From Dentipellis sp. KUC8613 (taxonomy: Eukaryota; Basidiomycota; Agaricomycetes; Russulales; Hericiaceae), in assembly GCA_002286715.1 (NCBI GenBank), contig NSJX01000003.1, positions 236,680 through 300,679 of the forward strand: a DNA stretch of 64,000 bases, written 5' to 3'. The position numbers and the translations under genes were made by a program. Shown here one piece after another: positions 1 through 64,000 of this stretch. The notes beneath the pieces are model-generated. The model was given only the letters and a program-made list of their open reading frames with translations. It made no database searches and had not been told where the DNA came from. Position 1 is the stretch's first letter, and every line of letters starts with the position of its first letter.

Positions 1-339
1 ACGCATCGCGAGCCCTCGCAAGTCCATTGCATCGGATTTTACCCCATCGCAATCGACATCTAATCTGTAACAAGTCTCGGGGGTTTTTCCTGATGGAGAC
101 TGCAAGGGAAAGCGCCTCGCCGCGGCGTTGAGCATTATTTAGCGCCCGGTCCGGTCGGCCCGTCAAACAGGGGAAAACTTGGCTGGCATGCGAAATCACT
201 GCGCAAGACTCTTGTCCACGAACACCTTTCAAACACACAAATCCATCCAACTAGACTGAGCCAACTTCCATTTGAAACAAGATATTCTCCAAAGACACAG
301 ATAAACGTAACAGCGCGGAACCGGAACCTGACATTAGCC
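1..339. other. No gene seen at left edge
   Basis: I see no supported coding sequence. The stretch lies 3' of the minus-strand gene that ends at 340 and probably holds its 3' UTR. Confidence 0.4.
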
Positions 340-1185
340 CTAAGCCTTCTTCAACAATGCCTCTCTCAGCTTCATCCATTCCAGAACACTGAATCCCTTC
401 GAGACCAGCGCGTCCTTCAGTACAGTGTCCAATGTCTCCTGGCTCATTTCTTTTAGCGAAGCAAGGTCTTCTTCAGTACGGATACCAGCTGCGTTGAAGG
501 CTTCAAGGTGAGTATCAGAGCTCAGATCCAACATGCGTAGGAATTGCTGCACGTCGTCCTGCGGTGCGGGGGCGGCGCGCTTTCGTGACTGGGACGTCTT
601 AGATCTTTTGGAGCTGGAAGGAATGGGTTTAGGACTTTGCGAGTTGCACTGTTGTGACGGGGCCGGGAGCGTCTGGACAGCGGAAGAATTGGAGGCCTTG
701 CGATCCTTTGAACTGTCTGCACCCTTATACGGCTGATATCGTCGACCTCTGGCAGCTTCCCGTTGCTGTTGTTAGACAGAACAACAAAAACCATGATGGG
801 AGGATGGATACTTACAAGCTTTGGTGCGTGCCGCTCTACCTCCTTGACCTTGCACTGGTTCATCGACTTCCATATGGTCTTCCTCTCCAACTGCTTCGCC
901 TTTCATAGTGCCGCTTTTGGCCCCGAATACCCAGTCCGCATCCTCTTCGATATTGTCGTTCATCTGATTCTCGATGATCCGTCTGACCGTGTCCGCGCTG
1001 CACCCAAATATACTGCGTATCTCGGCTCGCGACTTGCCCTGCTTGAAGTACCCTCTCATGACGGCACGATCTACTCGGCCGTACTTCTGCCTACGGCATT
1101 GTTTAGAATGAGAGACTTTTCCACGGACGAAGAACACCTCTCTGGCCTACCTGCCATCGTTACGCTCTGGCTGACTCGACTGCAT
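340..1185 (-). CDS. HTH plus C-terminal helical-domain protein, copy 1
   Basis: I do not recognise a named family. The spliced model has three exons (1185-1151, 1090-816, 755-340) and gives about 241 aa. The start is the ATG at 1185: a 60-nt GT-AG intron then joins it in frame to the long exon. Residues ~12-55 look like a recombinase/homeodomain-type helix-turn-helix (RQKYGRVDR...EIRSIFGCSADTVRRII). An acidic stretch follows (NIEEDADW, MEVDEP), then a basic serine-rich linker with a nuclear-localisation-like KRSKTSQSRKR. The C-terminal ~65 residues are a helical, SAM-like unit beginning FLRMLDLSSDTHLEAF and ending WMKLREALLKKA. The neighbour at 1509-2236 has the same architecture. A nuclear DNA-binding role is inference. 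The second intron acceptor is chosen to keep the frame open. Confidence 0.6.
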
Positions 1186-1293
1186 GCTTCCGAGGGAGTG
1201 TTTTCAGATCGCCGTTGTCAGCTTTTGACAAGCCACGGCGAAGACGGGTACCGATTGAACACGGTGTGGTCAGACGGGCGTTTTTAAATTCGG

Positions 1294-1303
1294 GTTGCGC
1301 AAC
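1294..1303. promoter_or_regulatory. Perfect 10-bp palindrome GTTGCGCAAC upstream of copy 1
   Basis: The palindrome lies 109 bp upstream of the proposed start of the HTH gene. The same decamer is found upstream of the COX subunit gene at 20594. It could be a transcription-factor half-site pair, but function is only inferred from position and symmetry. Confidence 0.25.
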
Positions 1304-1508
1304 GCCTCAGGAGCGTGCGCAACTTGTGGTACATATAAGTACGTTGCCAGATCGCCGTCCGCCCGGCGTCTGCGGACACGCGTTGTCCGCATTCGAGTTC
1401 TTCGCCGCTGTGCGGATGTAATTGAGTGCATTGTACGTCAATGTCCAAGGCTTTGCCAACACGTCTTTCACTGATGAACGCATTATACTACAGAATACGC
1501 CGCGAGCG

Positions 1509-2236
1509 CTACATAACCGTAGACAGTCCGTCTCGCAGCTTCATCCAGTCCAGCAACGTAAAACCCTTCGAAAGCAGCAGCGGTCGCAAAGTATCATTGA
1601 GAATATCCGCACCGATACCTCGCAATGCCACCAGGTCCGCTTCAGTGGCGATTCCCGCCGCCTTGAGAGTGGCGATATGTGTCTCCGAGTCCAGCTGCAG
1701 CTTTGACAGGAACAGTCCAGAGCACGGGCTGCTGTCCGGGCGCGCGGTATCAGGCTGTAGAGCTGGCGCCGCGGTGCAACGGCCATGAATACTACGCATC
1801 TCTTGTCGCTGAGCTGAACCCGACAGCCGTGCCGACATCCTATATTCACCTGAGCGTCCACGAGTCCGACTTGGATGCATTATGCGCGCTGAAACAGCCG
1901 AACAGGCCCCCGTCAAGCCTAGGTTCGTACAATCGAGATGGTCAACTCACAATTTTGCTTATGTCTCATAGATCTCCTCGCGAAGGCACTTTCCTCCTCA
2001 TCCACGTCGCTCTCGCCGTGGTCCTCGTCGATCACGATACACTCGTCTGCCTCGTTCACAATCTTGGCGATGGTCCGGGAGCAGCATCCAAAATCCTTCG
2101 CGACCTCTTTCTGCGGCCGCCCCTTTGCGCACTCACGCAGAATGCGTATGCTTTCCGAGCGACCAAACTTGCGTCTGTCAGACCTGATCAGTTTCGTGCG
2201 ACATGAAATTTGAGATCGCTGCACAGACCTTCCCAT
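1509..2236 (-). CDS. HTH plus C-terminal helical-domain protein, copy 2
   Basis: This is the tandem paralogue of the gene at 340-1185. Two exons (2236-1951 and 1918-1509, with a 32-nt gap that is short for an intron) give about 231 aa in one open frame. The N-terminal helix-turn-helix reads RRKFGRSESI...EVAKDFGCCSRTIAKIV and aligns with copy 1 (R+K(Y/F)GR..., FGC...TI/TV). An acidic segment follows (DEDHGESDVDEEE). The C-terminal helical unit, LFLSKLQLDSETHIATLKAAG to DWMKLRDGL, matches copy 1 closely (ETHxxxxxAAGIxTExDLxxL, LLSKGFxxLxWMKLR). The middle linkers differ, so only the two end domains are under constraint. The ATG at 2236 is chosen because the frame is open from there. The short intron is the weakest part of the model. 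Biological role is unknown. Confidence 0.55.
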
Positions 2237-2819
2237 CAGTTGCAGCGGTACACAGCAATGCTTGGTTTTCGAATAGAACAAGTTGAGGGTGGTTCCTGTT
2301 GTGGGGTTGGGTCGGATTCGAGGAGGGAGACACGTCGTCGGAACTCAAGCTAGGCGGCACTAATGCTTATAAATGCTTGCACTCGGGCATTATCTCTGAG
2401 TTTAACCTCGAGGCAGCTAGCACTTCAATGGCCCGAGAAAGATTGGACTTCACGAGCTGCTCATTGACTTCATCATCCACGAGGCTGGGGTAGTGGCATA
2501 GAATTTTCGAGTATGTATTGTGTGAACGTAAAATGCAGTGCACGACGGCGACATAAATGAGTCGACGGAAATCGAAATGAATACAATCGCAGCGCAGATC
2601 CAACCCATGATACATGATACAAAGTTGACGGAATTCGCGCGGACACGAAGAGATATGGTCGTTGAATAGGGAAGGCATAATTGACAGTCGAGGGACAAGC
2701 GTAGCTGAATTAGGTGATACAAGTAAGTACGCCGCATGTCCTATGTCGTTACAGGCATGCCAACGAAGAATAGAGCCTCCCCAAGACAGCCACAGACCTG
2801 ACGCATTCTAGCAGCATGA
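2237..2819. other. Intergenic, no gene supported
   Basis: Between the start of the second HTH gene and the 3' end of the DUF2235 gene. Only short, non-conserved reading frames are present. It should contain the promoter of the HTH copy and the hydrolase 3' UTR. Confidence 0.4.
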
Positions 2820-4849
2820 TCAGTCCACCCAGGTGGGCTCAACCTCAAATACCGCCTTTGGCTTGTACTTGCCGCCCTCCAATCCCTCAGCATCCATGCG
2901 GATCTTCACTGAACGATGCACATTGATTCCATGCTTCTGTTTGGGGATAGTCCTCGGTCTGCCCATGTTGATCCTACCACGCCGCGAAAATAGTGATCAG
3001 CAAGGCGGCTAGCCATGTTCGACCTGCCAACTTACGAGACATGCGAGGACCATGTACCGTCGTCCTTCTTGCATTTATGCCTCATGGGCAGGAATTCCAA
3101 GATCCACCAGCCTTTCGCTAGGACCAACTGGTCGTATATCGGGCTGATCGCATCCCGCACATCCTCCTCTTCTTCCGAGAGAGACGACGACCGCGCCTTC
3201 CCATCCACCAACGTGCCATCTGTAGCCTCAGCCTTGTGGCCGCTCTGGACGTGGTTTACAACATCCTCAGTCGCATAGAGGGCGGCAGGACGGGGCACTA
3301 CGAATGGGTACAGGCTGTTGGGGTCAAGCCCAATCTCGTTGAAGCCACCGCGATGGAACTGGATGCCCGTTTCCGCGAGGAAACACTGGCGGATCATCCA
3401 TCGCAGAGGGATTCGCGCGAGGCTGTGACGCGTTCCGTTCGACACAGATCCACCGCCAACATCTATAGTTCTCAGATGAGAAATGCATGCCCTGCAAACG
3501 CGAATCGTGAGATGTGACATACCGCAATGGCATCCGGCAAACCAGACTTCCAGGACGTCGGTATCCCACTCCCCGTCATCGTATTCCCGCTCGAGGTGAC
3601 GTTTGGAGACCTTGCGGCCCTGATGGTCGTGGGCTGGCCGCCGGCGATGATTCGAGCGAGCCATCTCTCCCTTCGCCGTACCCAAAGCGTGCACATGCGA
3701 AGGGTTGTGATGCCAGAGGTTGGCCTTGAACTTGGCACGGTGCTCGTCCAGAGAGATAGCATGTCGGAAATACCTAACAGAGTTATTCGAAGCCGTGAAT
3801 GGCAGTCTACGCGGGAAGAATCCGACAGATGCAACAGTATCCCTAAGGCATACTTCGCATTAAGTATTTCCGACCGTCTTATGCAGGGATATAAAATGTA
3901 ACCTACCATACTCCAAGGAACTCAATCTCGACATCGATCGAGAAGGCCTTCTTGAATGCGGTGCTTTGCTTCCACCCGGTGCTGTCTTCGCGCGTGAACA
4001 TCTTGTACGCGAAAGGCACCTGCTGGTGGTTGCATACAGGAAGCAGTCCGACCTGCAGAAAGTCAGCATACGTCGAAATGGTATCCTCGATGTGGGCGTC
4101 ACCTTGTGTATCATTCCGGCAAGGGCACGAGCAGTATAGGCGCCACGAGAGAACCCGAAGATGCAGATCTTGTCCCCAACATGGTCTACAAGAGAAATGA
4201 GAATCAGGATTCCGCGACTGCGAAACGTAGCATACAGTTCTGCATTAGGAATTCGTATCCTCCTAAGATAGTCTATTAGGATGAAACCGCAACGACATCG
4301 TAGCGGAACGCACCCATGACATGAGCGTTTAGATTAACAGCGATAGCCTCGTCAATGGCCTTCTCGACTTTTGCCATGAAGGGCGTCGCTATCTGTGGAA
4401 TAGTATAGGTTCCGATTCCCGCCTGGGCAAATGCGATGTGATCGGTCTCGCTATAAGGACATAAGGAGTCGCGACACAACTAACCTGATAGTAAACCATC
4501 TGCTGGTTGCGATCGTCTTTCTTCAACATCGAGAACAACTGCACAATGTTGGAATTCTATTTACGGGTTAGCCACTTTCAACAGCTATGGTAAGAACACT
4601 TACATCTTCGTCAAATTGGTCACCGGTACCATCGAAGCACAGCACAAGGGTGCGATATGGGTGGGACGGGGGAATGACCGTATCATCATATAAAGGCGTG
4701 AATGAAGGTGAATCCGGGGAGACGCCTGGGGAAGACGCGGCCGACTCTGAAGGAGCACGGGTCGTATCAATGGAATACCCGTTGCGCCCTCCTCGCGACG
4801 ACGAAGCAAACGCAGTATCGCTGGCAGTGCGGACAGAAGGCTCTGGCAT
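2820..4849 (-). CDS. DUF2235 alpha/beta-hydrolase
   Basis: Member of the DUF2235 family, the fold used by Tle1-type phospholipases; fungal members have no firmly known substrate. The N-terminus (ATG at 4849) is a serine/proline-rich leader, followed by the family's opening strand YRTLVLCFDGTGDQFDEDV. Next come SNIVQLFSMLKKDDRNQQMVY (4488-4560), AGIGTYTIPQIATP and VIAGYEFLMQN-like segments. The nucleophile elbow is GFSRGAYTARALAGMIHK (about 4105-4160), with Ser in G-x-S-x-G. The last exon ends with VFEVEPTWVD and TGA at 2820. At least seven short exons are needed. I see no secretion signal, so an intracellular enzyme is likely. The exact internal exon edges between 3000 and 3900 were not all resolved. 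Family assignment is firm, substrate is not. Confidence 0.85.
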
Positions 4850-6196
4850 GTTCACCGCGATGCTGTACGATAGGACCTATGGAACGCGCCCGAGAGCAAG
4901 GACTGGGGAACAAGTGATGCGACGGGCATGATGATCTTTATATGTCGCCGACGGCGATAGCGATTCCCGGGGTTGATAGCTTCCATGCAAGAAGGACGTC
5001 GAGGACGGCAGATGACTGGCGGGAAACAGGCCAAGGGAGAAAACAATTTTGGAGATAGTTGTCCCGTTCTTCCATGCATATGTCTCGACGATTTCCGAGC
5101 CCGCCGTAGCGCGCTGGCATAGCATAACCAACCGGATCCCGCCGTCCTCACGGGCGCCTCACAAATAGTCGACCGTCAACGTATCATTCGGGCAGCATCA
5201 TTTGATCTGCAAACATCTCTACACACTCCAATAGACTCAAGTGCCAAATGTTGTAGGCAGGAGTCGGGCATGCTAGGGAGTAAGTGCTAGCTCGTGAAGA
5301 CCTCAATGCCTGTTCAGTCTAGTCCACGCCAGAACTGCAGTGTATCTGCCCCGTAAAGGTATCTCAGTGCCAAGCCAGAAGCCAGACGACCAATGGAACC
5401 GTGTCGATTCGAGTACGAGCACGAAGATCCAGAAAGGCATGACTCCGGCGTGCAGGTATCCTGTTATGCAGCTTGGCATGATATTTGTTGTGTGTGCAGT
5501 GGTATCGGCCACGGGCCTGAGAATCCTATTGTGTCAAGGTAGCTCACCGGCGCATGTTCGTTGCCTGTTCGAGCCGCTGTTGCCAGAAAGTGTTGCAGAT
5601 AATCCTTGATAGTATCGGAGGTGTGAGTACCGTGAAGGCAGCGTAGACATGCGTACCATTTTTGTTACAGAATTTCCTCCAGGGTCACAGCCGCCAGCAG
5701 ATGCCATGCCAGCGGATTTCACGACACAGCACACTTACCGACTAATTATTGACAATACTTGAAAGGGGCGGATCAACTTGAGCATGCCGTCGCGTCGAAA
5801 TGAGTAGCATTCTCACTTGTCAATCGTTGTTTGAACTGAGGCGGCTACGCCGCGCAGTTTGCTTCCGGGGTGCGTAACCGACGCTCGCAAATATCCCTCA
5901 CATCAGCACTTACACTTCACTACCACAACGACATTCTTCAAAGGCATCCACATTGAGACGTTGAAGACGGTGGGCGCTAGCTGAATTCTGGTCACTTGCA
6001 AACTAACGCGTCCTTGTGCGCCTCGGCCTCCTCAGTCATCGAGGCGCTTTATAATCGACTATCTCAATCCATAAATCAAGCCGCGCGAAAGGCGCCCATA
6101 ATCCTGTATTGCCCCTGGACCACGCTCACAAGACTTGGACGACAACAGCGCCCAGGCGACGCCCATCCACACACCCTAGCGTGGGACGTCACGAAG
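4850..6196. other. Divergent intergenic region, no gene seen
   Basis: About 1.35 kb separates the hydrolase (minus) from the Zn2Cys6 factor (plus). Reading frames here are short and unsupported. The stretch probably contains both promoters and the factor's 5' UTR. Confidence 0.4.
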
Positions 6197-9100
6197 ATGG
6201 ACAAAGACAAGAACCCTGAGCAACCTCCGAAGCAGCGTCGACGACCGGGAAGAGTGCCAGTCTCTTGTGCAGAATGCCGTCGGTGCGTACAGGAACCTTG
6301 TATCTCGTACATCTGGTCACTCATCTTCTGCTACTATTGCGTTGGTCGTAGGCTGAAGCTTCGCTGCGACCGAAAGGTGTGTCGTCATGCCTTGTCTGTT
6401 GCCTGATGATGGTTTGGCTGAACACATATTATGGGAAGGTGCCATGTGAGACATGTACGAAGAGGGGATGCGCGTCCGTATGTCCGAATGGTGAATCGGA
6501 ACTTGCGTCTTCATCACACTATAACTGACATTCCCCAGGGACCCTGACGAGTGGCAGGACAACCAACCGGCACGCCTTTTATCACCAGTCCTGCATGCTC
6601 TCAGACTAAAGTTATGTCTAGGTACGTCCTGGCGAACACCGAGGAGCTGCATAGCAAAATCGCTCAGCTGAGCACACGAGTCCGTGACTTGGAGGATGCA
6701 CTCTATGCGCTTCAATCCACTGTCCATCCCGGTGTGCAGCATACGCTGCTAAAGCCAGAGTTGACACTATCCCACCAGCCTTCCCCACCCGCCCCCGCTC
6801 CAGTGTCCGCCCCAGCGTCAGCTTCAAACGGATGTTCGTCATCAGAATCGCCTGAGATGGATGAAGACGAGGGCGTTGTTGATGCGTTTGGTAATGTACA
6901 CCCACATTCGGACGACATAGTGGGACTCATGGACGAATTCAGGCACGATGAGCCTCGGTTCCAAGGGAACTGCGAAATTCTTTGGTTCGACTGCTCGCTG
7001 CGAGGTGTGTGTGTGTACCCTGCCTGTGTCATCTATCCCGTACTCATGTAACACCGCCAGTTTCTTATGCAGGTGCGCGTTGTTCTCAACCTTCTCAAGT
7101 GGTAGCAGCAAATCGATGATCGGTATCAGGCGTACAACCCTTCACCTGGCACCTCGTTCTACACCGTCACCCGATTAGACGAACGTCTCCTCGATGTGCC
7201 TTTTCCTGAAGCTGAGCGAGAGGAAGTCGATGAAGAACTTCGCCGGCTCGTGTGGAGCTATGTGCCACCCCTGTCGGAAGCATGCAATCTGTGTGAATTA
7301 TTCCTCCACAAGAGCCAGCTCATGTGCGTGAAATACACCAGCTCCATCCTCTCGGTCATTCAATGACACCGTTAGTAGATTCACGTCTGTAACACGGACG
7401 CAACTGTTTGACGAGATTGTTGACTCTGTATATCGTTCACCGTACGTGTTACTGTCATTCTCTCAAAGATTCTTGCTGAGATGTTTGACATTATAATAGG
7501 TCACTGGGCGGCATTCGATGTGCCCACGCACTTGCATTACTCTACATCATATTTGCGATAGCCAAACTTTGTGACTTATCAAGTCCCAACTATCAGATTG
7601 AAGCGCACGAGTTCTTCCTTCTGTCACGCGCTGCCTTGACACTGGAGCCGCCTATCCGACATACGACCTCCTTTGCTGTTCAAACCCTGGTACGTCATGT
7701 CATATAAACGCTATCCGTTGCATTCGGACAGACTAATGTTTGGCACATAGACATTTATGGCGCAATATCTAGACATTAGTGCATCTAACTCGACACCCGC
7801 CGGGCCAGGTAAAGCTTGGCTTTACTTGGGTATTGCCGTGAAAATGGCACACAGTGTAAGCATCTGGAATCATTCCAAGCGTGTGAACATTGCGATGCTA
7901 ATGTCTTGTACAGATGGGACTTCGTAAGCTCTCTGGCTCTTCATTGTTTAGCAGTTATGAACCTATTCTTAGACTTGAAGGGTGCTCGATGGAAGCTTGA
8001 CGAAGAAGAGAGCCAACGACGCAGTCGCGTCTTCTGGCATGTCTTCTCCGTAGATACGTGGTGTGTGAGTATGCCTGGTCACTGTTTACTGCATTACTCT
8101 GACTCCTTTTATGTAGGGGTTTGGCTTCGGCCGGCCACCGAGCACCAATCTTGCTTTCGTCGACTGCGACATGCCGGTGGACCAGGAAGAACATACGACC
8201 GCGGACGGAAAGAAGGAAATCGGCTGTACGTATCCTGATTCTTGGGACTAGAGCCTCCTCTGAACCAGTTCGACAGACCACCGGTGGAATTCTCTCTTCT
8301 CACGCCTTGCCTATCAAGTTATGGTCACAGTATTCGGCGCTCAAACACCCCAGTATATGGTCATCATGGATGTCGACCGCCAGATTCGCGAATTCGCCAC
8401 CCCTGAGTATCTTCGCCTTGGTCTCGAAAACGAGTCTCGTCCAGACTCGACTCCCGAAATGACTTGTCAACGCTGGATAGTGTATTCGTACAAGGAATGG
8501 AGTATGCATTCTCCCTCGTTCAACGTCATTATAATCTTTTCACACCTTTTAATCTAGCATTACTGAACATTCACCGCGCTTACTTTGCGGTAGCCCTCCG
8601 CGAGAAGCCAAATGAACTTCTGAAACACAAATACGGACCTTCCGTCATGGCAGTATACAGGGCCGCCTATCGCACTGTTGAAGGTGCAGAAATTGCAGCT
8701 AGGCACATTCATGGAATGTTGTTCCGAACAGACTTCCAGTGCTCAAGAATCTTATCAGCGAGCGTAAGTCAACGGAAGCATAATCGTATGTACAGCACTA
8801 ATAAACAGTGATCGCCGCAGATCGTAGTGTGTCTCTTGGTCTGCAGCGCGCCGTCTTCTGAGCTTGCCCCAGCGTGTCTCGACGTTCTAGACAGAGCGTG
8901 CGGCTTTTTCGAACATGCTGCGAGTAGGGGCAATAACTCGGCGAGTGAGAACCTGGTGAGTTAATCCATGACAAGTTGTACGAGACCTCTTGCTGATTTA
9001 CTTACTTAGGACTTCGTTCAAAACCTTCGGCGTCAAGGTCATGAAGCTATGGATAAGACAAGAGATCAACTTGGATCGTCAATGAGTGCTACGGAACTTG

Positions 9101-9474
9101 AGCGTCTTGGCGGCATGACACATCTGATTCAACCGTTGGGCCCCTCAATCTCAGATGTCTGTCGTAGCTCGCGCAACATGACTACGACGACCCCAAATTC
9201 TGGCACTCTGGATCCGGGATCTCCGCAGTCATTCGGCGTCCTTCCTGCTTCGCCGTATAGTTTCTTCGACTCGTCGCCGCAGTATCAGCAAACTGCCGCA
9301 CCGCCGCAGCCATCCGCATCTCAATCGATGGATGTGCCTCTTTCCAACTTCCTCACACAACCGAACATGTTCTCTGGACAACAGCCCGATGCCGTATCTT
9401 CGAATGGGCAGACACCAGCTCCTTATATCTTGGATGCAACTTGGCAGGATTTCGTACAGCAGTTGGGATTCTAG
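6197..9474 (+). CDS. Zn2Cys6 fungal-specific transcription factor
   Basis: Nuclear DNA-binding regulator. The start at 6197 gives MDKDKNPEQPPKQRRRPGRVPV, a basic leader, then the binuclear zinc cluster split by two introns. Its six cysteines read CAEC...LRC...VPCETC...C...C (about 6269-6480), followed by GTLTSG. A short coiled coil follows the linker (LANTEELHSKIAQLSTRVRDL, from about 6625). The fungal_trans middle-homology region is recognised by KMAHSMGLHL, then EEESQRRSRVFWHVF and GRPPSTNLAFVDCDMP across introns near 7926-7975 and 8050-8115. The C-terminus is Ser/Pro/Gln-rich and ends WQDFVQQLGF. About ten introns are needed. Target genes are unknown; the neighbours are housekeeping and give no clue. 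Confidence 0.85.
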
Positions 9475-9774
9475 TTCGCCGTGCTCTATATACTGTAGCT
9501 TTATCTTAGGATGTATCATAATGGAGGTGTTTGGGTTGTATCTATGCAGTAGGTATAGCTAGTGTTACTTACATCTAATCTAATCAATCGACGAACGTGC
9601 ATTCAATTTTCAAAATCAAATGGACCGGACACGCAACGCGTCAAAACGGTGACCTCAGCGGCTGAGCAGCATTCATCCGCTCGTCGTCATCTTCACGCTC
9701 TGCTATTTTATGTATTCTCCTTAAACTCTGTGGCCTAGTGTTTCTCGCTTCGTCCTCTTGGCTTTCACGACAAA
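9475..9774. other. Intergenic, promoter of the phosphotransferase gene
   Basis: 300 bp between tandem genes. No coding sequence is seen; it should hold the 3' UTR of the regulator and the promoter of the next gene. Confidence 0.35.
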
Positions 9775-11559
9775 ATGGGCTATATACCCCACCATGCACT
9801 CAATAACCTCAAAAACTACTCGTACAAAGGCGTCGACAAGTGCGTGCTGTATTCCATTCAAATTTGCCTCTCGAGCTCATCGCGTGTTCATAGATCGCTG
9901 TTGTCGAATTATGTTTTGAACCCGTACTGGACGTGGCTCGTCACGTTTTGGCCGACGTGGGTAGCACCAAACACGGTGCGCACGATAGAGATACAGGCTC
10001 TGCCATTTCATCTGATGTCTGATATAGATTACTTTGTCCGGTCTGGCAATCGTCATATTCAACTTCGGCACCATGTTGTACTACGACCCGACGTATCTGG
10101 CAGAGAAAGGCGGCGCAACGGGGCCTCCGCAATGGATTTATTTCACGTGCGTGTGCAATGGTGTTCTGTGTTCAAGCAATTCGCTCATCGAGCGTACAGT
10201 TGGGCATTAGGGCTGTTCCTATACCAGAGTTTCGATGCTATCGATGGGTGCGTTATCAATTCAACGATTCCAAAAGCCCTTGGCTGAAGGTTGTGACGTC
10301 AGGAAACAAGCGCGCCGGACTGGAATGGCAGGACCTCTGGGCGAGATGTTCGACCACGGTAAGTTCGAGAAGACGTCTAAATACGCTATATTCGCTCAAG
10401 CTTGGTAGGTTGCGATGCAATCAACACCACGGTACGTTTGCATGATCAGTTGGAACCGACCACAGCCTGATGAGACCACCAGTTGGAAGTCATCCTGGCG
10501 TCACAGGCGCTCAATCTGGGCCGTTCTTGGTGGACAGTCGCATCCCAGATCGCCACATTGGCTAACTTCTACTTGACAACTTGGGAAGAATATTACACCG
10601 GTAGGATCACAGCCTCGTAGACAGCCTGACTTGATCTGACAGAGATATAGGGCAACTCTTCCTCGGCCACTTCTCAGGTCCTGTCGAAGGTATCTTGCTC
10701 ATTGTCGGTATCTACACCATCACTGGATTTTATGGTATGTTTGGAGGTTTCCTGGTAAACATTGTTCTCACTGCCGCCAAGGCCCCACTTTCTGGGACCA
10801 GAAGATCCTTACTGTCACGAAGCTAGAGAATGTCGAAGCCATTGCCAAGCGTATACCTAATGTCGGATTAAACGAAGCTTTCATGGTCTTCGGAGCCTTT
10901 GGCTTGGCTCTCAACATTATTACGAGGTACTTCATATGTGTGTTCTCTTAGAAGGCGCCTGACCAAGGCATCGACAGCTACATCAACGTTTATACATCTC
11001 GTCGTGCCTCCGGCAAGTCCGTCCTGAGGCCACTGTTGTATCTGTTGCCGTTCCCTGTGTCTGCTCTCGCACAAGTCCTGTGGATGAACCACCCAAAGTT
11101 CTCGAACTCTGACATCTTGCACTCCCCTGTCTTTGTTCCATTCCTCTGCTCCTGGGGGCTCCAGTTTGCCCACCAGGTTGGGCGTATGATTCTCGCCCAT
11201 GTCACTGGCCAGTCTTTCCCTTGGTGGGATGCGATGTGGATCTTGAGCATTGTCGGCGCAGCCGATGCCAACTTGCCTTGGCTCATTGGCCGGTGAGTAT
11301 AGCTGGCCCCTGCCATACACTCACAAAACTCACACTGCGTGGACTTTGCAGTGCCCCCCTTATCCAGAACTCTCCAGAGAACACGGAAAAGTTCATTTAT
11401 GTGACGCTCGCAATCACGTTCCTCTCATATAGCCGCTTCGTTGTACTCGTCATCAACGATATCACAAACTACCTCGGCATCGCCTGTCTCACTGTCCGCA
11501 AGAAGGATGTTAGGGGCGTCTGGCGCCAGGCTGCTCCTTCGGACATCAAGAAAATTTAA
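9775..11559 (+). CDS. Choline/ethanolamine phosphotransferase
   Basis: Last step of the Kennedy pathway: transfers phosphocholine or phosphoethanolamine from its CDP form to diacylglycerol in ER/Golgi membranes. The N-terminus MGYIPHHALNNLKNYSYKGVD is typical of the family. After splicing, the CDP-alcohol signature is complete: DGKQARRTGMAGPLGEMFDHG plus CDA. That is D-G-x2-A-R-x8-G-x3-D-x3-D, so all catalytic acidic residues are present. The coding parts lie at about 10225-10250, 10307-10357 and 10409-10431. Several hydrophobic segments follow (TWLVTFWPTWVAPN, GPVEGILLIVGIYTITGFYG, FIYVTLAITFLSYSRFVVLV). The last exon ends SDIKKI. The sequence does not tell whether choline or ethanolamine is preferred, so no CPT1/EPT1 symbol is given. 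Confidence 0.93.
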
Positions 11560-11804
11560 TGAGCTTCAGGATTCCGATGGATACCCATGATACATATCCT
11601 CACAATCTAGAAATATCCACGCTCTAGAATAGAAATAACGTATGATAGTGTCTAGTTCACAGTGACATATATACACCATTATTTAGTACGCACTGCGTGG
11701 ATGTCGAGATGCTGCTCGAGCGATATGGACGCGGCTATATCAGATCGGAGTTTTCGGGGTCCTTTACCTCGATTATCGAGTCACGAGAAATTATCGAAAG
11801 CTGA

Positions 11805-14002
11805 ATGCTTTACCTGGTATCTCGTCTCGCGCGCACTTCCCATCGATTCCCTCCAGCTCGCCTTGTACATAGCACCCTGAGAGCGAGGAACATGGCCACC
11901 GTCCAATCTCTGACCAAAGAGGTCGAAGAGCAATCGAAACTGTACAACGAACTTAGGCTGAAGAACGCAGAGGCCGCAGAACTAGATGCCGTACGCAAAC
12001 GCCTGGGCGAACTGAAGAAATCACTCGCAATTGCAAACAACGGAGCTGGCGGGAGCAAGGAGGGAGGGAAGAAGAAGGAACGTCTTCTGCTGAAGACAGC
12101 GAAGGTGCGTGCGTCCTACGCGACCCTCTTGAGCGCGTCTCATGCTCATCCAGGGCTTGTGCACTTCTTCAGGGAACCCGCGACTATGGCCCGGGAGAGA
12201 TGTTTTGTCGCGAGCATGTTGAGCGCATTGTCAAAGAGTGCTTCGTTCTCTACGGCGGGTGCGCTCTGGATACCCCCGTCTTCGAGCGCAAGGATATTCT
12301 GGCTGGAAAATACGGGGAGGACGCGAAACTCATCTTTGATCTTGAAGACCAAGGCGGAGAACAGCTCGCTCTGCGATACGACCATACCGTTCCGCTTGCG
12401 AGATACCTGGCCATGGGTGGTGCTACGAATACGCAGTCGAAACTCTGGCAGGTTGGCAAGGTGTACCGTCGGGATAACCCCGTCATGTCGAAAGGACGTA
12501 TGCGTGAATTCTCCCAGGCTGTACGTATTTGTATGCGATGATCTCTGTTCGTAAACTGACGACAGCGCTTCAGGATTTTGATATTTCAGGCGCCTGGGAC
12601 ACCATGATTCCCGACGCTGAAATCATCAGCTTGCTCTGTACTATTCTGTCAAGACTAGACGTTGGCGAATTCACCGTCAAGGTGAGATCTATAACCCTTG
12701 ACGCGGTATATGTACTGACTCGTGACAGCTTAACCACCGAAAACTCCTAGATGGTATCTTCGAAGTGTGCGGAGTACCTGCCGAGAAGATTCGGCCTATC
12801 TCGTCTGCGGTTGACAAGCTCGACAAGGTCAGAATATCCAAGCACGAATAGCTACCACAACTCACATGTACAATTCATGCAGCTTCCTTGGGCAGAGGTC
12901 AAGAAGGAGATGACAGAAGAGAAGGGCCTTGATCCAGCTTCTGCTGACAAAATTGGCGAATATGTCAAGCACAAAGGTATGGCAAGAACCTCATCTGCGA
13001 TGAACTTGTTCCTCTAAACAAACCTCAGGCGGGCGCCAGCTCGTCTCGCAGCTCCTGGAAGACGAGATACTGACCGCGAATGCAAGTGCAAAGCAGGGTC
13101 TCGACGAGATGGTCATCCTATTTGACTTCCTCGACGCGTACAAAATCTCCGACAAAGTAGGCGCCATTGCAGCGATGACCGTACTCATCTGACCGTGTTC
13201 TCAGATTTCTTTCGATCTTTCGCTTGCTCGAGGTCTCGACTACTATACCGGTATTATTTATGAGGCCATCGTAGAGGCTTCCGCACCCCCAGGCTTCAAG
13301 CAAGCCTCTACCCTCGCTGCCACGGATGCACCTTCCACCACCCCACCACCCAAAAAGAAGGCTACCAAGAAGGCCACCGGCGCCGAGGAAGATGAAGAGG
13401 TTGACGAATCTCAAGTCGGTGTCGGTTCCATCGCGGCTGGTGGCAGATACGACAACCTTGTGGCTATGTTCACAAGTGCGGCGGCGGGTGAACCGAAGAA
13501 GGGTCTGCCCTGCGTTGGTGTCAGCATAGGGCTTGACCGTATCTTCGCTATCGTGTGGTCGAAGTGGATTGAGCGTGGTATGAGGAGCAAGGAGACTATG
13601 GCGTACGTGATGGCCGCGGGTGACGGCCTGTTGACAGAGCGGATGGGCCTTGTGCAGGAGCTGCGGGAAGCAGGGATCAGGGTTTGTCGATTATTGTGCT
13701 CTGGGCGACGATAATTCTGACAGCATTCGCAGACGGACTTCCTGGCAAAGAAGAAGCCCAAGCTGCCTGCACAATTCGCGGCTGGTGAGCGTGACGAGGT
13801 GCCTTTCGCGATCATCCTTGGCGGCGACGAGCTGAAGGCCGGCCTCGTCACCGTCAAGGAGCAGAAATGGGAACTAGTCAACGGAAAAAAGACGAAGGTT
13901 GAGTCGGCGGACAAGGGCACACAGGTCAAGCGGGCCGAACTAGTGCAGTGGTTAAAGGACACTACGACATTCAAAGAGTGGTCCAGCGGCCGGTGGGTAT
14001 AA
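11805..14002 (+). CDS. HTS1: Histidyl-tRNA synthetase, mitochondrial and cytosolic forms
   Basis: Class II synthetase charging tRNA-His. Two in-frame ATGs exist. The one at 11805 adds 29 residues rich in Arg/Ser with no acidic residue ([20 protein letters not shown]), a mitochondrial presequence. The one at 11892 starts [20 protein letters not shown], a WHEP-like helical extension. Motif 1/2 regions read [34 protein letters not shown] and [20 protein letters not shown]; the HisRS-specific motif is [12 protein letters not shown], followed by [14 protein letters not shown] and [10 protein letters not shown]. The C-terminal anticodon-binding part includes [21 protein letters not shown] Pro/Lys/Glu-rich insert sits before motif 3 (near 13320-13410). 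The His in RYDHTVP replaces the Leu usual in eukaryotic enzymes. About eight introns. One gene serving both compartments is known for yeast HTS1. Confidence 0.95.
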
Positions 14003-14179
14003 CCTGCCTTCCCCATCCTATCAGTAGCAGGCGATCGTTCCAGTGCGTTCTGATTAGGAGGACTATACCGATGCACCGATCTAGATGACATTCCAAGTAG
14101 AATAATAATCTTGTCTCTATTCACACATCCCTGGAACGCATTTACCAGTAAAATAACCAATAGGAGATGGAGCACAAGG

Positions 14180-15005
14180 TCAATCGTCATCAGAGCCAGA
14201 TCCAGAGCCAGAGCCTGGCACTCCGTCGTCGTCTGGATAATGTGAGGTCAGGCCCTCCGACTTGGAACGCAAGCAACATACCGCTGACAACGTCATCCAT
14301 CGACACAGCAGATTGGGCTTGGGATTTTCGGATGAGGATCTTTATGTCCTCGTCATCTGCAGTCAACAGGTCAAGCACTGTTTCGCCATTTTTGTCTTTG
14401 ATTCTAAGCTCTAGGATTAGAGATGACCTGCCCATTCCATTATCATGTTAAATTACCTAGTATCCGCGCCGGCGTCCAGAAGGCTTTCTACCACATACTT
14501 GCGGGTGTCTTTATCCTCTAGTCTGATCGCAAGATGCAGAGGTGTTGCACCTTCCAATCGGTTTATTGGGTCGACATCGCACTCTTCATGGGTTAGAAGT
14601 GATTCCAGAATGTCAGTCGATCCGTGCGACGCTCTGAATCGCTTCGTTGATACATATAAAAGGTCTGACCGAGCTGAGATGGCCGACTTACGCGTAGTGG
14701 AGAGCTGGGGGACGCGTTCAGATATGGTGCCCTACTGGGAGGATATCTGATCACCCACCAGTATTTCCAAGTCTGCAGGTCTGTTAACAATATATGTTAG
14801 AAAGGCGGACGAGCTGCTCACCCATCCTGAAAGTTTATGTCAAAGCCTCCCTTCTCGAACACCTCCTGAAGAAGCTCCTCATTGTCATCGCGTGCAGCGG
14901 CAAGTAGTCTCTGATCTAGCCGATAAACCACGTTCAGTCCTCAATTGAGCGCAAAATCCATAAGCACCGCGTACTGTTGTCTGCGCCGGTGTGCTCTTCA
15001 GACAT
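14180..15005 (-). CDS. Ankyrin-repeat protein
   Basis: Small ankyrin protein, start ATG at 15005 (MSEEHTGADN). Segments in order are LLAAARDDNEELLQEVFEKG and FDINFQDG (14820-14910), then GSTDILESLLTHEECDVDP with INRLEGATPLHLAIRLED and VVESLLDAGADTR (about 14450-14640), then IKDKNGETVLDLLTADDED and IKILIRKSQAQSAVSMDDVV. A final intron with a good acceptor joins this to an acidic Gly/Ser tail ending SGSDDD and TGA at 14180. Two to three ankyrin repeats are visible; such folds bind other proteins. The exon around 14660-14790 is poorly resolved. Similar small ankyrin proteins are conserved across fungi; the partner here is unknown. It is convergent with the synthetase gene, with 177 bp between stops. 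Confidence 0.75.
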
Positions 15006-15332
15006 GGTATTGAGCTACTGATTTGTTGGTTGGTGGTTGTAGGGTTCGGACTCGTGAAGAAAGGCGATGCCGCCGAGTTGCACCGGGGCCGTTGACTAAA
15101 CTCGGACGGTCGGGATCATTAAGCACCCGTGAGAAAATATATCCTTATTCTCTGTGGTTGTAATATTCGCGGTCTCCTGCTCGCGGAGAGCTCTTCAGGT
15201 CGAACACATATTCGCCGAAATCTCACTGAGGTTGACTTTACTGGTACACTAATCAGCAATTTTCCGGCATATCTCAAGCAATTCCTGGGCAGGCATTAAA
15301 ACGACGCAAGAATCATCATCTAACTGTCCACT
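15006..15332. promoter_or_regulatory. Divergent promoter region, ankyrin gene and RNase Z
   Basis: 327 bp between two divergent starts. No coding sequence is seen. It must contain the promoters of both genes; I cannot point to a specific factor site. Confidence 0.4.
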
Positions 15333-16841
15333 ATGTCCCAAACCCAGTGGATGTCATTGACATTCCTCGGAACATCCAGTGGTGGAGGCCCCTCTGACGC
15401 ACGGAACTGTTCCAGCATTGTCCTAGACGTAGTTGGAGATGGATCGCTTTGGAGTATGTATACTCCCATGACTTGTCCACCAACACCCACTCGATGCACA
15501 AATACTGAGGACAAATGAAGTGGTGGACTGCGCAGAAGGCACCATCAGGCAGTTTTCGTTTCAACCAAGTCTTCCAAACCAACGTTCGGTGAAGGCTTTT
15601 AAAATAAATTCGATCTTCATCACACACATGCATGGTATGTGCTTTTCATATTACAAGAAGGAGACTCATCCTCATTCCTGGCCTTAGCGGATCATGTCAT
15701 GGGGATTCCTACTCTCCTTCGCAATATACTTGGTATGCACCACCCAGATTCCCCGACTGACAAGGTGGTACGCCTTATCTTTCCTCACTCTTTGTTTCAA
15801 CATCAAATGACACTCTGCCTTTAGTTAAAAGTGAACATATACGGGCCCGCGGGTCTTCGTACCATGCTTCGGATCATCTTCACGCTGACGCATACGCGCA
15901 CGGCCGAGGCATATGCCGTTCATGAGCTGCTTTTCCCGGGAGACCCCGTTACGCCATGCGAACCTCCCAACGTCAGGCATTCAAGCGAAGCCCCGGGCAG
16001 GGATATCATGTGCGACGAAGATGGCTTCTGGCGCAACATCGCATCTGGGCATAGCCCACGAGGTGAAGTTATCGTCCAGGCAGGTCCCATTTTGCACCGC
16101 GGTAGGTTGAATGGATTGTGATAACTTGGATCTGGCACTGATATCCCCATGAATAGATCCATGCATTGGGTACATCTTCCATGAGCCACCCAACGAGCCG
16201 CCGTTCCCTGAACCCCGAAAAATAGTGGTACTCGGCGACACCTCGTCAGCCGCTGCCCTGACGCCTCTGATATCCTCGACGCCCGGCCGCGTATCGCTTC
16301 TAGTTCACGAGTCCACAGATGCATACATCCCTTCGAACGTCGATGCCAGCTTGGCAGCGAGACGTTCTCCGGAGCTTGTGAAGCAAAAGTGTCTGGAGCG
16401 TGGGCACTCAACTCCGTTACAGGCTGGCCAATGCGCAGGCCAGTGGGATGCTGAGCGATTAGTGCTCAACCACATAGGCTCAAGGTCAGCAGTGATTCCT
16501 TTCTTCTAATGACATTTGTCCTGATGCATGGGCCTTGCACTGGCAGGTTCCCCGCGCCAACTCTCACAGACCCGCGTAGTAAGAAGTACCGCACAGCTAT
16601 CATGCGAGAAATAGAACGGCAGGCAACTGAAGCATGGCATGCCACGCCAAGTGTGCTTCCTTCCTATGGCGAAGAAGCTCCCGAGCAGATACAGCAACGT
16701 CAAGCGATCGCTGCGTCCGATTTTCTTTCGGTGCATATACCTGCGCGTGGTACGGAGCCGCCATCAGAGCATAAAGGGCGACGAGATGATAATTCGAGAA
16801 GAGGCTCTAATTGGGATAAACGGAGACGAATGAATAGGTAA
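15333..16841 (+). CDS. Ribonuclease Z-like tRNA 3'-endonuclease (tRNase Z)
   Basis: Metallo-beta-lactamase-fold enzyme that trims 3' trailers from pre-tRNA. The N-terminus MSQTQWMSLTFLGTSSGGGP is the family's opening (FLGTSSG.P). After the second intron the zinc motif is complete: IFITHMHADHVMGIPTLLRN (H-x-H-x-D-H, coding parts at about 15612-15634 and 15689-15720). Downstream are VNIYGPAGLRTML, the later ligand regions YIFHEPPNEPPFPEP, KIVVLGDTSSAAAL, LLVHESTDAY, and ERGHSTPLQAGQCAGQWDAE with LVLNHIGSRF, which correspond to the HST/HEAT segment. The C-terminus is basic (SRRGSNWDKRRRMNR), a possible nuclear signal. Length of roughly 400 aa suits the single-domain or short lineage rather than the double-domain ELAC2 form. 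Five or so introns. Confidence 0.88.
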
Positions 16842-16989
16842 AATTTAGCGACCTGTAGCCTTACAGTATAATACGAGTGGGGATGCAATCGGTCCGGTTG
16901 CGATGTCTGACATGAGACGGCCAAAATTGCACGTAATTAAGGAAGACAGGACACGGACGACAGTTACGGGACCAGCCTGAGAACGCGAC

Positions 16990-19357
16990 CTAGAACTGCA
17001 TAGCTGTCGAAACTCGTCGCCTCCAAAGCCGCAGTATTGTTGTCTTCCCAGGAGATTCGGTTTCAAAGCCATAAGACCCAGATTCATGACTGTCCAGAGC
17101 TAAGAAAGAGGTAGGGCGTCCGGCGGATAGATCGTCGGCGGCTGAGCGAGCATTTTCTCCAAGAACAGAAGGTGTTGCCTGAGTCCTAGGCCACCGAAGA
17201 AACGCGGCTATAGATTTGAGAGCATTGGGAGCTTTGATGTTTTCCCTTTCGGACCTGTCCTTCCCAAGGCTTTGTCTTCTCGGCTTTAAATTGACGGGGA
17301 CAGCAGGGGCGTATCGCTTCAAGAACGAACGTAGAGCTTGTCTCCTGTTGTCGGTGCGCTCGCCACACCCTTCGGAGTCACCATCCGCACCCGCGAGCCC
17401 GAGTCCGACACCGGCAGGAAACCCAAGACTTTCCATCATCGCGCGATTGTTTGCATTGCTTTCACCGGGCCTTATATAGGGCTCACGAAGTGCCTGTCGG
17501 CGTCCACCGTCGGAGCCTTGATACCACACCTTACACGCTAGCATCTGCAGCTCGCATGCTGCGCACATTCCTTCTTCCATATTTTCGGAGACGTGACTGC
17601 AACGCGGAAGTACGGGCGCAGGCCTGCGCTCCGCGAAGACGGATGCAGTGGCGGTGGACGCGGCAGCTACGAACTTGTGGGGAGTGAAAGGGGAGTGTGG
17701 GACAAGGATAGGCGACGGTGCAGGCTGAGGCGTAGGGACTGTGAGCACGAAAGATGGTAGGGCTAGCGACTCGGCGTGCGTGTGCATATCTTCGATGGGC
17801 ACCGGTGGAGGGCTCCCGATCTGCAGCGAGGTGGACGTGAAGACGTCCTTAGTACCAAGACCCTGTAATTATTTTACTTGCGTCAGTAAAGCGGGGTGGG
17901 GGAAGTCAACCGCGTACATTTTCCGCTCGTCCAGAGATAATACTAGAGTTGGGATTCAGGAGTTCGAACGCATCTCGTTCATCGGGGGCAGAATTCAGGA
18001 AGCTAGAAGAAGAAGAGTTGAAGGATGGGAAAGTACTGATGTTGTCCAACTGTTCCATTATGGGTGTGAGTGCTTTCGATTTTTGCGCCACGCCCGACGA
18101 AATCTACAAAATTTAACTTTCAAGAGAGATTGGAAAGTCCAAAGAGACTGACCGAGCTCAACACAGTCGAGGATGGTGCATCAGTCGAAAATGAGCTCAA
18201 AGGCTGTAGCACTAGCGAGCTCGACGATGTCCGAGTTTCGTCGCGAGTTTGGGAAGCGGACTGGCTGATAAGAGGCAATGACTTGGGCTGCGAGGAGAAA
18301 CATAGTACCAGCGCCAGCTGACCTTAGCACCATGGCACCTGACAAGTGTAGATAGTGAATGACGCCACGTACCCTGAGTTGACCGCCTGCTTGAATCCCC
18401 TCCCTGATCTTCCTCAATGGGGGATGATCCCTGTCGGATCTCTGAGTCTGAAATGTGTGTTGATTCATGAAGCAAGCATCAGAAATCGGGAAATCAAGCA
18501 TGCAGCCCACTCGTTTCTGCTACGAGCGCCTGATCTAAATGAAGGCGCGGGTCTCGAAACTGAGTGGAGGTTTCTGCCACTGGGAACGTCTGATGGACCG
18601 GAGGGTGGCAGCCACTTACCCGTGCAATGTCTTGGAGGGATTTATGCTGTTGGCGGGATAAGTATTCGCGACATGTACGCAACCATAGCCTTTAGGGCTT
18701 AGCATGAACAGACCTTCCGACTGCGCGAGCTCGCGAACTGTATCAAGATAGGGTCAGCGTTTGGATGACGCACACGAGGGAAGACGGCATAACCACCTCA
18801 ATCTCAGACTCCATTTCATCCAACCCAACAGACAATGTACTCTGTGAATCTAAGATTGAGCACCCCAGAACGTGAGCTAATGGCACAGGGTGCCGGTAAC
18901 TTACGTCCAGCAAGGAGGATGCACTCTGTGGATACTTTGCAACAGTCGGCATCGATACCGGGCGCCGTCGAGTAGACTTATCGGCGCATACATTAGCGTA
19001 TATCTTTAGCGCCACAGGCCGCAGAGAGGAGCGTACACTTACGTCCACTGCGAAATGTAACCTTGATTCCACATCTGATGCAATGGAGATACTGTCCGGT
19101 TCGGCAGCATGAGGCCAAATGCGTGCACCATAGCCTGATACTTCGCTAGATGCACATGACAGTCGAGAGCGAGGGCGGCTGGCCGCGGAAATATGTGATG
19201 AGGGCCGCGCAGCTACACTGCTCATGTCTATCAGAAGTGTACCAGGTTAGCTAAAATTGCATCTAAAAGATACTCAAATTATACCTGTACTGGCCCAGCT
19301 ATACTGCCTAGGCCGCTCAATTTCTGACGGTGGAATTGCAAATGACTCAATCGCCAT
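16990..19357 (-). CDS. Unknown serine/arginine-rich protein
   Basis: No recognisable domain. The first exon starts at 19357 (MAIESFAIPPSEIERPRQYS) and splices in phase to DMSSVAARPSSHISAASRP (near 19226). Middle exons include STLSVGLDEMESEIE and RELAQSEGLFMLSPKGYGCV (about 18640-18730). The long last exon (17802 down to 16990) encodes MPIEDMHTHAESLALPSF, a Cys pair cluster CAACELQMLAC that could bind metal, then a basic tail ending LRLWRRRVSTAMQF. The composition suggests a largely disordered protein. The whole 2.4 kb has consistent short introns on this strand, which is why I treat it as one gene, but exon edges between 17860 and 18640 are uncertain and two genes cannot be excluded. Confidence 0.55.
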
Positions 19358-20058
19358 GGTCAGACGCATATAGTCCTGAAGATGTGAAAGGACATACGGG
19401 GTGAAGCTTTATTACATTGTTTATAAGACGTTGCGTTTTATCAAATACGAGGGAAAGTGAGTTGCGTTTAGGAACTGGAAAAGGTTCGGAGTTCATGGTA
19501 GACAAAAACTAAGCTGGCCTAGCGAGAAGAGGCTGGCGGGCAAGTCCTCCAGACATGTACCAAGCAAACACAAACAACGCGTCTCACTGAACGTCACGTG
19601 GGACAGTGAACTCGGGAACAACCGCCGACGCCTCAGCCAATCAGAGGCCGTGCATAATGATATCCGTACAGCCCACAACTTGCAAGGGGCGACGCGATAT
19701 AGCGATGAAGAGCACGACCAGGCCCTGCATTACCCTCGACGGCCCCATGGGGCACCTCAGTCTCAGGCATGAAGCCTCCGTAAGACTTTTGACGCGCGAC
19801 GATCGTCTACGACGAAGGACGGATCGCTTGGCGCATTCACCAGCTCATACTCAACGTGCCCATGAATAATTATATGTCCTGTTGGTTAATGAACTCGAAA
19901 CATTGCGGCTGCGACTGGGATGGGACATGAGGAGTAATGATATCCCTCAGCAGACCATAGCAGTATCTGTGATGGAGACAAGCTGTTTAGGAGGCATTCA
20001 TAAAAACAAACGTTGGAAGAAAATAGTACTCACTTATCGACGTAAAGTATGGGTCTCT
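19358..20058. other. Intergenic, no gene supported
   Basis: 700 bp between the unknown gene's start and the 3' end of the COX subunit gene. Only short overlapping frames are present. I see no RNA gene or repeat. Confidence 0.4.
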
Positions 20059-20530
20059 CTATGACGAGAACAGCTCCTCTTTTGTCTGAATGCCTAAAGC
20101 GGTCACAGGCGCGTGAGCATCTGGTAGTCAGAACAATATAGACAACTCGGAAAGACATACCAAGCTCCTCCCGAACAGGCTTGAGCTCCTCCAAGTACTG
20201 CTCATACTGCTGCTTGTTCTCCACCTTCTCGCGGATGCCCTCGAAGATACGGACAGCGGTCGAGTAGTCGTTGACGCGACGCGCAGCGCGGAGAGCCGAC
20301 TCAACAACGGACGGTGCGGGGACGAGATCGTGCGCGAAGCAGTTGTTGAGACCACGCTGGACCTCGAACAAGTCCTGGGCGGACTGGAAGAACGAGACGT
20401 AGCGCTCGGTGAACTCCTCGAATGTCTCCTGTCCGTGGGCGGAGGACGCATGGCGCGCGATAATGGCCCTGGCGGGGGTGCGCAGCGCAGGGCGGGCGCG
20501 GAGGAGGGTGGAGATCATCTGCGAGCGCAT
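20059..20530 (-). CDS. COX6: Cytochrome c oxidase subunit (Cox6/COX5A family)
   Basis: Nuclear-encoded subunit of complex IV, peripheral on the matrix side. Start ATG at 20530 (MRSQMISTLLRARPALRT). The Arg/Ala-rich, acid-free leader to HASSAHG is a mitochondrial presequence. The mature part carries the family core: FTERYVSFFQSAQDLFEVQR, GLNNCFAHDLVPAPSVVESA, LRAARRVNDYSTAVRIFEGI and KVENKQQYEQYLEELKPVRE. A single 3' intron (donor GTATGT after GAGCTTG) joins to a short last exon that ends IQTKEELFSS with TAG at 20059. Total about 133 aa, normal for the family. The frame extends upstream of the chosen ATG, but the presequence logic favours 20530. Confidence 0.94.
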
Positions 20531-20891
20531 GGTGGGTAGTGGGTGAGGTCGACAGGCGGACGGTGATGGAACGGGTTGGAGGATGTTGCGCGCGTTGCGC
20601 AACGTCGCTTTTTCTGCCCCGGAACCTTCCGGACCCGCCAGCTGGATGGCACCTGGATGCTTCCAGGCGTATTTAGGCTCTCGACGGTCGCAGTTCAGTC
20701 TCGACAATACAACACATGATGTACTATGCCCGTTCTGCAGCGTCTAAGCAGGCGCAACAAATATTCGACAATGATATCGAGGAGCAGGCGTGGGTGTATA
20801 ACTACATTGATCATACAATTCCGTGCGTCTCAACTCTATCTTGAGCTTCATAACCCAGATAGTCCCACGAAGAACCCTGAAAAGTGTAAAC
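20531..20891. promoter_or_regulatory. COX subunit promoter region with GTTGCGCAAC palindrome
   Basis: 361 bp between two minus-strand genes. The decamer GTTGCGCAAC (20594-20603) lies 64 bp upstream of the COX start and is identical to the one at 1294-1303. It is embedded in GTTGCGCGCGTTGCGCAACG. No coding sequence is supported. Confidence 0.3.
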
Positions 20892-22828
20892 CTATAGTTC
20901 CTCCCACCCATTATCAAACCCTTCCACAATTCTCCAAGGCTCGCCACCCAGCCACCTCGTCACCCTTCCCTCATCCCCGGTCTCCGCCCCCTCTTCCAAC
21001 ACACCGACCTCTCCAGCCCCCCACAGCGACGGCACCGCCCACCCGACCACGATCATACCCGGCGGACGCTGTTCTCCTCCGCTTTCTAGTGCCGCAGCGA
21101 TATGGCTCAATGTTGATGTTGTCACACGCTGATCCGGCATGGAAGCGCGCTCAATGATAGCAATCGGCGTATGTGCGGGGTATGCGGGACCCTCACGTCT
21201 TCCTTGCGGCACGTCTGCCGTTAAAGTCTCGACAACCTGTGGAAGTCGTGCGACGCCCATGAGGATGACTAGAGTGCGTCCACGCTCGTATCCCGGTAGC
21301 GTGACCTGTCGTCCCTGCCGCCCGACGCCCGTGCACACGACGAAGGATTCCGCAGCGCCCCGTTGTGTGACGGGGATTCCTGCGAAAATAGGGCCTGCAA
21401 GTGCGGAACTTACGCCGGGGACGATGGTCGGCTCGATTCCATGTGAGCGGAAGTATAACACCTCTTCACCCGCACGGCCGTAGACCGTCGGATCGCCCTG
21501 TTTCAACTGAACCGCAGATTTAGCTTTTTTGAAAACACAAAGGCAGGGAGGATACATACACGAACGACAGTTAGTCCGCGTTTCGCTGCCTCGATGGCCG
21601 CTTCCATCATCTCTTGCTGTGCTCCATCCGCATTGCCAGGAAACTTGCGGGCGATGCGAACCTCGACATTTGAGGGGATGAGCGCAAGCACCGCTTCTGG
21701 CACCAGCTTGTCCGATAAAACAAGGTCCGCATGTTTTGTGAGTGCATTGTGCGTCGCCATCGTCAACAGACCAGGGTGACCAGGGCCAGATCCCACGAGT
21801 AATATACGCCCAGGAGGCGTCGGGGCAGCTGCCACGGAGAGCGAATGCATCGAACCAACCTCGCTGTCCCCCGCGTGATCAGCTAGGCCGTTGACGAGCT
21901 TCGATGGACCAGCCCCGATCTCATCCCCGCTCAACACCTGTGCCATCTCTTTCTCGCCCATATCAGCCAGCTTTTGATAGGACCAGTACTCGCTGATCTG
22001 CGCAACCCACTTCATGCGCCTTCTTGTAGCTTCAGCAGCACTTTCTGATGCATGCCGCATACGTTGTGGGACCGGTACATTTGGCGTTGATGCGTGGTCT
22101 TCTTCGTCCCATTCCACCTCGCCATCCGTCGCGATCGTCGTCTCTGAGTCCTTGGCCAGCCTGCGAAGTCGGCCAACTTTTGTGACAGCCGCACCAGCAT
22201 CTCGTGGCAGCTTGGCTACGATTTCACGACGGATTCGCGCAGAGAGCCTGCATCCCTGTCCATTCGTGACCACCGCGATCTGCAGCGGCGTCTTTTCCGG
22301 TAGCGAGGATGATGAGGGGGCGGTGGCGCGGTGTGTGGAAGCGAATGTGAAGTCGCAGAGCGCGGGGACGTCGGTCGTGTTTGTAGGTATACTGCGAGCT
22401 GCACAAACACTGTAAAGTTGCTCGGCAGAACTATGAGGACGTTGCACGCCAGGGCTCCCACTCAAGACGGTGTCGGTAATGCATACGAGGCTTGCGGCGC
22501 TGTCCAGTGCATCGAGATATGCTGCAAAGGCAAGTGCATCGCGATCCGTCGGCGCATTGGAAGACGAGGACACTCTGGGTGAAAGCGAGTCGAAATCCAC
22601 GAATGAAATCTGGCCTTGCGCGACACGCCATTGTATCTCCTCGCAGGCAGAATTCAGGCCCCCTCTTGCGATAACAGTAACGGCTGAGTCTGCCTCAAGC
22701 GCGGAGAACGCGCGGGACGCCGCAAGCGTGTTCGAGCCGATGATGAGGACCACGCGTTTTGGCCTGAAGGCAAGCAGGAGGGAGGCACCGCCTGTAGGGG
22801 CTGGGTAGGCTTGCATGCTGGCAGACAC
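20892..22828 (-). CDS. Siroheme synthase: Met8-like plus Met1-like fusion
   Basis: Makes siroheme, the cofactor of sulfite and nitrite reductases. The N-terminal half resembles precorrin-2 dehydrogenase/ferrochelatase (Met8): Rossmann start RPKRVVLIIGSNTLAASRAF, then IPTNTTDVPALCDFTFAS and LQIAVVTNGQGCRLSARIRR. A linker (22.2-21.85 kb) leads to the uroporphyrinogen-III methyltransferase half (Met1): GRILLVGSGPGHPGLLTMAT, LVLSDKLVPEAVLALIP, one intron (about 21507-21560), LKQGDPTVYGRAGEEVLYFR, GVSSALAGPIFAGIPVTQRG, RTLVILMGVARLP and PPGMIVVGWAV. This is the CysG order (dehydrogenase then methyltransferase) in one polypeptide of about 620 aa. In budding yeast the two activities are separate proteins. 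Start ATG at 22828. Confidence 0.9.
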
Positions 22829-22997
22829 GAGGAGGATGAATGACGGCGTACATTTGCTGCAAGGCCTGTACTTGAATTGACAAAAATTGGCGTGCTGTGA
22901 GCAGTTGTCGTGATTCTGAGCTCAAAACAGCGTGCTGACTAAGACAACGCCCTCGTGCCTCGCGATCTCCGACCGACTATCCCCTCATTCCGGACTC
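22829..22997. promoter_or_regulatory. Short divergent promoter, siroheme synthase and SRP14
   Basis: Only 169 bp lie between the two divergent ATGs, so both promoters must share this stretch. No clear TATA element is seen. Confidence 0.35.
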
Positions 22998-23693
22998 ATG
23001 CAGTTGGTCGACAACGACGAGGTGAGCATGATCTTGCATCGGATCTCGCGGGATCAGACTGAATGGCTGTCCAACAGTTTCTGAAGCAGTTGGCGGCGCT
23101 GTTTGAGTCCACCAAGACACACGGATCAATATGGCTCACTCATAAACGACGTATGTACGGGACATGCTTTCTCATGAGGGCCATGGATGGTGCTGATGAT
23201 TCGTATGCACAGTAACTCATGACGGTGAAGATGCATCTATGGCAGCAGTGGATGATGATGGCAGAGAATACCCATGTTTGCTCAGGGCTACGAATGGCAA
23301 AGAGATAAAACTGTCCACGCGGGTGAGCAAAATATCGGCTGCATATCTTGAAGCCATCGGGAGGTAGGGAAGAGGAAACGCTAATTTTCGTGTATTTTGA
23401 AGGTGGCTCCTGGCGAGCTCGACAGATTCCACGCAGCGTATGGTGCCCTCCTTAAATCATCCATGACAACTCTTCGCAAGCGCGACAAGAAGCGTGAGAA
23501 GCAACGCGCTGAAGACTTTGCAGCTCGGAAGAAACGGTTAGCCGAGCCCATCCCTGTCGAAGGTCCGAAGAGAGGAAGTGGGCGGCGCAAGCGGCAGCGT
23601 CGAATAAAATCCGCCCTTAAACAGGAGGAGGCGCGGAAGAGGTTGCAGGAGCGAGAGGAGGCCAAAACGAAGGCAAAAGCACCTTCATCTTGA
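22998..23693 (+). CDS. SRP14: Signal recognition particle subunit SRP14
   Basis: Binds the Alu domain of SRP RNA with its partner and slows translation during ER targeting. The start at 22998 gives MQLVDNDE, then short exons FLKQLAALFESTKTHGSIWL (from about 23072) and KRLTHDG...EYPCLLRATNGKEIKL. The last exon begins VAPGELDRFHAAYGALLKSS and continues MTTLRKRDKKREKQR. That is the family pattern: first helix F-L-x2-L, TKxxGS, then LxRAT and the K/R-rich end. The C-terminal extension is very basic (RRKRQRRIKSALKQEE), about 165 aa in total. Introns have standard GTGAGC/GTATGT donors. Convergence of motif order and size makes the call firm. Confidence 0.92.
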
Positions 23694-23975
23694 TTCTCTG
23701 CGGCCGACGTCGTTTTGTACCGATATCATACCATGTGCATATTGCAGAGATGTATCCAACAAACCTCCTGGACAGTATATACCGACTACATATTATCTCG
23801 GCACGCAGGTGACGCAAATCACTCGTGGGAAACTCTTTGTAGCGGAATTAGCGCGGGCGGCTGCATTCGCTGCGAGGCGCCGAGGACCCTTGCCCACATA
23901 CCCTTGCACGATTCTGCTTGGTCTCCTTCTCATCCTTCATCTTCATCGCGTGCACGCACTTACCTAGAGATACCC

Positions 23976-26900
23976 ATGCCAACAGCCCCTATCTCCCCAC
24001 CATCGGACACAACACTTTTCGATGCATTCGACGACGATGAGGGCTGGGAGGACATGCCGGTCGTGCGCGAGACGGATGAGTTTGCGGGTGGTTTAGACGA
24101 GGAAGATCAGAAGAAGTACCACTATGTACCACAAGCCAAGAAGGATACCGTCGTGAACGCAACGGGTGATATCCTGGACGTCGATTTCGAGGGGAACGAA
24201 TGGCGCGAGAAGCAGGACCAGAACGAGAGCGAGTACACACGCCTGCGGATGATAGAGGAGGACGAGGCAGACGAAGTGCACTTACGAACAAGGTATCTGT
24301 TCGACGAGGACAAGGCCATGACACCCCTCAGTCAGATGCAGGCAACGAAGAACCTATTGACGGAGGCGCAGCGCATTGCGTACGTCGGCCTATGTTCGCT
24401 GACATGCCGCGAGATGCTGGACAAGCTCAAGTTGGTAAAGAGCAAAGATCTCAAGCCGGCTATTCAGAGCACGGAACTTTGGTCGCTGAAGATTTTGGGG
24501 CGTCTTTACTACCACATGGAACTCGCAACCCCGGGTAAGTCGTGCGCACATAGACAGCGGGCATAACTGTGTATTGATAGGTGCTAAATGAGATACTAGA
24601 GCAGAAGATGATCGAGAACCTTGCGTTACATGGTGTTCGCCCCGACGACCTCGTTCCCGCGCTTATGACGACGCATACCATCGCTAATCCGGAATACGAC
24701 CCTGCAGAAGCGCGAAGGATGGCGGATCAGAAGCGAGAAGAGGAGGAGGCAAAGAAGGACCTACCCCCACCGCCGTATGCAGAGGAGGAATCCGAGGACA
24801 TAGGAATCGCGCCGCCAGACTCTTCCACGAAATCTCCGACCACGCCGAGTCAGAGGCCGCCTACCCCGCAGACGTCCACTGCCAAAACGTTCCAGACGAC
24901 CGCTCGTGTGCTAGAGGGCACTACTGCATCTGTTGCGGGCGTTACCACCACATTGTCGTCTGCAGACGAGAAGGTTACCCTTGACATCCGATGGACGGTC
25001 CTCTGCGATCTCTTCCTCATCCTTATCGCAGATAGTGTCTACGATGCTCGCTCACGAGTGCTACTGGAACAAGTGGCCATTCACATGGGTCTCGGCTGGC
25101 TGGACGTGGTCAAGTTTGAGCAGCGTGTTACGGAAGCACTTGAGATCCAGGAGGGCGTTGAGCAGATGGAACAGCGGGAGATTATCGAGGGCCGGCAAAA
25201 GTCGGCGCGGAAGAGGAGGTACATGATGATGGGTCTCGCGACCCTGGGTACGTACCTTCGCTTTCTTGCTGCGTCTTTTGCATAGCTCATCAATTCCAGG
25301 TGGAGGTCTTGTTATCGGTCTCTCCGCTGGCCTTCTTGCTCCTGTCATTGGAGCCGGCTTAGGCGCAGCTTTTACTACCATCGGCATTTCGGGTACAGCG
25401 GGTTTCCTCGGTGGGACTGCAGGGGCTGCTGTCATTACCACAGGCGGCGTGCTTACTGGCTCCGGTATTGCTGCCCGGGGCATGGCTCGCCGCACCCAGC
25501 AAGTACGAACCTTCGACGTCCTTCCATTGCACAATAACAAGCGTGTAAGCTGCATCCTCACCGTTCCTGGGTACGTCTTTCGAAGCAAACTGTTGTCGCG
25601 TGACTTAAATTCAACGATCGATGGCGTTGACCTGTTTTGATTTCCTTCTAGATTCATGAATGGAATTCAGGATGACGTCCGGCTGCCGTTCAGTGTTCTC
25701 GATCCCGTGGTTGGCGACGTTTTCAGCGTTCTCTGGGAGCCGGAGATGATTCGTGAAACAGGAAGTGCACTGAGCATCCTCACTACCGAAGTGCTGTCGC
25801 AAATCGGACAGACGGTGTTGCAAGCTACCGTGATGACCGCACTCATGAGCGCCTTGCAATGGCCTATCAGTGAGCGCCATTTGTTTGTCTCAGAGATTGA
25901 AGGTTGACGCTAATGCATCTGTTCGCCGGCAGTCCTAACGAAATTGGGCTATCTGATCGACAACCCCTGGTCCAACGCGCTAGATCGTGCCAAGGCAGCG
26001 GGCAGTGTCCTCGCAGACGTCCTGATACAACGTCACCTGGGTGTCCGCCCCATCGTGCTCATCGGGTTCTCGCTGGGCGCTCGCGTCATCTTCTACGCGC
26101 TCATCGAGCTTGCGCGGCAGAAGGCATTTGGGATCGTGCAGGACGTATTTCTCCTCGGTGCCACTGTGACCGCACCGGCACGGAAGTGGTTACAGGTGCG
26201 CTCGGTCGTTTCGGGGCGCTTCGTGAATGGCTTTGCACGAAACGACTGGGTCCTTAACTACCTCTTCCGCGCGACCAGCGGTGGCCTCAACACTGTCGCG
26301 GGTCTGCGCCCCATCGAGAACGTTCCGGGTTTGGAGAATGTCGACGTCACGGACAAGATTGCAGGGCATATGAGCTACCGCACATTCATGCCGCTCATCC
26401 TCGACCAGCTAGGTTTCCCGGTGTCAGCTGACCACTTTGACGAGCCTGAGGTGCGTCTTGTCTCTGTTTATCCCACCTTTCTAGTCTATTCCATCCCCAC
26501 CCCACGGCGCTCCATGGTGGAGCCTCGAATTTGTCACCGTCTAATCTAATACAAACACTAATACTGTGCCTCATGTTCGCAGGAACCTGATTTCGACGAA
26601 GATAGGATTGTTGTGCGAGAGGGTGAGGAGTTGGGGAAGAAGAAAGGGTGGTTTTCGAGGAGGCGCAGCACAGCTCCCACAGCACCATCCCGTGTGTCCC
26701 GTCCGCCTTCCGTTAGCTCCTTTGCGGGGCACAAACGGTCACCTGCAGCCGACAAGACTATCGTGGACGATGACCTCCCTCCACGGCAGCAGTCTGCGTC
26801 TACACCCCTGACAACACCCGCATCCCCTGCATCCCCTGCTCCACCCGACGACTCTGGTGACATTTCGTCAGAGATCCCTACCCACGCGGGCTTCGACCTG

Positions 26901-27605
26901 GCGGCGATGAAGGCTGCTATTGGCGACGCGGAGAAGAACCCGCGTGAGCTGGCAATCCCGGATGTACCACCAATACACATCCCTCAAATTCCACCTCACA
27001 GTCGTGCGCTGTCGGCCCCCCCGCTAGATGTGGATTCACCCGAGGTGACACCAACAGCAGAAACACCCAAGGATATCGGCCATATCGCTGCGGGCCCTGG
27101 CGCCAGCGGGCACGGTGGTGACCTCACATCGACGTTCTCCCGGTCCCTGTCCCTCAATGACATGCAGCGCCTGAGCGAGGACGAAGACGAAGAAGACGAG
27201 GACGAGAGGTTGACGTCACACAATCCGCAACACGCATACTCGTCATTTTCTGCTCAGCATGCTTCCTCTTCTGCGGCAGCAGAATTTAGCTCACAGGCTT
27301 CGCGTGCGCCTGCCCCAGGGCCGACGCTGTCCTTTGCAGGCAATGACGGAGCTGTTTGGGCGCCTGCGCCGCCCGAAGACGATCTGTATGCCGGCTTCGG
27401 TGCCGGGTACCGTAACCCGTTCCGCGCCCCAGTGGGAGGAGGGGTGGGTGCATTCGGGGCTCCGTCAGCATCGCAGACGTCACTCGTATTTGGTGGGGCG
27501 GGCGGATCTGTCACCGGGGGCGACCGGGCTGACCCTTGGTCGTCCTTTGCATCGAGCGACGCGAAGAAACTGGCGACGTACACGTCGAATCCATGGGACA
27601 GCTGA
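23976..27605 (+). CDS. DUF726/TMCO4-family membrane hydrolase
   Basis: Member of the DUF726 family (animal TMCO4, yeast Mil1/YFL034W). The frame is open further upstream, but the ATG at 23976 (MPTAPISPPSDTTLFDAFDD) is preferred because the preceding residues have no family-like features. An acidic N-terminus (DDDEGWEDMP) is followed by helical segments RIAYVGLCSLTCREMLDKL and DIRWTVLCDLFLILIADSVY. A glycine-rich hydrophobic membrane region follows: GGGLVIGLSAGLLAPVIGAG and GTAGAAVITTGG (25300-25480). The hydrolase part has FDVLPLHNNKRVSCILTVPG, DDVRLPFSVLDPVVGDVFSV and the nucleophile motif RPIVLIGFSLGARVIFYALI (26049-26108; Ser in GFSLGA), then ENVDVTDKIAGHMSYR. The last ~300 residues are disordered and Pro/Ser-rich, ending ATYTSNPWDS. 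Substrate is unknown. About six introns. Confidence 0.9.
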
Positions 27606-28549
27606 GCGCGGGCAGATACGCGGGCAGGGTTGTTTGCTGTATTATTTTACGGGTTCGCTTCGTTGCATACATGTGTACATTGCCATTTCCCCCTCCATTC
27701 CTTCCTCACCATCGCAACTTACATCTGTGCACCCCAGCATTGGGTCGCAACAACATCACGGGAGACACTTTACTCATCGAACTATGCATATGATAGTTGG
27801 CATAATAGACCGTCATGAACATTACTGCAGCAGAAAGAGAGACATTTTGGATCTTGCATTCATCAAAACACGGATCGATTGGACTGGAAACCGAAAGAGG
27901 CAAGCACGAGGAGCACGACGGGCTATGCGATCGATGCGTGGGCACCCTGCGCCTGCGCACAGGCTTGCTCCACGACGGAATCGCGGACGCTGCAGCTGGA
28001 GGCCCCACCGCCGCAATCAACAGCAGGTAACATGGCCATGTACGCAATTGGGGGTGGCGAGCCGCGAGCAGGTGGTTGCTGGCGCGGTGCGGGGTCGCAC
28101 GTTGGTCCGGGGTGGTGAGATTGGATGATAACGTTAGACCCGCGGCGAGTTGAAGAGGCTTCACATGGGCGTGAAGATCAAGCTGAGTGTAGTTACAGAC
28201 ACAAGGCAAGTCATGGGACGGGAGGGGGTCGGAGCATGAATGAAGGGGAAGAGACCGAGGGGCGAGAGGCACAGCTGGCGGTCTGCACAGAGTCTGCACC
28301 TGCGATCTGGCGGTGCTCGGAGAGACATGCGGGGACCAGGGGCATGGCCTGGATGCCATCAACGAAGATTGGCAACGATTAGCCGCCCTCAACGCGACTT
28401 CGGGCTCCTACAGTGCCTCTGCTATAAGCTTCCCCGACCACTTCCAAGGCGCCAGTCGCCTCCTGGCCCCTTGCTCATAAGGCCGCACGACTCCCGTCCG
28501 ATACTCTCCTCCACTCTACCCTCGCACCCCTCACCACCACTCACATACC
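27606..28549. other. Intergenic, no gene supported
   Basis: 944 bp. A 228-codon minus-strand frame (28392-27706) crosses it but shows low-complexity Pro/Ser/His composition and no conserved segment, so I do not call it. The stretch probably holds the upstream gene's 3' UTR and the promoter of the next gene. Confidence 0.4.
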
Positions 28550-29233
28550 ATGCAGCCAAGACGGTCTTTGCGGCCCTGTCTCAAGGTCCAGGGGAACGAT
28601 CAGGCATCGCTCTCCCCGACCAGCCCCAGCCCATTCCCCTTCGCATCCTGCTCGACCGTCTACTCCCCCCGCGTCCACTTCCCGCCCACCCCCTCCCTTG
28701 CGTCCACACATCTCACCCACTCCCCCAACCAGTACGACCGCGCCCCCATCGTCGTCACTCCCAACGCCTGTGCCCTCCCGGAGCGCAACGAGCGCACGTA
28801 CTACTCCCATGGTCCCGACAGGGACAGGCATTCCAAGCCCCGCGTCAAGGGCAGCTACTTCCACCCTCATGCCTACGAGGCCACCGAGCGCGAGCCCGTG
28901 GACGTCCCCCCACCCTCCTTCCACCCACCCCCGCTCGTCCCAGACATCTCATCCGAGTCTGACGAGTCCGACACCCCCATGACCACCCCACCCGACCCTC
29001 AGCTCCTTCCACCTCTCCCTTTCCACCTCCCCAACACCGCACACCCACCATTAGGAGGCATGGGCGGCGCGATGGAGGATGCGAAGCGCTCGTTCTTGCC
29101 GCATCCGCCGTCGCCAACGATGGAGAAGGACAAGAGGAAGCGGAGCCCGAGCAGATCGAGAGGCCAGTTGCGGCAGGCGAGGAGGAGCGAGTTTGCTGCG
29201 CCCGAGTTGGACGGTTGTCTCGGCGGATTCTGA
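28550..29233 (+). CDS. Proline-rich unknown protein
   Basis: Single-exon frame of 227 codons starting MQPRRSLRPCLKVQGND. The composition is strongly Pro/Ser-rich and likely disordered. The segment RVHFPPTPSLASTHLTHSPN with YDRAPIVVTPNACALPERNE is a stretch I believe is conserved in other Agaricomycete hypothetical proteins, from memory and untested. Acidic DISSESDESDTPMTTPPDP follows, then a basic tail DKRKRSPSRSRGQLRQARR and the end LDGCLGGF. Phosphorylation-like SP/TP sites are frequent. No enzymatic motif is visible. It could be a regulatory or scaffold protein; that is only a guess. Confidence 0.6.
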   Translation: MQPRRSLRPCLKVQGNDQASLSPTSPSPFPFASCSTVYSPRVHFPPTPSLASTHLTHSPNQYDRAPIVVTPNACALPERNERTYYSHGPDRDRHSKPRVKGSYFHPHAYEATEREPVDVPPPSFHPPPLVPDISSESDESDTPMTTPPDPQLLPPLPFHLPNTAHPPLGGMGGAMEDAKRSFLPHPPSPTMEKDKRKRSPSRSRGQLRQARRSEFAAPELDGCLGGF

Positions 29234-30514
29234 AGTCACAGTCAAGAAGCTATACCCCATGTTGTACTTGTTCGTCATCCTCACAGTCCCCTCCAGTTCT
29301 GCCCGTCATTACGATGCATGCAGGACGGACAGGATACCCCACACGATACCATAATTGCATTAGTCCCACGGATATTTGTTTCCTTCCCCTGCATCTACGT
29401 GTGTGCGTGTGCGTGTGCGTCAGCGTCCAACGGAATGTTCTTTCCTTCAGGGCTGCCATGCTGCGTTTCGCCATTCTGGCGACATGCCGGTGCATGCGGG
29501 GCTTGAAGCTTGAAGCTTGACTGCATCCAGCACATCGGGACACGCTTCCGGAAGGCGGAAAATCGCAATCGTGGCGTCGCACTCGCAGCCTAGCCTGAAC
29601 ACGAGGCTGGAAAACTTCTCCGGCCAGCACGCAGGTGTCGGCGAAACATCACTGTCGGGGGGCGCTCTCGTGCATCTGCCTGATGATGTCTACGTCGGAT
29701 CATTGATCACGGGCCCGCGTTAGCCTTCAGGAGTAACGGAGACATGGAACACAGACGGCGCGACAATAACAAGCACGGCAGCAGGCATCCGCGCAAGGCT
29801 ATGTTCGGGTTGTGGAGGCGCAGGACGCCCCTTCCAGTGTCGGGAGTCGGCAGATGATCCGGCCTCATGAAAGGCCATCCATCATCATTCCGACTACGCT
29901 GGCAGGCTGCACGATCTAGCAGTTTCGTTGTCAGAGCAGCAGCACGCCAGCGTCGGCGTCGGCGTCAGCGGCGAGCGTCCAACAGCATGTTCACGTTAGC
30001 CCTGCCTTGCGCCGCAATTCAATCGGTGACACACTGGAGATCCGAGCGTCTGAGCTCGCCGCTATCCCATCTTGCCCCCTCCAGAGAGTGTGGATGTTTT
30101 ACGAGGTGTGCGAACGCATATGGGAGGCCGGAACTTCGAGTCCGGCGGGTGAGATCGTGGTTTGTGCGTGCGGAAAGAGGCAGGAGGAAGCCGCGAAGCA
30201 CGCGAATGCCGTTAAAGCGTGGACAGGCTTTCTTTTCTTCCCTCATCTGGCCAAGGCGCGTACACCTGCAGAGCTCAGCTGGACTCATTTGCTTTCTAAC
30301 CGCAAACCCCATCTTCACATGCCGTGAGCCGCGAAAATAGGGCCCCTTCGTCGAGTGCTTATCTTCTCATGTTTATAGCACACCAGCTCGAAGAGGCAGT
30401 CAAGTGATACTTACGGATTCTTGTTCCGTTACACCCATCTGCAGCTCCACCCTAGAGCTTCATAGACAGGTTTCGAAGGCACATCCAGGGTGGCATTCCT
30501 AGATCTATTATAAC
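29234..30514. other. Intergenic with short repeats, no gene supported
   Basis: 1.28 kb. It contains a GT/GC-rich microsatellite (GTGTGCGTGTGCGTGTGCGT, 29401-29420) and a tandem 7-mer, GCTTGAA repeated three times (29501-29520, last unit one base short). Several frames of about 100-157 codons exist on both strands but none shows a domain or plausible composition. Confidence 0.45.
29501..29520. repeat. Tandem GCTTGAA, three units
   Basis: Three head-to-tail copies of a 7-bp unit, the last lacking one A. Simple-sequence repeat with no evident function. Confidence 0.6.
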
Positions 30515-31522
30515 ATGGACGCCGAGACACTCGCACACCAGTTGGAGGAACTGCAGCTGCTCAAATGCTCGCTGCTTCCAGGCGAGCTGCTGACCTTCCT
30601 CGAAGACGCCAAGCTGTGGAGTCAGGCCCTCGAGCCAGATGCGGACGCTGCGGAAGCTATCTCTGCGCTGCAGCAGCATCTGACTCAGAAGGCTAGCACA
30701 TCGGGGGCGAGCAACACGCATCCGAGCAACGCATCTTCTCCCGCTTCATCTGCGGTGTGCTTCCGGATCGGCCTCGAGAACACAGACCGTGTTTATTTCG
30801 AGGTCGCCCTCCCACGTTCCTACCCAGCGCACTCCGCATCCGTTGCAGTCAGAGGCGACACGCTCGGGCGTGCAGACCAGCTGCGCTGGCAAGCGACCCT
30901 CGCCGCCGCGCGCGAAGAGGTTGCTGTTGGCGGCACCGAGTGCGTCCCGATATCCCCCCGACGCAGGCTGGCTTCGAGGCCTGCTCTCAGGGATGTGAGA
31001 TCTCCGTCGCGCTAACCGCACGCCTGACCCACCAGGTACCCTATCTTCCAGCTGATATCGGACCATCTCCTCCCCCTCCTCCACGCCGAGCTCCACGCCG
31101 CGGCTGACTCGCCTGCCCCGGGAGAAGTACCCGCAATCTCGTCGCCCACGCCCGTGCGCTACCACGCGCTGCTCACATCGCACCACCTCGTGTCACCGAC
31201 TAAAAGGCGGAACATGCAGGCATGGGCTGGTGCGTTGTCGCTCGCGGGCTTCGCGAAGGTAGGTTATCCTGGTGTCATATACTGCGAAGGCATGCAGGAC
31301 AACGTGGAGGATTTTGTTGCGAATGTCAAAGCGATGCAGTGGCTCGCGCTCCGCGTGCGTTTCGTCGAACCTCTTGGAGACACGTGCGATGCGCAGCCAG
31401 GGCGACGGTGGGTGGAATTCGAAAGGGTGGGGGATGTAGTGGAAGAGATGAGGCGGCTTGGGCGTGAGTCGTACGTAGTCGAGATGGGCATCGGTAGCGC
31501 CGGAAATACAACTTCGAAGTGA
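30515..31522 (+). CDS. RWD-domain protein (RWDD2/DUF1115 type)
   Basis: Start at 30515 (MDAETLAHQLEELQLLKCSL). The N-terminal RWD domain shows ELQLLKCSLLPGELLTF, a variable loop, then VCFRIGLENTDRVYFEVALP with RSYPAHSASVAVRG. One intron (donor after GGCACCGA, acceptor at about 31034) restores YPIFQLISDHLLPLLHAELH. The C-terminal DUF1115-like part reads RYHALLTSHHLVSPTKRRNM, QAWAGALSLAGFAKVGYPG, VIYCEGMQDNVEDFVANVKA and MQWLALRVRFVEPLG. This RWD-DUF1115 order is that of RWDD2 proteins. RWD domains usually mediate protein contacts, often in ubiquitin-related pathways; the specific role here is unknown. Confidence 0.85.
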
Positions 31523-31739
31523 ACTATGTCTGTCGCCCATTACCCAGAACGAAAGCCATGCTTCAGGATTTAGGGCGTTTGTGGGTTCACAAGAGCACAT
31601 CAATTCACTCTTCAGCGGCACCTAAACATACATGAAGAATAACAAAATGATTAAAAACGAGGAAAGACGACCGGAAGCCCTCAAAACCGAGCAGAGACAG
31701 TAAGCGAGAGTTTATTGACTAGACACGTCACCTTGCACC

Positions 31740-32651
31740 TTAATAGCGCCTGTCATCGTATCGCCTGTCGTAATCGCGTCCATACCCACCACGGTCGCCA
31801 CGGTCACGATCGCCACGGTCATAATCTCTGTACCCGCGGTCGTAGTCCCGTCGTGGCGGCTCATCGTAGCGTCCGCGTCCGCCACCACGACGGTCATCGT
31901 GGTCAAAGTCACGAGCATAACGACTGTCATACGGGCGCGGATCGTAGAAGCGCTCGCCTGGACCGAGGAAAGGGGTATCAGCATGCGGGCGTTCGGCAAT
32001 GAGAGGGCACGCACGTTCATGACGCTTAGGTGGGCCATAGTACCTGCCCGGAGTGGGGGTACGGGCACGACCACGGCGAGCCTGATACGGAGTATGATAA
32101 ACATGCAGAAAGTGAGCAATGGAGCAAAGCACGGACTTTTTCGACCGTCATGGTCTTGCCCATGAATTCGGTGGCATTCAAAGCGGTGATGGCAGCGTCT
32201 GCCTCCTCCGCAGTCTCCATGGTCACAAACCCGAAACCACGCGACTCGCGAGTGTGCGGGTCATACATGACAGACGCCTTTTGCACCTGGCAACACAGGA
32301 ATGGTGAGCATAGTGCAGGTTCGCATGACGCACACAGAACATACTCGGCCAATTTTGGCGAACGCGGCCTCGAGGTCACGGGTGTCAACGCGGGAACTCA
32401 GACCCGAGACGTGAAGGTTGTTTCCCGGGTTCTGGTTTACACCGTCGGTGTTGGCACCACTACGACTGCAATGACGCAGGCGATGAGACTTTGAAAAGTG
32501 GGAACCTGAAAGTTACGTACCCCCGGTCGTCGCGCCTAGGGCTCCTGCTTCGGCTCGACCGCCTGGGAGGATCTCCACCAGGACCACCTCTGCCAGGCGA
32601 GCGCCCGCCGCCACCGCCATTCCAGGTGGGCTCGTCAGCGCCGTTTGCCAT
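31740..32651 (-). CDS. RS/RRM RNA-binding protein, Tra2-like
   Basis: Likely nuclear pre-mRNA splicing or export factor. The N-terminus (MANGADEPTWNGGGGGRSPG) is Gly-rich, then an RS stretch (RRSSRSRSPRRDDRG). The RRM spans three exons: NNLHVSGLSSRVDTRDLEAA (RNP2 = LHVSGL), FAKIGR, then VQKASVMYDPHTRESRGFGF (RNP1 = RGFGFVTM) and EEADAAITALNATEFMGKTM. The C-terminal exon is an Arg/Asp/Tyr/Gly repeat region (DYDRGYRDYDRGDRDRGDR), ending DDRRY with TAA at 31740. An RS-RRM-RG order is what Tra2-type SR proteins show. The frame is open upstream of 32651 (ISIPTGDVP), so one or more 5' exons probably add to this start. Confidence 0.82.
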
Positions 32652-33483
32652 GGGAACATCGCCTGTCGGAATGCTGATCGCGCCACCTGAGCTGACAGGC
32701 GCGATATCTTGGGATTGCCAGGCTGGTGGGGGCAGGAAGGGAAGGAGAAAGTATGTCAGGTCGAGTCATGTCGGGAGTTGAAGAGGCGGAATGGTGAGAG
32801 GAAAGGAGACGAAAACGATGGGTCGACGACAAGCAAGACGGTGAACACAAACGCGAAGCATTGGAGGGAAATGTGAAAAGAGGTGGGAAAAGGGGCGGTC
32901 GTCATTAGGCGGGCAGGCGGCGCCGAAACGAGTGCTGTCGTCGGCGGATGCGACGCAGTCCCTGACCGACCATACTACGCGCAAAAAACAGGATGGTAAA
33001 ATGGTGAAAGTGCTGGGGTTGCCAGTAGTCGTCAACTGCAGGCTGGGCTGAAGGCCGCCTCGAGATGGTGCTAAGCTGGCACGGCCGGGATGCCGAAAAA
33101 AGTACTGAAACACGTCGCTTTCGTCGTCGCCATCGTCGCCGTCGCCGCCGGTGATGTCGAAAACGTACCGTCATCCATTGTTGTACTTGTTGGCCTTGAG
33201 GAAAGTTGGTGGGAGACACAAGAGCTGTGGCGGTTGTTCCTCCCACCGCCTTCTGCGTCCGTCACCGGTCCATCACGGACAAACAACCCGGTCCGTGCAC
33301 CTTCCACACGTGACCATCGCGTTACTGTCTACGCGTGACGCCTCGCGTTTACTCCCCGTTGTCTTTCTTCTCTCTCAGAGTCTCTGTCCAGTCTGCAACC
33401 GCAAGGTACGCAACTGCGCATCCTTACCACTCCTACAGATAAGTTGAACATTCTGTGCTTCTGAAGAGCGCTCTTGCCCAGCA
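32652..33483. promoter_or_regulatory. Divergent region between RS/RRM gene and SMC4
   Basis: 832 bp separating two divergent genes. It probably carries the missing first exon(s) or 5' UTR intron of the RNA-binding gene, because a good acceptor (CCCCCACCAG) lies near 32725 on the minus strand. No separate gene is supported. Confidence 0.4.
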
Positions 33484-36400
33484 ATGCCTCCGCGGCGTTC
33501 AACTCGATCTCGGGGCCCCTCCGTCGACCCCGCACCAGCAGAGAAACCGGCTCCAAAACGGAAACGTAGCCAAGCTGCCGAAGAGTCAAATACATCCATA
33601 GAAGAACAAGAGAACATTCCCAAGCCTGCTTCCCGGTCGCGTCGGTCCACCTCTGCTCAGCCCAACGCGTCGACGCGCGCGACGCGAACGCGAACATCCA
33701 CGCGGTCAGGGAGCAGCACGCTCCGTCAAGTGCAGGAGTCCGACGAGGAACAGGAAGAAGAGGAAGAGTCACCAAGGCCTGTGAAGAAGTCGCGTCCTTC
33801 GCCAGAGTTCGAAGAGTTCGACGATGAAGAGGAGGATGTGAAACCGCCCGTGCCGAAGGCAAAGCGGGGACCTCCCAAACGCGGGAAGAAACCAGAGCCC
33901 GAAATCATTGTCCTCGATGACAGCGAGGATGAGGCTCCTGCTCCAGCCCCCGCGCCCAAAGGGAGGAAGCCGCCGTCGAGGCGATCAAGCGCTGCACCAC
34001 CCTCTGCACCGTCGAGTTCACGTGCCACCGGCCGCACGTCCCGCACCGCGTCTCGAACTGTTAAAGTAGAGCCGGTAGCGGAGGACCGGATTGTGGAGGA
34101 GGCAGAGGAGGAAGAGTCTCCAAAGCCTGCGTCTAAGGGCAAGGTTACCCCCAAACGCTCCAAGAAGAAGGCTGTCGAAAGTTCTGAAGAAGAGGAAGCG
34201 GTCATAGATGCTCCCTCCGCCGCGGAAGAAGTCTTACCGGACAGCGAACAGGAGGAGGCGAAGGATGTTGCTCCAGCACCGCGCATATCCGTGAAATCTG
34301 CCTCTGCTGCGTCTCCGGTTGCGGCACCGGTGGCAGAGGTTGACGAACCTTTCGAGGAAGAGGAGAAGTCGTTACTGGACCCACCTGAGTTGTCTCAGTT
34401 GAAGTCCCAGCCACCGCCGCCGGAGGAACCCCAAGGTCCAAAATCTCGCCTTGTGATTCACCAGATGGCACTCGTCAATTTCAAGAGTTACGCTGGTCGT
34501 CAAGAAATCGGCCCTTTCCACAAGGTATGACAGGTTACCCTTCGGTATCAAGCGCTTCTGACATTGCAACTAGTCGTTCTCTGCGATTGTCGGACCAAAC
34601 GGCTCTGGAAAATCCAATACCATCGACGCTCTGCTTTTCGTCTTTGGATACCGCGCGTCGAAGATGCGGCAGGGAAAACTCTCCGAACTGATTCACAATT
34701 CTGCTCAATATCCCGACCTAGATGATTGTAGCGTAGAGGTTCACTTCCGCGAAATTATCGACCTTGTAGGCTCTCTCCATACTTCGAAATCGAGTCTGCC
34801 ACTGATCCAAATTGATGTAGCCCGGACCTGACGCATTCGAGGTTGTACCCGACTCGACGTTGGTTGTTGCTCGGACTGCATACAAGAATAACTCCAGCAA
34901 ATACACCATCAACGGGCGACAAAGCAACTACAAGGAGGTCCAGACCTTGCTCAAGGACCGTGGCATCGACCTGGACCATAACCGGTTCCTTATTCTTCAG
35001 GTGCGATACGCCCTATCAGTAACTCACTGTGTGGGCTTGCTGATGATATATCACAGGGTGAAGTTGAGTCGATCTCGCAGATGAAGCCCAAAGCACCGTC
35101 CGAACACGAAGATGGCCTGCTCGAATATCTCGAAGACATCATCGGCACTTCGAAATATAAGGAACCGATTGAGCTATCTCTTGTTGAGATGGAACGTCTT
35201 TCGGAAGAACGCTCCGAGAAGCTAAATCGTCTTCGCATCGTTGAGAAGGAGAAAAACAAGCTGGAGGAGCAGAAGCGTGAAGCCGAAGATTTTCTGCGGC
35301 TTCAGAACGAGCACGTCAGAGCTCTTTCTAGGTTGTACCAGTTTTATCTGTGGAACGTACTGCTCGTCGACGAGAAGAACGGCAAGAAAAAGGTCGGTCT
35401 TCGTGTGCAACGCGCAGTGTGGCGTACTGAAAGCGTTCACTACAGGGAAAATTGGAAAAAGACCTAGCGGAGGAGCGCGAACGCAATAAGGATGATATTG
35501 CGCATTTGGAGAAGTTGGAGCAACACTACGAGAAGCGCATTAAGGCCTACGAGGTAAGAATCCTGGTCCGTGCGATGAATCGCGGTTCTGACCTGAATAT
35601 GCAGGAAGTCAAAGCTGCTGCTGCGATAGCAATGAAGGACCTTGCTAATCACGAGAAGCAAGAGGTCGGTCTCGAAGAACGACGCAAACACGCGAATAGT
35701 AAGGTGAAGAAGCTAAAGAAGTCGCTGCAGGAAGTACGTATATACTCCAAGATTTGCACGAAATGCGACTCACGCTTTTGAACGCAGGATGAGCATGCCA
35801 AGTCCGAGGCTCTCCGCGCGATAGACGACAATACCGAGAAGATGGAGAAAGAAAGACGGAACGTGGAGGAGCTGGAGGAATCCTTGGAGAAAGAAGAGAA
35901 GATGCTGGAGAAGATTCGGGATAGTCTCAAAGGTGATATCTATCATTGAGCTGAAACCGAGCGAGCATTGACTATTGTCAACAGACAAGACTCAGGTCTT
36001 CCATGATCAGATCGAACAGAAGCAGAAGGAATTGCAACCATGGACTGCTAAGATCAACAGGAAGCAGGCCGAGTTCGATGTGAAGACTAACGAGCGCGAC
36101 ATGCTAATGAAGAAAGCTGAATCGGTGAAGCAAGCCATGGCCGAGGCCAACGAAGCTCTGCAAAAACTGCAGGCTGATCAAGAAGCCAAGGTAAGGGTCT
36201 CGCAACAAATGCGCGGGCGCCCCATTCTAAATTTTCCTAGACGTCCGAATTAGATGATTTGCGGGAACGCAAAGCTGGCCTACAGAGCCAGATCAAGGCT
36301 GGTCAGAAGCACTTGGCAGTATGTATGCACCCACTCTCACCTGTTTCTAAACTGACAACCCCGCAGGACACGCAAGCTCGGGTGCAAGACCTTCGGACTC

Positions 36401-39215
36401 AGGCATCTTCATCCCGCCAGCGCGTCGACGAAGCTAGGGCTTCGCAAGCATCAAACACCAGTCAGAACAGAGTTCTTGACGGGCTAACACGTCTGAAAAA
36501 CGCTGGGCGTATAACCGGCTTCCACGTAAGTCTATTGACCTATTTCATACTGCTATGCTAATTAGTGTACAGGGTCGACTTGGTAGCCTCGGCACTATCC
36601 CCGACAAGTACGACGTGGCAGTCACAACAGCGTGTGGTCAGCTCAATAACATGGTCGTCGACACCGTCGAACAAGGCCAGTCGTGCATTGAATATCTCCG
36701 CAAGCAGAACATTGGACGCGCGTCCTTCATGGTACTGGAGAAGTTGTCGCGACCAAACATTGACCGCAGTCCGACTCCAGAAGGCGTACCTCGGCTATTC
36801 GACCTCATCAAGCCAAAGGACCCACGCTTCGCGCCTGCTTTCGCCAGAGCCACAAGCAACACCCTTGTCGCAGACAACCTTGAGCAGGCCAACCGCATTG
36901 CATTTGGCGGCGGGCGGCGGTGCCGGGTGGTCACTCTCCAAGGCCAGCTCATCGATGCATCTGGTACGATGTCTGGCGGTGGTAACCACGTCAGCCGTGG
37001 CGGTATGAGCTCGAAATTGCAATCGGATGCAGTGTCGCCCGAAGAGCTGAAGAGGTTCGAGCAGGACAGTGCCGAGGCAGGGCGGAAGCTTGAGCAAGCT
37101 CAGCAGGAGTTGCGTCAGGTGGAGGTACAGCTGGACTCACTCACAAGGTCCGGGCCAGAAATAGCTCTTGCAGAGGACAAAGTCAACCTGGACATTCGGA
37201 ATGGCGCGAAACGTATCGCTGAAGCTGAGAAGCGAGTCCGCGAGCTGAAGTATGCATTTTTTTTGTTCGTGATACCCTGTCGCCGCTAATTCTGCCCTCA
37301 GAGCCCGAAGCAAACCAGACGCCACGGACGTTGCTCGGATCACTGCACTTGAAGGCGAGATCGACGCCGCGAGCCAAGAGCTCGAGGAGCTGCGGGAGAA
37401 GGCGGGCTCTATTGAGGACGACATCAAGGCTCTCGAGAAGCGCATCCTTGACATAGGCGGTGCTAAGATGCTCAAGCAGAAATCCACTGTGGACGGCATC
37501 AAGCTGCACATCAACCTCGCCAATGACGAGATAACGAAGGCCGAGGTCGCCAAGGCAAAAGCTGAGAAAGATTCCGTCAAGCTAGCGAACGCTATCGAGT
37601 CCAACGAGGCCTCACTTAAAGAAGTCCAGGATGAGCTCGCGGGCCTGGTGGAGCAGCTGGAAGGGGTTGCGGAGACCGTCGCCGCTATCCGTGCCAAGGT
37701 GGAGGCTGCCCAATCGGCTGTGGACCACTCTAAAGACGATCTCGAAGAATTGAAGACCGCTCTTGACGAGAAGAATGAGGAGGTCCAGGCTTTCCGCAAC
37801 AAAGAAGTGGGTAGCTGACACTCAGCTTCACATAGGGGAGTGCTGATATATGCGGAAACAGAGGGAGCTCACACAAGATCTCGAGAACGTAATCAAGGAG
37901 ATAGAAGAGAATGACAAGAAGGTCGAGCATTGGCAAAAGCTGCACGACGAGCTGAAGTTGGAGGACATCGAGTAAGTCATTCACTATTGGAGTATGAAGA
38001 TGTTACCAATCGAATTCAGTGAGGATGACGAAGAGGAGGAGGAGGAGCAGGTCAAGGAGGAGGGTGAAGCCGAGCCAAATGACGAGGAAAGTCCGGTGAA
38101 GCAAGAGCCTGGTGAAGCGAGCGGCAAGAAGAAGCGCGGGAGCGCTCCTCCCCCCAATGAGCTACAGGCCTACAGCGCCGAACAGCTTTCTCGATTCAAG
38201 AGGCACGAGCTCATCGCCGACGCCGAACTGCTAGATGGTAAGCTTTGCTAGTCAAAACTTTGAGTACGATCACTCATTCTTCTATTAGAGAAATTGAAGA
38301 ACGCGAGACCCAATCTCGGCGTTCTGAAAGAGTACAGGAAGCGTGAAGAAGAGTTCCTGCGTCGTGCTAGAGATCTCGATGATACCACAAGTCTTCGTGA
38401 CGCCGAGAAGCAGAAGTATGACAATCTGAGGAAGCAACGTCTAGATGAATTCATGGCAGGATTCAACGCCATCTCGTTGAAGCTGAAGGAGATGTATCAG
38501 GTATGCTCATGAATGATTATCCTCACCTTGTGCATTCACTCAGAGGTTGACCCGGCGTTTGCAGATGATTACATTGGGAGGAAACGCCGAGCTGGAACTC
38601 GTGGACAGCATGGATCCTTTCTCCGAAGGTATCATCTTCAGTGTCATGCCTCCGAAGAAGAGCTGGAGAAACATCTCCAATCTATCGGGTGGGGAAAAGG
38701 TAAGGCGCCCATGGAGCTGCGTCGGTTGATGTCAAAACTGATCATGAACGTAGACATTGAGCTCGCTTGCCCTCGTTTTTGCGCTGCATGTTTTCAAGGT
38801 ACGTCCCGACCCTGCCGGCTTAACCGAAATGAAGTGCCAATTCGTTGGTCATCTAGCCGACCCCGCTTTATTTCATGGACGAGATCGACGCCGCCCTAGA
38901 TTTCCGTAACGTTTCCATTGTCGCGAATTACATTAAGGATCGGACCAAGAACGCCCAATTCATCATCATCTCACTGAGGTAAACCATCGTGCGCTTTTAA
39001 TTGGTTGTCTATATTCTGATCCTCTGCAGGAACGACATGTTCGAGCTCAGCCATCGCTTGATTGGCATTTACAAGACGTCAAATCAAACGAGGAGTACGT
39101 ATCCTTATTACAAGCGTTGACTACCCCAGATTCTGACAGTGCGTACTCCACAGGCATCTCAATCGACAACCGCGATCTTCACGTTCTTCGCAACCCTTCT
39201 GTCAATACGCAATAA
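33484..39215 (+). CDS. SMC4: SMC4, condensin ATPase subunit
   Basis: Core ATPase of condensin, which compacts mitotic chromosomes. Start at 33484; the first ~310 residues are a disordered, acidic/basic leader with SR and EE runs. The ATPase head begins SRLVIHQMALVNFKSYAGRQ, then Walker A SAIVGPNGSGKSNTIDALLF (about 34575-34640) with GYRASKMRQGKLSELIHNS, and later NRFLILQ and GEVESISQMKPKAP. Long coiled coils run 35.1-36.5 kb and 37.0-38.5 kb. The hinge is GRLGSLGTIPDKYDVAVTTA with GTMSGGGNHVSRGG (36590-37010). The C-terminal head has the ABC signature NLSGGEKTLSSLALVFALH (split by an intron at 38699) and Walker B PLYFMDEIDAALDFRNVSIV. It ends NRDLHVLRNPSVNTQ with TAA at 39215. At least fourteen introns. 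The FKSYAG opening and head sequences point to SMC4 rather than SMC1-3. Confidence 0.95.
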
Positions 39216-39318
39216 CGTCCTCGCTTTCTCTGCTGTAATCTTGGTTTTCTCTATGGCATGTTGTACTGTAGCTAGATTAAGTGTACTCGTAAGTAAAGTA
39301 GAGGTATCAGTTATATCA

Positions 39319-40872
39319 TCAAGTTTCTCTGTGGTCCTCTCGTATGGTCATCATGGTACGCAGCCAGTCCCCAAGGGATTTCCCGTCCCAACACTTGGAA
39401 GTCAATGCAGATGAGGTCGCGGCGCTTGCGGTTTCAGAAGGCAAGAGCACCGGAGGTTCTGATTGGAACCATGGATGCACGAGGGCATCCCTTGCCTTCA
39501 GCCTCGAGGCTTGGGGGTAGACCAGGAACCGGTGTATGAGATCGAGCGGTTTGGGTGTAGGGGAGGGGTGCAGGCAATGTGCGATCGACGACGTTTCTGA
39601 TCTGCGGTGTTCGAGAGGCATGTTGGGAAGCAAGGAGGCGAGGTCCACGCCTTCGGCTTCTGTAAACGTAACTTTGGTCGCGTCTGGTAGGTCCTTGAAA
39701 CTCTGTATCGATGGGGTGGTCGTTTGGCTAACCGGTTATATGCGTTTGGACTATCACTCACCGGCCAGGTCTCAGTATTAGGTGTCCCGCGGGTGCTAAA
39801 GATACTCCAGATGAGCCCAAGATCTCCTCTGCTCGAGTCGAAGAGGGGACAACGCCCCCATTTCACCGAAGCCCATGCGGATTTCGGAGGATCCAGGATG
39901 TATGCTTTTGTGCGATCTTCCTGGTCTTCCTCATCAGAATCCCAGTCATCGTCATCATCGTTCACATTCCTACGATGAAGAGATGTGAAAAACTCTGCGA
40001 TTGTCGCGCCGAGAGCCCAACGGTCGGCGGCCAGTGCGTCATAAGACTTGGGGCCAAATAGGAGCTCCGGCGCACGGTATGGGCTTGAAATGCGCCATTA
40101 GAGCCTCCCAAGGAGAGACGGCGTCTCCACGTACCCAGTCCCGACTTCGAAGTACATCTTCTTGGAATCTTCTGGCCATAGGTCGTGCCTTTTATCCGCA
40201 TTGCTCTCGCCCGGCCCGAAAGCGATTCCAAAATCGATGAGCTTGAGGCATCCATTTTCGCAAAGTAGGATATTGCTGGGTTTGATATCCCTGTGTGCAA
40301 TCTCTCGACCTTCCTCGTGAAGGTACGCGATGGCGCCGAGGAGTTGATATATCAACCCTTTCGAAATTACGGAAAAAGCCTTAGAAATCCCGTCTTTTGC
40401 CTCTGGTGGATCTACACCGTAAGGCTGGGAGGAAAATCGTGGGGACGCCAGCAGAGCTGTCAAAGAGTGCGGGATATACGGCATCCAGAAACTCTGCAAT
40501 GATCGTCCCCGATCAAATGCATGGTGCAAAACGTTGATAATCTACGAGAAGGCATGGTTTCAGTTCCTGGTAAGACTGGCAGAGAAATGCCTAGACATTC
40601 GGGTGAGATAGCGAGAGCAGTATTCGCAACTCCTTGATGATATCATGCGGCTCTTTGGTGAGGTGCTTATCCGCCTCGCCGGTTTTGACTGCCGTCCATT
40701 GATGTGAGCCATCACCCATAAGCACACGCTGACGATAAACAACAGAAACCAGCGTTTCGGCGATGACAGTCGCATCTTCTGCCTTGAAGATGATTGTTAG
40801 CACTCCTTGTCGCGTGCGTTTTGATTAAGAGAACCAACCGACCGACTTATTCTGATCCCCTTCGCGTTGCAT
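39319..40872 (-). CDS. CDK-type protein kinase, Cak1-like
   Basis: Serine/threonine kinase of the CMGC group. Motifs in order on the minus strand are a weak N-lobe [20 protein letters not shown] (Lys of AVKT), [40 protein letters not shown], then [20 protein letters not shown] (catalytic HRD), IDFGIAFG (DFG), MYFEVGTG joined to [47 protein letters not shown] and [20 protein letters not shown]. No Gly-x-Gly-x2-Gly loop is visible before the Lys, as in Cak1-type CDK-activating kinases. A 5' exon starting MQREGDQNK at 40872 is plausible but its junction is unresolved. Convergent with SMC4, 103 bp between stops. Confidence 0.82.
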
Positions 40873-42121
40873 TTTTCTAGTGGTTCATTGGTTAGTTGGC
40901 CATTTTCGTGGAAGTCGTCTAGAGAGCACCTACGACTGCAGTTGTTCTCAGATCGAGCTAAACCGAGGTGACCAAGTTGATCAAGTACTTGCAGGGCTAG
41001 TCTCCGTAGCTGACCTCGACAAGGAAGATAGTCGTTCCTTATTGCAGGGCCGCTGCGGCACAGCCACCTCTGGCTCGCATAACTCTCATCATACTATTGC
41101 TACAGGCCGACTTGAACCAACTGAGTGCTCTGCAGTAGAAGTGTTTCCTAAATCCTACCCACCCCGCGTCCTCAAATCAAAGCCAGCACGGTGCTCATAA
41201 CGTGCGCTCCCCAATTGAATCCGGTACAGCCGTGACTCGACACACCCAGCTTTGTTATGTACGGAAACGCTGGTCGTCGGTTCAGGTGACTGTGGCATAC
41301 GGGTCCCCTGTAGGTCGCTGAAATGGTTCTTCTTTATCCAGTGCTTGGAGGATACATCTGTCGCTCAGGATCGGTGTCTTGATATTCAAAATAAGAACGA
41401 AATTCCATGCACTGTGCCAGGGCCGCTGACTTCACTGAGCATCTAACTCGTGTCAAGGGTCCGGATCCTCGCCTATCCCCGTCATAGGGATTGGTCCGCT
41501 TCTACTCGTGGTCAAAACTACTCTGGACAACACGCACCAGCCAGGGCTACCGTGCAACCCTCGGCTGCCATCAGACCCCTCAATCACTACTTCTGCTCTA
41601 CAATTGCATGCAGACCTCGAAGTCGAGGACTTATGTGCACCGTGGTCTTCCCTAACCTGCGGACGCCCCGTACATTTTGAAGCTGGCTCCCTTGCATGTC
41701 TATCCGCTCCCGATTCTACGTGCTATCACATCATGAACTCACCCCTCTCCCTCGAGCATCGTCTACAGGATGAGATTCGCTGACGCTGCCTCACTCTCAA
41801 GCATATCCTCGTACCTATGCCTATACTTTGTCTCGTACGAAAGGCAGCCTATCTGGGAAGAAAAAGAGCTTCTGCTTGAGAACTCCTGAGAACGATGCCC
41901 TGCGCTTTCGTATCTGATATATCGAACCCTATGCGGTATCCTGGAGTGTCTACATTTTTCAGCTTCAGTGGATTCACAGGCATGCATCGTCTAGGAACTC
42001 ACTCAAACCCCTTCGCAACCCGCCTCCCTGAGAGGATGACCTATGGTTCTCGAGTGGAGGAGACAGAGACGAGTAGAAACAGGTTAGTGGCAATTGACTT
42101 ACCAAAGTTTTCCAGCCAGCC
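40873..42121. other. Intergenic left flank of the mobile element
   Basis: 1.25 kb with no supported gene. Frames up to about 106 codons on either strand show no domain. It ends at the AGGATC duplication bordering the element. Confidence 0.4.
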
Positions 42122-42127
42122 AGGATC
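42122..42127. repeat. Target-site duplication AGGATC, left copy
   Basis: Direct 6-bp repeat immediately outside the left terminal inverted repeat. The identical hexamer sits immediately outside the right terminus at 56358-56363. A 4-6 bp duplication is what retroviral-type (rve) integrases make; Mavericks/Polintons make 6 bp. Confidence 0.75.
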
Positions 42128-42220
42128 TATGGCGGTCGAAACGTTGCAAAATTCATTCCGCGCGCGACGGAGATTTCCGCACGCGCGACAAACTACTTTT
42201 CCGCGCGCGACAAACCACTT
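42128..42220 (+). repeat. Left terminal inverted repeat
   Basis: Begins TATGGCGGTCGAAACGTTGC and continues AAAATTCATTCCGCGCGCGA, CGGAGATTTCCGCACGCGCG, ACAAACT. It matches the reverse complement of the right end over about 90 bp: 26 identical bases, two mismatches, then about 40 identical bases, after which the match decays. Confidence 0.8.
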
Positions 42221-42362
42221 TTCCGCACGCGACAAACACCATTTCCGCGCACACGCAGAATACAAAACGTACACGACAGCTAGTTTTTTCCGCACACGAC
42301 AAATACTGTTTTCCGCGCACGACGAAATGCCTCTTCCCTCTTCCGCACACGACAAACGAGTC
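42154..42362 (+). repeat. Subterminal tandem 22-24 bp motifs, left end
   Basis: About eight imperfect units of the form TTTCCGCGC(A/G)CGACAAAC plus 4-6 variable bases run inward from the terminus. The fifth unit is expanded by an insertion. Units are not a constant multiple of three, and every frame stays open across them because the motif lacks stops, so this is not a coding repeat. Such arrays often bind the transposase. Confidence 0.7.
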
Positions 42363-43726
42363 TTTATCAGGTATACAATTATCACTGATCTAGTTGAGCC
42401 ATGCAGTACAATATCATTGATTTCACTCATAAATCATTAGGAGATTCAGGAGTGCTGCAGGAAGAGTCGGCCTCGGCGGTAGCGGCTATGGATTACATAG
42501 AACAAGCAGCATGTCATGTCGTCTCGAGCTGGACCTTGTAAGCTACCAGCAGGTCATGTAGTAAACATCAAGTGGCCACTGGCAGTGGCAGGGCAGTCAG
42601 CCCGCGCTCCTGGTCGTCATCGCGCAGAACATCATGCGGACATTCATCCCACCCATCACGCACCTCGCTCAAGCTGCCCCTTGGGCTCGCCTCGCACGTC
42701 TCGAAGTTCTACGACCTGGTATGCAACGAGGCCTTCACAGGTCATGATGATGGGGCCAGAGGCGTTGGCAAAGGCAGAACTCATGAAGCGCACAGCAGTG
42801 CAACTAGGGAAATGGCGAAGGTGTCTGTGCACGAGATAAGGGTAGGGCCGAGACACAAGATCAGGATGTCGCGGTATTACAGATTGACAAGGGGCAGGAT
42901 GTGAACAAACAGGAAAATGGCAAGGGTGGTTAAGAGTTGAAACGAGGACAAGGGGAGCGATGGCAAGATCCTGCGAGGCCGCCACAAGCCACAGCGCCCG
43001 AAGTTTCTAGCACTGCTGCAGAATGAGGGGGGGATTGTCGGTGCACGGCGATGTGAGCATGTGTCTTGAGCGGTCATAAAGGTAAACTGCGTGGCTGTTG
43101 GTTGACAATAGGGCTCGAGGCGATTCAGTATACTCACTAGCTTGTGGTCAAGTCCCTGAATACTACTCCCACCGCAGCTGCTTGGCCCTATCCACCCTGG
43201 CCGGCTGCTAGACTGGTGGCGACGTGGCTACAGGTATGCTTTTTCCGGGGCGATGCAGTCTTTGACGCAGGTGCGAGCACTGGTCAGTGCCGACTGCCCT
43301 AAGCACACAAACTGGTGAGCCCTGCTCCGAATGTAGACACATATTACTACCTACCTCAAGCCCTTAGGCAGCAGAGACGACCTCGCCTAGTGTGAGGTAG
43401 CCAAAACGAAGGAGATGGGAGCAACCTCAAAACAACCTCACGATGATGAAGCTGGGGAGAGTGAGGAGTGTGGATTCAGGTCCTCTGCGGGGCATCTGTG
43501 CCGTCCACAAGAGCTTTGCTGCCTTAGCGACCGTGCGTCTGCAGGCGGCGGCGACGATGTAGCGGGAGGGAAAGGGTGGAGTTGGCAAAGCGCCGAGGCG
43601 AGCTGTGTCACAATGCAGTGACACCTGTGACATCGTGGCGGTGGCGGTAGCTTTGTCGCCTTCAATGCAGTACTTAATTATAACATACATCTATCGCAGA
43701 TTATAGTAGATTCTAAATTGAGAGGC
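42363..43726. other. Element interior, no gene supported
   Basis: 1.36 kb between the left subterminal array and the integrase stop. Short frames on both strands, such as a plus-strand run LKLPLGLASHVSKFYDLVC near 42675-42730, could be remnants of a decayed gene, but no family is recognisable. Confidence 0.35.
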
Positions 43727-45774
43727 TTATAGCATGTCGAAGTCGAATACAACCTGTTCCAACAACCTGATGGCCCGGCACCAAGCCACTGCACGGGGAT
43801 ACCAAAGCTCGCGGGGGAGAGGGATTACGAGTCGCCTTGTTCCTCGAGATCCATACGGAATCTCGCCCGTAGATGGATACCCGCCTTCATCCCATTCGCT
43901 ATCTAATAGCATCATGTCCTGAGGCAAAATTCCATTATTGCAAACCTCGTCGTAAGCATCCCAGAACAGTTGCTGCAGTTCGGGATTTGGGAATGGGTTT
44001 CTATGATCGGCCACCGGAATTGGGTCATGGCGAATGTTGGGTTCTTGGTCAGCTGCTACAGCATCCTCGAGCTCCGAGATTGGTATTGGATCAAGCTCAG
44101 CCTCATCTCCGGGTTCGCTGTGATCCGCTCCTTCATCGGACGAATGTCCAGCACCAGTCTGTCCATGGCTTCGAACATGGACATTACCTTCAGTGCCATA
44201 ATAGCGCTGGAGGAGATCTGGATGCACACCAGACAGCTCGTCCCTGTAGTCATTATATACACCGTGCTCGACTGCGGATAGAAATCGCATGTCCTGCATC
44301 GTAAAGATAGATAAAATGAGTCTAAATCGAGGCTAGACATGGTGTCAAGGCTCGCACCTCCGGTGTTTGATCGTGGGTTCCGCTGACCGCGTGCTGATTC
44401 CAATGTGCCCGGAAAGTCTCGCAGTCTAGATTAATTTCTCCAAGAAACAAGGAATGAAGGAGCCAGAGATGATGTGGGTTCCCTGGATCCAGACCATGCA
44501 GGTGCTCAAGGCGAAGAAAGAATGCCCGCCAGTAGCGAAAGAACTGGGCCCCAACATCACCCCACAGGCGTTCGATTCGCTGATTATGTGTCGATCTATA
44601 AGGCTGTTAGTAACAGATATATTGCCGGTCTGATGATAAGTAATGACGCACGATCCCCATAAGAATGAACCGCGGTTCGGTCCTCGGTTCACAATCATCC
44701 ACACGGCTGCTTGAATATTCTCGCCTCCCCGATCCCCCCTCAATCGCCAGGGTGCTCCATACGTAGAGACTGCATCCAAAAACAGTTCTAGTACAGTAGC
44801 TGCCTGATTGTTGGTACTTGCGCGCAGGCCCGTGACCTTCCGAGTCATTGGTGTGTTCAGTCATAACTTATGGATTCCGACACGTTACTCACCATTCGAT
44901 CGAAACCATCTATGAACCCATGAATCACTAATCCATACCTGATCCCTTTGTGGTGTCCATCGGTGTGCCAGAGATCGCCTGAACGCCGGGTTCTGTAAAT
45001 CTGACGCGATATCATTGCCTGGCGACGGAGAGTGGTCCCAAGTCCATCGACACGCTGAATAGCTCCCCGTACACGGTCCTTCTGAACACGCAAACCATCT
45101 GATCGAAGATATGCTTGAATAAATCGCAGACCCGAAGTAGGTTTCTTAACTTTGAAAGCACGGATCATGCTGTCGAGTTCACCGTCTGTTATCTCTGAGA
45201 ACCTGCGCTGAAGGCCATTCTGCTTCAGTGCACGCCACAGTGTGACACGATCCATTCCTAGCGCCTTTGCGAGGCGCTTATGCGTTATCTTCCGGCGTGG
45301 AGACACGGCATCTGCAAGCCAGTCCTTGTTGATGACTTTCCGAGGCCGTCCACGCTGCCCATTACGTTCGAGTTGGACAGGTGCTACAAAATTTACCTGC
45401 CCGGCAGCGGAGGTGTTGCTACATAACATGCTTAGTAGTCGCAGATCGACATTGGCCGGTAGCACTCACATATGTTGGCGTTCTTGTGCGGCATCACGTA
45501 ACTTCGTCATAGTGTACAGCAAGGCTGCAGCACATGCCTCAGTCCAAGCCACATCTCCTATTTCTTGATCCAATGCTAGCAAGATCGGCAGCATCTGCTG
45601 CTCCAGAGTTTCTGATGCCGTTCGGAGCTGTATCGAATCTGAGTCCTCCAGGCGAAGTAGTCGTGCTGCGTGCCGGTGAGCATTGGATAAGATGACATGA
45701 GCACTGCGGATATCATCACTCCAGCCTTGAGGATTATTGGGTAGAGCAGGGAAGATATGAGATAAGTCTGGCAT
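43727..45774 (-). CDS. DDE integrase-core transposase (rve type) with introns
   Basis: Start at 45774 (MPDLSHIFPALPNNPQGWSD). An N-terminal helical region is joined by an in-phase intron (about 45470-45425) to NTSAAGQVNFVAPVQLERNG. A basic RGRPRKVINKDW motif follows, then a helix-turn-helix KITHKRLAKALGMDRVTLWR. The catalytic core is complete after splicing. First Asp: GDLWHTDGHHKGIRYGLVIH (codon 44959-44961). Second Asp: LRGDRGGENIQAAVWM (44732-44734). Glu: STHNQRIERLWGDVGAQF (44571-44573, just after an intron). GLDPGNPHHLWLLHSLF and SAVEHGVYNDYRDELSGVHP are family-typical downstream segments. An acidic C-terminus ends VVFDFDML. No stop or frameshift was found across the four or so introns, so it may be functional. 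Similar integrase-core proteins are numerous in Agaricomycetes. Confidence 0.85.
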
Positions 45775-45965
45775 CTTGTGAGGGGCCGTTATGTTCGATG
45801 AAGCATGGTGACTAGCAGGAGGCGGGAGGTGAGAGGCGCGTCACCCACATTCGCCGCGGCCCGGCAGCCATTCCTATGCACTGCGCAAACTCTTTATAAA
45901 TGCTGTAGAACAGACAGCCAGTCATTTCCTCCCGCTGCCCTCAGAAGCTGTCCCGCACTTTCGAC
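45775..45965. promoter_or_regulatory. Divergent promoter, integrase and BTB genes
   Basis: 191 bp between divergent ATGs. TTTATAAA at 45893-45900 lies about 66 bp upstream of the BTB start and is a plausible TATA element. Confidence 0.45.
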
Positions 45966-46977
45966 ATGTCTGCATCTCTGGGAGCGGCAGCTCTCATTAC
46001 ATTCCGCCCATCTTTGGATTCTCTAACTTGCGGCGGTGCGGCGCAGCACTCCCCACGATACTACGACCCAACTGGCTCGGTCATAATCCGTGTAAGCTAT
46101 ATCCCATATTCCAGACTGTTTATTCACTGCAGAAAATACTCAATTAGGTCGAGGACACCCTCTACCGGCTGTCTGACCACCTCATGCAGATTCGGTCAAA
46201 GGTCTTTGAGCATATGTTTTCGTTACACCCGACCCCAGACCCTGAAGGCACCACCGACAGCAACCCAGTCTTCCTTGGCAGCACTCTCGCAAGTGAATTT
46301 GATGCATTGGTTGAGTTTCTCTTCTACCCGTGAGTGCCTCGTAACAGCTGCAGAACTGAGATAACTCACCCCGCAAGAGCAGACGTGTTCGAAAGCAGGA
46401 TATGAAAACACTATGTGGAATTCTCCACCTTTCGTCGCGCTACCTAATTGAGGACGGCCGTGAATACGCGATTGAGAAGCTACAGACCCACCCAGAGTGG
46501 AACGCGGCTCACCAGCTTGGACTTGGGGTAGCACACCAGGTTCGCGACTGGATAGAGCCGGCATTTCGAGAGCTGGTGGCGCGTCCCATCCATGCCATCA
46601 CGCCACAAGAGATTACGGGGATTGGCTTTCCCACCTTTTACCAGCTCGTTCTGGTAAAAGAGAAGATCAGCCAGCATCGCCATGCCCTTGCTTACTTCGA
46701 TGTTCCCTTCGAACCTGGACTCACCTGCAGAACCAGGATCCAGTGTCAGCGAGAGTGGGCAAAGGTGTGGTACGGAACATTCGCAAAGATGCTGATCCAC
46801 CCGGAAACGCCGAAATCCGATGCGACTGTTCTCAAGGCGATCGACCAATCAGCAGGACATATCGAAGGGGTATGTATACCATGCCATGTGAGTACAACTT
46901 CGATGATCAAGGGTTCGGGTGCTTTGGCGAAGGAGGAGGCAATGATCGAGGAAGGGCTGGGAGTTGTGCTGCAGTAG
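45966..46977 (+). CDS. BTB/POZ-domain protein
   Basis: Start at 45966 (MSASLGAAALITFRPSLDSL). The BTB core is split by an intron with a GTAAGC donor: RYYDPTGSVIIR, then VEDTLYRLSDHLMQIRSKVF and EHMFSLHPTPDPEGTTDSNP with VFLGSTLASEFDALVEFLFY. After a second intron come ILHLSSRYLIEDGREYAIEK and the long helical C-terminal region (HQLGLGVAHQVRDWIEPAFR, AITPQEITGIGFPTFYQLVL). It ends EEGLGVVLQ. BTB domains dimerise and recruit partners such as cullin-3 or chromatin factors. The family is hugely expanded in Agaricomycetes, so presence alone is not specific. Here it lies inside the putative transposon and faces away from the integrase gene. No frameshift is seen. Confidence 0.8.
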
Positions 46978-47732
46978 TAAGGCTGGGTACTTAGGGGCTG
47001 GTACTGTACTTACTAGCTCTGCGATCTGACCAGGATGTCGGCATAAAATGAGTGTCATTTTTCAAGTAAGGGCCCCTTCGGCGGGCACGGTTTTGCATTC
47101 CGTGGCCCCAGAGGTGCCGACTTCGCGCGTCACGGTACTGGGCCCCCGCGCCCTGCATGTATGTGCCGGAACAGAAACCTGCGGTACAATTTTTCGGGAA
47201 AACTGGTGCTGCTGCGCCAGATGCAGAGATGTCTACCTGCCTCCCAGTCACCCATGCCGCTCGCCGGCCGGTCTTGAAGCCACGCAGCATGCCCGTATTG
47301 CCGACGACCGATGCTCGCCCCGCCCGCGGCGCGATGGAGGTACCCGAACACGAGCTGGGAATCATGATCCTTCTTCTGTGACAGCGCCAGGAGCGGTGGG
47401 CGGCTCATGTGGCTGCGAGAGGGTGTCCAGCCGCGGGGAGAAGAGAGTGCAGTGCCTGGAGGGGAGCAGAGAGCAGAGCGAGATGGCTGAAGGCGCGACC
47501 GCAGTGTGCTGTCACATGGGAAGACCAGCATTCACTATGGAGACTACATGTCCCATACCTGAAGCTGGGACACTACTGTGTCGTCCAACCATGCATGAGC
47601 AGAAACGGCACAAAACCTGTGTAGGACGAAGACACGTAAAGTCCTAAATTCAAACTCCGTCTAAATTTACTTAGCGCAGCAAAACCCCATGGAATTAATA
47701 TTCATTAAGTATATAGCATCTAAGTTATAGAG
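46978..47732. other. Element interior, no gene supported
   Basis: 755 bp. A plus-strand frame of 199 codons (47048-47647) and minus-strand frames of 124-133 codons overlap here, but their composition is Cys/Arg/Gly-rich without a recognisable domain. Confidence 0.35.
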
Positions 47733-47832
47733 GATGGCGACAGTAGGAGTCGAACCAAAGACCTTATGTATGTGGGTGCCTGCCGATGTTTCACAGGATC
47801 AGGGAAGCACATACCATTAGGCCACTAGGGCT
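47733..47832 (-). pseudogene. tRNA-like remnant with pol III A and B boxes
   Basis: On the minus strand, TGGCCTAATGGTA (A box, 47813-47825) is followed about 56 bases later by GGTTCGACTCC (B box, 47746-47756) and then TACTGTCGCC, a tRNA 3'-acceptor-like end. The 5' acceptor half does not pair with that end and the T stem is mismatched, so it is not a working tRNA as written. It may be a decayed tRNA gene or a tRNA-derived SINE head. Confidence 0.35.
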
Positions 47833-47952
47833 TTGCTATGTATGATGTGTATTAAATATAAGGAGTACTTCATTTCGGACGATCGTACAAAATAAATGTG
47901 TCGAGATGCGGGAGAGGAGGCAGATGCAGAGGATTGTGGCAGGACCACCGGG

Positions 47953-48854
47953 CTACATAGAGTAGATCGTGTAAGCCTGCTGGGTGAGGGCCTCGTGATG
48001 CCGCCCCATTGCCAGCTGGCCGGGCGTCCCCTTCGCCACCCGGGAAGGATGCGCCAGGTTCGCCTCAGTCGGCGATGTGATGTTGAACCTGCTTGAAATC
48101 CTCGGCCTCGAGCCAGAAGGACAGGTTCTCGTGGCAGAAGTTGCCGCGGAGGAACTCACAGAAGAGACTCCGCGGCTGAGGGCTGATGATGAAGCGCACG
48201 GGCCTGTCGCCGTCCGACTTGCCGCCATCCTCGACGAGCAGGCGCAGGCCGACCGCGTCGCCGTGCTCCGTGGCGTCGTCCCCGAAGGCATCGAAGAGCA
48301 TCGTGGTCTGCGCGCGGTAGAGCGAGGTGCGCGGCGAGCGGCACGCGTGCCCAAGCCCCGCAGGCCCCGGTGTGCCCGGCCACCCGTCCAGCGACGGCCG
48401 GCTGCCCTGCAGCAAGAGCCGCAGGTTCATCACACTTCCGTCGAGTGCGGTGTGCCCATTCGCGAGCACGCCGCCGGGCTTGCACGAGAGCTCGAGCAGG
48501 TGGATCCCGAGGAAGGTCACGACGAAGCCGGCAGTGAGCAAGATGGTGTCTGTAGGGCTGTCGGTGCTGAATCCTTGGGAGAGGGTGAGGGAGGCGATGA
48601 TTGCTGCTGCTGAGAAGAGGACAGAGTACCCCAAGCTCCTCTACCCCGTCTTCACACGCTTTGCACAGTTCCGACTCTGGACCCCCCGTCAGCGTGGGTG
48701 CGGGCGCGCAGACGGTGAACACGTCAGACAGACTCTCTGCGCTGCGGCGCTTCACGACAGAGAAGCCCGTGGATGCGTATGCTGTGCCGAGCCACGCGCT
48801 GTCCCTGTCATGCTGCCTGTCGTGCCCGTGGCCAGTGTTCGTCCGCCCTGTCAT
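47953..48854 (-). pseudogene. Broken RGS-domain membrane protein gene
   Basis: RGS proteins speed GTP hydrolysis by G-alpha subunits. Reading down the minus strand, an N-terminal block (FSVVKRRSAESLSDVFTVCA, ELCKACEDGVEEL) is followed in a different frame (shift near 48632) by membrane segments GYSVLFSAAAIIASLTLSQG and ILLTAGFVVTFLGIHLLELS. The RGS core begins RSLFCEFLRGNFCHENLSFW and LEAEDFK. At about 48090 the frame shifts again: RFNITSPTEANLAHPS and AMGRHHEALTQQAYTIYSM continue the domain in another frame and hit a stop at 47953, before the second half of an RGS domain. Two shifts plus truncation make this a pseudogene. An unseen intron could explain one break, not both. It lies inside the element. 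Confidence 0.65.
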
Positions 48855-50888
48855 CAGTCAGAGCTGGTGAATCTTGGTGTCGCCGTTTGAGGCACCTGCC
48901 GCGGTATCCTCAGGCGCTCCCCGAGCAGCAGGCACCGTTGCCCGGGATCCACGAGCTGTGGTCACCCTATGCAGATCTGTTCTCTTTCGCGCGCACCCTC
49001 GCGGCACACGGCGGGGAGCTTGTGGTGCTCGAGTCCTTCCTAAGCAAGATGCGCGGGTTCACTGGCGCGCGCGCAGGTCCTGCAGACAGTGTAGAACCTC
49101 AGCTCGCAATCCCCGTACTCACAGGGTCGCTTCGGCGAGCCTGTGTCATATTCCGGGCAGGCCGGGATGCTCGCACATGCGACTCGCGAGGGCGTCGAAA
49201 GTGCGCGGCTCGAGGTCGCTGCAGAGAGCGCGCTCGGGCCTGTGCCTGCGCAGCAGGAGATGATCTGCCGCACGCACAGTATGGGTTTGGGAGCAGCTGT
49301 CCGGAAAGACGCGGGTTCAGGTGCGAGGCAGATTGTGACAGGCGACATCGTCATCGCGGGGGCGGACATTCGAGCTCATTGTGCTGCTTATAGGTCTGCA
49401 TATTATTGCCGCGCCCTGTGTGACCGCCCGCTGTGGGATCGAGAGGACGGCAGCTTGGGAACACTGTGGGCGCCGCATGGATTGATGCTTGAGAGCTGGT
49501 GCTTGATACCGTCTGTCGACGATCGCTCGGCCCTGGTCACGCTGGCAGCCGCACTGTTCGGGAGTCGAGTGTTCCCTGAGCGGACTCCCAGCAAGCCGCA
49601 CAGATGCCCCTGCTGGTGATCCTATAGATAGCCCTCACAGCACCACAGAAACCACTGGTTCTCTGCAGACGAAGGTCAGCGGAGAATCTTCTGGAAACGA
49701 AAGTAAAGACGCACACTTATGGGAACATTGCCGCCTGGTGCAGTTCCGCGGACGGCAAAAATGATCTTGGGGCCCTGGTTCTTCGTCTTATCGCTGGCAA
49801 GAGTAACCGGGCTGAAGTGCGCAGACTGGGCTGCAATTCCCGCCGCCTCTTCTCTGCTGACCACCAGTGTGAAATCACAGAGCCACTGCTCGAGCGTCGA
49901 GAAGAGGCCCTCGAGATCCATGCCCACAGGCGCGACTCCGAGATCCGCACACGCGAGCGCGAGGACACGCTGTGCACGCGCCCGGCCTGCCTGCACCGTC
50001 GCTCGCTACTCCGCGGACTCTGTCCCCCCGCCGTCACAGCAGTGCCCCATCGAGAGGAAGGGCTGGTGCCGCCGCTTGGACATGCCAGTCATTGCGCTCG
50101 TGGGCGGGGGTGCGGGGGAGGCGGGTCCTGGGGTGTATGGCGCAGGTATGGGCATTGTGGGCAGGAGGGCTGCAGGGCTCGAGAGGCTGGGCAGGGAAAA
50201 CTATAGCGTAGCAAATGTGGGCGTGACAACTCGCGAGGGTTCTCTTGAATCCCCCGCAATTTGATCGGGAGAATTTGAGTGATGCTAGGTTGAGCGCAGC
50301 CTTGTCGCTGACAGGAAGAAAATTAGGAAGTAAAGATCATGGAAAAGATGGGGGGCGTACGTTGTGAGCGAATAAGGGGAAACTGGCTTTCAGGAAGGGA
50401 TATTCACGCTTCGTGCTCTCCACCACGTGCGGTGAAGGTGCAGCCGGATCAGCGGCGGGTGTGGAAGGCATGGTGGAGGTCGGAGGAGAAGGATGGGGAA
50501 GCTAGGGGAGAAAAGGGACATTAGATTCGCATCCTGGCCGGCCTCTCGCTCACATTTCTCACCAGCGCACCAGACCCAGCTCGTGAACAGATCCATACGA
50601 TGTGCTAGACACACCTGCATCGGAGGGTAGTGCCCTTCTCTGTGATCTGCTGTCTCCACTCCTCCTCTGGCAATGTTCGCACATCCTGTGTGTTTCTCAG
50701 AAAAGTTCGTTGAGATGGTATTTGCCATTGGGCGAGTCAAACTGATACCTGCGAGCGAGGTGAGAAGGACGATTCTGACGACAGATGCATGTCAGTTGGA
50801 CTGTGACATGTGACATGTGACACTTCATCTCGCGGGGGCGGAACCTGCGTCATCGTTCGTTACTGCCTTCTTCGTTTTGTACCACATC
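48855..50888. other. GC-rich element interior without a supported gene
   Basis: About 2 kb. Several overlapping frames of 100-206 codons occur on both strands. A plus-strand run (ELWSPYADLFSFARTLAAHG, near 48955-49015) and a minus-strand run (GLFSTLEQWLCDFTLVVSRE, near 49840-49900) look protein-like but neither belongs to a family I recognise, and frames change within each. This may be further decayed passenger genes. A TGTGACA triplet repeat lies at 50802-50822. Confidence 0.35.
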
Positions 50889-52677
50889 ATGGGGAAGAAA
50901 GTGAAGCAAAATCTCGGTGAGTCTCCTTCAAAAATGTGACACTTATACTCATGTATTGGTCAACAGAAGCTTTCTTTGGAGATCCCGAGAACCGAGAATT
51001 ACTGGGAAGCAAAGCCTGCACGCTCGGCGATCCTGCCACTTTGCTGGCCTTAGAGCACCGCAAGGTTTCTATGGGTCTTGAAGGGCTTTCGGCAAGTCAT
51101 GTTATCTCTCAACTTTCCGCCAGATCTACACGGTACCTTTCTTCCAGAACGATCACCTTATGAGCGCGCTCGGCTGTCTGGCAGTACACAATCCCCTACT
51201 AAAGACAGTTACTGCTGCGCGCTATACTCACAAGAGAGAGAGGAGACGAGAGCTCCTTGTCAATACACCTTCAGCGAGTCACCATGAGAAACGAGCCTTT
51301 GTCTGCCTACTTCTCTGAATACGCCCACCGTATGCTGATCACATGTCTGTAGGTTCGCTTGATTGGAATCAAACAAAAATCCCGCCGTACCCTCAATGAC
51401 TTTCTCTCCGGGAAGTACGGTCCAGTCGAGCTTCATGTCGTCGAGCCATGCAAGCCTGCTGTCAAGCGCGGCAGTAATCTCTACGAAGATCCGCTAACAG
51501 TCCCACCTGCCGACTTCAGTGCCTGTGTTGTGAACGAAGTCACCGGATATACCGTGATTTCTGAAGAAATACCCAAGTCAAGGATTTACATGTCGAAGAA
51601 GCCTGATGGAGGTAGTTACCTCCAAATTTTGTTCGTCCCTCTATACTAACCTTATTCGAATAGGGTACGAGTACGAGGCAGTTATCCTTGATAACCTCGG
51701 AGGCCTCGTCGATGGCGAAGAGCTCGTTAATGCCATACTATATTGGTGGTGTGATGTGATCGCATATGCAAGTTACGATCGACGGGATGTCCGAGTAAGT
51801 ACTGTGTTTTATATTAGCCAGACTCAAGCTGATAGAGCGACCTATCAAAGCCGAACAACGATGGTACTCTCGTTCAATTGGGATGGAATGCAGGTCCTCG
51901 GCATGCTCGTGTCTGGGGGCTAGCTAAAAGTTATACCAAGAGCTACGATCAGCCGACGCGCGAAGCAAAAGATCACGATGCTGTCGCTGCCCTTTCTCTT
52001 TTTTGGAGGTTTCTTGAGGCATGTATGCCACAGGAGTTGATTGATCCAGTAAGCAGCGAATTGAAAGCAGCTGGGATGCCAAAATTGGCCACTCGAGACA
52101 TCGAGGCTGGTGCGTCACCATCCGTACTTCACCCGATATCGCATAACTCAATCAAATCGACAACACAATCAGGTAGTGGCTGGCAGTTTCGGCTGAACAA
52201 TAAGTTCTACAGATTCTCACTTGCCGAGCGGGCTCCTCCAGAAGGATACATGGGCCAGGGATATACAGCGTGAGTTTTCATCAGCATCAGAGCTCTCGCT
52301 GCAAAGGCTCATTACTGAGCTGTTATAGGCCCGCTCACACAGATCTCATATATACGCCAATGGCGTTCTTTGTCATAGCCGGAATCGAATCGATTCCTCT
52401 CGAAACAGCCACAGCAGAGACCCGTTCCAGACGTTCAGTAGCGCAGAACAAGCCCCACATTTCCGAACACGGTGGGAGTTTTGTGGATTTGAACCTTCGT
52501 ATCGTTGTGCGACCTGCTGTAGGAAGGCTCGTTGCCTTTAATCCTCGGCATCTTCATGGTACTACAAAATTGTTCGGCCGAACAATCCGTGGCATGAGTA
52601 TCACGTTTTCCCAAAGGGTCCTCGATGCTTATCGTAATGTCAAGGAAAATGCCCGTACGGAGGCATTCACACCATAG
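50889..52677 (+). CDS. 2-oxoglutarate/Fe(II) oxygenase-like protein
   Basis: Start at 50889 (MGKKVKQNLEAFFGDPENRE across an intron). Segments follow: STLxx-free core IYTVPFFQNDHLMSALGCLA, VRLIGIKQKSRRTLNDFLSG, YEYEAVILDNLGGLVDGEEL, then PNNDGTLVQLGWNAGPRHAR and the catalytic part. After splicing, GYTAPAHTDLIYTPMAFFVI gives an H-x-D pair (His 52336-52338, Asp 52342-52344). GGSFVDLNLRIVVRPAVGRL and VAFNPRHLHGTTKLFGRTIR give distal His candidates (52549, 52555) and Arg, followed by GMSITFSQRVLDAY. That H-x-D...H...R order fits a double-stranded beta-helix dioxygenase. One intron (51089-51120) appears to use a GC donor. The exon around 51240-51355 is unresolved. Similarity to fungal TET/JBP proteins is a hypothesis only; substrate is unknown. 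Confidence 0.65.
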
Positions 52678-53960
52678 TGAGGGATAATTCTTGTACGCTA
52701 CATGAGATGCCTGATACCCGTAGACTCCTACATTCCTGTCGCATTTCTAGTTCTAGCATTACTACAAACACGTTCATGTTGCAGAGTAGCATCTCTTGAT
52801 CTCCTTATTCATGCAGAACATGTTGTCCTTGTGCAGGCCGAGCAGGCGCAGCGTACCTGCTGATGCATCGCGAGCAGCACATCGCCGTCCTCATCCCACG
52901 ACGAGGAAGACAATGCGCCACCGCGCAGCACGCCTGATCCTCTTCGATGTACTGTTCTTGTAGGCGACTCGGAGCAAGACGGTGTCGATGCGGAACTGGC
53001 GTGAGCTTTGTTTGGTTGGCAGGAGGCCAGCCTCTACGCTCGGAGGAGCCGCGTTCGGTCCCAGAGCTGCTGCAGCACAGTAAGTGGCTATAGTCATACG
53101 GAAAAATACAAACTTCTGCTTAGTCCGCTCGTGCTTCCTGCAGTCGCACCTCAAACTCACAGGATTGCTTCCTCCATCCCGCATACGGCCTTCTCCACCC
53201 CGGCCCGCATCGTCAGCCACACGGTCGGCAGCACCCTCGCTGTGGTAGAGCAGCATTTCCTCATTCTTGCGACCAGCATACCGCCTGAGACCTTGTGGCT
53301 CTTCCTCGTCGGGCTTGTTGCCGGGCGATGGGTCGCACAGGGGGATGATAGCAGGCCTGGGACCGTAAAAGTATATGCTCATGCCCGTCTTGACAGGGCT
53401 GCAGGAGAGCATGTCACTGCTCGTGTGTGGGGGGCGGAGGTGAAGGTGAAGGTGAAGATGTCGGCCTGGAAGTGCACGCGGGAGGATTCGAGCTTGGCAA
53501 GGATCGCGTCGGCTGTGTCGCGGTTGTGTCCAGCGCTACTACGCACGGGAATAGCCATGGGGAACGTGTCACAAGCCGTCCTGCAACATACATACCTCGA
53601 GTCGGCATTCCTCCCAGCACAACCTTATCAACTGCTTCAGCACCACTGTCGCCATCATGTTTATTATGTTTTCTTTATCAAAAGCGGGCATTTTTGCTCT
53701 GCTATCTAGTCTCCTATTTTTTATGTAACGGTACGTGCCCGTCCACGGGATTATGGGCAGCGGGCAGTGTGATCATTTCGAGGTGCGTCATCCAAAAGCC
53801 TCTTCTGTGAAGAAGTGAATGTAACAATTATCGGAGGTTTGTTGGTGGAGGGCGCTGAACAGTGTACTGCATCCATCCGCTCCTCCAATCCTTTCGCCGC
53901 CCCTCCCCAGCATCTATTGCATCGACAGTCGCGATCTATCCTCCACATCTCATACCCTCT
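52678..53960. other. Element interior, no gene supported
   Basis: 1.28 kb. A minus-strand frame of 173 codons (53412-52891) and a plus-strand frame of 233 codons (53008-53709) overlap, both without a recognisable domain. A minus-strand run TARVLPTVWLTMRAGVEKAV near 53240-53190 may be a remnant of a decayed gene. Confidence 0.35.
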
Positions 53961-55744
53961 ATGCAGTCCTGCATCGGCAACGCTCCTGACGGCACGAAGT
54001 GCACTTGTCTGCGCTACAAACCACGGCCTGATCGACTGGCTGGCGAATCCGACGATTGTGTCAACTGTGGGCATTGGGACACATCGCACCCAGAGTCTCC
54101 AGTGTCTACCCTGCCCTCACAACCGGCCCGCCAGTCAAACATCGCGTCGCTCATTAGCAACTATCGCAGTATCATGAGAGACAGTCCGACACCTGGTCCA
54201 TCTGCATCTTCAACTGCCATAGTGTCGAAGGCTTCGAAGGGTAGCGCTATCCAGGAAGCTTTTAGTGGTTTCCGCCCCAAGGATCGGGGCTCAGCCGCGG
54301 CACCGACGCGTGGGTTGAAGGTATGCTTATTGTCCTTCTAGTCCATCAGAATCACTGAAACAGCCATCAAGTCACGGAAGCCGGTGGAAACAGAGGCAAG
54401 AGCCTTGAAGCGAGAAGCAGTAGGGATGGTAGTATTTGTTCCATGCGGGCTGGATGTACGTATTCTAAAAATTATCATAGACTGTTCGTCTGAGTCTCAT
54501 CTCGTGTTTAGGAGAATGATCAGCTTATGTCGTCCAATGCACCGAATGCGGCCAAAATCCAGGACCTCAAGCGTAGAAAGCTGGTTGTGGAATCTACCGA
54601 TGACCGGCCGATCCGCTTCGACAGGTCATGGTCAAACGACGCTGTCGAAGATTACTTACGGTCTCTGTTCCCGACTTTATTCACATATCTTGACCGAAGG
54701 CAACTTAGTTCCCCTCGCTGGGTTCTTCTCGCTAAGGGAGAAAGACGGCTGTCGATTGCAGAGGTGGCTGATTCTGGCCCGTCTAGCCAGGACATCCTCA
54801 GTCACCGATACCCTCAAGGGCGCACGTGGAGGGAGCAACGTGTCTGGATCAGTGAGCTTATCTCTGCCCTTTTGTCTGTTGTTCTGACTAGAATTTTCTG
54901 TTAGCTTCACGGTGTGAAATCCCTGAAGGCGACTACGAGGCATGGACACCTACGCAGACCACCGGACCGGAGAGCTCGGACTCGAAGTTTCGTTCATTTT
55001 CCCGAGCCCGCCAGTATCAAGATGACAGCAGTAACTCGTCTGGGAGTTCTGCAACAGAGACTGAGGAGTTTCTGGAGAAGGGGAAAGGGAAGGCGAAGGC
55101 GAAAGCCGAGCCTCCCAGGCCCAAACGTGGTGAGTCGCTCTCTATGCTGGTACCCGGTCATCACTGACCAGTTTTATCAGAATACCATTTTCGTTCCAGA
55201 ACGAAGCGCGCACGGAGCCCGATCGAGCTATCAGATGGTTCTGAGAGCGACGGCTGGACATTGAAATCCAAAGGAAGGGAACTGCGCAGCAAGAAGCGCA
55301 AAGGTACTGTGCCCAGTCCTTTCAATGTCCATACACTGTCGATGCTCAGCTGACGATGTCCACTCAGTTACCCTCGGTGCCGCAACGGAGAGCTTTGCGA
55401 GCCTCGATCTCAGTGCCGCAGATAACTGTGAGTGTCTTGCACCGTTGTATGCAGGAGGCTGTGCTCACATCGGCACGTCTGCAGCACGTCCTGATCCCGG
55501 TTACGACAGTGACTGTATCCAGCTACCAAGCCCTGGCGCAGTGGTTTCGCAACTTGCTGGCCCATCTCATCACACATCAAATGCTGATACCCCGGCGATC
55601 TCAGGTCACGAGGTTTTTCCAGTCAGTGACGATGACGAACCAGCTAGCTTTGCAGGAGATCATGGCTCTGCTTCACATTCGTCATGGATGAAAGACCTCG
55701 GATTTGATATTGCCCCTCCTCAGAAGAATCCCTGGGCTCGGTAG
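53961..55744 (+). CDS. Cys-rich N-terminus protein of unknown function
   Basis: Start at 53961. The first ~40 residues hold a metal-binding-like pattern: MQSCIGNAPDGTKCTCLRYK, then DCVNCGHWDTSHP (C-x9-C-x-C ... C-x2-C-x-H). Later exons carry LKREAVGMVVFVPCGLD, ENDQLMSSNAPNAAKIQDLK with RRKLVVESTDDRPIRFDRSW, and NDAVEDYLRSLFPTLFTYLD, the most protein-like part. A basic, serine-rich region follows (EYHFRSRTKRARSPIELSDG), and the end is SSWMKDLGFDIAPPQKNPWA plus R. About six introns. I do not recognise the family. Similar Cys-rich starts occur on many Agaricomycete lineage-specific proteins, from memory. It is the last gene before the right end of the element. Confidence 0.6.
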
Positions 55745-56189
55745 TCGCTGTTTGACCAGCCGCTTCTGCGAGTTTTCCTCTATCTTTACTTCTCGGATAG
55801 CTTACATGCACATTCACTGCATTCTTAGTCTCCTTTATATCGTCGCTTTGAACCTTTGCACCATGCTTTCTATTAGATAATCACCCGTATTCATTCACTG
55901 TAGATGACCTTGCTAATAATCCCGCGGCCTCGCGATACCTCGAACAGGTTCATATTCTCCGTGGCAGATTCAACTCTGCTTCCTAATCACTACTAGCCTT
56001 TAATTACATACAGCCTATACTCCCTCCTACGAAAGCATAGTGCTACTACTCCCTCCTACATTACTGTCCTGGAGATCTTCTAATAGACATTTCGAGGCCT
56101 GGAGCCATTTTTATGAGCTTTCATTCCATTTGAAGCAGTGTGAGATTATCATGTGGCTTGAAGTATTTCTCCTACAGAAAACCATCTTA
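55745..56189. other. Element interior, no gene supported
   Basis: 445 bp between the Cys-rich gene and the right subterminal array. AT-richer than the neighbours; no coding sequence is seen. Confidence 0.4.
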
Positions 56190-56331
56190 TCCACAAAGGA
56201 CATCTTCGTGCATAGAAAAAGATGTCTGTCGCGCGCAGAAAAAGAATTTAATCGCGCGGGGAAATGGTGTTTGTCGTGCGCGGAAAAAGCAGTTTGTCGC
56301 GCGTGCGGAAATCTCCGTCGCGCGCGGAAAT
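56190..56331 (-). repeat. Subterminal tandem 22-24 bp motifs, right end
   Basis: Read on the minus strand from the terminus inward there are five to six imperfect units of TTTCCGCGC(A/G)CGACAAAC type. Units become more diverged with distance from the end (CCCCGCGCGATTAAATT, TCTGCGCGCGACAGACA, TCTATGCACGAAGATG). Confidence 0.7.
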
Positions 56332-56357
56332 AATTTTGCAACGTTTCGACCGCCATA
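56265..56357 (-). repeat. Right terminal inverted repeat
   Basis: The reverse complement begins TATGGCGGTCGAAACGTTGC, AAAATTATTTCCGCGCGCGA, CGGAGATTTCCGCACGCGCG, ACAAACT, matching the left end at 42128. Its outer edge abuts AGGATC. Confidence 0.8.
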
Positions 56358-56363
56358 AGGATC
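56358..56363. repeat. Target-site duplication AGGATC, right copy
   Basis: Identical to the hexamer at 42122-42127 and in the same orientation, directly outside the right terminal repeat. Confidence 0.75.
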
Positions 56364-56608
56364 TACTTGCGATCGAAATATCGCCAGAGTGAATGCCCTC
56401 AATACGAAAATGCGTTGGGCTCGTGCGTGTCCATATAAAATAATCGTAATGCTCGACCCCAACGCAATATTTTCAAGGAATGCCAGGAAGTGGACAGAAT
56501 TCGGCGAGGCGTGGACACGCGATACCAGCACAGCACGTCAAAACCACGAATAAATGCATTTATTACAATAGAATGTCCAGTACTGGTGATGTACCAGTCG
56601 AACATGAA

Positions 56609-57057
56609 TCAGGCCTTACCCTTGCCCTTCAAGTAGTCGAGCTCCTCCTGTCGTATCTGAGAATCCTGCTTCGCACCGCATGAAGGCTCGTTGCCGTGAC
56701 TGCGCGCTGCTTCCAAAGGTTCCTCAACGAATTTTTTCTCGCTCCATCTCTTCTTCCCAGCCTCGGCAGCGGTCTCAACCTTCTGCCTGAGCCGGGCGTC
56801 ATCGCTGTGACGAAGGGCAATTCAGTGATGAGTCCAGGGGGGAAGTGCGTACAACTTACTTGTTGTTCAGGATCTCAGGAGTATTGCCGTGGGCAGTCGG
56901 TGTCTCGAATGGAGCTTGAATTGCGCCCTTAGAGGTCCTGAAGGAAAGGCGTGAACAATAGAGCATGACAATGTCGATACGGCCAAACATACTTCTGATC
57001 ACCGTCATTGTAGACTTGGGGATTACCTACCGAGGATTGCATGGAACTTCCAGACAT
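56609..57057 (-). CDS. Small conserved unknown protein
   Basis: Three exons give about 115 aa in one frame. The start at 57057 reads MSGSSMQSSVGNPQVYNDGD then QK. An intron (donor GTATGT) joins to TSKGAIQAPFETPTAHGNTP with EILNN, and a second intron joins to DDARLRQKVETAAEAGKKRW, SEKKFVEEPLEAARSHGNEP and QIRQEELDYLKGKGKA, with TGA at 56609. All junctions have GT-AG signals and restore phase. The composition is hydrophilic and charged with no signal or membrane segment, probably a small cytosolic or nuclear helical protein. No family name can be given with confidence. It is the first host gene to the right of the mobile element. Confidence 0.65.
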
Positions 57058-58925
57058 CTAAGAGGTGTGAGGAGGAGGTAGTGTTGAATTTCTGTTTTTG
57101 AAAGGCGTCGAGATTGTGGATGAGAAATGAGCCTGAATGTCGACGGAATATATATGCAAAGCGTGAGTGAACAGATCGGAACGTGACGTCAATCCCGATG
57201 TATATATGCGTCGTCCTTGCCACGGCTAGCTCGATGCTTCCGACGCCATTCGCCTCCACTGGCTGGATCCAGTTCACCACGACATCCTTGACGCTGTGTT
57301 GCCTCTCCTTCGGCGGTGTTACGTTCCCGCGACGCTCGGACGCGGACGGTGATGACAGTTCAAGGTGAATAGGGGCCATATACCGTCAACACCACCCATT
57401 CTCACGTGCCGCCGCGAACAACGAGGAAGAGAAGGCAAGCCATGTAAAGCACTTCGAGATTGTCCTGACAGAGGAAGGGAAGTAGACATTGGTGCACGGC
57501 CGCGAAAGTGCACGAATTCAACGACGTCGAACGGATGGCGGTTCTGTCGCTATGCACAGGTAATTACATCCCTTACCAGTTCCAAGCATAGATCTGACAG
57601 AAGCATCGGTGTTCTCCAAATCACCATTGCATTTAGAAAGCGACAGAACCGTATCTACAACGACGCACCACGTCTCCAAAAGTGTGTACGAACTCCCGGC
57701 TCTGCCTTTCGCAATCCAACTGCGCGGTTGGCGTGACGCACAACAGATACGCCGAGCACTAAGACATCCAGTTGCTGTCCGCCCTGCTTTGGCACAGACC
57801 AGTCGTGGACGAGACGTGGTCTGTAATTTGACTTGAGGTGCGTTTGGAGAAGCTGGGAGGCGCCGAAAGTAAGTTTTTATAGGTCCCGGGCATTGCCGGA
57901 AGCTGACTGGCTCGACTGCCTTCCCTACGAGTTAGGCCCTGAAATGACATTCCCTCGATGGTGGCACAGTATATCTACTTCCATTATTCAAGGCATCGAT
58001 AGATTCGCTCAGGCTGATACCAATGTTGACACTTTCATTCCGTTCAAGCCATCGAATGGGGTGGACCAAAGTGGGCTGGCCTGGTGGCCAGGGAATCGAT
58101 TCTGCGTTCAGTCGCAGCTCGCTTTGCAGATGATTTGCGAGAACCGCTGACTTGCAGGCCGCGGAAACCGCCTGACCGGTCCAACCAGGTCGCTGCAACA
58201 GCCTGCAAGCATGTCATCACGGAGTATCATGGAATCGTGTAACCGTGCCTCAGCTGGCCCTGCGAGGGCTTGCTTCCTGCAGGATGCCTGTAGAGAGCAT
58301 GCAAACAGCACACGAATTTCCTCCCAAGACGAGGAAGAAGTCGAGACCTGCCACGCCAAGCACAGCATGTCAAAACGCAAAAACGGCTTCGGGTTCATCT
58401 GCCCTTCAAATGAAAGCCATCGACTTCTTCTCGACGCCGAACAAAAAAGGAAGTTCTCTCAGTGTGCTGCATCTAATTATACGTCGTTTGACCTGGGCCA
58501 CACTGGAAGACCCGGCGACAGCGAGAAATGCCGCACTAACTGCGTTCGCACATGGGCGACAAAAGACCGAGGAAGAGCAGATGGTCTGGGGCTCGCGGAC
58601 CTGGGCTGAGTCAGCAAACGCGAAGCGGCAGAGGACGGCAGGACGCAATCGGGCGCTACGCGACGCGTTACGGACCTGCGACGGACCATGATGGAGACAT
58701 CAGTCGGTCAGACAGCTGGACACACGCTCTTCCAGACCGTTCGGTCAGTTTTCCTCCTTGTCCCCGCCCCGGCCAACCTCGCCCCGTCGCTCTTTCAACC
58801 CCGCCCTTTTCTTCAGCCACTCGTGCAGGTTTCCTCTTCTCCACACGCCAGTCCTTGCTCTGCTTTCGTTCCCTTGATTATTGGCCGTGAGGTCCCTCCC
58901 TCTACTCTAATAATCTAGCTCTAGC
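57058..58925. other. Long intergenic region, no gene supported
   Basis: 1.87 kb. Frames of up to 148 codons on the plus strand (58245-58691) and 118 codons on the minus strand (57379-57023) have no recognisable domain and no convincing splicing. The 3' part holds the promoter of the deacetylase gene. Confidence 0.4.
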
Positions 58926-60911
58926 ATGTTACCCTACGCCATCTTGGCCGCGTTGCTCCCGGCGCTCGTCATCGCACAGGACGGCAGCGTCTCTGGCCCC
59001 ACGAGTAGTTCGTCCGCCGCGGGTTACTCGTGCGACGCATCCAAGTGCAAGCTTCCGGACTGCAATTGTGCGAGTCCCAACCCTCCCGGTGGGCTGCAGC
59101 CTGTGAGTCTTGTTGAGAATTTCCTGTGCGCTAGCGCAAGCTCGCTATCTATACGAGCCGTCGATGTCGTGGTGCTCACTGTCTTTATTTTTCTCTAGTC
59201 GGAAGTACCCCAATTCGTCGTCTTCACCGCCGACGATGCCATCCAATCCTATACCCTCGACTCTGTTAACCAGTTTCTTGCGCACCGCAAGAACCCCAAC
59301 GGCTGCGTGCCCCGCATGACTTACTACACGTCCATCAATTACACGAACATGAGTATGGTCACTGACTGGTTTGTCGCCGGTAACGAAATCGCCGACCACA
59401 CGTACGTTCCATTCGTTGGCGGTCGTCTTCGGTCACTGATCATGGCGCGCTTACAGCATGACCCACGTCGGCACCCCGCCTGATGACGAAGTCGATGGCA
59501 ACCTCATCGCGCTGAACGCCCTCGCCGGGATCCCCCTGTCTAGCATCGCCGGGTTCCGTGCACCATTCCTCAACTACTCCGTCGATACCCTCAAGCATTT
59601 GTACGAGGCCAAATTCACTTATGACTCTAGTTCCAGTGCTGCCATCCCCGTCACGGAGAACGGCACAGATGCATACTGGCCGTACACTCTCGACAATGGT
59701 ATGGCGAATGATTGTCTGCAGGTCGACGGCATCTGCAAGGGCGAGCCGAAGCTGCCCGGTTTCTGGGAAGTTCCGATGTATGCCTTCTTCGATTCCCGCG
59801 GAGAGAATGGTGTGCATCTCATGGACCCGTGGCTGTAAGCGACCCCTCGTCAGCGACTCTTGGTGTATGCATTTCTCATCATCCTGTTGTCAATAGCGAC
59901 ACTGCCAACGGTGCGAACACCGTCAACGACAGTGCTACACTTGAGTACATGAAAAGCACGTTCACTGCCCACTACACGAACAACCGCCAGCCCATCGGTC
60001 TCTATACCCACCCCATCCATCTTTCTGTGAGTCTTCATCGCTTATCACGTTTGACGACTCAGACGATTCGTTTCCGCAGACCACTTACCCTGGTAGTACC
60101 GTCTCGAACTCGACGATCCAAATGATCAACTCCTTCCTTGACTGGGCACAGAACCAACAGGATGGTGAATCATTCCCTGTCCCTTCCATCTATGATATGA
60201 TTCCTTACCAGCTGCACAATGACAGTTTGGATTGTCTCTACGGAGCAGCTCCTTGCCTGGGTTCGCAATCCGGTCCCTGTGTCGCAGCTTGGTAACCTCG
60301 ACGCCCTCAAGTGCACGACGCCTCAAGTCAGCCAGAACATCTGCAACGGCATGCCCGACAAGGAGGCTGGCTTGCTCTCCCATTGCACATTCTCAGACTT
60401 CCCGTGGTACACGTGCTACGGCTGCCCCGTACAGCAGCTCTCCCCGAGCAACCCGAACCCTCCTCAGGATACTTCTAACGGCCAACAAACCCGCTACCGT
60501 CGTACGTGCATTTTTGAGACCCATTTAACGACTATGATACTGACAAGTGCATGCGGCGTGCAGTCCCTCCTAACTGCTCGACACCGTTCTGGGACCCCAT
60601 CAAGGGCCAGTGTCTCTGCACTTCTGACCAGTGCCAGTTCCAGGATAACTCCCGTCCCATTGGCGTAAGTCCACTCTTTTTGCTTCTCTAAATGCTAGCT
60701 CAACGTGGCCCTTCGATAGCCCAACGGCGCGAACTTGACGGGCGGAGGCACAGGATCGTTCAACGGCAGTGATGCGGCTCCGTCGCAGTCGTATCAGCCC
60801 TTCAACGGCAATGCTGCCTTGCCCTCGCTCCCTACCGGCACGATCCCATCATTAATCGTTGGGTGCATCGGCGCAGTGTTTGGGATGTCGGCTCTGCTGA
60901 TGCGCTTCTGA
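58926..60911 (+). CDS. Chitin-deacetylase-like polysaccharide deacetylase, GPI-type
   Basis: Secreted carbohydrate esterase (CE4/NodB fold) acting on cell-wall chitin or a related polymer. Start at 58926; signal peptide MLPYAILAALLPALVIAQDG. A short Cys-rich region follows (SCDASKCKLPDCNCASPNPP). The catalytic domain has motif 1 FVVFTADDAIQSYTLDSVNQ (paired Asp), then NPNGCVPRMTYYTSINYTNM and motif 2 GNEIADHTMTHVGTPP (H-x3-H zinc ligands, split by an intron near 59402-59456). Motif 3 is GFRAPFLNYSVDTLKHLY, then TAHYTNNRQPIGLYTHPIHL. A second Cys-rich region (CTFSDFPWYTCYGCPVQQ, CSTPFWDPIKGQCLCTSDQC) precedes a Ser/Gly stretch. The hydrophobic C-terminal tail GTIPSLIVGCIGAVFGMSAL suggests GPI anchoring. 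Motif layout resembles arthropod-type deacetylases. Confidence 0.88.
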
Positions 60912-61646
60912 GCATGGACTTTGCTGTGACTTGACCAGTGCTCCAGAACGTGTGTTGTTCTGACAGTTTCATTTCGTGCTTGGTTATATAGCTGGACTGA
61001 TTTCATGGACTGTATATCAAAAATTACTCACTCAGTTAGTTGCTTACATTTCTATGTTTCGTCTTTCTCCGCAGCATTGCGTACGCTTTACCTCGCTCCT
61101 GCACTGAACATTTCTCCCTCTCATCCGCCGCATGCATACCCTCCCACACCTCCACTGCCATTCATTCCGCATCCCTGTCCTTTTGCTTCTTTTTAATGGT
61201 CTCGCATCTACGGAGTTTGCTGGGGCGTGGATAGGATCGGACGGATCTTATACGTCGCAGGAGTTGTATACCGTACTCGTACGTATGTGGGTGGCCCTAG
61301 CGCTGCCTGCTCTAATGGACGGAGTCGTCGAATTGGCCCACATTGTTATCCGTATACCTTGCACGCATCCACGTTTAGACTGTGAATTCTCTGCTTCTGT
61401 GTCAGTGCGTGCGTGTGCTACATCACAAGTAAGAAGGAAAGTCAATGTGAAGAAATCAACCGCGAGGACTGCCTATCCCATTGCTGCGGCCCGGGTCGGC
61501 CCGCCACCCACCTGCCTGGCTCCCAATAAGGCAGTCCGCCTTGACAAATTGCCGCCCGTTATGTCCACGGCGGTGGCTGAGCTGCTTCCCTAGTGCACCT
61601 GCTTTGTACTTATACTGCACCACAGAGCTGTATCAGGCGCCGGGCC
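60912..61646. other. Intergenic, no gene supported
   Basis: 735 bp between two tandem plus-strand genes. A 153-codon frame (61132-61593) shows no domain. It should hold the deacetylase 3' UTR and the MetAP2 promoter. Confidence 0.4.
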
Positions 61647-63499
<1,853 letters not shown>

Positions 63500-64000
63500 A
63501 GCCGAGAGAGCTGTGTATGGATATATAGGTGTGGTGACATCTGACGGGGTGCACAGGACCATATGTGTAGAGTAGTAGGAGAGAGACGAGATTGTAGCCG
63601 AGACGACGACGAATGAGCGATCGTTCCCGTCAGCTGGCGCGTTATTCCGAGGATGCTGCGCCCAGGCCCCGCACACGGGGTCATGTGATTGGCTGACGTT
63701 CCGCACATTTACCTCAGACGCTCTGCTCTCTTTCTCTTCTTCACCCCATGTCGCCCTACTTGCCCTAGCACTCGTTTCTATCCCCTCCTCCGACTCTCCT
63801 CTTTCTCCCTTCTTTTTTTTCTTTCGCCCCCGACGCCCTGCGCGGCCGCCAGAGACAGAGATGACCGTGTTCCTCCCCTGGCCGTTTTCGCGTCTGCTCC
63901 CTTCAGAGGCCGACCTCCCTGCAGCCGTATCCCCCAAGAGCACACCTTCAAACGGCGTCCGTAGCCGTGCAACATCTATATCTTCGCTTCTTCGCCACTA
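63500..64000. other. Right-edge stretch, no gene supported
   Basis: 500 bp. Polypyrimidine-rich on the plus strand (63720-63830), which is typical of fungal promoters or 5' UTRs, so another gene may begin beyond the window. Overlapping frames on both strands lack domains. Confidence 0.35.

Follow-up and report, generated by a model that had tools for sequence, protein, structure and literature searches.

The IS3EU transposons, as described, have TA..TA ends and usually generate 6-bp target duplications. Some of them carry a TET/JBP dioxygenase: according to the accessible part of PMC12730594, such elements are known from the Pucciniales and Tuber, those of the rust fungi have TAYGG..CCRTA ends, and the dioxygenase gene lies between the transposase gene and an alpha-kinase gene of opposite orientation. 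The same text describes PE-type fungal TET/JBP proteins in which HxE replaces HxD and, for the Russulales, reports Kyakuja alone. Here we describe a 14,230-bp DNA transposon (42128-56357), flanked by AGGATC, from Dentipellis sp. KUC8613, an agaricomycete of the Russulales. It resembles the TET-carrying IS3EU elements in its TAYGG..CCRTA ends (stated for the rusts), its 6-bp duplication and its gene order and orientation, with the dioxygenase gene again situated between the transposase gene and one that is oriented the opposite way (Table 1). It differs from them, as far as the available portion of PMC12730594 describes them, in its host, in a dioxygenase that has HxD and shows no detectable relationship to AG-type fragments, and in having no detected alpha-kinase, an extra 300-aa gene and a patchwork of copied host sequence.

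There are also partial likenesses to other systems. Styx, a Zymoseptoria relative of IS3EU, has the same type of transposase, 6-bp duplications and extra acquired coding sequences, but it is multicopy and about 7.9 kb long, and the accessible text of PMC10853768 describes neither a dioxygenase nor a multi-locus patchwork. Plant Pack-TYPE elements, too, are DNA transposons whose inverted ends enclose host-gene pieces; in the part of PMC8903248 available, however, they are defined as non-autonomous and as plant elements, whereas the present element has, besides its captured pieces, a stop-free transposase gene of its own. Finally, the transduplication of histone H3 by hAT elements in Dothideomycetes is a case of a fungal DNA transposon capturing host gene sequence. 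As far as the available parts of PMC3538342 and PMC6710886 tell, that capture involved one gene, which was amplified and which in the Mycosphaerellaceae came from a transcript; the Dentipellis element has pieces of six loci, one of them with an intron, and no amplification.

Table 1. Features of the Dentipellis element, in window positions (C numbers denote contigs of the same genome)
Feature	Position	Strand	Basis
Target-site duplication AGGATC, left	42122..42127	.	sequence, repeat scan
Left end: inverted repeat and 22-23-bp units like TTTCCGCGCGCGACAAAC; CpG observed/expected 2.17	42128..42377	+	
Copied block from C117:413383-413487, 83%	42601..42700	+	
Transposase, 5 exons, 606 aa, D255 D312 E347, rva_4	43727..45774	-	gene model, Pfam, NCBIfam IS3
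Gene of 300 aa, 3 exons, no stops (earlier label BTB)	45966..46977	+	gene model
Patchwork of 12 copied blocks; 2,458 of 2,563 bp assigned	47954..50516	+	
Block from C1:362634-363011, in which an RGS-gene intron of 53 or 59 bp is retained	49510..49885	+	
Predicted Fe(II)/2OG dioxygenase, 8 exons, 456 aa, H344-T-D346 ... H417	50889..52677	+	model, homologues, motif
Two blocks at 72%, copied from a C123 gene that has SLA1 and SH3 domains	53015..53522	+	
Cys-rich gene, 7 exons, 483 aa; cysteines clustered at the N-terminus (C4, C14, C16, C33, C36)	53961..55744	+	model
Right end: inverted repeat and iterated units; CpG observed/expected 2.28	56221..56357	-	
Target-site duplication AGGATC, right	56358..56363	.	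sequence, repeat scan

Ends and transposase

The terminal inverted repeats are identical over 26 bp and 91% identical over about 105 bp, and AGGATC directly adjoins both, giving an exact 6-bp duplication. Within the window (the whole 64,000-nucleotide stretch of DNA analysed) the terminal 20-mer has two exact sites, inverted with respect to each other, at 42128-42147 (+) and 56338-56357 (-). In 100 dinucleotide shuffles it matched 0.01 times on average when up to 3 mismatches were allowed, and no shuffle had two matches. We also scanned the window, without bias, for any 20-bp inverted repeat (up to 4 mismatches, spacing 300-25,000 bp) accompanied by an exact direct repeat of 6 bp, which returned six matches: the pair of the element and five within the same terminal repeat. 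This confirms what the earlier sequence-only reading had seen, namely a 14.2-kb transposon with a 6-bp duplication, its ends identical over 26 bases and similar beyond them. The termini, TATGGCGG..CCGCCATA, are of the TA..TA type and fit TAYGG..CCRTA. Both ends contain iterated CpG-rich units of 22-23 bp; their CpG density is high, yet not unique within the window.

The transposase model has no stops, its introns are GT..AG, and all of the D/D/E residues are kept with a spacing of D-56-D-34-E. It matches rva_4 in Pfam (2e-55; 9 Pfam matches in all), and the best NCBIfam family is IS3 (1e-10), with IS481 at 6e-9, both below the cut-offs that are curated for bacterial members. The earlier claim of one DNA transposon with an rve-type integrase is supported. 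The same reading placed such an element in no named superfamily. However, the features of IS3EU/GingerRoot elements are found here – an IS3/IS481-related DDE transposase, TA..TA ends and 6-bp duplications (AGGATC, and ACTCGA in the C89 element considered below) – and, judged by published description and profile matches, the transposase, ends and duplication length appear to fit the IS3EU superfamily.

Several other candidates were rejected. The IS481EU elements, which have TNT..AYA or TGT..ACA ends and duplications of about 4, 15 or 25 bp, are ruled out by the TA..TA ends together with the 6-bp duplication. Against Ginger1, Ginger2 and retroviral integrases there are the reported duplication lengths (4 bp, 4 or 5 bp, and 3-6 bp, respectively), IS3 as the best bacterial family and the absence of an integrase zinc-binding family among the nine Pfam matches of the transposase. 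Neither KDZ nor Plavaka transposases are among those nine.

Related ends elsewhere in the genome

In its own 34.1-Mb genome the end of the element has one further site, a solitary one at C112:183811 (90% over 104 bases) with no partner in the surrounding 90 kb, and a second complete end pair of the same family was not found in the 34.1 Mb. A different element, of 14,414 bp, occupies C89:205867-220280; its ends, TATGGAGGGCCTGGCCGGACAAAA / TTTGGAGGGCCTGGCCGGACAAAA, differ from those of the 42128-56357 element, its duplication is ACTCGA, and it has an rva_4 transposase inside. Compared with Pfam, its six reading frames gave nothing above cut-off. The paired ends that the earlier reading proposed to look for are thus present at the superfamily level, with a 6-bp duplication at C89, but not within the element's own family. 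A single complete copy, with ends unlike those of the C89 element, would agree with a non-autonomous element that was moved by some other transposase and has its internal transposase gene as a passive passenger. We consider this quite improbable: the two ends enclose that gene, its model has GT..AG introns, is free of stops and retains the three acidic residues, and published IS3EU elements have such ends. There is also an rva_4 copy on C133, a contig whose positions 1-12154 read N.

The predicted dioxygenase

The gene model of the predicted dioxygenase has no stops, and its six named homologues, in Auriscalpium, Stereum, Piloderma, Tricholoma, Roridomyces and Pholiota, are every one in Agaricomycetes. 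H-x-D is found in the element's protein and in five of seven homologues, the distal H in six of the seven; half of the six homologues that cover the position lack the arginine expected behind the distal His. The element's dioxygenase shares with CcTet the H-x-D, a distal H and the Arg-plus-six-Phe spacing; its motif is HTD, unlike the PE type with its HxE. The oxygenase-like gene of the sequence-only reading is supported. The H-x-D/E...H iron site is common to other Fe(II)/2OG oxygenases and is therefore not specific for TET/JBP.

Family assignment by profile or structure gave little. The predicted dioxygenase matched no Pfam family, none of eight aligned members matched Tet_JBP at E up to 10, and the NCBIfam search was empty as well. 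A profile comparison by hhalign with four Tet_JBP fragments from the Dentipellis genome stayed at chance level, and PDB sequence searches, with the protein and with its alignment as queries, gave one chance match each. Structure models of two homologues were unusable (mean pLDDT 47 and 42), and a fold search on the first gave 50 matches, all of them weaker than E 0.001. A profile search for more dioxygenases recovered 4 of 7,997 scored candidates, all already among the known homologues; 16 stretches of viral contigs had the dioxygenase pattern, none being confirmed, and phage records gave none. PF20515 had no match anywhere in the Dentipellis genome, a result that is uninformative.

Alternatively, the transposon may be of IS3EU type while its dioxygenase has no activity on DNA, being a common Fe(II)/2OG oxygenase or some different enzyme that was carried along as cargo. 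The lack of a Tet_JBP match, of profile similarity and of a usable structure model agrees with this, as does a His-His spacing wider than that of CcTet (73 against 50), and we give this alternative a real, if minor, chance. It is countered by the recurrence of the CcTet features and by the report, in the accessible part of PMC12730594, of TET/JBP-kind dioxygenases at the same position in IS3EU elements.

Copied pieces of host genes

Fifteen blocks of the element, 3,066 bp in all, are 72-88% identical to six loci on five other contigs. The sources of the 12-block patchwork are the RGS gene of C1 (five blocks), C142 (two), and C80 near 1.37 Mb (three) and near 832 kb (two). The block junctions are sharp, with overlap of both sources at only 3 of 11. 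Pieces of three other loci break up the stretch from the RGS gene: blocks that lie 13 and 4 bases apart on C1 are separated in the element by about 600 bases each of foreign sequence. One block retains a donor intron, which implies that DNA and not a transcript was copied. The block from C1:362518-362629 (75%) comes from local re-alignment alone and is absent from the genome-wide search; from the latter we left out C57:2528-2599 and C90:128612-128691 (both matching a short dispersed stretch at about 47747-47829), C71:7672-7764 (75%, where C80 was already the assigned source) and also the C112 end.

The sequence-only reading had taken the RGS piece as a decayed cargo gene and had a single event bring everything in. 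Neither claim is supported: the RGS piece is part of the 15-block, six-locus patchwork, and the identities vary while the pieces interrupt one another. Such a block pattern may be read as repeated capture. We rejected drift of paralogues, given the small C1 gaps set against the foreign inserts, and an assembly chimera, given blocks that are no more than 72-88% identical to their sources.

The patchwork might instead have been brought by a second element able to capture genes, for instance a Helitron, that inserted into the IS3EU element. Fungal Helitrons do capture gene pieces, according to the available part of PMC4289320, but no hairpin-plus-CTRRT end occurs on either strand of 46981-50890, and a scan of 45900-53960 found two weak inverted-repeat pairs (2 mismatches in 14), neither of which bounds the patchwork. 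Copied pieces also lie outside the cluster, at both flanking positions listed in Table 1. A nested element of this sort therefore seems unlikely.

Proposed mechanism and significance

On balance, we somewhat favor an IS3EU-type cut-and-paste element whose dioxygenase likely shields it from silencing by methylation and whose six-locus pieces were probably acquired through template switching in gap repair. The transposase would bind the iterated units at both ends and join the element to target positions staggered by 6 bp. The predicted dioxygenase would oxidize methylcytosine on the CpG-rich ends, so that the element stays active; DNA_methylase matches are present in the genome. Internal breaks or excision gaps would have been repaired more than once with unrelated host-gene pieces, because the RGS stretch is interrupted by three other loci and the identities range so widely. 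Both the demethylation of the ends and the capture by gap repair are steps that we infer from sequence. Counting against this account are the NCBIfam matches below cut-off, the negative Tet_JBP comparisons and the arginine lost from half of the homologues, the lack of alpha-kinase similarity, the small share of junctions with overlapping sources, a CpG density that is not unique to the ends, and the single complete copy of the family. A further-reaching proposal, which we make tentatively and consider rather doubtful, is that an autonomous IS3EU element acts as a factory of gene patchworks and carries a fourth, undescribed, Agaricomycetes-wide type of transposon-borne TET-like dioxygenase that keeps its CpG-island ends unmethylated.

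The element joins two subjects usually studied separately, transposons with anti-silencing enzymes and transposons that shuffle host genes. If its dioxygenase acts on 5mC, the range of transposon-borne TET-like enzymes would be wider, and a DDE transposon assembling pieces of six loci in a mushroom-forming fungus would be a Pack-like source of new gene combinations for fungi outside the Helitrons. Both ideas are directly testable on a single, well-bounded copy with read-through genes.

Other genes

As a whole, the earlier interpretation is supported for the transposon and its integrase, oxygenase-like and Cys-rich genes, and not for the lack of a superfamily, the decayed RGS gene and the single event. 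Its BTB label is not confirmed either: Pfam returned nothing for the 300-aa gene at E up to 5, and the gene has four weak matches elsewhere in the genome. Kyakuja-type and BTB, as labels of genome loci, are ones we take to be putative. Scans for tRNA and Rfam families gave none. For the Cys-rich protein, a search for relatives recovered the gene itself alone (one of 7,997 scored candidates). Pfam found no alpha-kinase domain in this third gene, and neither of the genome's two alpha-kinase stretches is similar to it. The protein may resemble the N-terminus of mushroom alpha-kinase proteins. Its gene model has no stops, its N-terminal Cys cluster bears out the Cys-rich description, and part of it is annotated as DENSPDRAFT_877658.

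Ends, superfamily and insertion site

With its inverted ends, the element fits a transposon of a known superfamily, IS3EU. The sequence-only reading had claimed a 14.2-kb cargo-carrying transposon, and its two 20-mers, 26 identical end bases and flanking AGGATC hexamers were all found where it had placed them. When the window was scanned without bias for 6-bp direct repeats adjoining 20-bp inverted repeats, six matches came out; the element's end pair was the best, and the other five lie within its own terminal repeat. Published descriptions give IS3EU elements TA..TA ends and usually 6-bp duplications (PMC10045372); the TET/JBP-carrying IS3EU elements have the dioxygenase between the transposase and an oppositely oriented alpha-kinase gene and, in rust fungi, TAYGG..CCRTA ends (PMC12730594). 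The window element shares these ends, the 6-bp duplication and the gene order, but its third gene has no alpha-kinase domain detected with Pfam.

Exons of rva_4 occur at three loci of the Dentipellis genome (seven exon matches): in the window element, on contig C133 and on contig C89. The C89 locus is a second, different IS3EU-like element of 14,414 bp with an rva_4 transposase and the duplication ACTCGA; under the same scan, its inverted ends and duplication are one of two matches in 40 kb. The dioxygenase finds no match there better than E 3.9, and six other frames of this element give no Pfam family over cut-off. On C133, positions 1-12154 read N, so that the left side of the third locus is masked. 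With unequal ends, an 8-bp duplication AGGATCTA would be possible at the window element's site; the flanks of the C89 element disallow it. The C89 case thus favours 6 bp. Contig C112 carries a lone copy of the end of the window element, at 90% identity over 104 bases; no partner was found in the surrounding 90 kb.

Inward of the 26 identical bases, both ends are made up of 22-23-bp units like TTTCCGCGCGCGACAAAC, which would be natural candidate binding sites for the transposase. The observed/expected CpG ratio is 2.17 in the left end (250 bp) and 2.28 in the right (137 bp), against 0.89 in the interior and 0.95 and 1.03 in the 5-kb flanks. The two ends hold 22 and 21 CpG per 130 bp; elsewhere in the window a sliding scan found one stretch with 25 and three with 21. 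The ends thus rank with the CpG-densest stretches of the window but are not unique. By eye, a small minus-strand open frame (56612-57060) has its stop about 250 bp from the right end, and the insertion therefore appears to lie between genes.

Genes of the element

All four gene models of the element have GT..AG introns and read free of stops. The transposase matches rva_4 at 2e-55, covering positions 1-183 of 194, and has the acidic residues D255, D312 and E347; the best bacterial family is IS3 (1e-10), followed by IS481 (6e-9), both below their curated cut-offs. It likely moves the element by cut and paste, with a 6-bp stagger. The 300-aa gene, earlier labelled BTB, matches no Pfam family at E up to 5; four weak matches to its exons lie at other places in the genome (25-38% identity). 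Every own-genome match of the dioxygenase (7/7) and of the Cys-cluster gene (5/5) is the element's own locus. An element protein is annotated as DENSPDRAFT_877658 of Dentipellis sp. KUC8613.

Features of the element and related loci (window positions unless a contig is named)
Feature	Position	Strand	Remarks
IS3EU-like element	42128-56357		14,230 bp
Transposase	43727-45774	minus	606 aa; Pfam rva_4
300-aa gene	45966-46977		gene model
Patchwork cluster	47954-50516
Predicted dioxygenase	50889-52677		456 aa; gene model
Gene with N-terminal Cys cluster	53961-55744		483 aa; gene model
Second IS3EU-like element	C89:205867-220280
Third rva_4 transposase locus	C133:12689-13589
Lone end copy	C112:183709-183811
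Tet_JBP matches, own genome	C171, C46, C24, C84, C1 (twice), C151, C116, C102

A patchwork of copied blocks

Searched against its own genome, the element gave matches on other contigs at E 1e-149 to 1e-6. Re-alignment to the source stretches resolved 15 blocks, which trace to six loci on five contigs, have 72-88% identity to their sources and together make up 3,066 of the 14,230 bp. Within the main cluster, 2,458 of 2,563 bp could be assigned to source loci. Five collinear blocks come from an RGS gene on contig C1 and are broken up by pieces from C142, from C80 near 1.37 Mb and, in inverted orientation, from C80 near 832 kb. What had been read as a decayed RGS gene is instead a portion of this multi-locus patchwork. 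Source reading frames match protein families at C1 (RGS), C142 (NIPA magnesium transporter family) and C123 (SLA1 and SH3 domains), and those of the two C80 loci and C117 have no match. At three of the 11 cluster junctions the sources overlap (by 2, 6 and 8 bp); the remaining eight have 1 to 60 unassigned bases between blocks. In the copied RGS stretch an intron of the gene (53 or 59 bp) is retained, which shows that DNA, not a transcript, was copied there. The source stretches match neither the C89 element nor the window's flanks at E 1e-4.

Such a patchwork, inside an element that retains its own transposase gene, is an unusual feature. It would fit a scenario in which breaks or excision gaps within the element were repaired more than once by copying from unrelated places. 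Gap repair of this kind is a route in plant gene-capturing elements. Published fungal cases include the capture of histone H3 by hAT DNA transposons (PMC3538342, PMC6710886) and an IS3EU relative carrying extra genes, Styx (PMC10853768). Open-licence titles and abstract beginnings on Pack-type capture or transduplication in fungi include Helitron and hAT cases among others and no IS3EU case, and we found no open-licence report of IS3EU together with gene fragments. For transposable elements in the genus Dentipellis, the open-licence literature yielded one review on receptors.

Near the cluster, a short stretch (47747-47829) also matches C57:2528-2599 and C90:128612-128691; it is tRNA-like by eye, and ARAGORN (bacterial code) and Rfam returned nothing for it.

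The predicted dioxygenase and the host genome

Among 7,998 scored candidates, seven homologues of the dioxygenase were found at E 1e-3 or better, and the six with species names are all from Agaricomycetes (Russulales, Agaricales, Atheliales). The window protein and five of the seven homologues have H-x-D (one is without the stretch, one cut short); the distal histidine lies in HG[TS][TS] in six of the seven, and an arginine follows 11 residues past it in the window protein and in three of the six homologues covering the site. CcTet has the iron ligands His326, Asp328 and His376, then Arg385 and Phe391 (PMC11040006), and this arginine-plus-six-phenylalanine spacing is repeated in the window protein. 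Its His-His distance is 73, whereas it is 50 in CcTet and in four own-genome Tet_JBP fragments. The eight-sequence dioxygenase alignment gave no Tet_JBP match at E up to 10, its profile comparison with those fragments was at chance, and two structure models of homologues were both unusable; the label "TET-like" thus rests on where the gene sits in the element and on a motif common to other Fe(II)/2OG oxygenases.

As to the described types of fungal TET/JBP dioxygenase, PE is contradicted by the HxD, contrary to that type's definition. Against AG there speaks, weakly, a Phe at the place of CcTet Asp337, a correspondence counted from the motif and not from an alignment. A dioxygenase assigned to none of the described types is an unusual feature of the element. 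Three open-licence papers name both IS3EU and Agaricomycetes; one of them is PMC12730594, whose available part has no TET/JBP-bearing IS3EU element in Agaricomycetes and for Russulales gives only Kyakuja.

In the Dentipellis genome (Russulales, Agaricomycetes; 34.1 Mb, 171 contigs), all five DNA_methylase exon matches score above the family cut-off, and so do seven of the nine Tet_JBP matches, which together make a methylation system there plausible; the predicted dioxygenase would target methylated CpG at the element ends.
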